From Obelidium mucronatum (taxonomy: Eukaryota > Chytridiomycota > Chytridiomycetes > Chytridiales > Chytriomycetaceae): a DNA stretch of 64,000 nt. Position 1 is the stretch's first letter, and each line of letters starts with the position of its first letter. A program made the position numbers and the translations under genes. The stretch lies in contig JAIVFH010000045.1 of NCBI GenBank assembly GCA_025765595.1, forward strand, positions 203,708-267,707, read 5' to 3'. Positions 1 through 64,000 of the stretch are shown here, piece after piece. The notes under the pieces were generated by a model. The model ran no database searches. It was not told the origin of the DNA and saw only the letters and a list, made by a program, of their open reading frames with translations.

Positions 1-1640
1 AGTAAGTTTATGCAATGTGTTTTCTGTGATGCAATGAAACTGATGTTTTTTTTTAAAAGAAAAAAGCACACCTCAGCCGCGTCAGCGGAAATATGCAAAT
101 GTTGAATCGCTCTATAGATCCTGGCGCTATGAGCCTGGCGGCACGCAACCGACTGGACTCGCAACTAGCATGCTATCAGTTTAGTTTTTCATGTCCTGCA
201 TCACGAGTTCTTGCCAACTGGGAAAAGGAATCAGGTAAATAGGTTGACATAAAAGCGCAACAATAATATGGTTAAATAGGCACCTATAACTGTCTGCGGG
301 AACTTACAAAAGTCCCAGACGAGTTGTTGAAATTGGCCTTCGATTTTTTGGACGACGAAGAGGCCAAAGTTAATGCAAACATTGAAAGTGGCCATTATGA
401 ACAGTTCTACGGCAGTGAAACTGCTATTTCGGAGATGGATTACATCAGGGTTATGAGGCACCAGCAATCTATGCTGTTTCAGGACATGGCGGAAAAGATG
501 GACAATGTAAGTTAGTTGGGCATTGGTGATGATAATCTAAATACTATTCAGGCGGAATACATGACTGCTGTTGGAGAAAACGATCCATTCTTGAATTGCT
601 TCTTATTTGATAATGATGCATTCAAGGCCTACCGTGAGAGCGCCAGACAATCTCGAGCGTCATTTGGGATCGACGACAGTCATCACGCCCAAATTGAAAG
701 AGCGGTCCCGCTCGTGGCAACAGCAATTCGGCAATCCCAGCATGAAGGAGTTCAACAGCGTACTGCAATTATGGAGGGCGTTTTGGATGCCAACGAAAAG
801 CTGGACTCTCTGAGCACCGAGGTTCGAAGCAACAATGCGGCCATCTTGAGACTGGACTGTCACATGGCGGCAGTTTCGCAGGAGCAGCGCTTAATTCGCG
901 ATGAATATTTGGTAACTTTCTTTCTTTATTTGATATGCCACACTAATGGATTTCTTTCAAAGCGGGTGCAAGCTCTGACTACGAGTTCCCACGCCACCAG
1001 CTTCATGGCTCAGGCGGCGGCATCGATGAACCATGCCGTTGCTTTCAATCAAACAGCCATGTTTGTGGGGTCAATGGTGGATCAAACCCCGATGCAAACA
1101 GCAGAAGTCTTGCAACGTGTAATTCCAACAGCAACAATGCACCCACTGGCTACTGCAACGACCCCACTGGCAACGGCTCCACAACCAGCGGTACCCATTC
1201 TGCCAAACGAACCCATTCTGGCGGGTACAGCCGCGGCTATGGCTCCTTCTACCGCCGCTGCTCCCCCTGCTGCAGTAGACGGTGATCCAAACATCTACCA
1301 CTTCTTCCAACTGACAAAGGGAAGCAAAATATCACAATGTTTCCATGAATTTGAAACCGGACTCTGTGGGAAGCAATCGGTCCTCAGTATTGAAAAGGAG
1401 CATGGGGTGAAATGGCGCCAGTGGATGGAAGGTGGGAAACGAATCAATAGGAAGACGAAAGTGTATACAACGAGACTCACCATATATAAATACATCAAAA
1501 AAGTGGCGAAAGATAGTGGGTGTAGTGATTTGGTGAGTGTTGCGGAGCTGCAGAAGGAGCTGGATGCGTTTGTGAAGGAAAATTGCAAGAGAGGAATTGA
1601 TTCTTTTTCGATGAGCCTTAAAGAGAGAATGAAAGTTTAA
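1..1640 (+). CDS. Crypton-like tyrosine recombinase with GCR1_C-like DNA-binding domain (5' part outside window)
   Basis: This is the 3' portion of a spliced gene, about 479 codons here. Base 1 ends an exon; introns are 2-59, 235-279, 507-551 and 912-962, and the frame stays open across all of them to the TAA at 1638-1640. The first full exon has K-x2-H-x2-R (AHLSR), as in the HxxR box of tyrosine recombinases. It is followed by a GxYxxLREL...PDELLKLAFDFL stretch resembling the end of the Ndc10/Crypton core fold. The last ~110 residues (YHFFQLTKG..., FETGLCGKQSV, EKEHGVKWRQW) fit the GCR1_C DNA-binding domain, which is known to be fused to fungal Crypton recombinases. The middle is Ala/Thr/Pro-rich. 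The last intron (51 nt, in frame) could also be retained. AATAAA overlaps the stop. The nucleophile Tyr was not identified, so activity is uncertain. Confidence 0.65.
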
Positions 1641-1810
1641 TAAAGTAAATGTTTATTCTTGACAATTGCAGTGCCATCGTTCACGTAGTTTCACAGTTCG
1701 ATGTTTCGGAATGTTTCGGAATGAGATCGAATTGTCGAAATTAAATTTTTTCGAGTCTTCACGAAGCACCCGGTGTTACGTCTTGTGAGTCGTAACATCC
1801 ATATACAGAA
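1641..1810. other. 3' flank of the recombinase gene, no gene
   Basis: The poly(A) signal AATAAA starts at the stop codon. A GTTTCGGAAT decamer is repeated in tandem near 1702-1722. Around 1800 the sequence changes to A/T-rich DNA that matches the Helitron-like element in reverse. No terminal repeat of a Crypton could be fixed by eye. Confidence 0.4.
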
Positions 1811-2280
1811 CATATAAATATCTATAAAATAAAATTAAAAATAAAATATATTAAAACTAAAAATAAAAATAGATTAAAAACTTTAAAAAAAACAACAAAA
1901 TAGTAAGAAAAAAAGTGGTAGTGAATTCCATTTGATTTGGATTGCAAGTACTTTTTGTCAGTTTGTTTTATACTTTTTTTCTTGTTATTAACTTGTAATG
2001 ACTTTTTTCTTGTAATGAGCTTGTAATGACTATTTGTTTTAGTAAGGCACTTGTAATGAATATTTTGTCTTGTAATGACCTTGTAATGAAAGTTGTTTGA
2101 AAATGAAAAAGGCATGCACCCTTCCAAAAAAAAGTATAAAAGAAGGAACTTTGCCCTTCTAAAAAAAGGCATTCTACTGGTTGATGTCTTCTTTGGCTCA
2201 GATGCCAAACCCAGGTTTTACTTTGATTAAATTAAATCTATTACTAAACCAAAATACTTCCAGTTGAATCTACTTGAATA

Positions 2281-2560
2281 CTAGCTGGCAAAAAGGGTGC
2301 ACACTTTTTGCTTGCATTATCACCATATCACTATACATTATACACTACATATTATACTCTATTCCCTATACACTACACACTTCACATTATACACAATACA
2401 ACACACCTACTATTTTTTATACAATACAATGCAGTGCACTGGCAGGTGGAAAGGGTGCACACTTTCTACATGCCATGCATCACTTCATACAATACCCACA
2501 ATACCATGCAATCACAACTCATCTCATACATTCTTGCAGAAAGGGTGCACACTTTCTACC
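2281..2560. repeat. Three AAAGGGTGCACACTTT boxes
   Basis: A near-palindromic 16-mer centred on GTGCAC occurs three times, near 2294, 2450 and 2540, each beside CTTGCAT/ACATGCCATGC-like sequence. The inverse copies near 44690, 44780 and 44940 carry the same boxes, one of them damaged. The spacing is Helitron-internal filler; no coding role is seen. Confidence 0.6.
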
Positions 2561-2640
2561 TGCTATGTACTAATAAATACAATACAATACAATACAAAAC
2601 TATACAATACAATACAATACAATACTATACCATAGCTGGT

Positions 2641-2785
2641 TGGGAGACTGTAGCTGACATACAAATACCATACATACAATTCAATACAATACAATACAAT
2701 ACAATAGAAAACAATAGAATAGAATACAATACAAATACAATACAATAGAATACAATACAATAAATTAATAAAGCTACAGTCTCCC
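2641..2785. repeat. Small inverted-repeat unit around an ACAAT microsatellite
   Basis: TGGGAGACTGTAGCT at 2641 and its inverse AGCTACAGTCTCCCA ending at 2785 flank an (ACAAT)n-type pentanucleotide array. The same unit recurs inverted at about 34318-34455 and 44511-44645. It may be a fold-back mini-element carrying its own microsatellite. Confidence 0.65.
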
Positions 2786-2788
2786 ACT

Positions 2789-2790
<2 letters not shown>

Positions 2791-2820
<30 letters not shown>
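2791..2820. repeat. Homopolymer of 30 C
   Basis: Thirty consecutive C. The homologous positions in the inverted copies (near 34307 and 44498) have only about 8-10 G, so the tract is length-variable or an assembly artefact. Confidence 0.9.
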
Positions 2821-2823
<3 letters not shown>

Positions 2824-3159
2824 TTGCCTAAAAATTCTCTCTTGATTGCTTATGTTATCAACAGATAGTTTTTAGTTTTCCCCTTCCTTTTTCTGCTTCT
2901 TTGAAAATTCATTGCCATATCTTATATTTTTCCATATTTATTTTTATAATAAAAGTATGTACAACTAATTCCTCTTGGTATTTAATTTGTTGTGCCCCCT
3001 AAAGCATCCAACTTATTTTCTAACACACTCCCCAGCTTAATACAAACTTAACCTAGCCATTATTGATATGTATTACCTAAGTCAATATCCTCTCAAGTCT
3101 AGGGCTGTTAGCAAGAAAAAGAGAACATATACAGAAAAATTTCTACAAAGTTTTTTTTT

Positions 3160-3245
3160 GGCATGTTAATATGGGTAACCCTGGCATGTTAATATGGGTA
3201 ACCCTGGCATGTTAGTATGGGTAGCCCTGGCATGTTAGTATGCCA
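3160..3245 (+). repeat. 23-bp tandem repeat, about 3.5 units
   Basis: The unit is GGCATGTTAATATGGGTAAC followed by CCT. Later units change AATA to AGTA. Two units in inverse orientation persist near 34190-34230 and 44377-44420. Confidence 0.75.
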
Positions 3246-3856
3246 AATCTGTTCAGGTCTTGGATGGCCTGCATCAGGATTAGGCCTTTTTTTACTTCCT
3301 TGACTTGTGTTTTTTGTTTGTTGCAGTAGCCAGGCTCCCTAGTTTGAAATAGTACCCAAAGAACAACCCCTTTTCAATCTTTTCAGCTTTGATCATTTCC
3401 AGACTTTGTTTGTTTTCATGTTTGTTTTCATAAAGTTGGGAATCCCCATTGGTTGTAACTTCCAAATGTCAAGAATGCACAAAAATAAAACTCAGGTATA
3501 ACTTTAAATTACATTTTCTAAATATAGAACTACAAGGAATTGCCTTCCAACTATGGTCAGCCGTTTGACCAAATATTATTTTTTCAAAAGAGAGTCAAAA
3601 TTCAATATTTTTTTTAACACACAGTCAAAAATCCCTCTTTTTTTTTAACACAGAGTGAAATCGAATTTTTTTTTTCAACACAGAGTTGTTATCGGAAAAA
3701 ATAACAAGAGCGACGAAACTAATAAAAACCACTACTGGCAGATTTCTGCACATTTAAATCAACGTTATATGTAATTTACTCAGATTTCCAACACATAGCA
3801 GTTGTCGTAGAGTTTGGGCAGTTGTGGCAAAAGTTCTGAAAAAAAAGAGAAGAAAA

Positions 3857-6800
3857 ATGACAACAACTGCATGTGTCAAGTGCAGTTGTTGCAACCAGTT
3901 TAAACCGGCTGCAACAGTTCAAATTCTTGATGAGAAGCAGTGGTGCACTGACTGCCTTTCGAATCTGGTGAAGGACCGATCGCAAACAAACAGTTCACCA
4001 TCAGTGGTCACAAATGGGGTTGCATCAAGAATGCCAACATCATCAGCAAACACAAAAACATTGCACGATACAAGGTACAGATGTCTTTATTGTTGTCGTC
4101 ACTGACACTAACGGCTCATTCAGGAATGTCACCTCCTTTTTGAGCGGGGTTCAAACTCTCCAATCGCAAGCTGACGCAAGCTCAAGCACTGGATCTGTAG
4201 CTGACGCAGCAAGTGCCGAAAGGCGCAATGTTATGGCACCATACAAGCCTTACCAAGGTCCCAATACGCTGGTTGCCCCTGGGGCAACAATATTCAAGAA
4301 TCGAGAAAAGCGCAAAGTTTCAGAAAAGTCCACCGTTGGTTCTAACAAAAGAAGCAACCCTATTCAATCAATTATCAAAAACCATTCCAGTGGTTCATCG
4401 GGCGTCAACCAACAAATCCCAGCTGATAATAGAAACGGCGGAATGGGTTACAAGGGGAAAGGGGTGACTATTAACATGTATTACGTCCCTCGAACAATGT
4501 ATTTTGACGACAAAGGGAATCGTCATGACATTTTTATCCTTCCATTTGATGAAATGTAAGATTTGTCATTTGTGGGCACCCATACGTGAGCTTATTTCAA
4601 ATTCACAGGCAAAAAGAACTCAAAACTCTCAAACTGTTTCCGGAAACGATTACAGTCAATTCGGGACTTTTGAAAAGTGCGTTAGAAACATTTGCGAAAA
4701 AGGGATACCAGATGACTGTCGATTCTCAATGTCCTTTTGACAAGCTTAACTGGGTTCTGATGAGTTACGAAGGAGGGTATCAAGTTGAAGGAAAGGTGAT
4801 GTTTCAGCCCGAGTGCTCTTCGGAAAGACTTGAAACAATGTGGCAGCAACTTCAATCAGACGCGATGCTGAATGAGCAAGCCAAAGGACATGGCTATTAC
4901 CAGCAGATCAGCAGTTATCAGAGCACGTTCCAGCGGAGAACAAAGAGCTATTTCGTCCATGCGTTTCCTAAAGATCAACCACTAGTTGGTGAGTAATTTT
5001 AAAACATCAATATTAGCTGACGGATACCACCAATCAGGGAATCACAGTATTGTATCTGGCATTGCGGCTCACCAGTTAAAGGATGGAATTGCTACGATTG
5101 CTAAAACTGAGAGAGACCAACCCAGCGACAGCGAAGACCACAGTGACGACCACAATGGGATTGGGACACGCGCAGCAACTAAAACAGTGGAATATCCCAT
5201 GTTTTCTTCAGTTGATATGGCGTTTTCAACTGAAAATATTGGTGAAAGCTCACAACAACCTTCTCAGCGTGCTCGACCAATGATCCACTTAGATTGGACA
5301 CATGACAATCCTCCCAGCGACGACACAACCGTATCTTCAATTTCGACAACGTTGCCGCCAGTTGATGATGATATTCTCCAACTCCTTGACGCTGACAACA
5401 ATTTCCATTTGGAATTGGAGATGGCGTACTTTGCGTCGCAGGAATTGTCAAACAGTTCGGAAGCACTTGATCACACTCCTACAACCTCATCCTCTTCAAA
5501 TGAACTAGAGCCGACGGTGGAAGAAATACGGAATCGGTCTGCCATGGCTGCTGTCGCAAGAGCTGCTCAACCAACGCCAGGATCTCAAACAGAAACTGTG
5601 CAACTACTGGGTCAGAACGATCAACAAAACCATCAAAACACTGAATCATCTACTCTTGCAGAAAACACAGAATCATCTACTGTTGCAGAAATTACCGATA
5701 TCTTTGCTGCTTGTGATCGTTTGCGGACGTGGGATTCTGCGCGTCTTGGTATCCCAACAGGGGAAAAATATGAAATTAGGCAACCTGCCGGTGGCTTTAC
5801 AGCGTACAACATTGAAGGCCTTCTTGACGATGAAATGAGTACCCGGTCTTTTGCAAAACTTCCTGTTTTGCAAGATAATCAAGAATTCCCTGCGTTTGAT
5901 GCTCGAGGCTCAGTATTGGCACAAACGGCAGTATTTTTTGGTGAAGAGAGACTTAAATCAAATGAGTTTGAAGGAGAAACTTTGAGACATTTTGGTTTGA
6001 CGGAGCGAAAGCCAAGTGCACGATTGCGTTTGAGCTACATCAGCTTTGGAAAAGTACCGATTATTCATGTCTTTTCTGCTTATTATTAACATGATTTCTT
6101 TCATTTAGTACCTGTGTTGGGGCCTTCTTCATCGCGCTGATGCATGCATGTTTCCTTCTCAAATGGCACCACAAATGCTACTGAACGTTTTAAATGCGCC
6201 TGTAAGTTGGTACACGCGCGCGATGGTTGAAAGAAGTGGAAATGGGAATGTATTCCAGTTTATTGGCGCTAATCGCAACTACTACTGTGAAAGTGTGAAG
6301 GGAAGGATTGTTACCCACAATATTTGGGCTGATGAATTGGAATTGGATCAGTATGTGTGGGGGCCCGATGTAAGTTTTGATACACTCAAAAGGGTTTGCT
6401 AATATCTGTCACAGCTTGATAGGGATTGGGAGGCAGCCTTGGATAACGAATGGGAGGCATTTGTTATTCTGGCAGAATGTGTTCTGAAGTGCTACACTGC
6501 TGCAGGACTTGCGCGACGAGGTTTTAATCATCATTGGCTCACAGATGATCAAAGTGAGGAAGAAGGACATGTCTATGAGCTCCCAGACTTTCAACAGCTT
6601 TTTCCCCTTGTCGCGAATCTCTTTCGAGAACCAACAACATTTGATGAGTATCGAAAACAGTTTAAACCACTTGCATTGACTGCATCTGATCGTGAGCGCC
6701 AGACTTGGATGGCATGGATGGAAATTGCAAGAACTTGGACTTGCCAGCAGTACTGCAGAAGCTTGCGATTGATCACAGGACAGTCATTTATCCCTGTGCC

Positions 6801-6987
6801 GAAATTGATTGCTCTTTCATTCACTGCACAGCCAAACTATTGCAAGTACTCCACTTGCTTCAGCAATGTTAATGTCAGTTTTTACGATGTTTGTGAGGAG
6901 GGAGTTGATGGGGTGGCGTCTGGTATGTTTGCTGGGTTGATTGCGCCAGATATGTCTGACGAAGCCCTCAAATTTGGAGCAGTTTAA
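3857..6987 (+). CDS. HECT-type E3 ubiquitin ligase-like protein carried by the transposon
   Basis: Exons 3857-4074, 4124-4555, 4609-4988, 5038-6053, 6109-6369 and 6415-6987 join in frame to 959 codons. A further 57-nt in-frame intron at 6202-6258 is possible. The N-terminus has a small Cys cluster (CVKCSCC ... WCTDC), probably zinc-binding. The middle is acidic and Ser/Thr-rich, low complexity. The C-terminal ~350 residues follow the HECT order: an N-lobe stretch FFGEERLKSNEFEG; then YLCWGLLHRADAC like the G-x-x-x-A-x-x helix; then LRLITGQSFIP like the RxLLxFxTG box; and finally KYSTCFSNVNVSFYD, like TCFNxLxLPxY with its catalytic Cys. The usual role is transfer of ubiquitin from E2 to substrate. 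The gene converges with the transposase, 41 bp apart. Similarity is judged by motif only. Confidence 0.6.
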
Positions 6988-7028
6988 TAATACATAAATT
7001 CATTTATGAAAAATACAACTTTGAGCTC

Positions 7029-8865
7029 TCAATTTTCAGATTGTTCTTCACTTCCTTCATCTTCCGCTACGTCACTGTCGCTGTCAAAAATGCTGTCGAC
7101 ATTCACATCATTCTCTTGCATCATACCGTTAACAACTGCCTTAGCATCTCGAAATATGCGAGCCCCATGTTCTTGGTCATCAGACAGCATCACATCCTTT
7201 GGAAACATATGATGGAAGACTTCAAGCTGCATTGGGGTAAGGGGGCACTGAATCTTTCCAACACGAGCTCTTTCAGCTCTTGGATTTGGCATAAAGTTGC
7301 TGAAGTCTCCATCTTCAAATCTCTCACGTCGAGGTCGTCCATGAGGATCGTCTCCATAAATCTCAATTTCCCCATCATGCAGAGAATCTCCCACAGGGTC
7401 ATCCACAACAGATCGGCTTTGAAGAAGTAAACCCACGTTAAACACTAAGTTTGGTGATTTGTAGTGATGCATTCGCTTTTTATGATTGTTGTGAGCTTCT
7501 CGAAACTGATCCAGAACGAGTTGAATTCGTGGCAGAAATACTTGATGCAGAACCCAGAGCTCCCATGTATTATTCACATCCAAGCAGTCCCCTTCCATTT
7601 CCTGAAATACTTGCTTGAAATCGTCAATTACTTTCTTCCCCAAGTCAAGATTGAATCGTTCAATTCGCTGATTATGGACAGATCTCCCAGCAATACAAGA
7701 CCCCCTTCCTAGGCCATTCTTCTGGATCACATATTCTGCAACAAGGATATTTTCTCCACCTGTTTGCGCAAGATATTCAAAACAGTAACAAATCAAAATG
7801 CACCAACCTTTATCGCATCTTACTCTGGAAGGCGTTCCATACGTGGCGCATCCACTCAAAAAAGCTTGAAGTACAGTTTCAGGACGGTTATTGGTTGATA
7901 CTTTGGCATAAGTGCAGAGATGTGAAAAGCCATCGATTCCTAGCAGCCAGGGTTAAGATTGAGAATAGAAAAACGCACATCTTACCTGCGTGAATAACAA
8001 ACTTCCATTTGACTAATTTGTGGTTTCCATCAATATGCTGGAGTGCACGTGGTCCAATAACTGTATAGCGACGCCTCACAATCGCATGCACTAAACGATT
8101 GAATACGCCAACTGGGTCAGCTTCCTTAACAGCACAACGAACACGTTGCCTTGTTACACGAATACCAAACATTGACCATAAGTGAGCTGCAATAAAGTCC
8201 GCACCTGACTTTTTGTGGATTCGGAATATATCGCGCACTTTTCCCAGCAAGTCAATGTCGGTAATATCCGACCATGAGTATGGATCTATGAACGCTCCAT
8301 TTGCAATTGCTTTTTGTATGGTGTTCATAAGAGTTGTTCGGCTTATATCTGCACAACTTGCTATAAGTGACCAAGTGGCGCCATACTGTCTCAGAACATG
8401 AACTTGAGCCAAGTTAACTTCCTTTTTTGGTCGGCCGGCACGTCCAGTTCTAGCAATCTCTACAGTCAGTCTCCCAGAGTATTCCTCCTTGATTGTATCA
8501 TCCACTTTGGTAATCAAATGTAGCAATCGTGCTTCCACATCAGACAAGTTCTCGATTATGGCTTCTGACAGTTTTGGACCCAAACGGTTCTGCTGATGAA
8601 CCACAAACTGCAGAAGGGCTTCAATGTAACCAACCATCTGTTTCATTGTATCCCGATCCATTCGATGGCGTTTCTCAGTTCTGTAAGCCCTGCGTAGAGT
8701 CATCAGCGCGTATTCTGAAACATTGGCAATGAAATCTTGATCGTGTTGATTCCTGTCAAGAATCTCGGCCGTTTCATTGATATTTGCATCAAAAGCATTG
8801 TCCATGATCACATCTTCAAGGTCGTCATCCAGCTCATCCAAGTTGAAGGGTTGACCAAGGTCCAT
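7029..8865 (-). CDS. Integrase-type DDE transposase (rva_4 / IS3EU-like)
   Basis: Exons 8865-7986, 7939-7808 and 7759-7029 join in frame, with introns of 46 and 48 nt. The start is the first ATG of the open frame. The N-terminal acidic helical region is followed by a helix-turn-helix part (GRPKKEVNLAQVHVLRQYG, ATWSLIASCADISRTTL). The catalytic core shows the RNase-H fold triad: D in LQHIDGNHKL, D in SRVRCDKGGEN and E in SVHNQRIERFN. These match the family typified by WxIDGNHKL, SDxGxEN and HNQRIER, annotated as an integrase core domain in many fungi and animals. The C-terminus is acidic. The triad is intact, so the enzyme may be active. It lies inside matching TIRs and is the likely mobilising enzyme. 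Confidence 0.85.
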
Positions 8866-9014
8866 TGTTTTTCTTCTTTGTTTCAAGATGTTTCACTTAT
8901 TGGGTAATAGACTTTATTGAGATCCCATCACTGGAAATCACCAAAATCCAAGAAACTCGTCCAGTTGATCGCTGGCCTTGGGATTGCGGCACTTTGTTGG
9001 CATTTTGTGAACAA

Positions 9015-9051
9015 AATAAAATTAACGCCGTCTGACGGCGTTAATTTTATT
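9015..9051. terminator. Perfect 16-bp hairpin with poly(A) signals on both strands
   Basis: Arms AATAAAATTAACGCCG and its exact inverse enclose a 5-nt loop (TCTGA). Each arm carries AATAAA/TTTATT, so it could give poly(A) signals in both directions. It lies upstream of the transposase and downstream of the zinc-knuckle gene. The role is inferred. Confidence 0.5.
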
Positions 9052-9102
9052 GACCATCAACAAACACCAATCACCAAACAAACCCCAACCACGTAACCGA
9101 AC

Positions 9103-9412
9103 CATCCAATACGGACGAGTAAACCAATTCCATCCAAGAACGGACAAGAATTCTTTGTCAAAACCCATAAACTCAAACCAAACCATCCAAAACGGACAAG
9201 TAAACCAATTCCATCCAAGAACGGACGAGAATTCTTTGTCAAAACCCATAAACTCAAACCAAACCATCCAAAACGGACAAGTAAACCAATTCCATCCAAG
9301 AACGGACAAGAATTCTTTGTCAAAACCCATAAACTCAAACCAAACCATCCAAAACGGACAAGTAAACCAATTCCATCCAAGAACGGACGAGAATTCTTTG
9401 TCAAATATTCAA
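9103..9412. repeat. 81-bp minisatellite, nearly 4 units
   Basis: Units start at about 9103, 9184, 9265 and 9346, each beginning CATCCAAAACGGAC or a variant; the period is exactly 81. The period is divisible by three, so long frames stay open on both strands (NQFHPRTD... on plus), but there is no other coding evidence. It sits between two minus-strand genes. Confidence 0.85.
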
Positions 9413-9433
9413 GAATCAGGACAAACTTCACCT

Positions 9434-10210
9434 TTATTTATAGTATTGATTAATAAAGTTATTGTTGCATTGTACACATTCAACAGAATTACAGTTACGG
9501 AATCTACACACGGCTGTAGAATGGCCAGGAATGCAGCAGTGAGAACAAGACCTGCTCTTTAAAACCCTGTCAGCGTCCCTTTCCTTGCACTGCGGCTTTT
9601 CACACCCGAGATACCGGCATACCAGTCTGCATGTTTCACGCTGATGTTGAAGCTGCCTATCAAGTCGCAAGTCGCAGTGCTGGCACTTGAGATTCTTGCC
9701 AGCAGATCGAGCTTCTTTTTGTCTTGCCAAGTACACGTGATAACAGTGTAGCATTCGCATTGTCACAGTTTCAGATTCAGTTCGCTGCCGTTCTGGAGGT
9801 GACAGTGGCTTTACTTTCAGGCTTTCCTGTAGAAGTATGTCGCCTGCCCAATCTATCAGAAAACATAAAGAAACTATGTCAGATTGAAGAAAATGCAGTT
9901 ACCTTCAACGTCAGGTGTGGCCCAAAATTCTTTTTTCAGGGCGGCAGGATTGAACGATTCTGCCGAATCCATATCAAGCGTGTCCCCCTCCTCGGTCTCA
10001 GACTCCAGATCCTCACTCAAACTCTCCACTTCATCAAATTCGACCCCTGCCTGAGGCTAAATGTGTGAGAGAAGAATTTCAGCAGAGCCGTTCATTCAAT
10101 ACCTGGTGTTGATTGACAAGGTTGCTCAAAGGAATCCCAACCTCCTCGTAGCTACCGCTCTTTTCATATCGACAAATTACGGACGCAAGGTGGTACTGAA
10201 AACTGCTCAT
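9434..10210 (-). CDS. Cysteine-rich zinc-knuckle protein of the transposon
   Basis: Exons 10210-10103, 10056-9903 and 9852-9434 (introns of 46 and 50 nt) give about 226 residues. The frame also stays open upstream of this ATG (KVPPKKCSSKLEARKKPVK), so a further 5' exon may exist. The middle is acidic (ESLSEDLESETEEGD). The C-terminal 90 residues hold CQHC, CRYLGCEKPQC, a canonical CCHC knuckle CSHCCIPGHSTAVC (C-x2-C-x4-H-x4-C), CRFRNC and CVQC. Such clusters bind zinc and often nucleic acid. The function is unknown; a DNA-binding partner of the transposase is a guess. It is divergent from the histone-like gene, with about 157 bp between start codons. Confidence 0.6.
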
Positions 10211-10366
10211 TGGTTTTTTTAGTTTGACAGGTTTTTTTCTGGCTTCGAGCTTTGATGAGCATTTCTTGGGCGGGACTTTGGGCGGGATTTTCACCAATCT
10301 TTTTCAAAGTTAAACTGGAAGCATTATTATTATTATTTTTTGAAAGAAAGGTTATCTCATTCAAAC

Positions 10367-11152
10367 ATGGGTAGAAAGCGGCAGCCACCAAAACGACTGG
10401 ATTCAGTTGCTCAATCAAGTCAAACACACTCAATCAACAACCGGAACACCAAAAATCAAAAACTTACTCTTGCTGGAGTTCATGGTCCATTTCGGGCTCT
10501 TCGCGAGATTCAAAAGTATCAAAAGATGGATGGACGACTGCTTTTAACAGCTTCATTTCGTCGCATTGTAAGAGCTTTACATAAACATTTTTATGCCTCT
10601 CTCATGTCTATTCAACAGATTCGTACAGTTACAATTGAACTGTTCACTGAGGCTCGCGGAATTCGGTTTGCTGCTCAAGCTCTGGAGTGCATCCAAGATG
10701 CTGCCGAGGCATATCTTGTAACACTTATGGAAGATGCCAATCGCGTTGCAATCCATGCAAAACGCGTAACATTGTTTCCAACTGACATACGGCTTGTAAA
10801 CTATCTTCGTCGGCATTCCCTTCCTTCCAACAGCTCTGAAGTGAAATCAGCTGGTATTCCCCACCAAAATCTGAATGTTGATGAAATGAATGAAAAGCTT
10901 CTTCCGAGTACCGCTGTCCATCCAAAAGCAAGGCGTGGACGATTAATTGCCACTGTTCCAGCTTGTGGGGAATCAACAAACAAGGCTGACAAAGACTTTA
11001 TTCCAACTGGTCAAAAGAAGCGTCAAAGAATTACTGCCGGTGGTGAAAAGGATGGAACTGAGGAAGAAATGGTGTTGCCACGGAGAAGTCGTCGACGACT
11101 GACAGTTGTGCAAGATAGCGATTCAGAGACTGGTCCTGCTTCAGCTGCATGA
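10367..11152 (+). CDS. Histone H3-like protein, centromeric-H3 (CenH3/CENP-A) type, carried by the transposon
   Basis: Exons 10367-10567 and 10619-11152 give 244 residues. After a 40-residue basic tail (no canonical ARTKQTARKS) comes an H3 fold in order: RALREIQKYQK (alpha-N), ASFRRI-IRTVTIELFTEARG (alpha-1 and loop 1), IRFAAQALECIQDAAEAYLV (alpha-2) and EDANRVAIHAKRVTLFPTDI (loop 2 and alpha-3). From the alpha-1 RxxR to the RF that opens alpha-2 there are three more residues than in canonical H3. A longer loop 1 is a CenH3 hallmark, as is VTLFP in place of VTIMP. An unusual ~105-residue Lys/Arg- and acid-rich C-terminal extension follows. Histone identity is strong; the CenH3 assignment is inference from loop length and divergence. 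The frame is intact. Confidence 0.8.
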   Translation: MGRKRQPPKRLDSVAQSSQTHSINNRNTKNQKLTLAGVHGPFRALREIQKYQKMDGRLLLTASFRRIVRALHKHFYASLMSIQQIRTVTIELFTEARGIRFAAQALECIQDAAEAYLVTLMEDANRVAIHAKRVTLFPTDIRLVNYLRRHSLPSNSSEVKSAGIPHQNLNVDEMNEKLLPSTAVHPKARRGRLIATVPACGESTNKADKDFIPTGQKKRQRITAGGEKDGTEEEMVLPRRSRRRLTVVQDSDSETGPASAA

Positions 11153-11258
11153 TATTGAACTAAACCTGTAAAATTATTGAAATTAATGTGAGGGTCTTTT
11201 CCACAAATAAATTGATTTGTGGGCTCATTTGTTTGCTGCCATTTGCACCATTTTTTTA

Positions 11259-12905
11259 ATGAGAAACGTGCGATACTGGAGGCATGACCCCAGCCCAATA
11301 CCGTTTCATGGGCCAAAGATTGTGGAGCTGGAATCTACGTACCACACAGGTAGAGATGGTATTCAGGAACAGGACCAGCAGATCATTCGGTGGGGGAGCC
11401 AGCAGTCCGCAGGAAGGAGCGAGAGATCCGCAGGAACGAACAGCTCCCATGATTCAGTCCAACTGACCACAGATACTGTGCCATCTGCCAATGGTGTGAG
11501 TTCTGGCTGTATCGATGATGATATCAGTGGAACAAGCCGCACAGCATCGATCCTACTTCCCAAGCCAAAAAGACCAAAGAGATCGGTTTCAGCTGGTAAC
11601 ATTTCCAATCCTTCTGGGCTTACTGGAGGAGGGCAGCAGCAAAGTTCTTCTATTCATTCCAGCATTCGAATCATGTTTCCACCAGTATCTGAGTATCCTT
11701 CTACCTCTCTTCCTCCCAATACATTGGCAGCTGTTTCAACCTCTCCTCCTCCTAATACATCGGCTGCTGTTTCAACCTCTCCATCGACCGCTGTCTCAAC
11801 CTCTCCATCGACCGCTGTTTCAACCTCTCCATCGGCCGCTGTTTCAATCTCTCCATCGGCTGGTGTTTCAACCTCTCCATTGGCCGCTGTTTCTATTGAC
11901 GACCATGCTCTGACTCCATCTTCAAGTGCCCCAAACCCTGTTTTACCTACCGGAGCTACTACTGCTTCATTTTCTAAGGCTGTTCCAGCAGTTGAAGCAC
12001 CTGTCACTGGATGGTTGAAGCTATCTGTTGTTATTCCCCAGAATATCAAAACAGTTAAAGTGAAAGTGCCACACTTCAATTCAGTGGTGCACTTCAAGGA
12101 CGTTCTCAATGCCGTCAACAAGCTTCCCATTCATGTTGCTGGTGGAATTGCCGAAACAGTATGCATCATTGGTGAAGATGGCGTGGAGGACTGGACATTT
12201 GAAGGAGAAATCAATCTCCATGAATACCCAGCAAACTTATTTGCAGTCTACTTAAAGGCGGGAGATCCTTTCAAACCAGTGGAAATCCCACCTGTCTCTG
12301 GTTCAAAATCTACAGTGTCTAAACGAGTACCAGCCCAGGATTCCGCCCCAACACTAATTCAGCCTTCTGATTCTGCCTCCCCGTCTGCCTCTACAGTCAT
12401 CAAAACCGAAATTAGTAGAGCCAGCAACACAGTGGGACTGTGCCTGCGGCAAGTTGAGTTGTTTGCTGCAAAGTACAGTGAAACAAAAGCAACTTCAAAA
12501 TCAAACACAAAGGGGACATCGAAGAATGCTGTTGCACGAGCAATTATTCAGGAAAACGCTGTAGAATGCTCTACTTGGCCAGCAAGTAAGTTTAAGAAAA
12601 CGCGTTAAGCATTTCTCACAACTTTCCTCCGAATAGCTGGGGATATGTACCTGTATAAAGCAGCCATTTTTGAAACATCAGCACGATTAAGCCAAATTTC
12701 AGCACTACGTCATGTGTCGTTGAAGGACGCATCTCGTGCGTCTGAGCCTTTTGATATCAAGAAAATCACCGTTGAGTTGACTGGGTTGTTGGACAAGGTG
12801 AATGTTGGGCATAACATTGACATTAATGTTAAGGGAGGAAACACAAAATTGTGGGCAATGTGGGGTACTTTTCATAAGTCAGAGGCTTGGTTACAGTGGA
12901 AATAA
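11259..12905 (+). CDS. Unknown Ser/Pro-rich protein of the transposon
   Basis: Exons 11259-12585 and 12637-12905 (51-nt intron) give 531 residues. Residues ~150-215 are a tandem run of AVSTSPS-type hexa/heptapeptides, probably disordered. A compact middle part begins at GWLKLSVVIPQNIKTVKVKV and continues DGVEDWTFEGEINLHEYP; its alternating hydrophobic pattern could be a beta-rich fold. The C-terminus (GLLDKVNVGHNIDINVKG ... KLWAMWGTFHKSEAWLQW) is also ordered in appearance. I recognise no family. It follows the histone-like gene on the same strand by about 100 bp and is inside the TIRs, so it is most likely an accessory gene of the element. Confidence 0.6.
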
Positions 12906-14273
12906 AGTTTCATATTAATAATCTTTGCTTTTTATCCCCAATCTAATTCTTTTTGAATGGAGTCAAATGCCCCCGAATCATTTGCCCACTAATGAGCAAG
13001 ATGCCCACTTTCGCGATTTAAAGTTGCATTCTGTTTTCTTCTTACATTCATTCCTTTGTTGCTTCTTTTTGTTCTTTCTTTCATTGTTCCTTCTTTCCTT
13101 TGTACCTTCTTTCCTTTGTTCCTTCCTTTCCTTTGTGGGCAAAATATTCTCCCAAAAAATGCCCGTCTTTCCACTATCCCTGACTATAGCATTGATTACA
13201 GCATTGATTACAGCATATAACGCACAGATGCAGAAGGGGGAAGATCTCATTGCGACCTTCTGGCCTCCTTCATCTACGTCTGTGTGTTGCTGCCTTCTAT
13301 TTGCTTTCTCCATATATCCCCCCACATGCAATTCAAAAACAACTACCTTTGTGATTTAGTGTTGTATTCTCGGAAGGAGCATGGGATGAATCGACTATCA
13401 GGCCAGTTGACGTTACCTTCTATGTGAATTCCTTGGTAAAACCAACAGTTAAAAGTTGCCACAGACAAGGTCTTGCAAACCAAATCAAGACTATGAATCC
13501 TCCTAAGTGTTATTTTTTATCAGTGTATCAAATCAGCTCTAACCAAAGCAAACAGTAGCAACCAATTTGAACAACGGCAATCATTATCAAAACCTGAACA
13601 GTCATACAAGGGAAAATTATCTTGTTTATTTTTGTTGGTAATTCTGTTTTATTTGAAAAAAAGACACAAAACATGGAAGGTAGGAGACATAGTTGTAGTC
13701 AATCACGCGTGATTTACGGGGCCATCGTTGGCTGAGGGAAAGCGCGTTTGTCGACGTCAAAAAATTAGTTGGTCTCGGACAACAATTTGACATCACACGC
13801 GCTCCCACCTCGACGCACACGCCACCGGTCATCATTCGAACTCCCTCGCTCTCTGTATAAAAAACTCCCACCCCCCCTGTTCCTTGCTTCGACCCAAGAC
13901 GAGCTGCCAGCTGCCATTTGTGGGGGCCTACCATCGTAACCTCCACCGGTCTTTTCGCTCTTCCTTGGGTACATTTGCACGGTTCGAAGCGGTTTGGGGG
14001 TGCCATCGCACCTACCTTCTCTTTGTCGTGAAATCCCAATAAAGGCTTGTTTATTGCCACTTGTTGAGCGATAAACATTGTGAGGAATTGAGCGGTGCCG
14101 TTCGATGGGTGCACTTGGCACAATTCACTGCATAGCTTTACACACCGTTCCACATTACACTGCCACCAAAAAAATTAAGACGTGCTAGTGCCACTGTCTG
14201 ATCAAGTCCTTTTATTAATGTTGCAAACCACAACTGACTCATTACTCGAAGAACACAAACCACATTAACCTTC
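12906..14273. other. Gene-poor stretch of the transposon
   Basis: Contains a TTCC/TTTC-rich tract near 13045-13135 and a TATA-like TGTATAAAAAAC at about 13853. Open frames on minus (13626-14153) lack a good ATG, splice support or a recognisable domain. Nothing here can be called a gene. Confidence 0.5.
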
Positions 14274-14960
14274 CTATGGACCAAAATTCCCGCAAAACAC
14301 TCCATTAGACTCATTATCAGAATCCGAACCCTCATCCGACGTGGTTTCAAAGTAGTGCGCTAAGTCACCACAACTTTGATCCATCATTCCAGCCACCACC
14401 GCAGAATCAACATTGGTGATGTATCTCACAACAGCTTCGGTGCAGCTTGGGAATCTCTTCAGCCACAGTACAAGAAAACTTCTTTTATCGCACTTTTCCA
14501 CCAGCACAAGTCGTGGCTGCAGTTTAATCTTGATCAAGCGCTTAAGCCACTTCTGAAACCCTTGACCATAACCACCACCATTGATAGGGAACCCAATGCA
14601 CCACAGGGCTGCCAAATAGTTGTAGTTTAAGCTGTTTACCCAGCTGACAGATAGCTGACGCCGCACCAACTCTTCATTTCGTTTTTGATGTCTTTCACGA
14701 ATAGCACAAGCAGGTCCTGCTCGCGGAACGTCCGAAACAAGTCTTGTCCAATAATGGATGTCTGTTTCAGGTGGATTTTGCGTAAATCTGTCTGACAACA
14801 GGTGTTCCTTAGCAAAGGTTCGGTCGTTGAGGATTGCTGCAAACTGCTTGTTGGCTGCACCAACAACATGGAAGAGATGCCTGCTGACTGGGAGCTTGAT
14901 CAAAATCATTTGCACCACTTCAGGAGGAACACCATATCCCGACGGGTATTGTGAAGTCAT
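14274..14960 (-). CDS. F-box-like protein of the transposon
   Basis: A single exon of 228 residues starts at the ATG at 14960. The N-terminus, GVPPEVVQMILIKLPVSRHL followed by FHVVGAANKQFAAILND, fits the F-box pattern (hydrophobic P-x-E-hh-x2-Ih-x2-L, then a helix with aromatic and small residues). F-box proteins link substrates to SCF ubiquitin ligases through Skp1. No leucine-rich, WD40 or kelch repeats follow. The rest has conserved-looking stretches (SWVNSLNYNYLAALWCIGFP) and an acidic tail (TTSDEGSDSDNES). It is the last gene before the right TIR. The F-box assignment is by pattern only. Confidence 0.5.
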   Translation of the reverse strand: MTSQYPSGYGVPPEVVQMILIKLPVSRHLFHVVGAANKQFAAILNDRTFAKEHLLSDRFTQNPPETDIHYWTRLVSDVPRAGPACAIRERHQKRNEELVRRQLSVSWVNSLNYNYLAALWCIGFPINGGGYGQGFQKWLKRLIKIKLQPRLVLVEKCDKRSFLVLWLKRFPSCTEAVVRYITNVDSAVVAGMMDQSCGDLAHYFETTSDEGSDSDNESNGVFCGNFGP

Positions 14961-15292
14961 TTTTAATGACCTTGCCATCAGACTTATCTGTTTTATACCG
15001 CATTCGACGGAGGCCAGTGTGTGACTTTTTTTTTTCAAACATGCTCTATGTGTTAAATATTTTCTTGTTTATGAACTCTTGTGGGAAAAAAAATATTTGT
15101 GCAAACTGTGTGCAAAAAAAATCTGACTTGCATGATATGTTGCAAAAAAAATAAAATTAAAGTGCTACCTGTTGCACAAAAATCTGGGAAATGTCTATAT
15201 CTTCCAAATAAATAATATTTGGTCAAACGGCTGACGGTATCCAACCCCCTCAAACTCCCCCTTAACATGACAGGTTGACAAGCAACCTGCAA

Positions 15293-16629
15293 TTCTTCTG
15301 TGGCTTCTCATAACCGCCCTTGGGCTTACTGAGTCAAAGGCTTTCTTAATGTCATTCAATAGTATGTAGCACTCTTTCTTGGTTTCAATACAGTGGTCAA
15401 TGATTGCTTTAACACAATGTATGACTGGGTCAGTGGATTCACCAGGGAGGACAGAGCAGTTTCTTCCTTTTAGTACATTGTTTCTGTCAAGGATAGGGAC
15501 CAGTCTGTTCTTTTTTATCATTTCTTGGAGTTTGTACAGCGTTTCGAGTAACGCGATGGGTCTTGTTGAATATATGTCCGCGCCCCATTCTTGATTTTTT
15601 TGGGATTGGGTTTATGATTCCTTGCAGCCAGCAGTTGGGGGAGTCCATATACTCTTCACATGTTTGCATCATCTTCACTATGAGTTTCCAGTTTTCTTGT
15701 CCTCCCATTAGCAAGAGTTCTTTGGTTGTTCCGCTGTTCCTGGGGGCTTTTTTAATTCCAAGTTGCTGTTTTCATCTATGTTGTCCAACGGTTTGTACGC
15801 GTCTATGAAGATGGATTTTTCTTTGAATTCTTTGTCTGGTCTTCTGCAGAACCAATCTTAACCCCTTTGCGCAATTCTGTCGAGGGTTTCCATAACTTCT
15901 TGTTTCCCCGCTAGGTCATAAAGTTTCTCAGTTTGGGATGGTTCCTTGCATTTCATTTGGTCCTGTGCAATCTTAGTGTGTTCTTGGATTCTTTCTGGGT
16001 CTCCTTTCCTGAGTTGCCATTTGTTTGTTACTTCGGCTAGTTCTGCAATTAGGTTCTCTTTCTTTAGGGCTAAGTTGAGTGATTCTTGGAATTTCACTCT
16101 GTGTGTTTCATTCGTTTTTTCCATATCGATTACTATTCTGGTTTCTTTCTTTGTTTTCATTGAGGGGCTGAGTAAATGTTTCACTTCAATGTCTGCAATT
16201 ACTGGAACATGGTCAGAGTATTTATAGTCCAAAGCATTCACATTGAGATGTTATTTTGGCCAGGTTAGGTTCAAGCCATATACTGTCCAGTCTACTTGCT
16301 TGTGTTATTCTCCCTACTTCCATTTTGAAGTACGTGTATTTCTCGTCATCTTCGTTGATACTTCTGCATGCATCTTCAAAGTTTGCTTCTCTTAGCCATT
16401 TGATAAGGCTATTCTTCCGTTTTGCCGGCCTGATGTTCACTTTTACTGATTTCCAGTCTTTAGTAGTTTCTGCTTCATTTGTGTCGCCAGCAATGATTGT
16501 TCCAATGTGTTCGCGTTTTTTGCTATCTTCTTTTTGCCATTTATTAAGTGTTAATAATGTGTTTCTTGTGTTTTCCGCTGTGTCATTCGATGGCCAGTAG
16601 GTGTTGACTATTCTGATTGTTCCTTCCTT
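15293..16629 (-). pseudogene. LINE ORF2 fragment: end of endonuclease and start of reverse transcriptase
   Basis: This continues the LINE broken by the KDZ element. Read on minus, it contains RPAKRKNSLIKWLREANFED and SRLDSIWLEP (C-terminal AP-endonuclease region), the spacer ending SMKTKKETRIVIDMEKTNET, then an RT entry motif GIINPIPKKSRMGRG and RT motif A, ECYILLNDIKKAFDSVSP. It stops at the Helitron tip at 15292, so the YxDD and later RT motifs are missing. Several frame changes (near 15490-15520, 15720-15860 and 16230) show it is dead. Confidence 0.75.
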
Positions 16630-17111
16630 CAGCGCGGGTTCCGAGCGGCACGCGCGATTCGGGGTCCGATTAGGGCCCTATTCGGGGTCCGAATAGGGCT
16701 CCTAATCGGATCCGATTAGGATTTGGTCCGATTCGGAGCCTAATCAGGGCCGATTAGGGGCCCTAGTAGCTCTCCTAATTGCAAATGAGCAAATAGGACT
16801 GCTCCTAGTAGCATTTGTCTGCTCCTAGTAGCACTCCTAATAGCATTTTGCTCTGCCAATTGGAAACCAAATGGCTTTAATACAACTCCTAGTAGGACTC
16901 CTATTGGGGCCCTATTAGCACTATTGAATGTAAAACATCTAAAATAAATGCATTTAAAGGGTAAATAAAATTTTACACAATTTTTTTATACAACTATGCA
17001 AAAATCAAAGAAAAATCCAAAAATACAAGAAAAATTCAAAAAAAACTAAGAAAAATCCAAAAAAACCAAGAAAAATCAAAGAAGTATCAAAGAAAAACAA
17101 CACTCAAAATA

Positions 17112-20100
17112 TCACTGGGTTTTCTTCTGAACAGGTTGCCTCTTCCAAGAATTTGCCAACACTCCCTCCTGGCACCCTTGAAAGTACTTTTCAACATCTT
17201 GAAAACCTGTAGTACTCCAACTATAGATTTGATGCCTAGGGACCAATCTTGCATTGAACTTTGACATGTGCTTCCCATCATCGCTGTAAGAGAAGATGCA
17301 ATCTTCTTTGTCAAAGTAGCTCGTGTACGTATTTGGAAAGAGCTAGTATAATAAATAAAGGATTATTAAAAGAAATTGCTTGAAGTGATACTAAAATAAA
17401 AACTTACTCTTTGGAATTCCAAATCAGCAAAGTAGACTCCAACATAAGCCCGAAAAATTTCCACAGTATTTCCAAAGTTGGGGAATTCCTTTGACAAGGT
17501 TGCAGCAGCAAGAGTTTTGGTCATTGGTGGCTCTCGATCCTGCGTCAGGTAAGAAAAGCGGATACCAACTTCTTTCACTTGACTAATGAACTTGTCTTGG
17601 GTGCCGGTGCGTCCTTTGGCTTTGGCAACAACTTCAGCAACAGACGTGGGGACTTGGCGACGCTGTTTGGATGCGATGGAAGATGGCTTTTCTTGCAGAG
17701 ATGGCCCAGTCACAGGTGAATTAATCAATGGAGAACTTGCAAATGGATCAAAAATTGCTCCTAAATACCAAAAATACTGAGAAATATGTTTAAACAAAAT
17801 GGCATCCTACCAGAATCAGTGTAGGCAACATCAAAGTAATCAGGGCTGTGTGGATCCAAAGCAATGTCCACCAAAACTGATTCGTCAAAGATGTACTCCT
17901 CTTGGCAGAACCAACTAACACTGTGGATCTTCCTGCGAAAGTGGGTTGTGGCTGGATGGACTTTTGCAGCAGCCAAAACATCAGCAAGAAAAACTAATAA
18001 TGGATTGATTGTTAAAAATGCACAATATAGACAACGACTTGGTCTCACCTTTTGCCTTGTTTCCCTCAGCAAGTGTCCCTTCCACATTACAACGAAAAAC
18101 TGCTCCTTGATTCTGAAACTTGCATTTAACAGAAACCATCTTTTTCACCTCTGCTTCTTCTTCTCCATCACTGCCCAAAAGATTCATGACACGTCGCTTC
18201 TTTTTGGGATGAGCCTGCACTTCTTCTTCATCCACCACTTCCTCATCATCCTCAACTTCATCTTCCTCCGCATCTATGTTCTCCACACGATGCTTCTTTC
18301 GTACAACTGGCTCCACCACCTCAATTTCATCATCATCATCTTCAATCACAATTGCCTGAACCTTCTTTCTTTGCTGGACTGGTACCTCCCGCTCCTCCTC
18401 ATCCCCCTCCTGCTCCTCTTCCTCTTCAGCATCAAGCTCATTTTCTCCACCATCAATATCTCCAATGTCATCATCTTCATCAGCTTCAGACCCTTCAGGC
18501 GCATTGTAAAGTGGTGTTAACTCACTTTCTGAATCGTCAGCATCTGTTGACTTTCTGTGAGTTTCTGCCCAAGCCTTTAGGCTAGCCTTGAGATTATCAA
18601 TGCTTTCAGCAACTGCGGGAGATACCACCGTAGAAGCCTGAGATTCGAGAACAGACATTGACTTGGATAAAGCAGTCTTGGAGGCACCAGCAGATCTTGG
18701 CTTGAGGACAGCTGTTTTTGGCACTGGCTTGGAACTGGAATCAGCTGTCTTGTCTGCTGTCTTAGGAGCTGGCATTGCCTTGGACACTTTGGGAGCTGGC
18801 ATTGCCTTGGACACTTTGGAAGCTGAAGTAGCCATGGGAACAGTAGTGGCCTTGGAACCAGAAGTGGTACTCTTTGGGGAACCAGATTGAGAAGCAGGAG
18901 TAGTATTTTTAGCAGTGTTGTGAACTGTAGTAGCCTTGGGATCTGTAGTGGCCTTGGAAGCAGAACTGGTCAAAGTCTTGGGGGAAACAGATGGGGGACC
19001 AGAAGCAGTCTTGCCAGCACCAGGAGTAGTCTTAGCAGAGCCAGGAGGAGCTGGAGAAGGATTAGCTTTTGAAGAACTTGGAGAAGTATGAGCAGGATTC
19101 GTGGAATTGGAAGAAGAACCAGCTTGTTTGGTTGGTGTTCCTATCACATAATTAAATTAAATATTTGTAATTCAATCAAAAAAATGAGACTATAAATACC
19201 CAAACCAATTGGATCATCAGATCCCAATAGTGGAAATGAAATTTTAGACTTGATAGCTCTTCTAGGCTCGTTTTCTGCAGCAGAACCTGGAAGCTGGCTG
19301 ATAGGAGGAATATCAGGTTCACTATCAGACCTAACCTCATTAGCAGCCTGTTGTCTTGCGGCACGAGCAGTAGCCTTCTTGGCAATTTTGGTGGCATTGG
19401 TGTCAGCAGGAGTAGGAGCAAAAACAACATGGTACTTGTTGTTTGAAACTTTTCTAGCTAAAAGATAAATACATAATAAAAAGGGTTAGATTATTAGAAA
19501 ATTAAAGGGCTGTAATTGTGGTCCTAATAGCGCTCCGAATCGGCTCCTAATAGCGATCCTAATAGCGCTCCTAATCGCACTCCTAATCGCGCACCGAATC
19601 GTTTCCTAATCGCGCTCCGAATCGGCTGCTAATCGTACTCCTAATCGTGCTCCGATTCGCGCTCCTAATCGTGCTCCTAATCGTGCTCCTAGTCGGATCG
19701 CGAATCGGATCGCGAATCGGATCACGAATCGGATCGCGAATCGCGCATCACACCAAAATGAATAAGACTCACCATATATGTATTTCGCCAGCGCCGCTGC
19801 GCGTTCCTCATCATTTTCGGAACGATTTCCATCTAAATCCACGATCCCACTGAAGCAGAGGTCCTCCAGTGCTGTTAAATCCTGGTTTGTGTCTTTGATC
19901 CACTTGTACACTTCTGCCATTGATTTGTTCTTCAGCCCAGGGATGTGGACTGTACATTTGGTTTTATCCAAAAACACTAGCTTCAATGTGTTGTTGGAGT
20001 TGATGTATCTGTTGTGGTTGGGAGTGGTGTGTCAGCGATCACCTGTCAAACACAAACAAATAAACCCAGACCTCAACATCTTGTCCAGTGCCTCAGTGGC

Positions 20101-20361
20101 CTCCTCTACAAGCTCTTTAGGAGACCCTTTGGTTTCCATGACTCTTTGGTGCAGGTCAGGACAGAGTTCTTTGGTGACTTCTCGCAGATCACTCCACAAG
20201 ATGAAGATGGTCTTCTTGTCATCCAAGGTCTTGTAAGGAGCCTGTTTCCACAAGCCATTCTTGATCTCATCGAAAGAGAACTGGATGGACAGTCTGTTTG
20301 GGTTGTTGCTGACTCTGAGGGGTGGCAGTGTGTCTGGCAGTGGCAGTGTTGGTGATTGCAT
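17112..20361 (-). CDS. KDZ-element accessory protein with conserved C-terminal AYVG domain
   Basis: Seven exons (20361-20072, 20008-19773, 19457-19200, 19140-18049, 17993-17811, 17760-17408, 17342-17112) splice in frame to 880 residues. The N-terminal ~190 residues form an ordered domain (LSIQFSFDEIKNGLWKQ ... IPGLKNKSMAEVYKWIKDTN). The middle ~400 residues are Ser/Thr/Pro/Lys-rich and then strongly acidic (SELTPLYNAPEG..., EEEEQEGDEEE), so disordered. The C-terminus starts with a Cys-containing beta-like part (CKFQNQGAVFRCNVEG) and ends in a domain with FRAYVGVYFADLEFQ and YSWSTTGFQDVEKYF. The same pattern recurs in the gene at 30977-31709, so it is a shared accessory family. No enzyme motif is seen. 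It shares a 24-bp promoter gap with the transposase. Confidence 0.7.
19510..19745. repeat. Array of 12-bp CTCCTAATCGCG-type repeats inside an intron
   Basis: About 19 diverged units of CTCCTAATCGCG and variants fill most of intron 2 (19772-19458) of the accessory gene. They are the same motif as the subterminal repeats of the element ends and end in a run of GGATCGCGAATC. Confidence 0.8.
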
Positions 20362-20385
20362 GGGGAAAAAACTTTGCCGAAAAAA
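20362..20385. promoter_or_regulatory. Shared divergent promoter gap of the KDZ gene pair
   Basis: The start codons of the accessory gene (ATG complement ending at 20361) and of the transposase (ATG at 20386) are separated by only 24 bp (ggggaaaaaactttgccgaa-rich). Transcription signals must overlap the opposite gene. The transposase start is chosen as the first ATG in its frame. Confidence 0.5.
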
Positions 20386-22385
20386 ATGAAAATCCCTGCC
20401 TCACATGTCAAGATGGGAGCTCAGCTGGCAGAACAGTTCCCAGCCTTCCAAGCTGAGTTTTCAATCTACGGCAGTTTTGAAAAGACTTACAACAAGACAC
20501 TCCGTTTGCGGGATTTCATTCAGCTTCTTGCTACTTCTTTTGGCGTTCCCATCCTGGCAGCCAAACAAACTGCAGAGGCTGTCTTTGATTCAAGAATTCA
20601 CGAAACAATTACCCCAAATGTACCTATTATCCTGTCAGCTCCGTTTACATACTGCATCAAGTGTCAGAGCCATCTAAAGATTGGGAGATGGCAAGAAGTC
20701 ACAATCTTGGATGCAGATTCAGCTAAATCGGGTCTTCCAATTCTAAATACTACATGACTGTTGCATTTGCAAATTTGTGGCTGAAGAATGTGCCGTCTGT
20801 AATGCTGTAAGTGTTGGTCCTAATAGCACTCCTAATAGCGATCCTAATAGCGTTCCTAATCGCACTCCTAATCGCGCTCCTAATAGCGTTCCGAATTGGA
20901 AGTGAATCGGAGAGCGATTAGGAGCGCGATTAGGAGCGCGATTAGGAGCGCGATTAGGAGCGCGATTAGGAGCGCGAATTGGAGCGCTATTAGGATCGCT
21001 ATTAGGAGTGCTATTAGTAGTGTTTGTTGCTTGTCATTTACTGACAGACTATTCCTTAGATGTAAAATGTATACTCTGCAGAATGCATACCATTCAGCAT
21101 TTCCATCTGTTTCATCAGATACTGAACAGTATTCAGGGATTCCTTCAGCTGCATCATCATCTATTTTCAAGCGGGCGTATTACTTGTACCAGATGCTCCT
21201 ATTGCAAGAGTACATTCAGGATCCAGCAGTTTCAGAGGCGCTTCAAGCAGCTCATGAAGATTTTGATTATTGCTGCTTCCAACCATCTTGGGGGGAGAAG
21301 GGCAGACGGCTGTTTCCGTATTCCCTACATCTTGGAGAGTACTCAAGCAATCAAGTGTCTGATAATGTAGAAGATTTGCGGTTGGCAATGAAGGAATATG
21401 TGGAGTGGATGAATGCGCACTTTGCAGTAAAATGGAAACATTCATGTGGAGAATGTCATGTTGTTGATAGCAAAGGCCAGGAGTATAGTGCAGCAGTGAT
21501 GGATGGAAAAGTGATGGGGCACTTGCTGTGCAGAGTGATTGGATGCAATTTGGACATCATTGGGATCAATACAAAATTCTGTATCAATCATGCAGGATTG
21601 AAGGGGAAATGCATCATTTCAGGATGTGCGAATCAAAAACGAGAACGTGAGAACTCTTTTGATTACCAGCCGCTGTCGTGCAAGGAAGTAGAACATATGG
21701 AGGCGGTGGGAAAATTCTTCTCAGACCCATCAACAACAAGTGAGAAAACTGCAAAGAAGTATGGTGGAAAGACACGAGTGTCAGTGGGGCATGTGAAGGA
21801 TGATGAAAGGAATTATGAGGAGTTTGGGTTCTGTTACAGCCCATTTGACAGATTCCTGCCAGGGGTGTTCCTGGTTGTGTGGAGCTGTGGGCACATTATG
21901 GACATTGGGAAGATGTACTCGTTTGAGTCCAACAAGTTTATCACAGGATTTCTTTGTCAAACATTCATGAGGCTGGAAGAGTATCCTACATTCATGTTTT
22001 ATGACAAAGCATGTGTTTTTGTCAGGACTTTGAAAAACGGCGCTCAGCAAAACAAGCTGCTCCACAAGTAAGGATGTATTTGCTGTGATAGAATCTAACT
22101 TCTGTACTTAGGATGCTATACCAAAAAATCATCTGGGTTGTTGACCGATTTCACTTCAGAAACCATAGTCGTCGAGACAGATTCTGCATGGAGAATTGTG
22201 ACGCTAGGTCTTTTGCTAGGCTATACCAAGGTAACAAGCCTTTATTCAACACATCAGCAGCAGAACAGTGTGCTGGATGGTTTGAAAAAATGGGACACAT
22301 TTTGCGATATTTGGACCCTCTTCAGGCAGACTTTTTTTTGTTCAGCATGGTGTACATGAGAAATGAGCAACTGAGCAAATGTTAG
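20386..22385 (+). CDS. KDZ-type transposase with CxC5/CxC6-like cysteine clusters
   Basis: Exon 1 begins at 20386 and is open to about 20730. A repeat-filled intron follows; its exact donor is unclear, and a CICKF...CAVC segment at 20764-20807 lies in another frame. The main exon is ~21060-22067, with a 44-nt intron 22068-22111 and a last exon to 22385. Exon 1 ends with a Cys pair (FTYCIKCQSHLK), CxC5-like. The main exon has CGECHVVDSKG ... CRVIGCN ... FCINHAGLKGKCIISGC, CxC6-like. The core follows with GHVKDDERNYEEFGFC, TFMFYDKACVFV and VVDRFHFRNHSRRDRFC, then NTSAAEQCAGWF. CxC5/CxC6 clusters are known to precede KDZ transposase domains in fungi. The exon-1 boundary makes activity uncertain. 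Confidence 0.7.
20813..21020. repeat. Inverted arrays of the 12-bp repeat in the transposase intron
   Basis: About six CTCCTAATAGCG-type units are followed directly by about ten units in the opposite sense (AGCGCGATTAGG), making a long imperfect palindrome around 20890. It is the same motif family as the intron array at 19510-19745 and the element ends. Confidence 0.8.
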
Positions 22386-22854
22386 TAGCCAGAGTTTTAT
22401 TTGAAAAATTGAAAAATTTTTATGATTAATTTTAACTATAATATCATAAAATTCTGAAATTTAAATTTTGTATTTTTGCAATTTTTTTTAAATTTTTTCA
22501 GATGGTTTGTAATTTTTGGGAATTTTTTTAGAGTGTTTTGCAGTTGACAGTTATTTTCATAGGTTGTTAAGTCCTAGTCGGTCGTCCTAATAGGACTGAG
22601 TAGCTCCTAATAGGACAATGCTCAAATTGCAGGAAAAAGTTGTTTCCTCCTAACGAGAAGTGATTAGGACTCCATTAGGAGGCGGCTAGGAACGCCAATA
22701 GCCCTATTGGCCATTCCGACTGGAGCCCGATTCGGGGTTACTCCGATTCGGACTCCGATTCGGACCCCATTCGGACTCCGAATTGTTTCCCGAATCGGAG
22801 TCCGAATCGGAGTCCGAATCGCGCGTGCCGCTCGCTATAGTACGTGCCTTCCTT

Positions 22855-23358
22855 GAATGTGAGTGTCAGTGATATGAGGCTTGCATTTGGTTTTTCGCAT
22901 TTGGTGTAGTGCCTGCTCCACTTTTCTGTTATGATGATTCCAGTTCCTGCTGTTTTTTGTGTGGTTCCTGTTGTATTTGTCCAGTATGATAGCCCTTTAA
23001 ATTCACTGTTATAGGCGCGCATCAGTTTTTGGACTTGCTTGTCAGTGCACTTTGTTTCTTGTAGTAGTAAGACGTCAACGCATTGTTCATTTATTAACTG
23101 GGATATCTGGATCATTGTGATGTCAGTAAGTCCTCTACAGTTGTATGCTGCCACTCTCAATGTTTTTTCCGGTTTTTTTCTCATTTGGCTAAGTTTCCCT
23201 ATAAATTTGTTGTTATGCTGATCTGTTTTGTGGCCTATTAATTCCCTGCTATGCTGATTTGTTTCATGGGTTCTATGGTTGTCTTGGCGTTTTGTTGTGT
23301 CTGCCAGAGGTGTTATCGCAGGTTCACTGGTGTCTCCGCCTGTTTTGTTTTGGGCCAA
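22855..23358 (-). pseudogene. LINE ORF2 fragment: AP-endonuclease N-terminal part
   Basis: Read on minus: LRVAAYNCRGLTDITMIQIS (metal-binding N), VDVLLLQETKCTD (catalytic E) and SYWTNTTGTTQKTAGTGIII. It is cut by the KDZ insertion after LTLTFKEGT and continues at 16629 downward. Upstream residues run to the Helitron insertion at 23359. Confidence 0.75.
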
Positions 23359-23996
23359 TTGCAGGTTGCTTGTCAACCTGTCATGTTAAGGGGGAGTTTG
23401 AGGGGGTTGAAGGCCAATTCCTTGTAGTTCTATTTATAGAAAAGATGTTCCTACTTTGTTCAAATGGTTTGAGGGTTAAGAAGGGGGTTTTAATAGCTCT
23501 ATTTTTAGAAAATGGACATGTTCAAGCTGTTGCTTCCCTGGCAATTAAAGGAAAATTGACTTGGAAACAAAGTAACTCCAGACAACACAACTGTCTCAAG
23601 AAGGGTTTTTTGACCTGAGTAATCATGTTTTGCTTATTTTATTTTCTAGCTGCTGTCATGTCAGGCTTGTCCACCTGAAAACCAGAATAAGCTTTCCTCT
23701 AATTGATTTCATCAACTAACACAAATAACGGAAGCTCTAAAGAAGGCAAAATTAGTAAGCAGCACAGATTGCAGTCAGACTCATGATGAGAATCTGTCTG
23801 CTTTTGGCTTGTTCGACATCTTCTGGTCATTCCCCAAGATTTTAAATTTGGAAACAAAGAAGAGAGCCTCTTTTAATTTTCTGGTAATCAAAAAAGAAAT
23901 TCTGACTTATCGCACACACCCCTAAAAGAAATTTTCTGCTTACAAGTGTTGCAATTCCATTAAGTCCTAATTTCTCTGGAGTTGCAACCTGCACTG
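23359..23996 (+). mobile_element. Helitron-like element, 3'-truncated copy
   Basis: Starts TTGCAGGTTGCTTGTCAACC after A (GGGCCAA). The body matches the ~700-bp family members. It ends just after GCAACCTGCACTG and lacks the usual tail ending CTAG, so the 3' end is deleted. It splits the LINE between ORF1 and ORF2. Confidence 0.75.
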
Positions 23997-25913
23997 GTTG
24001 TTTCCCTGGTTGTGTTCTGAGCAATGTTTTCATAAGTTTGTCAATCTTCTTTCTGACATCTTCACTAATTGTGGTTGCAATTCTTTGAGGTGTTTCTGTT
24101 CTTTCAGTCTCTTTTGCGAGGTCCGCATGGTTGAATTTCTGAAGCTCTAGCCATTGTGTTCTTTTTAAGTTTAGGTGGTTCTGTTGTTCTATGCTGGAGC
24201 CTTCCGCCTGTGGGTTGGGATTCAAAGCCTTCCATTTGTGGGCGTGTTTTGTATTTTCTCCTTTTGGTGGAATCATTTGTTCCCTTCTTTTTCTTTATTG
24301 TGATGTTCCCCTTGTATTGTTTGCAATAATGTCTGTTTTCTGGTTCTACTTTGGTGTAATATGTTCCAGTAGTATTTCTTCTTTTATTTGTGTTATTTTC
24401 CCTTTCGTTCTCCTTGTTCCCGCCACCAGCTTCTTCCCTCCCCCGCTTCTTTTCCGGTTTACTCATTTTTGGTTCGGCCCAGTTTCAGGGCGTTTGGGGT
24501 TGTCACTTCCGCGTCCTCATCTTCGATTTCCATCGCCTCTTCGTTGCTGTCAAAGACCACTCCCTGTGCAACCCCAGTCTCCACTTCGAGTCTGTCAATG
24601 TTCCGGTCGATTCTTTCAATGTTTTGGTCGGTTCTGAGCTGGTTTTCTTCCATGCGGCTGATAGCTTTGTCCACGGCTTCCATCCACTTTGACAATGGGC
24701 TACTTCTTGGGTGGGTTTCTTCTTCCTTCATTTTGTCCAGTTTCTCCCCCTCTTCCGCCAGTTTTTCATCTCTTTCCCACACAAACTCGTTCTTCCACTC
24801 TTCCAACTCCTCCGCGATTCTGCTGTTCACCAGGTTCTCCATCACGTTTGTCTTCTCTTCACTGATCACCTTCTTTACTAGCTCGCGGATCTGGGTCTCA
24901 AGAGTGTTGGTGATGCTGGATGGTGTTGTTGGGCTGAGTGTTTGGCCAGGCATTGTCCATCCGTCGTCCCAGTGTTGGCTTGGTTGGTGGTTGCGTCGGC
25001 GGCGATGGTCTTGGTCGTTGGTGGTGTCTTCCGTCTTCTTTTTGAATCCATGCCGTGTCAACTTTGATGCGTAGTGTCTGGCATCCGCTTGCCTCCGCCT
25101 GGGTTAAGCCTCCATTGCGTTCTGCGTACCCTCTCACCGATTTTTCAATTCTCTTGATGTCGGCGCGGCTGAAGTTGTAGACCAGTTGTTTGTCGGCTAC
25201 CCTTTGCCAGTCCAATTCTTCCTGCTGGCGTTGGCTTTGGCAGAGGTGGCTCGGGTGGTCTTTCTGGCAGTATCTGCAGTGATCTCGGAGTCAGTAAGTC
25301 CCTTGGTCCATTACGTACTTGCGGTAGACTGTTGCTTGGACTTCTTTAGTTGTTTTCGAGTTTTTTCCCAAGCGCAGATCTCGCTCACCTGTTTCCCATC
25401 CCATCTGCTTGCTTCAGCCGTAGTTGTCACCAGGATTTCAAGCCCGTCGCGGGTAATTTTGATGCGTTGGTATTCAATGCTTTTGACTTGAACCAGTTTT
25501 TAAGTTCTGTTCCATCATCCAGGTCGGGCACTATCAACCACCTTGGTCTTTCCCTGTCGATTCTCATCTGGATCGGCTTGTTAGGGTCAACCGGGTAGAC
25601 GTGATGGCCATTGAATGGTATTCCGGACACCTCCAGTGCCTGGATCTTCTCCGCTTCCGTGCTGTAGCTCAGTGTGACAACCACTTTGCCACTGCAGCTG
25701 TTAGGGTCTTCTTTTCCATATTGGTTGTTTGACTTGACTCCAGCAAACGTGTCGAAGGCTTCTGCTACTTCTTTGGCAATAGTTTGGGCATTCTTCCTGA
25801 GTGGGTTTGTGACTTCCATAATCATTACTGTTGGCCTCATGGTTTCGTCTTCCTGGCTCATTTCAAAGAGCATTCTTGAGTCTCCTTGTAGGGCAATTTC
25901 CTGGTTGAGGAAG
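23997..25913 (-). pseudogene. LINE ORF1 (coiled coil and zinc knuckle), frameshifted
   Basis: Order on minus: an N-terminal domain (MRPTVMIMEVTNPLRKNAQT ... YPVDPNKPIQMRIDRERPRW), a knuckle CRYCQKDHPSHLC at about 25260-25300, a charged helix-rich part with ETQIRELVKKVISEEKTNV and heptad-like IERIDRNIDRLEVETG, and a basic tail (KPEKKRGREEAGGG). The parts lie in different frames (breaks near 25430, 25220, 25065 and 24460). Nucleic-acid-binding ORF1 proteins of this layout are usual in LINEs. It is followed by ORF2 beyond the Helitron copy. Confidence 0.6.
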
Positions 25914-25936
25914 TTTTTTTTTTTTTTTTTTTTTTT
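25914..25936 (-). other. Run of 23 T: poly(A) tail of a minus-strand retroelement
   Basis: Twenty-three consecutive T on plus. Read on minus it is a poly(A) tail ending the element at 25937-27040, directly abutting the next LINE ORF1. This is a head-to-tail junction. Confidence 0.6.
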
Positions 25937-27040
25937 GGTATGAACTGTATTTTGTAATAAACACTTGTCGAACTACTATTTTCCCCCCAATTACTCGGAT
26001 TGATTAGTAAGGCCCGGCCTCATACTCTGGATTGCGATGATTTCCACCTAACCCCCCTTGTAGATCCCCAGTCTACTACCACTACCACTTCCCCGCTCCC
26101 ATCCTCCAACTCGTCTTGAGTTTCCACCTATATTGTGCACCCCTAATCTACAACAACCCCACTTCCTCCACTCCCATCCCTTAGCTCCTCTTGAGCTTCC
26201 ACACTTATCGGGGGCCTCGTTATCAAAAACCCCTGTGGGGAAAAAAGAGAGCCCCCATCTGGCCTCCCTTCCACCATATGTCTCTTGCTTGTGGGGTTCC
26301 AGTCCCCTTGCTGCTTGCTTGGTCCTTGTGTTGGTAGGGTCCCCTCTGGATGGGTCGACCCTTGTCGCCATCCTTTGGGACTTTGTAGGGACACCGGTCC
26401 CATGTCCACATCTTCGTCAGGTATTTCCAGTCTTTGTCTTTCCCTTGCTATGTCATGGCTGATTTCTTCTAATGTCGTTTTCCCTTTTCTCAGCTCCTTG
26501 AATGCTCTGTCTTCATATTCTTGTAGTTCTTCCAGTTTCCTTTTCAGTTGTTTCTTTTCACTTTCCTTTTCCTCGCGGTGTGTAGTGAAACTGGCCGCGT
26601 GTGCACTTGAAGGTGAGCCTATTTCCCAAAGTAGTTTCCGCAATTGTTGGCACTGTAATTCCCACTGAGTTGATGATTCTGCCGAGTTTTGCTTTAGACG
26701 ATCTTTCTTTAATTCCTCCCGCCTCTGCAAGTTTGTCGATGTGTGTTTTCGTAATGTGCGCGTTGACGGTCTGGTTTAAGTCTTCAGTCGCACTCATTTG
26801 GTATTTCCTCGAGTTCTGTTGGTTAACACTTTGTTTATTTTGGTTGGTTCTTTGTCTGGATTTTCCCGCCATGCTTTTGCTCTTCACTGTTTCCTTTTTT
26901 CCCGCCCTTTTTGATGTGTTGTTTTTTGAGTGCTTTGATTGGTTTTTTACCTTCCTCTTTTTTATTCCGTCTTTGTTTGTATTGGCTCGGTTTGCTCTTC
27001 TTGGTGTTTGGTGTTGGCTCTTGTTCATTCCATTTTCCAT
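25937..27040 (-). pseudogene. Second LINE-type ORF1 with coiled coil, ending in poly(A)
   Basis: Starts at a true ATG at 27040 (MENGMNKSQHQTPRRANRAN), very basic and Asn/Lys-rich. The frame changes near 26700 into QRREELKKDRLKQNSAESS and a clear coiled coil EKKQLKRKLEELQEYEDRAF KELRKGKTTLEE. It ends Pro/Gly-rich. No RT or endonuclease is present between it and the poly(A). It is probably an internally deleted LINE, or a non-autonomous ORF1-only element. Confidence 0.5.
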
Positions 27041-27789
27041 CGTTTTTCTCTTTATAAGTCTACAGTTTGGTTCAATAAAACTCCTTGTTTTCTTTTATCC
27101 TTCTGACTTGTATTAGTGCGGTCACTTGTGGTGTTGTTGCTGTTGGGAGTGTTATTCAGTTTATCTTTTCTTCTTTTCTCCCTTTTTCTTTTCTCTTTTT
27201 CTATAACGTTTTTTATTCTTTCTGTTGGGTCTGTGTATTTGGTGGGGTTGGTGGGGTCAGAGGGGTCCGTGGGGTCACGTTGGTTGGTGGTGATGCTGTG
27301 TAGGACTTGTGTGTAGTTTCCATTCGCCGCACTCAGCCAGAACCCACCAGCCAACAGTATGTGGGTCTGGCGTCGACGGGGCAGATGCATCGCGCACAGC
27401 CGGGGGTCCCGTTTCGGCTGCCCCTTCTCCGTCCCTTCTTGTTGGGTTTGACAGTCGTCTGTCCCCCCCAAGATCCCGCCAGCGATCACCTCTTGGCACT
27501 GACGTCGACGGGGCATATGCATCATGCATAGCCGGGGGCCCCGTTTTGGCTGCCCCCTCTCCGCCCCTTTTCTAAAAATCCATAGTCCAGGTTCCGCTCC
27601 AGATCCAGATCCAGTCAGACGTCTATCTATCCGGCGCTGCTTGTCGCTGCTTTTCCTACAGTAAAGAGTGTGGTAAGTACTGTATTGGTAAGTACTTACT
27701 CCGATGATCGCCCATGATCCAGATCCAGATCCAGAGAGTCGTCCGGCCCCCGCGCGCTCCGCTGCCGCCACGTCATCCCACCCACCGTG
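27041..27789. repeat. Probable LINE 5' region with two GC-rich direct repeats
   Basis: GTCGACGGGGCAGATGCATC (27373 on) and GTCGACGGGGCATATGCATC (27502 on) head two ~70-bp repeats about 129 bp apart, each ending in GGCTGCCCC...TCCG. GATCCAGATCCAGATCCAGA occurs at about 27715. Promoter monomers of a LINE 5' UTR are one explanation. No gene. Confidence 0.4.
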
Positions 27790-28067
27790 GACAGCACAGC
27801 AGACGCGCGAGGACCCCCGTTGTAGGGGTTTTTGTTTGTCTGCTGCATTCGGTGGTGTGGTTTGTTTGTTGTGGTTGCACGCGTCAGAGTTTTAAAGATT
27901 TTTTTTTCGGAATCAACGTCTTGTTGCATCCAGGATCCAAGATCCCTTTGTAGAGTTGTGACATTTCTTTCAAAGTCTCTTAACAATACAATGGAAAACA
28001 ACAATGCGATTTTACTTAAAACTAACAACAAAACAACCCAATCACAAACAACCAGAAAAACTAAATT

Positions 28068-29245
28068 TTAAGAAGAAAAGAACAATAAACACTCAGGCGT
28101 TTCTGAGAATTCCATTCCCAGGCATCCAACCGACATGTTTAGGTTCAATTCCAACATCATTTTTCGCCATGTTTGACTGAATTGCGGGAGTCCCCTTGGG
28201 TTTTTCTCCTCCCCCCTGTTGGTTTTAACACGCTTCTTATTTTGAGGACACGAAGAACTGAAGTGATCTGTATCACCGCATTCCCAACAAGAACCGCATT
28301 CCCACTCCAGGTTGTGAAATCCAGAACAGTCATCGCACTTCGGAAACTTTCGTTGTTTTGAAGCCACTTTCTGTGATTTCTTTGCGTTCTTCTGTTGTCG
28401 TGAGCCCATACTTTTGCTGCTTTTTATCAGCAAGGCCCGTGATCGTGACCTTTGCGACTGGAGCGTTACGTTTGTTTGCTTCAACGTAACTGTCCCACAA
28501 ATCCACCATTTTCTGCTCCAACTCTTTGATGGACAGATATTGCAGGTTGCTTGTCAACCTGTCATGTTAAGGGGGAGTTTTGCAGGTTGCTTGTCAACCT
28601 GTCATGTTAAGGGGGAGTTTGAGGGGGTTGTAGGCCAATTCCTTGTGGTTCTATTTATAGAAAAGATGTTCCTACTTTGTTCAAATGGTTTGAGGGTTAA
28701 GAAGGGGGTTTTCAATAGCTCTATTATTAGAAAATGGACATGTTCAAGCTGTTGCTTCCTTGGTAAATAAAGGAAAATTGACTTGGAAACCAAAGTAACT
28801 CCAGACAACACAACTGTCTCAAGAAGGGTTTTTTGACCTGAGTAATCATATTTTACTGATTTAATTTTCCGGCTGCTGCCATGTCATGCTTGTCCACCTG
28901 AAAACCAGAATAAGCGTTTGTCTAATTGATTTCATCAACTAACACAAGCCAGATTAATGCCTAGTAAGCAGTACAGATTGCAGGTAGACTCATGATGAGA
29001 ATCAGTCTCCTTTTGGGTTGTTTGACATCTTCTGGTTAAGTGTGGAAACAAAGATGACAGTTTCTTTTAATTTTCTGGCAATCAAAATAGAAATTCTGAC
29101 TTATTGCAAACACCCTAGAAAGAAAATTTGTGTTTACAAGTTTTGTAATCCCATTAAGTCCTAATTTCTCTGGAGTTGCAACCTGCACTGCGAAGAAGCA
29201 AAGTGACTGAGCGTATGTCTCTAGTTCCTGGAGTTTGAGGGCCAT
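28068..29245 (-). pseudogene. Gag-like CCHC zinc-knuckle gene, split by a Helitron-like element and frameshifted
   Basis: Codons 1-7 (MALKLQE) lie at 29245-29225. The frame resumes exactly at 28539 (YLSIKELEQKMVDLWDSYVE), so excision of 28540-29224 restores the reading frame. It then stops at 28330. The knuckle CWECGDTDHFSSSC (C-x2-C-x4-H-x4-C), preceded by CDDCSGFHNLEWECGSC, lies in another frame (28484-28068), so a frameshift or a missed intron is needed. Retrotransposon gag or another nucleic-acid-binding protein; the family is not recognised. Confidence 0.55.
28540..29224 (+). mobile_element. Helitron-like element, 685 bp, complete
   Basis: Inserted between A28539 and T29225 with no target duplication. 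Starts TTGCAGGTTGCTTGTCAACC and ends GCAACCTGCA, then a ~37-nt tail to CTAG. The first 40 bp are duplicated in tandem (28540 and 28580). No coding capacity is seen. Confidence 0.85.
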
Positions 29246-30631
29246 CACCGCCTGAGCAAATCAATGATCCTACCGCAAGTGCACCTTCTTTTGTGAGTCG
29301 AATCCCAAATGAAGAGTTTCACCCAAAGAAGTGCACTAATCCACAGGTCGCAAGTGGCCCGCTAGCGGCTCGTCATCAGGTCGCAAGTGGCCTGTGAGCG
29401 GCTCCCGAGGTCCGGCTTGCTTCCCCAATTGTATTTGCTGTGATAAGAATCTAAATTCTGTGCTTAGGATGCTATAACAAAAATCATCTGGGTTGTTGAC
29501 CAATTTCACTTCAGAAACCATAGTTGTAGAGACAGATTCTGCATGGAAAATTGTGACGCAAGGTCTTTTGCTAGGCTATACCAACGAAACAAGCCTTTGT
29601 TCAACACATCAGCAGCAGAACAGTGTGCTGGATGGTTTGGGACACATTTTGCGATATTTGGACCCTCTTCAGGAAGACTGAGGTGCGGTGGCAAGCCATC
29701 CGCTAGGACCTTTTTAGCTCTGAATTTTTTTTTAGAACTTTTAAAGAATAGTACTGCATAAAACCGAGTCAATACTTAAGAAAGAGCAAGAGCAAAAGCT
29801 CGTCTTTCCATTGATAGAAGGAATGTATAATATGATTGGTAGTATAATCCGGCAGTTGTACCAAATTAATGAGACAAATCATCTTGTCTTCAAATTTTTT
29901 TAGGGGGCCAGAACTTTCTTGAATAAGCCATGGAAAGTTTTTGCACAAGTCTTATGGATATCAATGTCTTTGAGAGAAAGCTACATATAAAGTTTGAGGG
30001 TTATTGTTTGCACGGTCCAATTGAGCAATGGTGATCCAATGATTCAAGACCCCTTGAAGTTTCTCAGGGGGCAAGCCAAAGCCAAGATAGCGGGAAATTG
30101 GGTCAGAGTAATGGACTTTGACTTATCAGAATTGGGCAGCAAAATCTGACAGATACGTGAGAGGGGGCACAGCAACAGCACCAGGAGCACACCCAGCCAC
30201 CAGAGCCAGATTACAATTCCGAACTTTGATCCACAACCAGCCAGGCATGAATTTTAATTGATTTACAACCACACCATTCACTGTTGTTGATATGAACTAC
30301 TCATTTGGAGCAACAGCAAATCCCAAAAAAAGGCCAAAGTTCCCTTGGCAAAGATCTTCAAGTGTTCCAAATCTGGAATACGCTTTGTTATCATCACAGG
30401 CTTTCCGAGATAGAATTCAAAAGTGAGGGGAATTTTGCTGGTGGCATTGTCATTCGGAAAACCAAGAGCCTTCGCTACAATCTGATAGCACACCAATTGC
30501 TTCTTCCAAGCCAAGTCCATGACTGCCTACCGCAAGACAGCACATTGTTCAAGATTCTTTGCAGTAGCCACTGGAGCAAAGAGTTGGCAAGACATTTGAC
30601 AAAGTAGATTGGGAACTTGCAGCACTGATTG
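29246..30631. pseudogene. Remnants of KDZ-type genes and ends
   Basis: 29342-29430 is a GC-rich end of KDZ family 2 (CACAGGTCGCAAGTGGCCCG). 29431-29680 matches the last intron and last exon of the KDZ transposase (VVDQFHF..., MENCDARSFARLYQ, NTSAAEQCAGWF), with a deletion after WFG and a stop. On minus, 30520-30278 has AVMDLAWKKQLVCYQIVAKA and IPDLEHLKIFAKGTLAFFW, an unrecognised coding relic. 30622-30631 (GCACTGATTG) is the target duplication of the next element. Confidence 0.55.
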
Positions 30632-31902
30632 TGTCCCCATAGCCTTGCGAGCCGCTAACGGGCCGCTTAGCAGGCCGCTCGCGACCTGTGGGCGCCCCAC
30701 GTGCGAGCCGCTAACCAGTGGAAAGCCACCCGCGTCGCAGTTAGTTCACAGGCCAAAAGCCAGTTGACAGCCAGTGGAGAGCCAGTTGAAAGCTAGTCCT
30801 TACTTTATTTCAAAAAAGGTAAGAAGCAATAAGCAGAAAAGTTTTAAAACCATAATATATGTATTTAAAGTAATAAACAAAATCCAAAGTACCAACAATA
30901 AACAAAAACAAAGAAAGGATGCGCGAAGTCCAAAATAACAAAATATTGAAGAAACAATAAATAAAAAAACCCCCGATCAGCGCTTTGCCTTCTTGCTTGC
31001 GCTTCCTTCCTGAAGCGGCTCCCGCCAATATGCCTTCTTGACATGTTGGTTGTTTGCAAAGGCCCGAAGCACCACATACGTCTCTGGCTTGCGCTGATGG
31101 CGGCTTTGCCCAGCCTTGTAGAAGTGCAGATGGTTGAATGCTTGGATGAAGCTGCCAGAATTGTGGTTTTCGTCAGGAACACCAGTATGGAAGGACAGCT
31201 TTTTGGTCCATTCAGCAAAATGACGTTTCGCTAATTCAAAAGTAAATGTCATTCCGCTGTATGTTGCAAAGAAGCACTTGTACTTCAAGAAGATCTATAG
31301 CAAAGTCAGAAAACGCAGATAACACTCAATAAACATGAAATCACCTTTTTCAGCTCCTCATTGTACAAATGGAGCCCAACGTACGCATGTCCAGACTCCT
31401 TCTTGTCAGGGAAGTTGACCAACCCAGTCTCCTGCTTGACCGTTCCCGGGTTCTTGTCCTTTCGTATGTTCCCTTCAGCCAACAGCTTGCAGTAGATGAT
31501 CGCATACTTCATCACATCATCGACTTGCTTCTCCTTCACTCCTCCCGAACGTCCCGCTGGTCGAAACACAATTGACGACTGCGTCGAAGTTGATTCCATC
31601 GAATCACGGCGGGAGCTGCCGGAGCCAGAGCTTGGAAGCATTGGAGTTGAATACAATTGCGATGACAGTGGGGTCACAACGGCAGGGCGAGCGAACACTG
31701 GTTGCGAGACTATGAATAAAAAGGCAGGGGTTAGGCTTGTGGCTCGCGCCCCACATAAAAAGGTACAGAGCGGCCTGCCAACAGGCCGCGGCACAGGTCG
31801 CAAGCGGCCCGCTAGCGGCTTGTCAGCAGGTCAAGCGGCCTGTGAGCGGCTCGTGATGCGACCGGTATCGCGCCTCGCGAGGTCTGGCCCGCATCCCCAA
31901 TT
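30632..31902. mobile_element. KDZ family-2 non-autonomous element carrying only the accessory gene
   Basis: Flanked by GCACTGATTG (30622-30631 and 31903-31912; the true duplication is probably 8 bp of this). The left end has GCGAGCCGCTAACGGGCCGC ... CGCGACCTGTGGGCG; the right end holds the inverse (CACAGGTCGCAAGCGGCCCG). It encodes one minus-strand gene and no transposase. Confidence 0.7.
30977..31709 (-). CDS. AYVG-domain accessory protein of KDZ family 2
   Basis: Exons 31709-31345 and 31294-30977 (50-nt intron) are in frame. An acceptor TTCATAG at 31710 implies a short upstream exon in the GC-rich end that I could not place. The N-terminus is Ser-rich (LPSSGSGSSRRDSMESTSTQ), then SGHAYVGLHLYNEELKKIFL and a C-terminus FTFELAKRHFAEWTKKLSFH ... 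NSGSFIQAFNHLHFYKAGQ, ending in a basic tail. The spacing of AYVG, FF/YF, W/Ser and F-x3-Y matches the last two exons of the accessory gene at 17112-20361. The role is unknown. The frame is intact in this copy and split in the second (37683-41948). Confidence 0.6.
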
Positions 31903-31912
31903 GCACTGATTG

Positions 31913-33849
31913 CATCAATGTCAGACTTAATAAATGCCCCCCCAACACATTTGCGCTAGAATCCCATGAATGCAAGGTCTGAATATAAGTTTGTCCTTCT
32001 GGCACCAGACCTGTATCCAATAAAATAGGATTATTGGAAGGTACCATTTTCCAATAAAATAAAGATATTGGAAAGGCCAATTTCCAAAAAAATAAAAATA
32101 TTGGAAAGACCATTTTCCAATAAAATAAAATATTGGAAAGATGGAATCAAGGGAAAACAAACCTATGTTAAAAACACAACAAAATTCAAGTTTGCCCATA
32201 GGCGGTGACCAGCAGCAACATTTGAGCCCCTCCAACGCTAGTCTCTCACTCAAGCAGATGTTTCAGTGCCCAAACATGGGGGCTATTATCACAAGCTTCA
32301 CAAGTTCTCAAATCTGCTTTTCCCACAACATCAATTTTTTCATTGAAACCTTGTCAACAATGGGCAGGTAAGCACATTGTATCTTGGTTTTTAGTGTGTG
32401 ATTCAAAAGAGGAGATGGATCCAAACATATGATCCACACACAATAGGAGTGAATTGTATCTCCTTCAATCATGAACCTGCAGCTGTGCCGCCGTTACATT
32501 GACTACAACACCATAAAGCAAAAAATGGGAATCGGTGTGCTGATAGGACTGGTCTGTAAAAACATTCTGGGATGCTGCACATGGCCATGATGACCCAGTT
32601 TCTGCTGACACATGTGTTTGAGTTGTCAAGGGCAGCGCAGCAGCACTGGCACCATGTTCACCAAGGCTGGTTTTTTGCTGTCGCAGAATGACGTCAAGGA
32701 TTGTCCACAAGATGACAGCAGACCTGGCGGCTGGTGCACTTGGCACTGTAGTTTTTTCCATTGAGGCAAAAGTGGCGCAAAGTGCACTGATTGGTTAGTT
32801 CCACCCAGAGTCACCTCTTAGTCACCTGCAATGATTAGCCTTTGCTGCACAACAAAGAACAAGGTATGTGTGGTTTGTACAGAGACTTTGGAGTCAGGGG
32901 GGCGGGACTGAAAATTTTGGATTGGTAGATTTGCACATCTACCAACATCAAATGACTCACCTCAAACCTCCCGGTGCCTGCCGAAGGCTCTGCCTCGGCC
33001 CGAGGCAAGATCAGCAATGCCGCTAGGACATTTTGAAGTCTTGAGACCAATTGGAGGCTCCAGTGTCTGGTGCAGCGGTCCTGAAGACAACCATTTGACA
33101 TTTATTTGTTCAGAATTTTTGGAGTCCCACCCCCCTGCTTTGGAGTCACAGCTGCAGATTCAGCAGACATTGCTGCAGAGTAATTGCCAGTACCCATACT
33201 CCCTGTTGAGGTTGTCCAGTGCATCTATTTGTTTTTTGATCCGTGCCAGGCACTTGCATCAAGGACTTGACTTGCCAGCGCAATACAGAGCCACTGCGCA
33301 AGTTGGTGCTACGTTGGTGGTTGGCGTCCTGTCCTTTTGCGCTACTTTTTGTTTCTTATCATCCTTTGGTGTCTTCTGTTCGCAGCGGTGGTTGAACCAT
33401 TATCTTGGGTGGACTTTCATACAAGTATGTCCTCTCTCCATCCATCTCATCCACAGCCATGATTTAAAGACTTCTAGAGGGTCCGTGGACTTCAGCAACA
33501 GATCCAGCATCAAGAGACTGTAATGGAGCAGCGGCAGTGGTATCGGCTGCTGCAACGAGAGTAGCTGATGAGTCAGGGGTGGCGTGAGTCTGGTCACTTG
33601 ATTCTTCAACTGTCGAGTCACCAAGCATATGTTCGTCATTTTCATTGTCGCTGCTTTGATGGGAGTCTTCTGTGTCTGAGCTTTTGTTATTGCTCTTGCT
33701 TGATTCACTTCCCCACCACCATCTTCAAACACATGGACACTATTATCGATATCCAGCTGGATCCATTTAGCTCTTTTCACTGGAGTGGGACAGTCAGGGT
33801 CGCCTGTACGCAAATGTAGATAAGAAACAACCACCCAACATTCAAGAAA
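31913..33849 (-). pseudogene. Remnant of a Myb/SANT-like gene plus A/T-rich repeats (copy 1)
   Basis: At 33793-33700 on minus an exon begins GDPDCPTPVKRAKWIQLDID after an acceptor. The acidic part SSDTEDSHQSSDNENDEHM follows only after a frame change. Further down is CLARIKKQIDALDNLNREYG (helical). The DNA-binding half lies beyond the duplication and is present only in copy 2 (see 42152). 32010-32145 has four imperfect ~35-bp repeats of CCAATAAAATAAAG...ATTGGAAAG. The rest shows nothing clear. Confidence 0.4.
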
Positions 33850-34486
33850 TTGCAGGTTGCTTGTCAACCTGTCATGTTAAGGGGGAGTTTGAGGGGGTTG
33901 AAAGGCAATTCCTTGTAGTTCTATTTTTAGAAAATGTATTTATTTTTGTGCATTCTTGACATTTGGAAGTAACAACCAATTGGGATTCCCAACTTTATGA
34001 AAACAAAAATAACAAACAAAGTCTGGAGAATGATCAAAGCTGAAAAGATGGAAAGGGGGGTGTTCTTTGGGTACTATTTCAAACTAGGGAGCCTGGCTAC
34101 TGCAACAAACAAAAAACACAAGTCAAGGAAGAAAAAAATGGCCTAATCCTGATGCTGGCCACCCAAAACCTGAACAGATTTGGCATATGCCAGGGTTACC
34201 CATACTAACATGCCAGGGTTACCCATACAAACATGGCAAAAAACACTTTGCAGAAATTTTTCTGTATGTGTTCTATTTTTCTTGCTAACAGCCCTAGACT
34301 TGAGAGGGGGGGGGCCAGTGGGAGACTGTAGCTTTATTAATTTATTGTATTGTATTCTATTGTATTGTATTTGTATTGTATTCTATTGATTGTTTTCTAT
34401 TGTATTGTATTGTATTGTATGTATGGTATTCGTATATCAGCTACAGTCTCCCAACCAGCTATGGTATAGTATAGTATTGTATTGTA
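33850..34486 (+). mobile_element. Helitron-like element, truncated by the duplication junction
   Basis: Starts TTGCAGG after A33849, identical in position to 44034. It runs through the GGGAGACTGTAGCT unit and ends in the microsatellite at 34486, where duplication copy 2 begins. Confidence 0.8.
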
Positions 34487-34764
34487 GACAGCACAGCAGA
34501 CGCGCGAGGACCCCCGTTGTAGGGGTTTTTGTTTGTCTGCTGCATTCGGTGGTGTGGTTTGTTTGTTGTGGTTGCACGCGTCAGAGTTTTAAAGATTTTT
34601 TTTTCGGAATCAACGTCTTGTTGCATCCAGGATCCAAGATCCCTTTGTAGAGTTGTGACATTTCTTTCAAAGTCTCTTAACAATACAATGGAAAACAACA
34701 ATGCGATTTTACTTAAAACTAACAACAAAACAACCCAATCACAAACAACCAGAAAAACTAAATT

Positions 34765-35943
34765 TTAAGAAGAAAAGAACAATAAACACTCAGGCGTTTC
34801 TGAGAATTCCATTCCCAGGCATCCAACCGACATGTTTAGGTTCAATTCCAACATCATTTTTCGCCATGTTTGACTGAATTGCGGGAGTCCCCTTGGGTTT
34901 TTCTCCTCCCCCCTGTTGGTTTTAACACGCTTCTTATTTTGAGGACACGAAGAACTGAAGTGATCTGTATCACCGCATTCCCAACAAGAACCGCATTCCC
35001 ACTCCAGGTTGTGAAATCCAGAACAGTCATCGCACTTCGGAAACTTTCGTTGTTTTGAAGCCACTTTCTGTGATTTCTTTGCGTTCTTCTGTTGTCGTGA
35101 GCCCATACTTTTGCTGCTTTTTATCAGCAAGGCCCGTGATCGTGACCTTTGCGACTGGAGCGTTACGTTTGTTTGCTTCAACGTAACTGTCCCACAAATC
35201 CACCATTTTCTGCTCCAACTCTTTGATGGACAGATATTGCAGGTTGCTTGTCAACCTGTCATGTTAAGGGGGAGTTTTGCAGGTTGCTTGTCAACCTGTC
35301 ATGTTAAGGGGGAGTTTGAGGGGGTTGTAGGCCAATTCCTTGTGGTTCTATTTATAGAAAAGATGTTCCTACTTTGTTCAAATGGTTTGAGGGTTAAGAA
35401 GGGGGTTTTCAATAGCTCTATTATTAGAAAATGGACATGTTCAAGCTGTTGCTTCCTTGGTAAATAAAGGAAAATTGACTTGGAAACCAAAGTAACTCCA
35501 GACAACACAACTGTCTCAAGAAGGGTTTTTTGACCTGAGTAATCATATTTTACTGATTTAATTTTCCGGCTGCTGCCATGTCATGCTTGTCCACCTGAAA
35601 ACCAGAATAAGCGTTTGTCTAATTGATTTCATCAACTAACACAAGCCAGATTAATGCCTAGTAAGCAGTACAGATTGCAGGTAGACTCATGATGAGAATC
35701 AGTCTCCTTTTGGGTTGTTTGACATCTTCTGGTTAAGTTTGGAAACAAAGATGACAGTTTCTTTTAATTTTCTGGCAATCAAAATAGAAATTCTGACTTA
35801 TTGCAAACACCCTAGAAAGAAAATTTGTGTTTACAAGTTTTGTAATCCCATTAAGTCCTAATTTCTCTGGAGTTGCAACCTGCACTGCGAAGAAGCAAAG
35901 TGACTGAGCGTATGTCTCTAGTTCCTGGAGTTTGAGGGCCATC
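34765..35943 (-). pseudogene. Gag-like CCHC gene, second copy
   Basis: Duplicate of 28068-29245 with the same Helitron-like insertion at the same codon and the same frame change. MALKLQE lies at 35942-35922 and the frame resumes at 35236. Confidence 0.55.
35237..35921 (+). mobile_element. Helitron-like element, 685 bp, second copy
   Basis: Duplicate of 28540-29224, including the tandemly repeated first 40 bp. It predates the 6.7-kb duplication. Confidence 0.85.
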
Positions 35944-37328
35944 ACCGCCTGAGCAAATCAATGATCCTACCGCAAGTGCACCTTCTTTTGTGAGTCGAAT
36001 CCCAAATGAAGAGTTTCACCCAAAGAAGTGCACTAATCCACAGGTCGCAAGTGGCCCGCTAGCGGCTCGTCATCAGGTCGCAAGTGGCCTGTGAGCGGCT
36101 CCCGAGGTCCGGCTTGCTTCCCCAATTGTATTTGCTGTGATAAGAATCTAAATTCTGTGCTTAGGATGCTATAACAAAAATCATCTGGGTTGTTGACCAA
36201 TTTCACTTCAGAAACCATAGTTGTAGAGACAGATTCTGCATGGAAAATTGTGACGCAAGGTCTTTTGCTAGGCTATACCAACGAAACAAGCCTTTGTTCA
36301 ACACATCAGCAGCAGAACAGTGTGCTGGATGGTTTGGGACACATTTTGCGATATTTGGACCCTCTTCAGGAAGACTGAGGTGCGGTGGCAAGCCATCCGC
36401 TAGGACCTTTTTAGCTCTGAATTTTTTTTTAGAACTTTTAAAGAATAGTACTGCATAAAACCGAGTCAATACTTAAGAAAGAGCAAGAGCAAAAGCTCGT
36501 CTTTCCATTGATAGAAGGAATGTATAATATGATTGGTAGTATAATCCGGCAGTTGTACCAAATTAATGAGACAAATCATCTTGTCTTCAAATTTTTTTAG
36601 GGGGCCAGAACTTTCTTGAATAAGCCATGGAAAGTTTTTGCACAAGTCTTATGGATATCAATGTCTTTGAGAGAAAGCTACATATAAAGTTTGAGGGTTA
36701 TTGTTTGCACGGTCCAATTGAGCAATGGTGATCCAATGATTCAAGACCCCTTGAAGTTTCTCAGGGGGCAAGCCAAAGCCAAGATAGCGGGAAATTGGGT
36801 CAGAGTAATGGACTTTGACTTATCAGAATTGGGCAGCAAAATCTGACAGATACGTGAGAGGGGGCACAGCAACAGCACCAGGAGCACACCCAGCCACCAG
36901 AGCCAGATTACAATTCCGAACTTTGATCCACAACCAGCCAGGCATGAATTTTAATTGATTTACAACCACACCATTCACTGTTGTTGATATGAACTACTCA
37001 TTTGGAGCAACAGCAAATCCCAAAAAAAGGCCAAAGTTCCCTTGGCAAAGATCTTCAAGTGTTCCAAATCTGGAATACGCTTTGTTATCATCACAGGCTT
37101 TCCGAGATAGAATTCAAAAGTGAGGGGAATTTTGCTGGTGGCATTGTCATTCGGAAAACCAAGAGCCTTCGCTACAATCTGATAGCACACCAATTGCTTC
37201 TTCCAAGCCAAGTCCATGACTGCCTACCGCAAGACAGCACATTGTTCAAGATTCTTTGCAGTAGCCACTGGAGCAAAGAGTTGGCAAGACATTTGACAAA
37301 GTAGATTGGGAACTTGCAGCACTGATTG
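35944..37328. pseudogene. KDZ gene and end remnants, second copy
   Basis: Duplicate of 29246-30631. The target duplication GCACTGATTG lies at 37319-37328. Confidence 0.55.
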
Positions 37329-38864
37329 TGTCCCCATAGCGAGCCGGACCTTGCGAGCCGCTAACGGGCCGCTTAGCAGGCCGCTCGCGACCTGTGGGCG
37401 CCCCGCGTGCGAGCCGCTAACCAGTGGAAAGCCACCCGCGTCGCAGTTAGTTCACAGGCCAAAAGCCAGTTGACAGCCAGTGGAGAGCCAGTTGAAAGCT
37501 AGTCCTTACTTTATTTCAAAAAAGGTAAGAAGCAATAAGCAGAAAAGTTTTAAAACCATAATATATGTATTTAAAGTAATAAACAAAATCCAAAGTACCA
37601 ACAATAAACAAAAACAAAGAAAGGATGCGCGAAGTCCAAAATAACAAAATATTGAAGAAACAATAAATAAAAAAACCCCCGATCAGCGCTTTGCCTTCTT
37701 GCTTGCGCTTCCTTCCTGAAGCGGCTCCCGCCAATATGCCTTCTTGACATGTTGGTTGTTTGCAAAGGCCCGAAGCACCACATACGTCTCTGGCTTGCGC
37801 TGATGGCGGCTTTGCCCAGCCTTGTAGAAGTGCAGATGGTTGAATGCTTGGATGAAGCTGCCAGAATTGTGGTTTTCGTCAGGAACACCAGTATGGAAGG
37901 ACAGCTTTTTGGTCCATTCAGCAAAATGACGTTTCGCTAATTCAAAAGTAAACGTCATTCCGCTGTATGTTGCAAAGAAGCACTTGTTCTTCAAGAAGAT
38001 CTATAGCAAAGTCAGAAAACGCAGATAACACTCAATTGCAGGTTGCTTGTCAACCTGTCATGTTAAGGGGGAGTTTGAGGGGGTTGGAGGCCAATTCCTT
38101 GTAGTTCTATTTTTAGAAAAAGTGTTCCTTCTTTGTTTAAATGATATGAGGGTTAAGAAAGACTTTCTAAATAGTTCTATTTTTAGAAAATGGACTGGTT
38201 CAAGATGCTACTTCCCTGACAATTAACAGAAAACTGACACACAAATAATAGTCAAGCTAAATGACTCAACTGTCTTCAATCAGGGTTTTTTTTGACTGGA
38301 GTGATTATGTTTTAAGGAATCAATTTTCTGGCTGTCCTTTTATGCTTGCACACCTAAAAAAAAGAAAAGGTTTCCTCCAAGTGATTTTCACCCAATTATG
38401 GAGGCTACAAAAGTACACAAATTAAGAAGAGGATTAACGCTATATAAGCAGCACCCATTGCAGGCATGAGAACAATCTGTCTCCTTTCACATCTTCTGTT
38501 CATTAATCCTCAAGATTTTAGGGAACAGTCCAAGTAGAGTTTTTTGGATCCCCTTGGAGGAAAAAAGGACATTTTTCATCCCCTTTTGACATTTTTCTCA
38601 AGTTGTGCATTTTGATCCCTAGACAAAAAAAATAAAAAATAATTAACAAGCATGACACTGCAAATGAGTGAGGTTGCCATTCCAACCAAAAAATTGCCAT
38701 TCCAACCACCCCCCAAAAATGTTCGAAACATTGTCACAAACACAGCTTCCACACTACACCCTTGCAAACTTCAAAACATATGTATTTTTATTCGCTTTTT
38801 CTCTCACACAAAGTTTTATAAGGTTTTCATTAGTAATAAAGAAGATAGACTTCAGTTCCTCCAC

Positions 38865-41000
38865 TCACTCATTGTGACCCAAAACATGTTGATCAAAGGC
38901 GTTCTGCCACCTACGCTTGTGTGCAGGGCATATGCGATACTTATTACAGATACTGCAGTTGAGCCAAGCCGCACTTGATTGCCAGATCTTGGTGCAGCGT
39001 TGGTTTTCTGTTTCTCCGCGACAGGTTTTCGCATCTTTGGCAGCCAATTTGGTTGCTCCCACCCTCTCTTGACGTGTCTTTCGATTCTCCTTCTTTTCTT
39101 TTGACGCTTTTTGCTTTGATTCCTTGGCTTCAACGGCTGCTTGCTGTTCCTGGTGGAGTTCTTCAAACGAATAAACTCTGTTGGTCTTTACAACTGATTT
39201 GCCCTTTGCTGCGACTTTCTTCACTGGTGGAGCTGTTCCCATAGTCTTGAAGACCTCGAGGAACTTGGCGACCTCAGGATTGCGGGCATTGGCAAGAGTG
39301 GAAGGGTCGCCAATGTTGAGTGACGCATTTTCCAGGATTTTTTCTTTAGACCAGGGAAAGATGCCTGTAGACTTGAAAGCAGATTGGATCCATTCAGGCT
39401 TAATTGAGTTTCGAGCTTCCAGAGTGATTGGAACCAGTTCTTCCCCGAGGGATGCAAGGTTACAGATCCATAAGCTCCATTTCTGTTGGAATAGGCGTAC
39501 AATTGTCCGCTTTAAATTCGCGAAAATCACCTCATCCAGAGGCTGCAAGAAATGTGTAGTGTTTGCAGGTAGGAAGAAGCCGTTGATGCCAAGCTTGAGG
39601 CAGTGGTCAAGGGTGTCAGCGGTCCTGTGGACGCCAAGGTTGTCCAGCAAAAGAACAGGTGTCAAACCGGGGTGCAAAATCTCCCAACAAGCTTTATCTT
39701 GCATGGTACTGAGCCTCTGGCGTTGGCTGTGGTCTCTGGGTCTTGAATCTCGAGGTTTCCGAATTTGGTTGGAAGGACAAGAATGTCCAAAACTCGCTCT
39801 CCTGACGCTGTCACGAATGGAATGAAGCTGGCAACCTTGCCTCTGGAGCCAGTTATCTCGCTGGGACGGGCGACTGCAGTGCTGACCAGAGCCTGAGAGC
39901 TGGAAGAACTGTTTTCGAGCTTGAGGCGCATTTCGTCAACATTGACCAGATTTGGCCAACTAAAATGGCCAGACGCCATCCAGGCTTCAAACTGCTCCAC
40001 CCATTTGGCGATCTCCTCTTTGGTAAGCGGATCTGTTCGTGCCTTGCTTATAGCTTTTGTAGTTCGGAGGCGAACTAGATCTGAATGGCGCTTGATGAAC
40101 TTGGGATACCATGCCTTTGCTGACCATGTTGAACCAGGATTCTTGGCATCATCGTACTCAGTGACCACGTACTATAGCGAGCGGCACTCCCGATTCGGAC
40201 CCCGATTCGGACTCCTAGTCGGAAATCGATTCGGAGTCCGACTAGGGCCCTAATAGGGACCGACTAGGAGCAATCCCGAATCGGGCGCGACTCGGAATGG
40301 CGGTTACGCCAATTTGCGCTCCTATTCTCCCCCTAGCGTACTCCTAACCTGTTTCCAGTAGGAGATTTCTGCTTTTTCCTTTTATTTTGAGGGGTTTTCT
40401 TTCTCCTAGTCGGACTTCCGAAGAGGACATAGCATCAAATGAGAAAAATTACCTAAACTACTGAAAAACTTTTTAAAATAAAGCTATTAGAACTCCTTTT
40501 AAGAGGTGGCGAATGCTATAAGGACAGGTCCAATTGGCGCATTTGCGATTAGGAGCGCCACTAGGAGCCCTAATAGCGCCCTATTGGGCTCCTAATTGGT
40601 CCAGCTCCTAGTCACGTCCGATTCGGACTCCTAGTCGGACTCCTAGTTGGGCCCTAATCGGACCCCGAATCGCGCGTGCCGCTCGGACCCCGGGCTGTCA
40701 GTGACCAACGCTATGAAGTCTGTGCGAGCCAATGGACAGTGGCAGATCGATCTTGTCTCAAGAAAGGCTGTGAACATTTGTTCCTCGCCATCTGAGAAGC
40801 GCTGGTTGCCGTGGGAATGTCCCTCATTCTTGTCCATGCGTCTGTAGATGGATCGAACTGCCTCTTGATTGATGTTGAGGTTTGCAGCGACGGTTTGGGA
40901 AGTTGGTGACATCGGCAAAAACTTGCTTGCGCACAGAGCTATTCTGCTGGGCTGGAGCCTTGGTATACTTCGGAATCTTCATTTGATGTGTGCAAAATTT
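38865..41000 (-). pseudogene. Pogo-like transposase (DDE_1, CENP-B-type HTH), broken
   Basis: N-terminal HTH pieces TSQTVAANLNINQEAVRSIY lie at 40918-40706. The gene is interrupted by the 532-bp MITE (40166-40697). It resumes WSAKAWYPKFIKRHSDLVRL (CENP-B-type HTH), with the catalytic positions NVDEMRL, LLLDNLGVHR and QPLDEVIFANLK. A Lys-rich C-terminus ends with CNKYRICPAHKRRW. Frame changes occur near 40925 and 39700. All three acidic residues survive, but the gene is dead through the MITE and the frameshifts. Confidence 0.75.
40166..40697. mobile_element. KDZ family-1 MITE, 532 bp
   Basis: Target duplication TCAGTGAC (40158-40165 and 40698-40705). The left end CACGTACTATAGCGAGCGGC and the right end read inward CAGCCCGGGGTCCGAGCGGC match the 6.2-kb element. 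The interior is CCTAATAG/CCTAGTCGG-rich without genes. Confidence 0.9.
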
Positions 41001-44000
41001 GGAGGCGTTATGAATAAAGACTGTTGATTTATTTGGTTTTGAACTTTTTTGGAGCATGGTCTGATTAGCAATTTTTTGGTTGGATTGGCAATTTCACTCA
41101 ATGAAGTCCAAAATGGCCAACTGGATGCAGCCCTAAAGCATGTTGCAAGTCTCACTGGTTCTCAGGAAGGGGAATCAGTTCTGACAGTCATGACCCCATC
41201 CAAGTCTACCGTCGCAACAATCAATGTGGTGGTGACTGTAAAGCTTGCCGCTGAAATACAGTAGCTATAGCTGTAGTGATACCATATATCCACATGTTTT
41301 GGTACATGCTTATTTTCCTGTCCCAAGTGGTGGGGCGGGCATTTTCTGATCCCTTTTCCAAAAAAAAAAAATAAATTGGCAGGAGCACTTGGAACCTCCC
41401 TTACATAACAGAAGCAATGAATATATGAGTTTCTTTGGCAGCCACTTTATATTTATAGCAATCAAAAGAAAAACCCCACTTAAATTCTACTTTTGAGCAG
41501 AGACCTAATTTCTCTGGATTTGCAACCTGCACAGCGAAGAAGCAAAGTGACTGAGCGTATGTCTCTAGTAAACATGAAATCACCTTTTTCAGCTCCTCAT
41601 TGTACAAATGGAGCCCAACGTACGCATGTCCAGACTCCTTCTTGTCAGTGAAGTTGACCAACCCAGTCTCCTGCTTGACCGTTCCCGGGTTCTTGTCCTT
41701 TCGTATGTTCCCTTCAGCCAACAGCTTGCAGTAGATGATCGCATACTTCATCACATCATCGACTTGCTTCTCCTTCACTCCTCCCGAACGTCCCGCTGGT
41801 CGAAACACAATTGACGACTGCGTCGAAGTTGATTCCATCGAATCACGGCGGGAGCTGCCGGAGCCAGAGCTTGGAAGCATTGGAGTTGAATACAATTGCG
41901 ATGACAGTGGGGTCACAACGGCAGGGCGAGCGAACACTGGTTGCGAGACTATGAATAAAAAGGCAGGGGTTAGGCTTGTGGCTCGCGCCCCACATAAAAA
42001 GGTACAGAGCGGCCTGCCAACAGGCCGCGGCACAGGTCGCAAGCGGCCCGCTAGCGGCTTGTCAGCAGGTCAAGCGGCCTGTGAGCGGCTCGTGATGCGA
42101 CCGGTATCGCGCCTCGCGAGGTCTGGCCCGCATCCCCAATTGCACTGATTGCATCAATGTCAGACTTAATAAATGCCCCCCCAACACATTTGCGCTAGAA
42201 TCCCATGAATGCAAGGTCTGAATATAAGTTTGTCCTTCTGGCACCAGACCTGTATCCAATAAAATAGGATTATTGGAAGGTACCATTTTCCAATAAAATA
42301 AAGATATTGGAAAGGCCAATTTCCAAAAAAATAAAAATATTGGAAAGACCATTTTCCAATAAAATAAAATATTGGAAAGATGGAATCAAGGGAAAACAAA
42401 CCTATGTTAAAAACACAACAAAATTCAAGTTTGCCCATAGGCGGTGACCAGCAGCAACATTTGAGCCCCTCCAACGCTAGTCTCTCACTCAAGCAGATGT
42501 TTCAGTGCCCAAACATGGGGGCTATTATCACAAGCTTCACAAGTTCTCAAATCTGCTTTTCCCACAACATCAATTTTTTCATTGAAACCTTGTCAACAAT
42601 GGGCAGGTAAGCACATTGTATCTTGGTTTTTAGTGTGTGATTCAAAAGAGGAGATGGATCCAAACATATGATCCACACACAATAGGAGTGAATTGTATCT
42701 CCTTCAATCATGAACCTGCAGCTGTGCCGCCGTTACATTGACTACAACACCATAAAGCAAAAAATGGGAATCGGTGTGCTGATAGGACTGGTCTGTAAAA
42801 ACATTCTGGGATGCTGCACATGGCCATGATGACCCAGTTTCTGCTGACACATGTGTTTGAGTTGTCAAGGGCAGCGCAGCAGCACTGGCAACAAGATGAC
42901 AGCAGACCTGGCGGCTGGTGCACTTGGCACTGTAGTTTTTTCCATTGAGGCAAAAGTGGCGCAAAGTGCACTGATTGGTTAGTTCCACCCAGAGTCACCT
43001 CTTAGTCACCTGCAATGATTAGCCTTTGCTGCACAACAAAGAACAAGGTATGTGTGGTTTGTACAGAGACTTTGGAGTCAGGGGGGCGGGACTGAAAATT
43101 TTGGATTGGTAGATTTGCACATCTACCAACATCAAATGACTCACCTCAAACCTCCCGGTGCCTGCCGAAGGCTCTGCCTCAGCCCGAGGCAAGATCAGCA
43201 ATGCCGCTAGGACATTTTGAAGTCTTGAGACCAATTGGAGGCTCCAGTGTCTGGTGCAGCGGTCCTGAAGACAACCATTTGACATTTATTTGTTCAGAAT
43301 TTTTGGAGTCCCACCCCCCTGCTTTGGAGTCACAGCTGCAGATTCAGCAGACATTGCTGCAGAGTAATTGCCAGTACCCATACTCCCTGTTGAGGTTGTC
43401 CAGTGCATCTATTTGTTTTTTGATCCGTGCCAGGCACTTGCATCAAGGACTTGACTTGCCAGCGCAATACAGAGCCACTGCGCAAGTTGGTGCTACGTTG
43501 GTGGTTGGCGTCCTGTCCTTTTGCGCTACTTTTTGTTTCTTATCATCCTTTGGTGTCTTCTGTTCGCAGCGGTGGTTGAACCATTATCTTGGGTGGACTT
43601 TCATACAAGTATGTCCTCTCTCCATCCATCTCATCCACAGCCATGATTTAAAGACTTCTAGAGGGTCCGTGGACTTCAGCAACAGATCCAGCATCAAGAG
43701 ACTGTAATGGAGCAGCGGCAGTGGTATCGGCTGCTGCAACGAGAGTAGCTGATGAGTCAGGGGTGGCGTGAGTCTGGTCACTTGATTCTTCAACTGTCGA
43801 GTCACCAAGCATATGTTCGTCATTTTCATTGTCGCTGCTTTGATGGGAGTCTTCTGTGTCTGAGCTTTTGTTATTGCTCTTGCTTGATTCACTTCCCCAC
43901 CACCATCTTCAAACACATGGACACTATTATCGATATCCAGCTGGATCCATTTAGCTCTTTTCACTGGAGTGGGACAGTCAGGGTCGCCTGTACGCAAATG

Positions 44001-44033
44001 TAGATAAGAAACAACCACCCAACATTCAAGAAA

Positions 44034-45881
44034 TTGCAGGTTGCTTGTCAACCTGTCATGTTAAGGGGGAGTTTGAGGGGGTTGAAAGGCAATTCCTTGT
44101 AGTTCTATTTTTAGAAAATGTATTTATTTTTGTGCATTCTTGACATTTGGAAGTTACAACCAATTGGGATTCCCAACTTTATGAAAACAAAGATAATAAC
44201 AAACAAAGTCTGGAGAATGATCAAAGCTGAAAAGATGGAAAGGGGGGTGTTCTTTGGGTACTATTTCAAACTAGGGAGCCTGGCTACTGCAACAAACAAA
44301 AAACACAAGTCAAGGAAGAAAAAAATGGCCTAATCCTGATGCTGGCCACCCAAAACCTGAACAGATTTGGCATATGCCAGGGTTACCCATACTAACATGC
44401 CAGGGTTACCCATACAAACATGGCAAAAAAACACTTTGCAGAAATTTTTCTGTATGTGTTCTATTTTTCTTGCTAACAGCCCTAGACTTGAGAGGGGGGG
44501 GGCCAGTGGGAGACTGTAGCTTTATTAATTTATTGTATTGTATTCTATTGTATTGTATTTGTATTGTATTCTATTGATTGTTTTCTATTGTATTGTATTG
44601 TATTGTATGTATGGTATTCGTATATCAGCTACAGTCTCCCAACCAGAAGTATATTGTATTCTATTTATTAGTACATAGCAGGTAGAAAGTGTGCACCCTT
44701 TCTGCAAGAATGTATGAGATGAGTTGTTATTGCATGGTATTGTGGGTATTGTATGAAGTGATGCATGGCATGTAGAAAGTGTCACCCTTTCCACCAGCCA
44801 GTGCACTACATTGTATTGTATAAAGAATAGTAGGTGTGTTGTATTGTGTATAATGTGAAGTGTGTAGTGTATAGGGAATAGAGTATAATATATAGTGTAT
44901 AATGTATAGTGATAATGTATAGTGATAATGCAAGCAAAAAGTGTGCACCCTTTTTGCCAGCTTGTATTTAAGTGGATTCAACTGGAAGTATTTGGTTTAG
45001 TAATAGATTTAATTTAATTAAAGTAAAACCTGGGTTAACTGAGCCAAAGAAGACATCAACCAGTAGCATGCTTTTTTTTGAAGGGCAAAGTTCCTTCTTT
45101 TATACTTTTTTTTGGAAGGGTGCATGCCTTTTTCATTATCAAACAACTTTCATTCCAAGGTCATTACAAGACAAAATATTCATTACAAGTGCCTTACTAA
45201 AACAAATAGTCATTACAAGCTCATTACAAGAAAAAAGTCATTACAAGTTAATAACAAGAAAAAAAGTATAAAACAAACTGACAAAAACTTATTGCAATGC
45301 AAACTTTTTTTCTAACTATTTTTAAGTTTTTTTTAAGTTTTTAATAAATTTTTATTCTAGTTTAATAATTTTATTTTAATAAATTTTTATTTTATTTTAT
45401 TTATTTTTATTTCTATTTTATTTTTATCTTTATTTTTATTTTATTTATTTTTATTTTTATTTTATTTTATTTTTATTTTATTTTTATGTTATTTTTATTT
45501 TTATTTTATTTTATTTTTATTTTTATTTTATTTTTATTTTTATTTTATTTTATTTTTATTTTATTTTTATTTCATTTTTATTCTATTTTTATTTTATTTT
45601 TATTTTATTTTTATTTTATTTTTATTTTATTTTATTTTATTTTTATTTTTTGTTTTTTTTAAAATTTTTAAATGTTTATTTTTTATTTATTTATTTATTA
45701 ACTGTTTAATTTGCTTTATTTAGTAACTTGTAGTTTATTTCTTTGGTTTTTGATAATAAGTTTAGTTTTAATAGTCGAGGCTGGGCAGTAAGTTGGTTTC
45801 ACTTGGTTTGGCCTAAACAAGGTTCCATTGGGCTGCAACCTGCACTGCGAAGAAGCAAAGTGACTGAGCGTATGTCTCTAG
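44034..45881 (+). mobile_element. Helitron-like element, 1,848 bp, complete
   Basis: Flanks A44033 and T45882; 5' tip TTGCAGG, 3' tail ending GTCTCTAG. The interior matches 1811-3545 in reverse. It contains 23-bp repeats, a run of ~9 G, the GGGAGACTGTAGCT unit, AAAGGGTGCACAC boxes and an A/T array. No genes. Confidence 0.85.
45313..45660. repeat. (TTTTA)n-type low-complexity array
   Basis: About 350 bp almost only of TTTTA, TTTTTA and TTTATTTT. The corresponding stretch of the copy at 1811-1910 is about a third as long. Confidence 0.9.
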
Positions 45882-46563
45882 TAAAATAACAGTAGTACAT
45901 ACCCGTCCTCTTTTTAGTATTTTTAAGCATCTTGAATTTGTTCCTCCAAGATTCCATGTCTCGATCAAAATCCCTTTTTTGACAGGAGTCAAGAGACATT
46001 TTCCCACTGTTGCTGACCAGCTGGAAGGCTCTCTACCAAAACATCAAGCAATGCTAGAAATAAAAATCAGATACTCTCCTCTTGAATTGCTTTCCACGGC
46101 CTCCTGTCTTTAAAGCCCGCTTCATCCGCTTTACAAGCTTTTTGACTACATGAGCCCTTGATTCTGACACGTACTATAGCGAGCGGCACTCCCGATTCGG
46201 ACCCTATTCGGACCCTATTCGGACTACTATTCGGAAAACGATTCGGAGTCCGACTAGGGCCCGATTCGGGTCCTATTAGGACTCTGAATCGGACTAGGCT
46301 GTCCGTTAGGCCTAACGGCACTCCAAACAGACTCCACTTGAGCTCCAAATGCGCTTCCAATTGGATTTACAGCTCCTAACGGCTTTTTCAGCCCATCGCT
46401 AATAGCGCGTTGAAAGTCCTAGTCGGAAAGCTACTAGGATCCCCGATCGGGCTCCAAATCTCAAAAACGTCGAGCATCTGGAAGATGCACTATTCAAATA
46501 AATATTTTAATGGCAATAATAAAGATATCATTTATTTCGCAAACAGTCTTTATTGAATAAAAA

Positions 46564-47869
46564 TCAGTCCTTGTCAAGAATTACAGTGCCAAAGCCGCCA
46601 AACACAATCTCGCTCTTCTGATCAGCAACACGATAGGTGAGCACCATGCCGCCAGGTCGGTCAGTGACTATAGTAACAGGGTCACCAGTTTGACAATGAA
46701 AGGGAACACCTGATAATGCCACTTTTTCTGTCAAGATGTGTGGATCTCCACTTGGGCTTGACTCCACAGCGTTGGGAAACTGTATGTAGTACTTGAACTG
46801 CTCTTGTTGGGGATTAGCAAAATACTGATAGACCGCCTTGTTCCGCATAGATTGAACCGGAAAATTTTTGTCGCAATAAAAAGTTGTTGGCTTGGTAGTG
46901 GGTGTGTACACACATTCAAGGGTCTTCCCATCAGGAGGATTGTTAAATGTGACTGTCATACCATCAGCGTTGTAAATGAAGACCAAGTAGTAGAACTTGC
47001 CTTCTTCCTTGAAAAACGCCAAGTCATGAAGCGGAATGCCGGGTCCCACCTGGCGGAAGCGAGGCCAAAGGTTGTCACCCATATCCAGCTCCAGGTCATC
47101 ACGGCTCTTGGATGGCACAGAGTCCGGTTTCTTTGGAGTGTAAGCAGGGGGCATCGAGGGGGGCTTTTGAGAGTGGGAAGGCTTGACTGCAGGCTTGTCC
47201 CAAGTAGGCTTGGCGGCTTTCTTGGCATTTTTCTTGGCCAAGTTATTGTAGAACGCAGCTTGAAAGGCAGCAGCATCTTCTTTCACTTCAGCAGGTGTCA
47301 ACTGGGTACCAGAAAGCACTTTGCGCTCGTTACGGGCAATCAGCGCTTCGGGACTGTCTTCTTTCTCGTCGTCTAGGTCATCATCGGTAACAACCTTGCG
47401 GCGTTTGGCGGAGGATAAGTTCACGGGAGCATTGTCAACCATGGGATCCCAATCTAAAGTAAGTTTCGAGTGATTAGAATGCTAATGTAGACAAATATAT
47501 TGGAAGAAAAATAAAGTGCAATATACTTACTTGCTTGACTTTAAGTCTTTTGAGACATGCGCCAATCTTGGACTTCAAGATTCCGGCAGGAAATTTAGCA
47601 AGCCGCTGGGGATCGAGACCCCGAGCAATGCTTCCAGTCAAATCCGGGGTTTCTTTTATCAGTGCTAACAGACGCACAGCATCCGAAACCTCCCAGTCTG
47701 AGTTGTTCAACTTGGCAGGCGGTAGCACCGTGACACCATCTGCAGCAAGCTTGGGCTGGGCTCCCATACTTGCAATGTCTTTGAGATGGTTTTTGAATGA
47801 AGGGAAAGTAAAAAGAAGACCTGGCGCATGCGGAGCGTCACGTGCCCTGTAGCACTGCTGAATCTTCAT
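46564..47869 (-). CDS. Harbinger second protein with Myb/SANT-like N-terminus
   Basis: Exons 47869-47531 and 47481-46564 (49-nt intron with acceptor ACATTAG) give 418 residues. Residues ~50-113 (NNSDWEVSDAVRLLALIKET ... ILKSKIGACLKRLKVKQ) look like a trihelix/Myb-type DNA-binding domain. Harbinger elements need such a partner for nuclear import and DNA binding. A basic acidic linker (AKRRKVVTDDDLDDEKEDSP) may hold a nuclear signal. The C-terminal ~180 residues (GDNLWPRFRQVGPGIPLHDL ... GGMVLTYRVADQ) form an ordered domain I do not recognise. The frame is intact. Confidence 0.6.
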
Positions 47870-48178
47870 GTTGAAGATTCATCATGAAAATATTCAACAT
47901 GGACGCTTGGAGAAAAGATAATGTTGAATCTTGATACAATTTTACTTCTAATTGTGAATAAGAATTGAATAGGTTGTAGTTGTGGGAGTTCAATTTTATT
48001 TGTTCGCAACTCAGAAAAAAGTAATTCACAGCATATGCACAAAGACAAGGAAACAAGAAAATGACTTTATTAAAATAAATCATTCTGAATGAATCAATTA
48101 CATAACCTGTTTCAGGAGGTTAATTCAACTTGAATAGCTTACCAACCAAAAAAACAATTTTAGAACCAAAAGTTCAAG

Positions 48179-48885
48179 TTGCAGGTTGCTTGTCAACCTG
48201 TCATGTTGAGGGTGAGTTTGAGGGGGTTAGAGGCAAATTCCTTGTAGTTCTATTTATAGAAAAGATGTTTCTACTTTGTTCAAATGGTTTGAGGGTAAAG
48301 AAGGGAGTTTTTAATAGTTCTATTTTTAAAAAATGGACTTGTTCAAGCTGTTGCTTCCCTGGCAATTCATTAAAGGAAAATTGACTTGGAAACAAAGTAA
48401 CTCCAGACAACACAACTGTCTCAAGAAGGGTTTTTTGACCTGAGTAATCATGTTTTGCGTTTTTTATTTTCTAGCTTCTGTCATGTCAGGCTTGTCCACC
48501 TGAAAACCAGAATAAGCTTTTCTCTAATTGATTTCATCCACTAACACACATAATGGAAGCTCTAAAGAAGGCAAAATAAGAAGTGACTCAAGGCTAGATT
48601 AATGCCTAGTAAGCAGCACAGATTGCAGGCAGACTCATGATGAGAATCTGTCTGCTTTTGGCTTGTTTGACATCTTCTGGTCATCCCCCAAGATTTTAAA
48701 TTTGGAAACAAAGAAGAGAGCCTCTTTTAATTTTCTGGTAATCAAAATAGAAATTCTGACTTATCGCACACACCCCTTAAAAGAATTTTTCTCCTTGCAA
48801 GTGTTGCCATCCCACTAAGTCCTCATTTCTCTGTAGTTGCAACCTGCACTGCGAGGAAGCAAAGCGACTGAGCGTATGTCTCTAG
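48179..48885 (+). mobile_element. Helitron-like element, 707 bp
   Basis: 5' TTGCAGGTTGCTTGTCAACC, 3' GCAACCTGCACTGCGAGGAA ... TCTCTAG. Flanks are G and T, the one exception to A/T. It lies between the two Harbinger genes and is slightly more diverged than the other copies (GGGTGAGTTT). Confidence 0.8.
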
Positions 48886-49158
48886 TTGAATATTCTATTG
48901 AATATTCATATTGAATCTTGAACAATCTTCGCAATTGTTTTTCCTTGAAATCTCCATCACGTGCTGCACGTGGTAGTGTTTCAAGGTTCTTTGCTTTGGT
49001 CCCAAAATTTTCTTGGAGAAATTCTCGGAAAAATTCTCGGGGATTTTTCAAAAAAAGTATAAAAGGCAGTCTTCAAAAAAAAAACATTCAAAAAAAACAT
49101 TCAAAAACTATTCACCTTTCAATCCTCACTCCCCTTATAATTTACACTCCTCCCAGAA

Positions 49159-50121
49159 ATGGTTGAAGAGTCTCCCCCCCCTCCACCCACAGCGGTACTT
49201 TGGAGTTTTATTAGGCTTGCAGCTCCGTCTCTTGGCTTCTCGACTCGGCAATACCTACAGGACCGCCGCTCTTGGCTGCGCCGCTACTCTGCTCTTTTTG
49301 GTTTATCCTTGGATTCCACCTGGGATGTCTGGGATATCATCAAGAGCAACTTCCACGCTGCAAAGCTCTCCAAGATCCATCTCTTATGGTGCTTCTACTT
49401 CCTTAAAGTGTATCCCACTGAATCACAGGCAGCCGCCACGTTCAGCACATCTGAAACGAACTGGAGAACTAAAGTGGATGCAGTTCTCACAATTTTGGCA
49501 AGTATGGATCAGGTGTGACCAAATTTTCCTCCAAAATTTTTCATTAGTCAACATTGAATAATCTTATTTATTTAGATTTGCTTTGAAGACCGCTGGGTCA
49601 ACTGGGATATTCTTGCACCATCAATGTATGTTGATGGGGTGGACATTCCTGTACCTGAGTCCAGACCCCTTGATACAGGCTTGTTCAGCCACAAGTTCAA
49701 ACATGCTGGCTACCGGTTCCAAGTTGCTACTGCAATTGGAATATCAAGGATAGTCTTCATTGGTGGCGGAACTCCCTGCGGCCTCCACAATGATCTGGAT
49801 CAGGTTCAAAAAACAGTGCTTCTGGATCTTGAAGAGGACGAGCAGGTGGCTGCTGACAGGGGTTATGTGGGAGATGTCCGCATGATTACTAAATTAAAGG
49901 GTTCATCACCAGACATTATTAAACACAATAAAAACTGGAATCTGTTGGGGTCTCGCCACGAGACTGTCAATAAAAGAATGAAGGACTTTTGTGTGTTGGC
50001 TGGCTTATTCCGTGGTCGCAGAGAACGGATTAACCTTATTTTCACAGCAGTGGCTCAGATTACTAACGTAAAACTCCGTAGAGAGCCCCTCTTTGACATT
50101 ACTTCCAGACTCATCTTTTAG
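49159..50121 (+). CDS. Harbinger-like transposase (DDE_Tnp_4 / IS5-like)
   Basis: Exons 49159-49512 and 49576-50121 (63-nt intron) give 299 residues. The start is the first ATG after a TATA-like GTATAAAAGG at 49056. The N-terminal ~110 residues carry tryptophans and a helical region (WDIIKSNFHAAKLSKIHLLW). The core shows MYVDGVDIPVPES (D1), VAADRGYVGDVRM (D2) and SRHETVNKRMKDF (E), with GGGTPCGLHNDLDQV between, as in DDE_Tnp_4. Lengths and spacing are typical, and all catalytic residues are present. It could be active, although the adjacent Helitron-like insertion shortens its promoter region to about 270 bp. Confidence 0.8.
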
Positions 50122-51149
50122 TTGTTCTTCTGGTGTAATTTAAATAAATTTGGGTTACTTCTATTGACATTGATTTAATTCCCTTTGATTTCCATAGCAT
50201 CAGGAATTCTTCTATTAGTTTATTAGTTTGCAATCATAGGATTTCTTCCATTAGTTTATTAGTTTGCAATCAAATTCAATAATATTTATTGTTATTATTG
50301 AATATTTTATTTGAATAGTGCATCTTCCTGGTGGGGTTTGAAGCCATCAGAAAATTTTTTTGAGCCTTCATCCTGAAATTTTCTGCCAAAAATTTCACTC
50401 AAATGGAAAAAGTTGTCGCCCAGTGCCCTCTGAATGACGTAATACAAACTTGTGTCTCACACATGTTACAAATCATAATTCTTCCATTGTTATTTCTATT
50501 TGACTGAGCTACCTTTCGAATTCAAGTCAAGTTAATTTATGTTTCAGATTTCACAATCAGGAATTTATTCACTACCAAATAAGTAGCTATGTTTGCATGC
50601 AATCAAGAATTAATATAAGTTGACATAGAGCAGTTTAGAAATGGCACTTGTGTGATAAAATTTAAATTTTCTCTCTCAGGCACGTATTAAAATTGTTAAT
50701 AAACATGCAGGGTGAAAAATTGATGATGGGAAAAAAATTTGCCATGAAATTTTAATGGGGATGGAAATGAAGAGATTTCTGCAGTAAAGTTGCTATAGTC
50801 TGCATCATGCAGTGGAATAATTTGTTCTTGGTTGTTTTATGTTCACCAGTGCGAAAGGTCATTATCAGGGGAAAACTCCCCATTAGGGGCTCCTAATGAC
50901 CCCATTAGGGCTCCTAATGGGTCCAATTGGTTTGCTATTAGGAATGTAAAACACTAGTCTCGCTCCTATTAGGAGCGAAAAATCCGATTAGGGTTTTTTT
51001 TCAATCAGAATTCCTATTGGAGCTCCAATTGGGGCCAAATAGGCTCCGAATGGCTCTCAGTCCGATTCGGACTCCTAATTGGACCCCGAATAGGGTCCGA
51101 ATCGGACCCCTAATTGCGCGTGCCGCTCGGACCTTGCGCTGGATTCTGA

Positions 51150-51489
51150 TACTTGCTGGCTCTTCTGTGTTGTCACTAATGGGTTGAATTTGATGGGGAT
51201 TTGTTCTGGGTGGGTTTGTTTTCTTCAGATTTTATTTCTTGAGACTGTTTTTTTCCTTTTGATTCATCAAAAAATCCATTTTTGGAGGTCCCCCAATACC
51301 TCAGTGATTTTTTTACAAGCTCTGACCCTAACCCTAAAACCACTCATGACTGCTGCATTTGCAAATTTGTGGCTGACAAATGTGCTGTTGCTCCTAATTG
51401 CAGCCGATTCAGCTCCTAATCGAAAGACAAATTGGACTCCTAATTGATGCCATAATAGGAATAGAAGTCTGATTTGCCGCAAATTGGTA
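51150..51489. other. Flank of the KDZ shell with a short KDZ relic
   Basis: 51351-51400 (ATGACTGCTGCATTTGCAAA) closely resembles 20753-20800 of the KDZ transposase gene and runs into CCTAATTG motifs. TGACCCTAACCCTAAAACC at 51323 is a two-unit telomere-like stretch. The upstream part continues the Myb-like gene on minus. No intact gene. Confidence 0.4.
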
Positions 51490-52897
51490 CTGCAGGAATC
51501 AGGCTATTTAGTATGCATTCTGCTTGGGACAAACTTTCAGGTCTCTAGCTCTGTGATCCATTGACTTCTGCCCTGCACAGAGTTGGTGGTGGTCATGCTG
51601 CCCACTAAACCAAACTATGATAAACCATGCATCACTGCACCCCAATCTCTGCTGTGCATCTGTTTGAAAGCATTGGTGCATTTTCAGAGCTTAGAATGGG
51701 ATGCAGCAGGTCGCAGGTGGCTTTACTCACCACGAGTAAAGTGGTCTGGACACAGTTGCATCTTCAGCTAAGGGCTGAAACTGCAGAAATCAGGCTATTT
51801 AGTATGCATTCTGCTTGGGACAAAGTTTCAAGTCTTTCTGCCTTGCACAGAGTTGGTGGTAGTCATGCTGCCCACTAAACCAAACTATGATAAACCATGC
51901 TTCTCTGCACCCCAATCTCTGCTGTGCATCTGTTTGAAAGCATTGGTGCATTTTCAGAGCTTAGAATGGGATGCAGCAGGTCGCAGGTGGCTTTACTCAC
52001 CACGAGTAAAGTGGTCTGGACACAGTTGCATCATCAGCTAAGCCCTGAAACTGCAGAAATCAGGCTATTTAGTATGCATTCTGCTTGGGACAAAGTTTCA
52101 GGTCCCTAGCTCTGTGATCCATTGACTTCTGCCCTGCACAGAGTTGGTGGTAGTCATGCTGCCCACTAAACCAAACTATGATAAACCATGCTTCTCTGCA
52201 ACCTAATCTCTGCTGTGCATCTGTTTGAAAGCATTGGTGCATTTTCAGAGCTTAGAATGGGATGCAGCAGGTCGCAGATGGCTTTACTCACCAAGAGTAA
52301 AGTGGTCTGGACACAGTTGCATCATCAGCTAAGCCCTGAAACTGCAGAAATCAGGCTATTTAGTATGCATTCTGCTTGGGACAAAGTTTCAGGTCTTTAG
52401 CTCTGTGATCCATTGACTTCTGCCCTGCACAGAGTTGGTGGTGGTCATGCTGCCCACTAAACCAAACTATGATAAACCATGCTTCTCTGCAACCTAATCT
52501 CTGCTGTGCATCTGTTTGAAAGCATTGGTGCATTTTCAGAGCTTAGAATGGGATGGAGCAGGTCGCAGGTGGCTTTACTCACCACGAGTAAAGTGGTCTG
52601 GACACAGTTGCATCTTCAGCTAAGGGCTGAAACTGCAGAAATCAGGCTATTTAGTATGCATTCTGCTTGGGACAAAGTTTCAGGTCTCTAGCTCTGTGAT
52701 CCATTGACTTCTGCCCTGCACAGAGTTGGTGGTGGTCATGCTGCCCACTAAACCAAACTATGATAAACCATGCATCACTGCACCCCAATCTCTGCTGTGC
52801 ATTTGCTTGAAAGCATTGGTGCATTTTCAGAGCTTAGAATGGGATGCAGCAGGTCGCAAGTGGCTTTACTCTCCATGAGTAAAGTTGTCTGGACACA
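51490..52897. repeat. Satellite A, 291-bp unit, about 4.8 copies
   Basis: The AGTTGGTGGT landmark recurs at 51581, 51851, 52142, 52433 and 52724. Spacing is 291 except one 270-bp unit that lacks CTAGCTCTGTGATCCATTGAC-type sequence (21 bp). Copies are >90% alike by eye. The unit is 3 x 97, so frames stay open without coding meaning. Confidence 0.9.
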
Positions 52898-53422
52898 AAA
52901 CCCTTGCCAAACCAATATCAAACACCTTCTTCAACTATTTCCAGTCTAAGATTTGGCTTTTGTGTGAATTGGATGGTCTTGGGGTGGGTATTCCGGCCAC
53001 CACCAACTGAGTGCGTCAAAATGATCCTCCAAAAAACAGCACCAAGCATGCTGCCTAGTTGTGCAATCATTATGGCCAACTTTCAGCTCTTGCATTTGAG
53101 AGGAAAAAGCAGCAAGGGTTGAAGAGGACCAATTGACAGAAACTGTTTTTCTCCTGCCACAGGCCAGCATCTTAAATGTAAGGACCAAAACCATTGCCAA
53201 ACCAATATCAAACATTTATTTCAACTATTCCCAGTTTTAGATTTGGCTTTTGTGTGAATTGGATGGTCTTGGGGTGGGTATTCTGGCCACCACAAACTGA
53301 GTGCGTCAAAAAGATCCTCCAAAAAACAGCACCAAGCATGCTGCCTAGTTGTGCAATCATTATGGCCAACTTTCAGATCTTGCATTTGAGAGGAAAAAGC
53401 AGCAAGGTTTGAAGAGGTATTC
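52898..53422. repeat. Satellite B, 289/290-bp unit, first block (about 1.8 units)
   Basis: Units begin TTGCCAAACCAATATCAAAC at about 52905 and 53195. This is the same repeat as 60753-64000. The block is broken off by the copia LTR in the middle of a unit (TTTGAAGAGG). Confidence 0.9.
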
Positions 53423-53564
53423 TGTTGTAGAGGGACTGGAAGCGGTGCTGGTTCTGTAGACAGGTGAGCTGATCCTTGTGGGCACTAGAGAGATTTTGGA
53501 GAGAATTCTTAAACTTTATTTCCAAACATGGAGCTTGCAACATGAGTTTCATGTGCCTCCAACA
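53423..53564 (-). repeat. Short copia LTR, 142 bp
   Basis: Read on minus it begins TGTTGGAGGC and ends CTACAACA, the TG...CA form with TGTTG/CAACA ends, directly after the purine tract. It includes AATAAA. Confidence 0.75.
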
Positions 53565-54077
53565 CTTCCCCTCAAGCGAACATGATTGAATAAAGAATGA
53601 ATTTGAACAACGATCAGACTTGGATCATGTGACATGAATGTGACTTGATTAATTGCCAATGATTAATTAAGGCTTGGTGATTAAATCGGGTTCGGCGAAG
53701 GTCATGTGATTGTCACGTGATGGTGCCTTCCCCTTGATCGTGTGAATCGCTTGAGGGTTGTGTCTTTCTGTGCGGTCTTGCGTTATTACACCCTGTGTCA
53801 GATTCTTACTGACTAAAACACTCGTCCCTTGCTCAACCATTAAAATGGCGAAGCAAGGATAAAGTGAAACCTTCATAGGCGGACATGTAATAATCGAGCA
53901 AGTGCGCAGAGATATAGTTGAATTGTTCTATATGAGTTGTATGTTTTAAAATATGAAGTTTCTAGGTTCTAGAATCGAAATCGAATAGAATTGAATAGAG
54001 TTGACTTAGCATTATTGGGGGCAAATCACGACTAGCCCCAATGCGTATCGCGGAAGTCAATCGTGAATCGTGAATTG

Positions 54078-55717
54078 TTAAATTGAAATCGCGGTAAGGG
54101 ACATCATGCCAAATTTGGCACGTAGTTTCTTGAATTGATCGCGTCCAAGGCACTTGGTGAGTAAATCGGCTGGCTGGTCAGCGGTCTTGATCCAAGTGAC
54201 CTTGACTTGCTTTAAATTGACCAGTTCGCGAATGTAATGGTATCGAATGTTGATGTGTTTCGATCGATGTGAGAATACGTCGTTGTTGCATTGATGAATA
54301 GTAGACTGGTTATCTTCGAATACTTGAATTGGTTTGTCGAGTGGTATGTTGAGTGTATCGTATAGCTGAATAAAAGACTGTAGTTCGCGTCCTAGTTCAC
54401 TGATAGACATGTATTCGGCTTCTGTAGATGATAGTGGTGTGACTGGAGTCTTGGTTGATTTCCAGCTGATGACGCCATCCGCGAGGATAACCATGTAGCC
54501 AAGCTGTGACTTAGCTTCGTGGTGGATGTTGTACGCGGCGTCGCTGTAGCCGATAGGACTTGAATTGCCTTGTTTGGAGTAGAAGATACCGTGGTCTTGT
54601 GTGTCATGGATGTAGCGGAAGACACGCATGAGGTCTTCCCAATGTTGCTGAGATGGTTTGCTGGAGAAGATAGATAGAAAGGAGATTGTTGTAGAAATGT
54701 CCGGGCGAGTTTTGATAGCTGCGTAGTTGAGGCATCCGATGGCTTCAAGGTATAGGGATGGGTTGTTGAAGAGGGGGGTGGTGTCTGATGCTGGAGTTGG
54801 TGAAAATGAGCTTGGCAAGGGAGTGGAAATTGGATAATGCGAAAAATGCCCCGTAAATCGCTCCAAGATTTCCTTGATGTATTTTGATTGGTGGATGAAG
54901 TTCCGGAGGGCACGTGTTCAACTTGTATTCCGATTGTGTAGGTAATTTTTCCTAAGTCTCGCATTTTGAATTCCTTCCTTAGAGAAATCACGCCCTCATC
55001 GATAAGTGCTTGGTCACCAAAGAAACACAAGTCGTCAACGTAGATAGCCAAGTACACCGTCTTGCCATCCACAGTCTTAAAGAAGACGCACGGGTCCGCT
55101 TTCGACTGAGTGTATCCTGTTTCTTTGAGGTGAGTTGTCAACTTCTTATACCATATACGACCCGCTTGTTTTAATCCGTAAAGTCCTTTTAGGAGTTCAT
55201 AGACCCTGCCGGTTCCATCGTCGTATCCGGGAGGCTGCTTCATGTAGACGGGTTCGTCGATATCGCCATACAAGTAAGCGGTGCTCACGTCGCACATGCG
55301 GGTATCCCACCCGTTGATTGCTGTGAGCGATAAAAGCCATCTGAAAGTTGCTGCGCGCATAACCGGTGAGTGTGTCTCCGTATAATCCAATCCAAATTGT
55401 TGAGTATATCCCTGAGCGACTAAACGCGCCTTAAATCTTTCAACAGATCCATCGCTGTTCAACTTGACCTTGTAAACCCATTTGCTACCGACGATATTGA
55501 TGCCGTCAGGAGCTTTGACAAGTCTATAGGTCTTGTTGTCCACGAGCGCGTCAAGTTCGACTTTTTCGGCTGCAAGCCATTCTTCTTGGAATTTGCTCTT
55601 CATGGCTGCGTTCCGTGTCTTCGGTGATTCAGGAGTCTTAGAGATTGGCGTCGAGGTAAGTGGTATGTCGTGTAGTTTATCCTCGATTGTAGCTGATGAC
55701 CATTCTTCACCAAAAAC
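54078..55717 (-). pseudogene. Copia pol: reverse transcriptase and RNase H, one frameshift
   Basis: RT: EWLAAEKVELDALVDNKTYR, VGSKWVYKVKLNSDGSVERF, KARLVAQGYTQ, DVSTAYLYGDID, GLYGLKQAGRIW and the catalytic IYVDDLCFF. A one-base loss near 54903 shifts the frame. RNase H continues with CLNYAAIKTRPDIS, HWEDLMRVFRYIHDT, YSDAAYN, SSTEAEYMSISE and HINIRYHYIRE. The stop is at 54078-54080. Order and motifs are standard Ty1/copia. One frameshift plus the missing 5' half make it inactive. Confidence 0.85.
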
Positions 55718-58700
55718 ATGTTTAGTATTAATATCAATGGTCTGGAAACACTCAAAGGCTGTCCTAGCATGATTTTGGAAGTGGGCAGATTATCCGCCCA
55801 CTCACTGAACGCAAGACCCACCCAGAAAATTGATGCTTGTTTCAATGCGGATCATGTTTAGTATTAATATCAATGGTCTGGAAACACTCTAAGGCTGTCC
55901 TAGCATGATTTTGGAAGTGGGCAGATTATCCGCCCACTCACAGAACGCAAGACCCACCCAGAAAACTGATGCTTGTTTCAATGCGGATCATGTTTAGTAT
56001 TAATATCAATGGTCGGGAAACACTCACAGGCTGTCCTAGCATGATTTTGGAAGTGGGCATATTATCTGCCCACTCACAGAACACAAGACCCACCCAGAAA
56101 ACTCATGCTTGTTTCAATGCGGATCATGTTTAGTATTAATATCAATGGTCTGGAAACACTCACAGGCTGTCCTAGCATGATTTTGGAAGTGGGCAGATTA
56201 TCTGCCCACTCACTGAACGCAAGACCCACCCAGAAAACTGATGCTTGTTTCAATGCGGATCATGTTTAGTATTAATATCAATGGTCTGGAAAGACTCAGT
56301 TGGCCCAAGAAAACTCTTTGTTGCCCTTTTTGGAAGTGGGCAGATTATACTCACAGAACGCAAGACCCACCCAGAAAACTGATGCTTGTTTCAATGCGGA
56401 TCATGTTTAGTATTCATATCAATGGTCTGGAAACACTCAAAGGCTGTCCTAGCATGATTTTGGAAGTGGGCAGATTATCTGCCCACTCACAGAACGCAAG
56501 ACCCACCCAGAAAACTGATGCTTGTTTCAATGCGGATCATGTTTAGTATTAATATCAATGGTCTGGAAACACTCACAGGCTGTCCTAGCATGATTTTGGA
56601 AGTGGGCAGATTATCCGCCCACTCACTGAACGCAAGACCCACCCAGAAAACTGATGCTTGTTTCAATGCGGATCATGTTTAGTATTAATATCAATGGTCT
56701 GGAAACACTCAAAGGCTGTCCTAGCATGATTTTGGAAGTGGGCAGATTATCCGCCCACTCACTGAACGCAAGACCCACCCAGAAAACTGATGCTTGTTTC
56801 AATGCCGATCATGTTTAGTATTAATATCAATGGTCTGGAAACACTCAGTTGGCCCGAGAAAACTCTTTGTGGCCCTTTTTGGAAGTGGGCAGATTATCTG
56901 CCCACTCACAGAACGCAAGACCCACCCAGAAAACTGATGCTTGTTTCAATGCGGATCATGTTTAGTATTAATATCAATGGTCTGGAAACACTCAGTTGGC
57001 CCGAGAAAACTCTTTGTGGCCCTTTTTGGAAGTGGGCAGATTATCTGCCCACTCACAGAACGCAAGACCCACCCAGAAAACTGATGCTTGTTTCAATGCG
57101 GATCATGTTTAGTATTAATATCAATGGTCTGGAAACACTCAAAGGCTGTCCTAGCATGATTTTGGAAGTGGGCAGATTATCTGCCCACTCACAGAACGCA
57201 AGACCCACCCAGAAAACTGATGCTTGTTTCAATGCGGATCATGTTTAGTATTAATATCAATGGTCTGGAAAGACTCACAGGCTGTCCTAGCATGATTTTG
57301 GAAGTGGGCAGATTATCTGCCCACTCACAGAACACAAGACCCACCCAGAAAACTCATGCTTGTTTCAATGCGGATCATGTTTAGTATTAATATCAATGGT
57401 CTGGAAACACTCAAAGGCTGTCCTAGCATGATTTTGGAAGTGGGCAGATTATCTGCCCACTCACAGAACGCAAGACCCACCCAGAAAACTGATGCTTGTT
57501 TCAATGCGGATCATGTTTAGTATTAATATCAATGGTCTGGAAAGACTCAGTTGGCCCAAGAAAACTCTTTGTGGCCCTTTTTGGAAGTGGGCAGATTATA
57601 CTCACAGAACGCAAGACCCACCCAGAAAACTGATGCTTGTTTCAATGCGGATCATGTTTAGTATTCATATCAATGGTCTGGAAACACTCAAAGGCTGTCC
57701 TAGCATGATTTTGGAAGTGGGCAGATTATCTGCCCACTCACAGAACGCAAGACCCACCCAGAAAACTGATGCTTGTTTCAATGCGGATCATGTTTAGTAT
57801 TAATATCAATGGTCTGGAAACACTCACAGGCTGTCCTAGCATGATTTTGGAAGTGGGCAGATTATCCGCCCACTCACAGAACGCAAGACCCACCCAGAAA
57901 ACTGATGCTTGTTTCAATGCGGATCATGTTTAGTATTAATATCAATGGTCTGGAAACACTCAGTTGGCCCGAGAAAACTCTTTGTGGCCCTTTTTGGAAG
58001 TGGGCAGATTATCCGCCCAGCCCACTCACAGAACGCAAGACCCACCCAGAAAACTGATGCTTGTTTCAATGCGGATCATGTTTAGTATTAATATCAATGG
58101 TCTGGAAACACTCACAGGCTGTCCTAGCATGATTTTGGAAGTGGGCAGATTATCCGCCCACTCACAGAACGCAAGACCCACCCAGAAAACTGATGCTTGT
58201 TTCAATGCGGATCATGTTTAGTATTAATATCAATGGTCTGGAAACACTCACAGGCTGTCCTAGCATGATTTTGGAAGTGGGCAGATTATCTGCCCACTCA
58301 CTGAACGCAAGACCCACCCAGAAAACTGATGCTTGTTTCAATGCGGATCATGTTTAGTATTAATATCAATGGTCTGGAAACACTCAGTTGGCCCGAGAAA
58401 ACTCTTTGTGGCCCTTTTTGGAAGTGGGCAGATTATCCGCCCACTCACTTAACGCAAGACCCACCCAGAAAACTGATGCTTGTTTCAATGCAGATCATGT
58501 TTAGTATTAATATCAATGGTCTGGAAACACTCAGTTGGCCCGAGAAAACTCTTTGTGGCCCTTTTTGGAAGTGGGCAGATTATCCGCCCACTCACTGAAA
58601 GCAAGACACACCCAGAAAACTGATGCTTGTTTCAATGCGGATCATGTTTAGTATTAATATCAATGGTCTGGAAACACTCAGTTGGCCCGAGAAAACTCTT

Positions 58701-60752
58701 TGTGGCCCTTTTTGGAAGTGGGCAGATTATCCGCCCACTCACAGAACGCAAGACCCACCCAGAAAACTGATGCTTGTTTCAATGCGGATCATGTTTAGTA
58801 TTAATATCAATGGTCTGGAAACACTCAGTTGGCCCGAGAAAACTCTTTGTGGCCCTTTTTGGAAGTGGGCAGATTATCCGCCCACTCACTGAACGCAAGA
58901 CCCACCCAGAAAACTGATGCTTGTTTCAATGCGGATCATGTTTAGTATTAATATCAATGGTCTGGAAACACTCACAGGCTGTCCTAGCATGATTTTGGAA
59001 GTGGGCAGATTATCCGCCCACTCACAGAACGCAAGACCCACCCAGAAAACTGATGCTTGTTTCAATGCGGATCATGTTTAGTATTAATATCAATGGTCTG
59101 GAAACACTCAGTTGGCCTGAGAAAACTCTTTGTGGCCCTTTTTGGAAGTGGGCAGATTATCCGCCCACTCACTGAACGCAAGACCCACCCAGAAAACTGA
59201 TGCTTGTTTCAATGCGGATCATGTTTAGTATTAATATCAATGGTCTGGAAACACTCACAGGCTGTCCTAGCATGATTTTGGAAGTGGGCAGATTATCCGC
59301 CCACTCACTGAACGCAAGACCCACCCAGAAAACTGATGCTTGTTTCAATGCGGATCATGTTTAGTATTGATATCAATGGTCTGGAAACACTCAGTTGGCC
59401 GGAGAAAACTCTTTGTGGCCCTTTTTGGAAGTGGGCAGATTATCCGCCCACTCACAGAACGCAAGACCCACCCAGAAAACTGATGCTTGTTTCAATGCGG
59501 ATCATGTTTAGTATTAATATCAATGGTCTGGAAACACTCAGTTGGCCCGAGAAAACTCTTTGTGGCCCTTTTTGGAAGTGGGCAGATTATCCGCCCACTC
59601 ACTGAACGCAAGACCCACCCAGAAAACTGATGCTTGTTTCAATGCGGATCATGTTTAGTATTAATATCAATGGTCTGGAAACACTCAAAGGCTGTCCTAG
59701 CATGATTTTGGAAACTCAGTTGGCCCCAGAAAACTCTTTGTGGCCCTTTTTGGAAGTGGGCAGATTATCCGCCCACTCACAGAACGCAAGACCCACCCAG
59801 AAAACTGATGCTTGTTTCAATGCGGATCATGTTTAGTATTTATATCAATGGTCTGGAAACACTCAGTTGGCCCGAGAAAACTCTTTGTGGCCCTTTTTGG
59901 AAGTGGGCAGATTATCCGCCCACTCACAGAACGCAAGACCCACCCAGAAAACTGATGCTTGTTTCAATGCGGATCATGTTTAGTATTAATATCAATGGTC
60001 TGGAAACACTCAAAGGCTGTCCTAGCATGATTTTGGAAGTGGGCAGAGAATTGGCCAACTCACAGAACACAAGACCCACCCAGAAAACTCATGCTTGTTT
60101 CAATGCGGATCATGTTTAGTATTAATATCAATGTTCTGGAAACACTCAAAGGCTGTCCTAGCATGATTTCGGATGTGGGCAGATTATCCGCCCACTCACA
60201 GAACGCAAGACCCACCCAGAAAACTGATGCTTGTTTCAATGCGGATCATGTTTAGTATTGATATCAATGGTCTGGAAACACTCAGTTGGCCCGAGAAAAC
60301 TCTTTGTGGCCCTTTTTGGAAGTGGGCAGATTATCCGCCCACTCACAGAACGCAAGACCCACCCAGAAAACTGATGCTTGTTTCAATGCGGATCATGTTT
60401 AGTATTAATATCAATGGTCTGGAAACACTCACAGGCTGTCCTATCATGATTTTGGAAGTGGGCAGATTATCCACCCACTCACAGAACGCAAGACCCACCC
60501 AGAAAACTGATGCTTGTTTCAATGCGGATCATGTTTAGTATTAATATCAATGGTCTGGAAACACTCAGTTGGCCCGAGAAAACTCTTTGTGGCCCTTTTT
60601 GGAAGTGGGCAGATTATCCGCCCACTCACTGAACGCAAGACCCACCCAGAAAACTGATGCTTGTTTCAATGCAGATCATGTTTAGTATTAATATCAATGG
60701 TCTGGAAACACTCAGTTGGCCCGAGAAACTCTTTGTGGCCCTTTTTGGAAGT
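55718..60752. repeat. Satellite C, mixed 136-bp and 147-bp units, about 36 copies
   Basis: Units share GATCATGTTTAGTATTAATA ... TGGAAACACTCA and GAACGCAAGACCCACCCAGA. The alpha type (136 bp) has AGGCTGTCCTAGCATGATTT between them; the beta type (147 bp) has GTTGGCCCGAGAAAACTCTT instead. Types alternate irregularly in runs. Most units contain a hairpin with arms GTGGGCAGAT and ATCTGCCCAC (or ATCCGCCCAC). Chimeric units occur (e.g. about 59690-59760). No gene. Confidence 0.95.
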
Positions 60753-63700
60753 GCGTCAAAAAGAGCCTCCAAAAACAGCACCAAGCATGCTGCCTAGTTG
60801 TGCAATTATTATGACCAACTTTCAGCTCTTGCATTTGAGAGGAAAAAGCAGCAAGGGTTGAAGAGGACCAATTGACAGAAACTGTTTTTCTCCTGCCACA
60901 GGCCAGCATCTTAAATCAAAGGACCAAAACCATTGCCAAACCAATATCAAACACCTTCTTCAACCATTCCCAGTTTTCGATTTGGCTTTTGTGTGAATTG
61001 GATGGTCCTTTTGGGTGAATTGGATGGTCTTGGGGTGGGTATTCTGGCCACCACCATCTGAGTGCGTCAAAAAGAGCCTCCGAAAACGGCACCAAGCATG
61101 CTGCCTAGTTGTGCAATCATTATGACCAACTTTCAGCTCTTGCATTTGAGAGGAAAAAGCAGCAAGGGTTGAAGAGGACCAATTGACAGAAACTGTTTTT
61201 CTCCTGCCACAGGCCAGCATCTTAAATGTAAGTACCAAAACCATTGCCAAACCAATATCAAACACCTTCTTCAACCAGTTTTAGATTTGGCTTTTGGGTG
61301 AATTGGATGGTCTTGGGGTGGGTATTCTGGCCACCACCATCTGAGTGCGTCAAAAAGAGCCTCCGAAAACAGCACCAACCATGCTGCCTAGTTGTGCAAT
61401 TATTATGACCAACTTTCAGCTCTTGCATTTGAGAGGAAAAAGCAGCAAGGGTTGAAGAGGACCAATTGACAGAAACTGTTTTTCTCCTGCCACAGGCCAG
61501 CATCTTAAATGTAAGGACCAAAACCATTGCCAAACCAATATCAAACACCTTCTTCAACCATTCCCAGTTTTAGATTTGGCTTTTGGGTGAATTGGATGGT
61601 CTTGGGGTGGGTATTCTGGCCACCACCATCTGAGTGCGTCAAAAAGAGCCTCCGAAAACGGCACCAAGCATGCTGCCTAGTTGTGCAATCATTATGACCA
61701 ACTTTCAGCTCTTGCATTTGAGAGGAAAAAGCAGCAAGGGTTGAAGAGGACCAATTGACAGAAACTGTTTTTCTCCTGCCACAGGCCAGCATCTTAAATG
61801 TAAGGACCAAAACCATTGCCAAACCAATATCAAACACCTTCTTCAACCATTCCCAGTTTTAGATTTGGCTTTTGGGTGAATTGGATGGTCTTGGCATGGG
61901 TATTCCGGCCACCACCAACTGAGTGCGTCAAAAAGATTCTCCGAAAACAGCACCAAGCATGCTGCCTAGTTGTGCAATCATTATGACCAACTTTCAGCTC
62001 TTGCATTTGAGAGGAAAAAGCAGCAAGGGTTGAAGAGGACCAATTGACAGAAACGGTTTTTCTCCTGCCACAGGCCAGCATCTTAAATCAAAGGACCAAA
62101 ACCATTGCCAAACCAATATCAAACACCTTCTTCAACCATTCCCAGTTTTCGATTTGGCTTTTGTGTGAATTGGATGGTCTTGGCATGGGTATTCCGGCCA
62201 CCACCAACTGAGTGCGTCAAAAAGAGCCTCCGAAAACAGCACCAAGCATGCTGCCTAGTTGTGCAATTATTATGACCAACTTTCAGATCTTGCATTTGAG
62301 AGGAAAAAGCAGCAAGGGTTGAAGAGGACCAATTGACAGAAACTGTTTTTTCTCCTGCCACAGGCCAGCATCTTAAATGTAAGGACCAAAACCATTGCCA
62401 AACCAATATCAAACACCTTCTTCAACCATTGCCAGTTTTAGATTTGGCTTTTGTGTGAATTGGATGGTCTTGGCATGGGTATTCCGGCCACCACCATCTG
62501 AGTGCGTCAAAAAGATTCTCCGAAAACAGCACCAAGCATGCTGCCTAGTTGTGCAATCATTATGGCCAACTTTCAGATCTTGCATTTGAGAGGAAAAAGC
62601 AGCAAGGGTTGGAGAGGACCAATTGACAGAAACTGTTTTTCTCCTGCCACAGGCCAGCATCTTAAATGTAAGGACCAAAACCATTGCCAAACCAATATCA
62701 AACACCTTCTTCAACCATTGCCAGTTTTAGATTTGGCTTTTGTGTGAATTGGATGGTCTTGGGGTGGGTATTCTGGCCACCACCATCTGAGTGCGTCAAA
62801 AAGAGCCTCCGAAAACGGCACCAAGTGGCCACCACCATCTGAGTGCGTCAAAAAGAGCCTCCGAAAACGGCACCAAGCATGCTGCCTAGTTGTGCAATTA
62901 TTATGACCAACTTTCAGCTCTTGCATTTGAGAGGAAAAAGCAGCAAGGGTTGAAGAGGACCAATTGACAGAAACTGTTTTTCTCCTGCCACAGGCCAGCA
63001 TCTTAAATGTAAGGACCAAAACCATTGCCAAACCAATATCAAACACCTTCTTCAACCATTGCCAGTTTTAGATTTGGCTTTTGTGTGAATTGGATGGTCT
63101 TGGGGTGGGTATTCTGGCCACCACCATCTGAGTGCGTCAAAAAGAGCCTCCGAAAACGGCACCAACCATGCTGCCTAGTTGTGCAATCATTATGACCAAC
63201 TTTCAGCTCTTGCATTTGAGAGGAAAAAGCAGCAAGGGTTGAAGAGGACCAATTGACAGAAACTGTTTTTCTCCTGCCACAGGCCAGCATCTTAAATGTA
63301 AGGACCAAAACCATTGCCAAACCAATATCAAACACCTTCTTCAACCATTCCCAGTTTTTGATTTGGCTTTTGTGTGAATTGGATGGTCTTGGGGTGGGTA
63401 TTCTGGCCACCACCATCTGAGTGCGTCAAAAAGAGCCTCCGAAAACGGCACCAAGCATGCTGCCTAGTTGTGCAATTATTATGACCAACTTTCAGCTCTT
63501 GCATTTGAGAGGAAAAAGCAGCAAGGGTTGAAGAGGACCAATTGACAGAAACTGTTTTTCTCCTGCCACAGGCCAGCATCTTAAATGTAAGGACCAAAAC
63601 CATTGCCAAACCAATATCAAACACCTTCTTCAACCATTGCCAGTTTTAGATTTGGCTTTTGTGTGAATTGGATGGTCTTGGGGTGGGTATTCTGGCCACC

Positions 63701-64000
63701 ACCATCTGAGTGCGTCAAAAAGAGCCTCCGAAAACGGCACCAAGTGGCCACCACCATCTGAGTGCGTCAAAAAGAGCCTCCGAAAACGGCACCAAGCATG
63801 CTGCCTAGTTGTGCAATTATTATGACCAACTTTCAGCTCTTGCATTTGAGAGGAAAAAGCAGCAAGGGTTGAAGAGGACCAATTGACAGAAACTGTTTTT
63901 CTCCTGCCACAGGCCAGCATCTTAAATGTAAGGACCAAAACCATTGCCAAACCAATATCAAACACCTTCTTCAAACCATCCCAGTTTTTAGATTTGGCTT
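60753..64000. repeat. Satellite B, second block, about 11 units, runs off the window
   Basis: CATTGCCAAACCAATATCAA recurs at 60931, 61242, 61525, 61814, 62103, 62393, 62682, 63023, 63312, 63601 and 63942. The base period is 289, with 283-, 311- and 341-bp variants. The 341 form carries a 52-bp internal duplication (GTGGCCACCACCATCTGAGT ...). The pattern 341-289-289-341 at the end suggests a higher-order repeat. Satellite C joins it inside GGAAGTG/GAGTGCG. Confidence 0.95.

Follow-up and report, generated by a model that had tools for sequence, protein, structure and literature searches.

Canonical histone H3 genes have been described within hAT transposons of the Dothideomycetes Pyrenophora, Pseudocercospora, Cercospora, and Sphaerulina (PMC6710886). 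Among these, P. tritici-repentis has 23 apparently functional hAT H3 copies, while the H3-bearing hAT element of P. fijiensis has TIRs and a TSD, and copies there and in relatives are inactivated by RIP (PMC6710886). The same source describes the hAT H3 as captured in the form of an intronless transcript, with RIP inactivation in six genomes, the original excepted (PMC6710886). TET/JBP genes similarly pass among fungal transposons, including IS3EU, Plavaka, Zisupton, Kyakuja, and others (PMC12730594), and Phytophthora HarbingerS/MuDR transposons carry SET (cited in PMC12730594). With respect to terminal structure, IS3EU elements have TA..TA ends and usually 6-bp TSDs (PMC10045372), rust IS3EU families have 6-bp TSDs with TAYGG..CCRTA ends (PMC12730594), and PlavakaB elements have CATCA..TGATG ends (PMC12730594, section 20).

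The locus described here lies in the chytrid Obelidium mucronatum, in a 64-kb stretch of DNA (64,000 nucleotides, hereafter the window) at one end of contig C45; the genome searched comprised 48.3 Mb in 694 contigs. Like the hAT-H3 elements, this is a fungal DNA transposon that carries and amplifies histone H3 sequence (PMC6710886), and the lack of any precedent implied by an earlier note on this DNA is not supported, given the canonical H3 already described in hAT elements of Dothideomycetes (PMC6710886). Unlike that canonical H3, the histone here is a diverged variant with its own tail and extension, an intron, a partner gene, and low dN/dS across families. As in the TET/JBP transposons, chromatin-related cargo is found in superfamilies unrelated to one another, IS3EU and PlavakaB among them, and the terminal signatures are largely the same (TAYGG..CCRTA with a 6-bp TSD; CATCA..TGATG) (PMC12730594). 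However, the cargo is a histone with a putative chaperone rather than a DNA-modifying enzyme, and the host belongs to the chytrids, which a word search does not find in the main text of PMC12730594. The likeness to the Phytophthora SET transposons is that the cargo acts on nucleosomes, being a histone-acting enzyme there and a histone here. Among the matches listed from open-licence PubMed Central texts, no transposon was described as carrying a CenH3-like histone or a variant H3 accompanied by a dedicated partner.

Scm3/HJURP is the chaperone of CENP-A. The gene pair resembles CenH3 (CENP-A/Cse4/Cnp1) with Scm3/HJURP in its H3 fold, its longer loop 1, and a weakly Scm3-like partner with zinc clusters, but the transposon histone differs from CenH3 in its tail, C-terminal extension, and tree position. 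The host CenH3 (C55/C209) and host Scm3 (C35:146274–146487) are encoded separately, at other places in the genome.

Results

An IS3EU-type transposon carries a histone gene

The element is an 11,688-bp DNA transposon with ends TATGG..CGGTA (3552–15239), its limits set by homology to a second copy on contig C15. Both copies of the TSD TCCAAC were read directly (3546–3551 and 15240–15245), and the left (3552–3591, forward strand) and right (15200–15239, reverse strand) TIRs hold inverted repeats at 3556–3591 and 15200–15235 that are 89% complementary, such that the flanks read TCCAAC-TATGGTCAGCC...GGCTGACGGTA-TCCAAC. The 6-bp TSD and TA..TA termini fit IS3EU; the left end TATGG conforms to TAYGG, and the right end CGGTA is one base off CCRTA. 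The earlier note had placed the gene between matching TIRs and a 6-bp target duplication, which is confirmed, although the TIRs lie far outside the segment 10367–11152 to which that note referred.

The C15 copy is flanked by GAACAG-TATGG...GGTA-GAACGG, with a TSD matching at 5 of 6 positions, and is 92–96% identical to the window in the four longest blocks. Similarity is confined to 3552–15239, within which window positions 13121–14107 are mostly replaced or missing in C15. The histone occupies the same place in both copies. The shared gene position in C15, together with homology between the window and C15 that stops at the TIRs, rules out both the chance capture of a host gene by a single copy and an insertion of the histone after transposition. 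Scanning the whole genome for the TIR (≤3 mismatches) returned six places, two each on C45 and C15 and one each on C313 and C295. The histone is present in each of the two copies that have both TIRs (2/2; C45 and C15), whereas the C313 copy ends with its contig before the histone position, and C295 holds a relic from which a large internal part is deleted, with no histone match on that contig. TIR copies consistently lacking the gene, which the earlier note would have taken as the sign of a host gene caught by chance, are therefore not what the genome contains. Taken together, these observations support a histone H3-type gene that is both located within a DNA transposon and part of it.

The transposase gene (rva_4 integrase core, PF24764) is located at 7029–8865 on the reverse strand, with its ATG at 8865 and putative introns. 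Its two ORFs match Pfam, at 1.5e-32 (rva_4) and 3.2e-6. The earlier note listed an intact DDE enzyme; in both the window and C15, the reading frames of the transposase stay open once the predicted introns are allowed for, and dN/dS between the two copies is about 0.2. No histone match was found within the 9–10 kb read around each of the related rva_4 transposases on C124, C101, and C182. Between the transposase and partner genes lies a hairpin with a perfect 18-bp stem and a one-base loop (9015–9051); both arms recur in C15 (1-base loop) and, with a wider separation, in C313. An 81-bp tandem array of 3.8 copies occupies 9095–9405. Three forward-strand ORFs had no Pfam match and gave dN/dS values versus C15 of 0.40 (4014–4559), 0.42 (4986–6089), and 0.20 (6439–6987, with a premature stop in C15). 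Two further ORFs, at 11217–12608 (forward) and 14274–15038 (reverse), have three single-base indels and one single-base indel in C15, respectively.

Several further pieces of mobile-element or regulatory type were observed in the window outside of the element. These include an ORF with a GCR1_C domain (516–1640), a CxC6 cluster associated with KDZ transposases (20896–22071), a DDE_1 endonuclease (38865–39704), and a Copia-type reverse transcriptase (RVT_2; 54392–55603). Near-identical direct repeats (99.6–99.9%) of 3.5 kb and 1.3–1.8 kb span 27787–38036 and 31330–44646, which suggests recent duplication or other mobile elements.

The encoded histone has an H3 fold and a noncanonical tail

Spliced, the H3-like gene (10367–11152, forward strand) encodes 244 amino acids without a stop. 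Exon 1 (10367–10567) encodes the tail and alpha-N; a 51-nt phase-0 GT..AG intron follows (10568–10618), at the position of the intron in host CenH3, and exon 2 (10619–11152) encodes alpha-1 to alpha-3, the C-terminal extension, and the stop. Pfam Histone (PF00125) matched residues 30–130 at 1.4e-23 and 83.9 bits, above the curated cut-off of 26.4, which rules out a non-histone family for this 244-residue protein. The closest solved structures were H3 and S. pombe Cnp1 (∼6e-18), with which residues 43/44–131 align. The product thus bears out the spliced 244-residue H3 fold with intact frame that had been claimed, and alignment agrees with a loop 1 three residues longer than in canonical H3; the C-terminal extension (10820–11149, forward strand) is present as claimed, but at about 110 rather than ∼105 residues.

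Evidence for the intron comes from the C15 copy, in which it is 50 nt long and the histone frame is broken if unspliced, all 244 codons remaining open only when spliced. Consistent with this, the public gene model P0034, a distant relative on C62, is spliced at the homologous place, joining FAAL to VREV. The public model P0001, from the broken C10 copy, interprets the intron region differently; it is the closest public protein to the window histone among the matches listed.

The tail begins MGRKRQPPKRLDS and contains nothing resembling the canonical H3 tail. The canonical ARTKQTARKS/ARKSA sequences bearing H3K9 and H3K27 are absent; the earlier note had likewise called the tail noncanonical. 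Residues invariant across the transposon, C35, CenH3, and H3 sequences include H113, R116, T118, D123, and L126, which we take to be positions of the H3–H3 interface and of DNA contacts. AlphaFold2 modeled exon 2 of the histone with a mean pLDDT of 63.5 and the partner with a mean of 46; Foldseek searches with these two models were uninformative (best E 1.9).

The histone is paired head-to-head with a Cys/His-cluster partner gene

Directly upstream of the histone, and divergent from it, is a partner gene predicted to encode 226 amino acids (9434–10210, reverse strand) from three putative exons (10103–10210, 9903–10056, and 9434–9852). The two start codons are separated by a 156-bp spacer (10211–10366), which may serve as a shared promoter. 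Alignments of the partner family show that its Cys/His clusters, among them a CCHC-type knuckle, are conserved. The partner matched no Pfam family, and no homologue outside this genome was found at E ≤ 0.01 among 170 candidates in a search that reaches relatives sharing short words. In C15, 13 bp are deleted from the partner gene. The earlier note mentioned neither this partner nor the occurrence of the pair in other transposon types.

Genome searches with two partner versions identified 14 loci. With C313 and C118 left out, since the contig start cuts the histone side of each, a histone match lay head-to-head with the partner at 11 of the 12 assessable loci (C45, C15, C2, C202, two places on C10, C20, C62, C36, C35, and C221); C33 had a partner match without a histone match. 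Conversely, with canonical H3 and host CenH3 set aside, histone-matched places on C678, C73, C6, C28, and C143 had no partner match. Further histone-fold fragments without a detected partner were seen on C73 (L031), C28, C528, C85, C49, and C112. The LPSN motif follows the fold in C73 as in the transposon histones, while C528, C85, C49, and C112 matched the general histone model only and may not be H3.

One conceivable role of the histone is dominant interference, in which it would draw H4 or chaperones away from host H3 or CenH3, weakening host chromatin generally and opening targets for insertion. Retention of the core residues alongside a divergent tail and extension would suit such a role, yet it would not require a dedicated, co-conserved partner, and we regard this explanation as very improbable.

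The partner N terminus was compared with Scm3, an idea that arose post hoc, after the sequence had been inspected. Pfam Scm3 (PF10384) returned nothing for the partner at E ≤ 10 and, across the genome, only the host's own Scm3. A profile that combined host Scm3 with the Scm3 portion of 2L5A was then used to score 715 ORF N-terminal segments taken from the window and from twelve loci, a set that contained the family members. The C2 partner N terminus and its sister copy ranked first and second (11.6 and 10.0 bits), the C35 partner N terminus, added separately, scored 8.0 bits, and 6.8 was the highest score among apparently unrelated segments. For the partner encoded in the window, the score was 3.9 bits, a value reached by three apparently unrelated ORF segments. 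Among 1000 shuffles of each, the score was attained by none for C2, none for C35, and five for the window. A weak Scm3/HJURP likeness of the partner N terminus is thus suggestive only. Zinc fingers have been reported in Scm3 homologues of various fungi (PMC8997354, citing Aravind 2007).

The pair occurs in a second type of transposon

Stretches on C20 and C62 share ∼99.5% identity over at least 4.3 kb before diverging, and C36 is 96.5% identical in two blocks, with a right end common to all three. The C20 stretch comprises a Plavaka transposase ORF (PF18759, 1.6e-15, profile positions 188–322 of 325), the partner, and the histone; C62 contains ORFs corresponding to the C20 transposase, while C36 lacks the intervening stretch that holds it. 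PlavakaB was assessed by CATCA..TGATG termini with a 2–3-bp TSD. The right end TGATG is present in C20, C62, and C36, and a search for the left end and TSD of these PlavakaB-like elements found neither. On C10, a pair is enclosed by two identical 23-bp inverted repeats containing CATCGCAG, and the CATCGCAG repeat was seen at one end only of C2 and C202 within the 8 kb read. No transposase was identified in these three CATCG-ended elements, which by their CATC ends may be relatives of PlavakaB. Given the IS3EU and PlavakaB-like loci, the pair is present in at least two unrelated transposon superfamilies.

Several transposon copies of the histone are broken, by an internal deletion in C202, a stop and a deletion in C10, and a frame shift in C6. 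Such decay would be expected if the genes were passive cargo, that is, if a host H3-variant and partner pair like that on C35 had been transduplicated and were hitch-hiking unused, as with the hAT-borne H3 of Dothideomycetes, for which capture is published (PMC6710886). The C35 locus may be viewed as such a source: its partner is paired with a histone close to ordinary H3, and the 6.6 kb read there had neither a long inverted repeat nor a sequence matching the window transposase, while none of nine other ORFs fell into a Pfam family. Just downstream of the C35 histone is a SET-domain ORF (L027:1907–2977; C35:36811–37881; PF00856, 2.3e-8). Because transposon-borne SET genes are known elsewhere, the C35 histone, partner, and SET ORF may alternatively constitute a three-gene chromatin cassette. 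Against unused cargo stand the head-to-head pairing conserved in different transposon types, the 732-nt histone frame intact in both full copies of the IS3EU-type element (C45 and C15), and the retained intron, whereas the captures reported in PMC6710886 are intronless.

Selection on the histone was estimated at two time scales. Between the window and C2, representing two transposon families, the histone fold gave a dN/dS of 0.091, at a dS close to saturation (2.2), with higher values in the tail (0.32) and the C-terminal extension (0.43). The recent window and C15 pair gave 0.65 on 18 changes, which does not demonstrate present selection on the histone of the IS3EU family. Low dN/dS of the fold is thus shown over the longer time scale, and this value between two families also argues against passive carriage, a reading that we consider decidedly unlikely.

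Intron position, but not the unconstrained trees, aligns the transposon histones with CenH3

The phase-0 intron occurs at the same place in host CenH3 (C55/C209), the C35 variant, and the transposon histones (junctions FARV|VREI, FQRL|IREV, FRRI|IRTV, FERL|IRQI, and FAAL|VREV). In contrast, none of the four canonical H3 copies inspected has an intron, and that of the near-canonical C100 copy lies at a different place. Host CenH3 was identified by sequence reading and tree position; the probable ordinary host CenH3 is found on L029/L030 (C209, C55), the flanks of which differ somewhat, perhaps as two alleles. A profile search with the transposon histones gave 792 matches, 120 of them listed, and 12 of those listed were inspected, as were 7 matches from a single-sequence search with the transposon histone. 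Ten of the 12 were ordinary H3 or CenH3 types; P0034 among them is an Obelidium mucronatum protein from this same genome, and P0035 (Lotus) is a double canonical H3.

Trees were built from 28 and 24 proteins over about 100 columns, with the CenH3 label of the Synchytrium and Dipodascopsis proteins being our reading rather than the source name. The window, C15, and C2 histones clustered (100/99–100), with the C35 variant nearest (91/73 in one tree), while the fungal CenH3s, including that of the host, formed their own group (89/97 and 93/97) apart from the transposon histones. The C20, C36, and C73 histones lay far from the other transposon histones, and a single origin of all six was not rejected (p 0.28, or p 0.32 with C35). 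Five constrained groupings were tested. Placing the transposon histones with C35 and fungal CenH3 in one clade cost 0.40 log-likelihood units (p 0.43), and groupings with fungal CenH3 without C35 (p 0.11), with C35 and all CenH3 (p 0.27), and with two fungal canonical H3s (p 0.27) were likewise not rejected. Grouping with all five canonical H3s cost 11.3 (p 0.043), a weak result because the other four of the five groupings were not rejected.

The phylogeny suggested in the earlier note separates the transposon histones from CenH3s when unconstrained, yet does not reject their union with fungal CenH3, with or without C35; the trees neither establish nor reject kinship with CenH3. Its description of the histone as centromeric-type stands for the three-residue-longer loop 1, a feature insufficient by itself to define CenH3, and for the intron position, but not for the free trees, in which C35 is nearest and the transposon histones fall outside the CenH3s. 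A CenH3-side origin is slightly favored.

Satellite arrays with 291-bp, 136/147-bp, and 289-bp units, interrupted by gaps, extend from window position 51489 to 64000, up to the contig end, and could be centromeric or subtelomeric. These arrays enter into a possible direct link to centromeres, whereby the transposon histone would be a true CenH3 relative acting at or near centromeres, or would render element DNA centromere-like; insertions might then be steered to centromeric chromatin, or excised DNA kept through division. The loop 1 and intron features, the latter unlike canonical H3 copies and C100, accord with this link, as do the Scm3-like ranking of the partner, the low cost of union with C35 and fungal CenH3 relative to that with canonical H3s, and the 136/147-bp and 289-bp arrays at the window's contig end. 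However, the free trees part the two groups, the 0.043 is weakened by three other groupings also going unrejected (p 0.11, 0.27, and 0.27), and the satellites begin ∼36 kb away and may be subtelomeric. On balance, we consider a centromeric role unlikely.

Discussion

The reading we prefer is that the two genes form a chromatin kit, with variant nucleosomes loaded on the element by the partner such that silencing is evaded, and we would place its probability slightly short of even. By this mechanism, the H3 variant would pair with host H4, and the partner would bind the histone through its N-terminal Scm3/HJURP-like motif and DNA through its C-terminal zinc clusters. Engaging the histone together with H4, the partner would place variant nucleosomes on the element or on its promoter. 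As the tail is not canonical, these nucleosomes, devoid of K9 and K27 sites, could not take the usual silencing marks, which would leave the element expressible, a logic like that proposed for transposon-borne TET genes. The host genome has two matches to Pre-SET, presumably the domain of H3K9 methyltransferases, as expected if H3K9 is methylated there. The presence of the same pair in unrelated elements suggests that elements may build their own chromatin. More tentatively, and with clearly less than an even chance of being correct in full, chytrid DNA transposons may carry a CenH3-derived histone and a Scm3-type zinc-bearing chaperone, exchanged between superfamilies, and write their own chromatin identity with them.

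Chromatin cargo of DNA transposons was already known. What appears to be new, judging from the literature listed, is cargo that is itself a component of the nucleosome: a diverged H3, accompanied by its own partner across several superfamilies. As the host also retains a CenH3 and an Scm3 of the ordinary kind, encoded separately, both systems can be studied side by side within a single nucleus. Transposon-borne enzymes that edit DNA or histone marks have been recognized; a transposon-owned histone maintained by selection together with its partner would, if true, mean that a selfish element supplies the nucleosome. This opens to tests the question of how selfish DNA evades or builds chromatin, as well as that of the origin of new H3 variants, possibly including new centromere histones.
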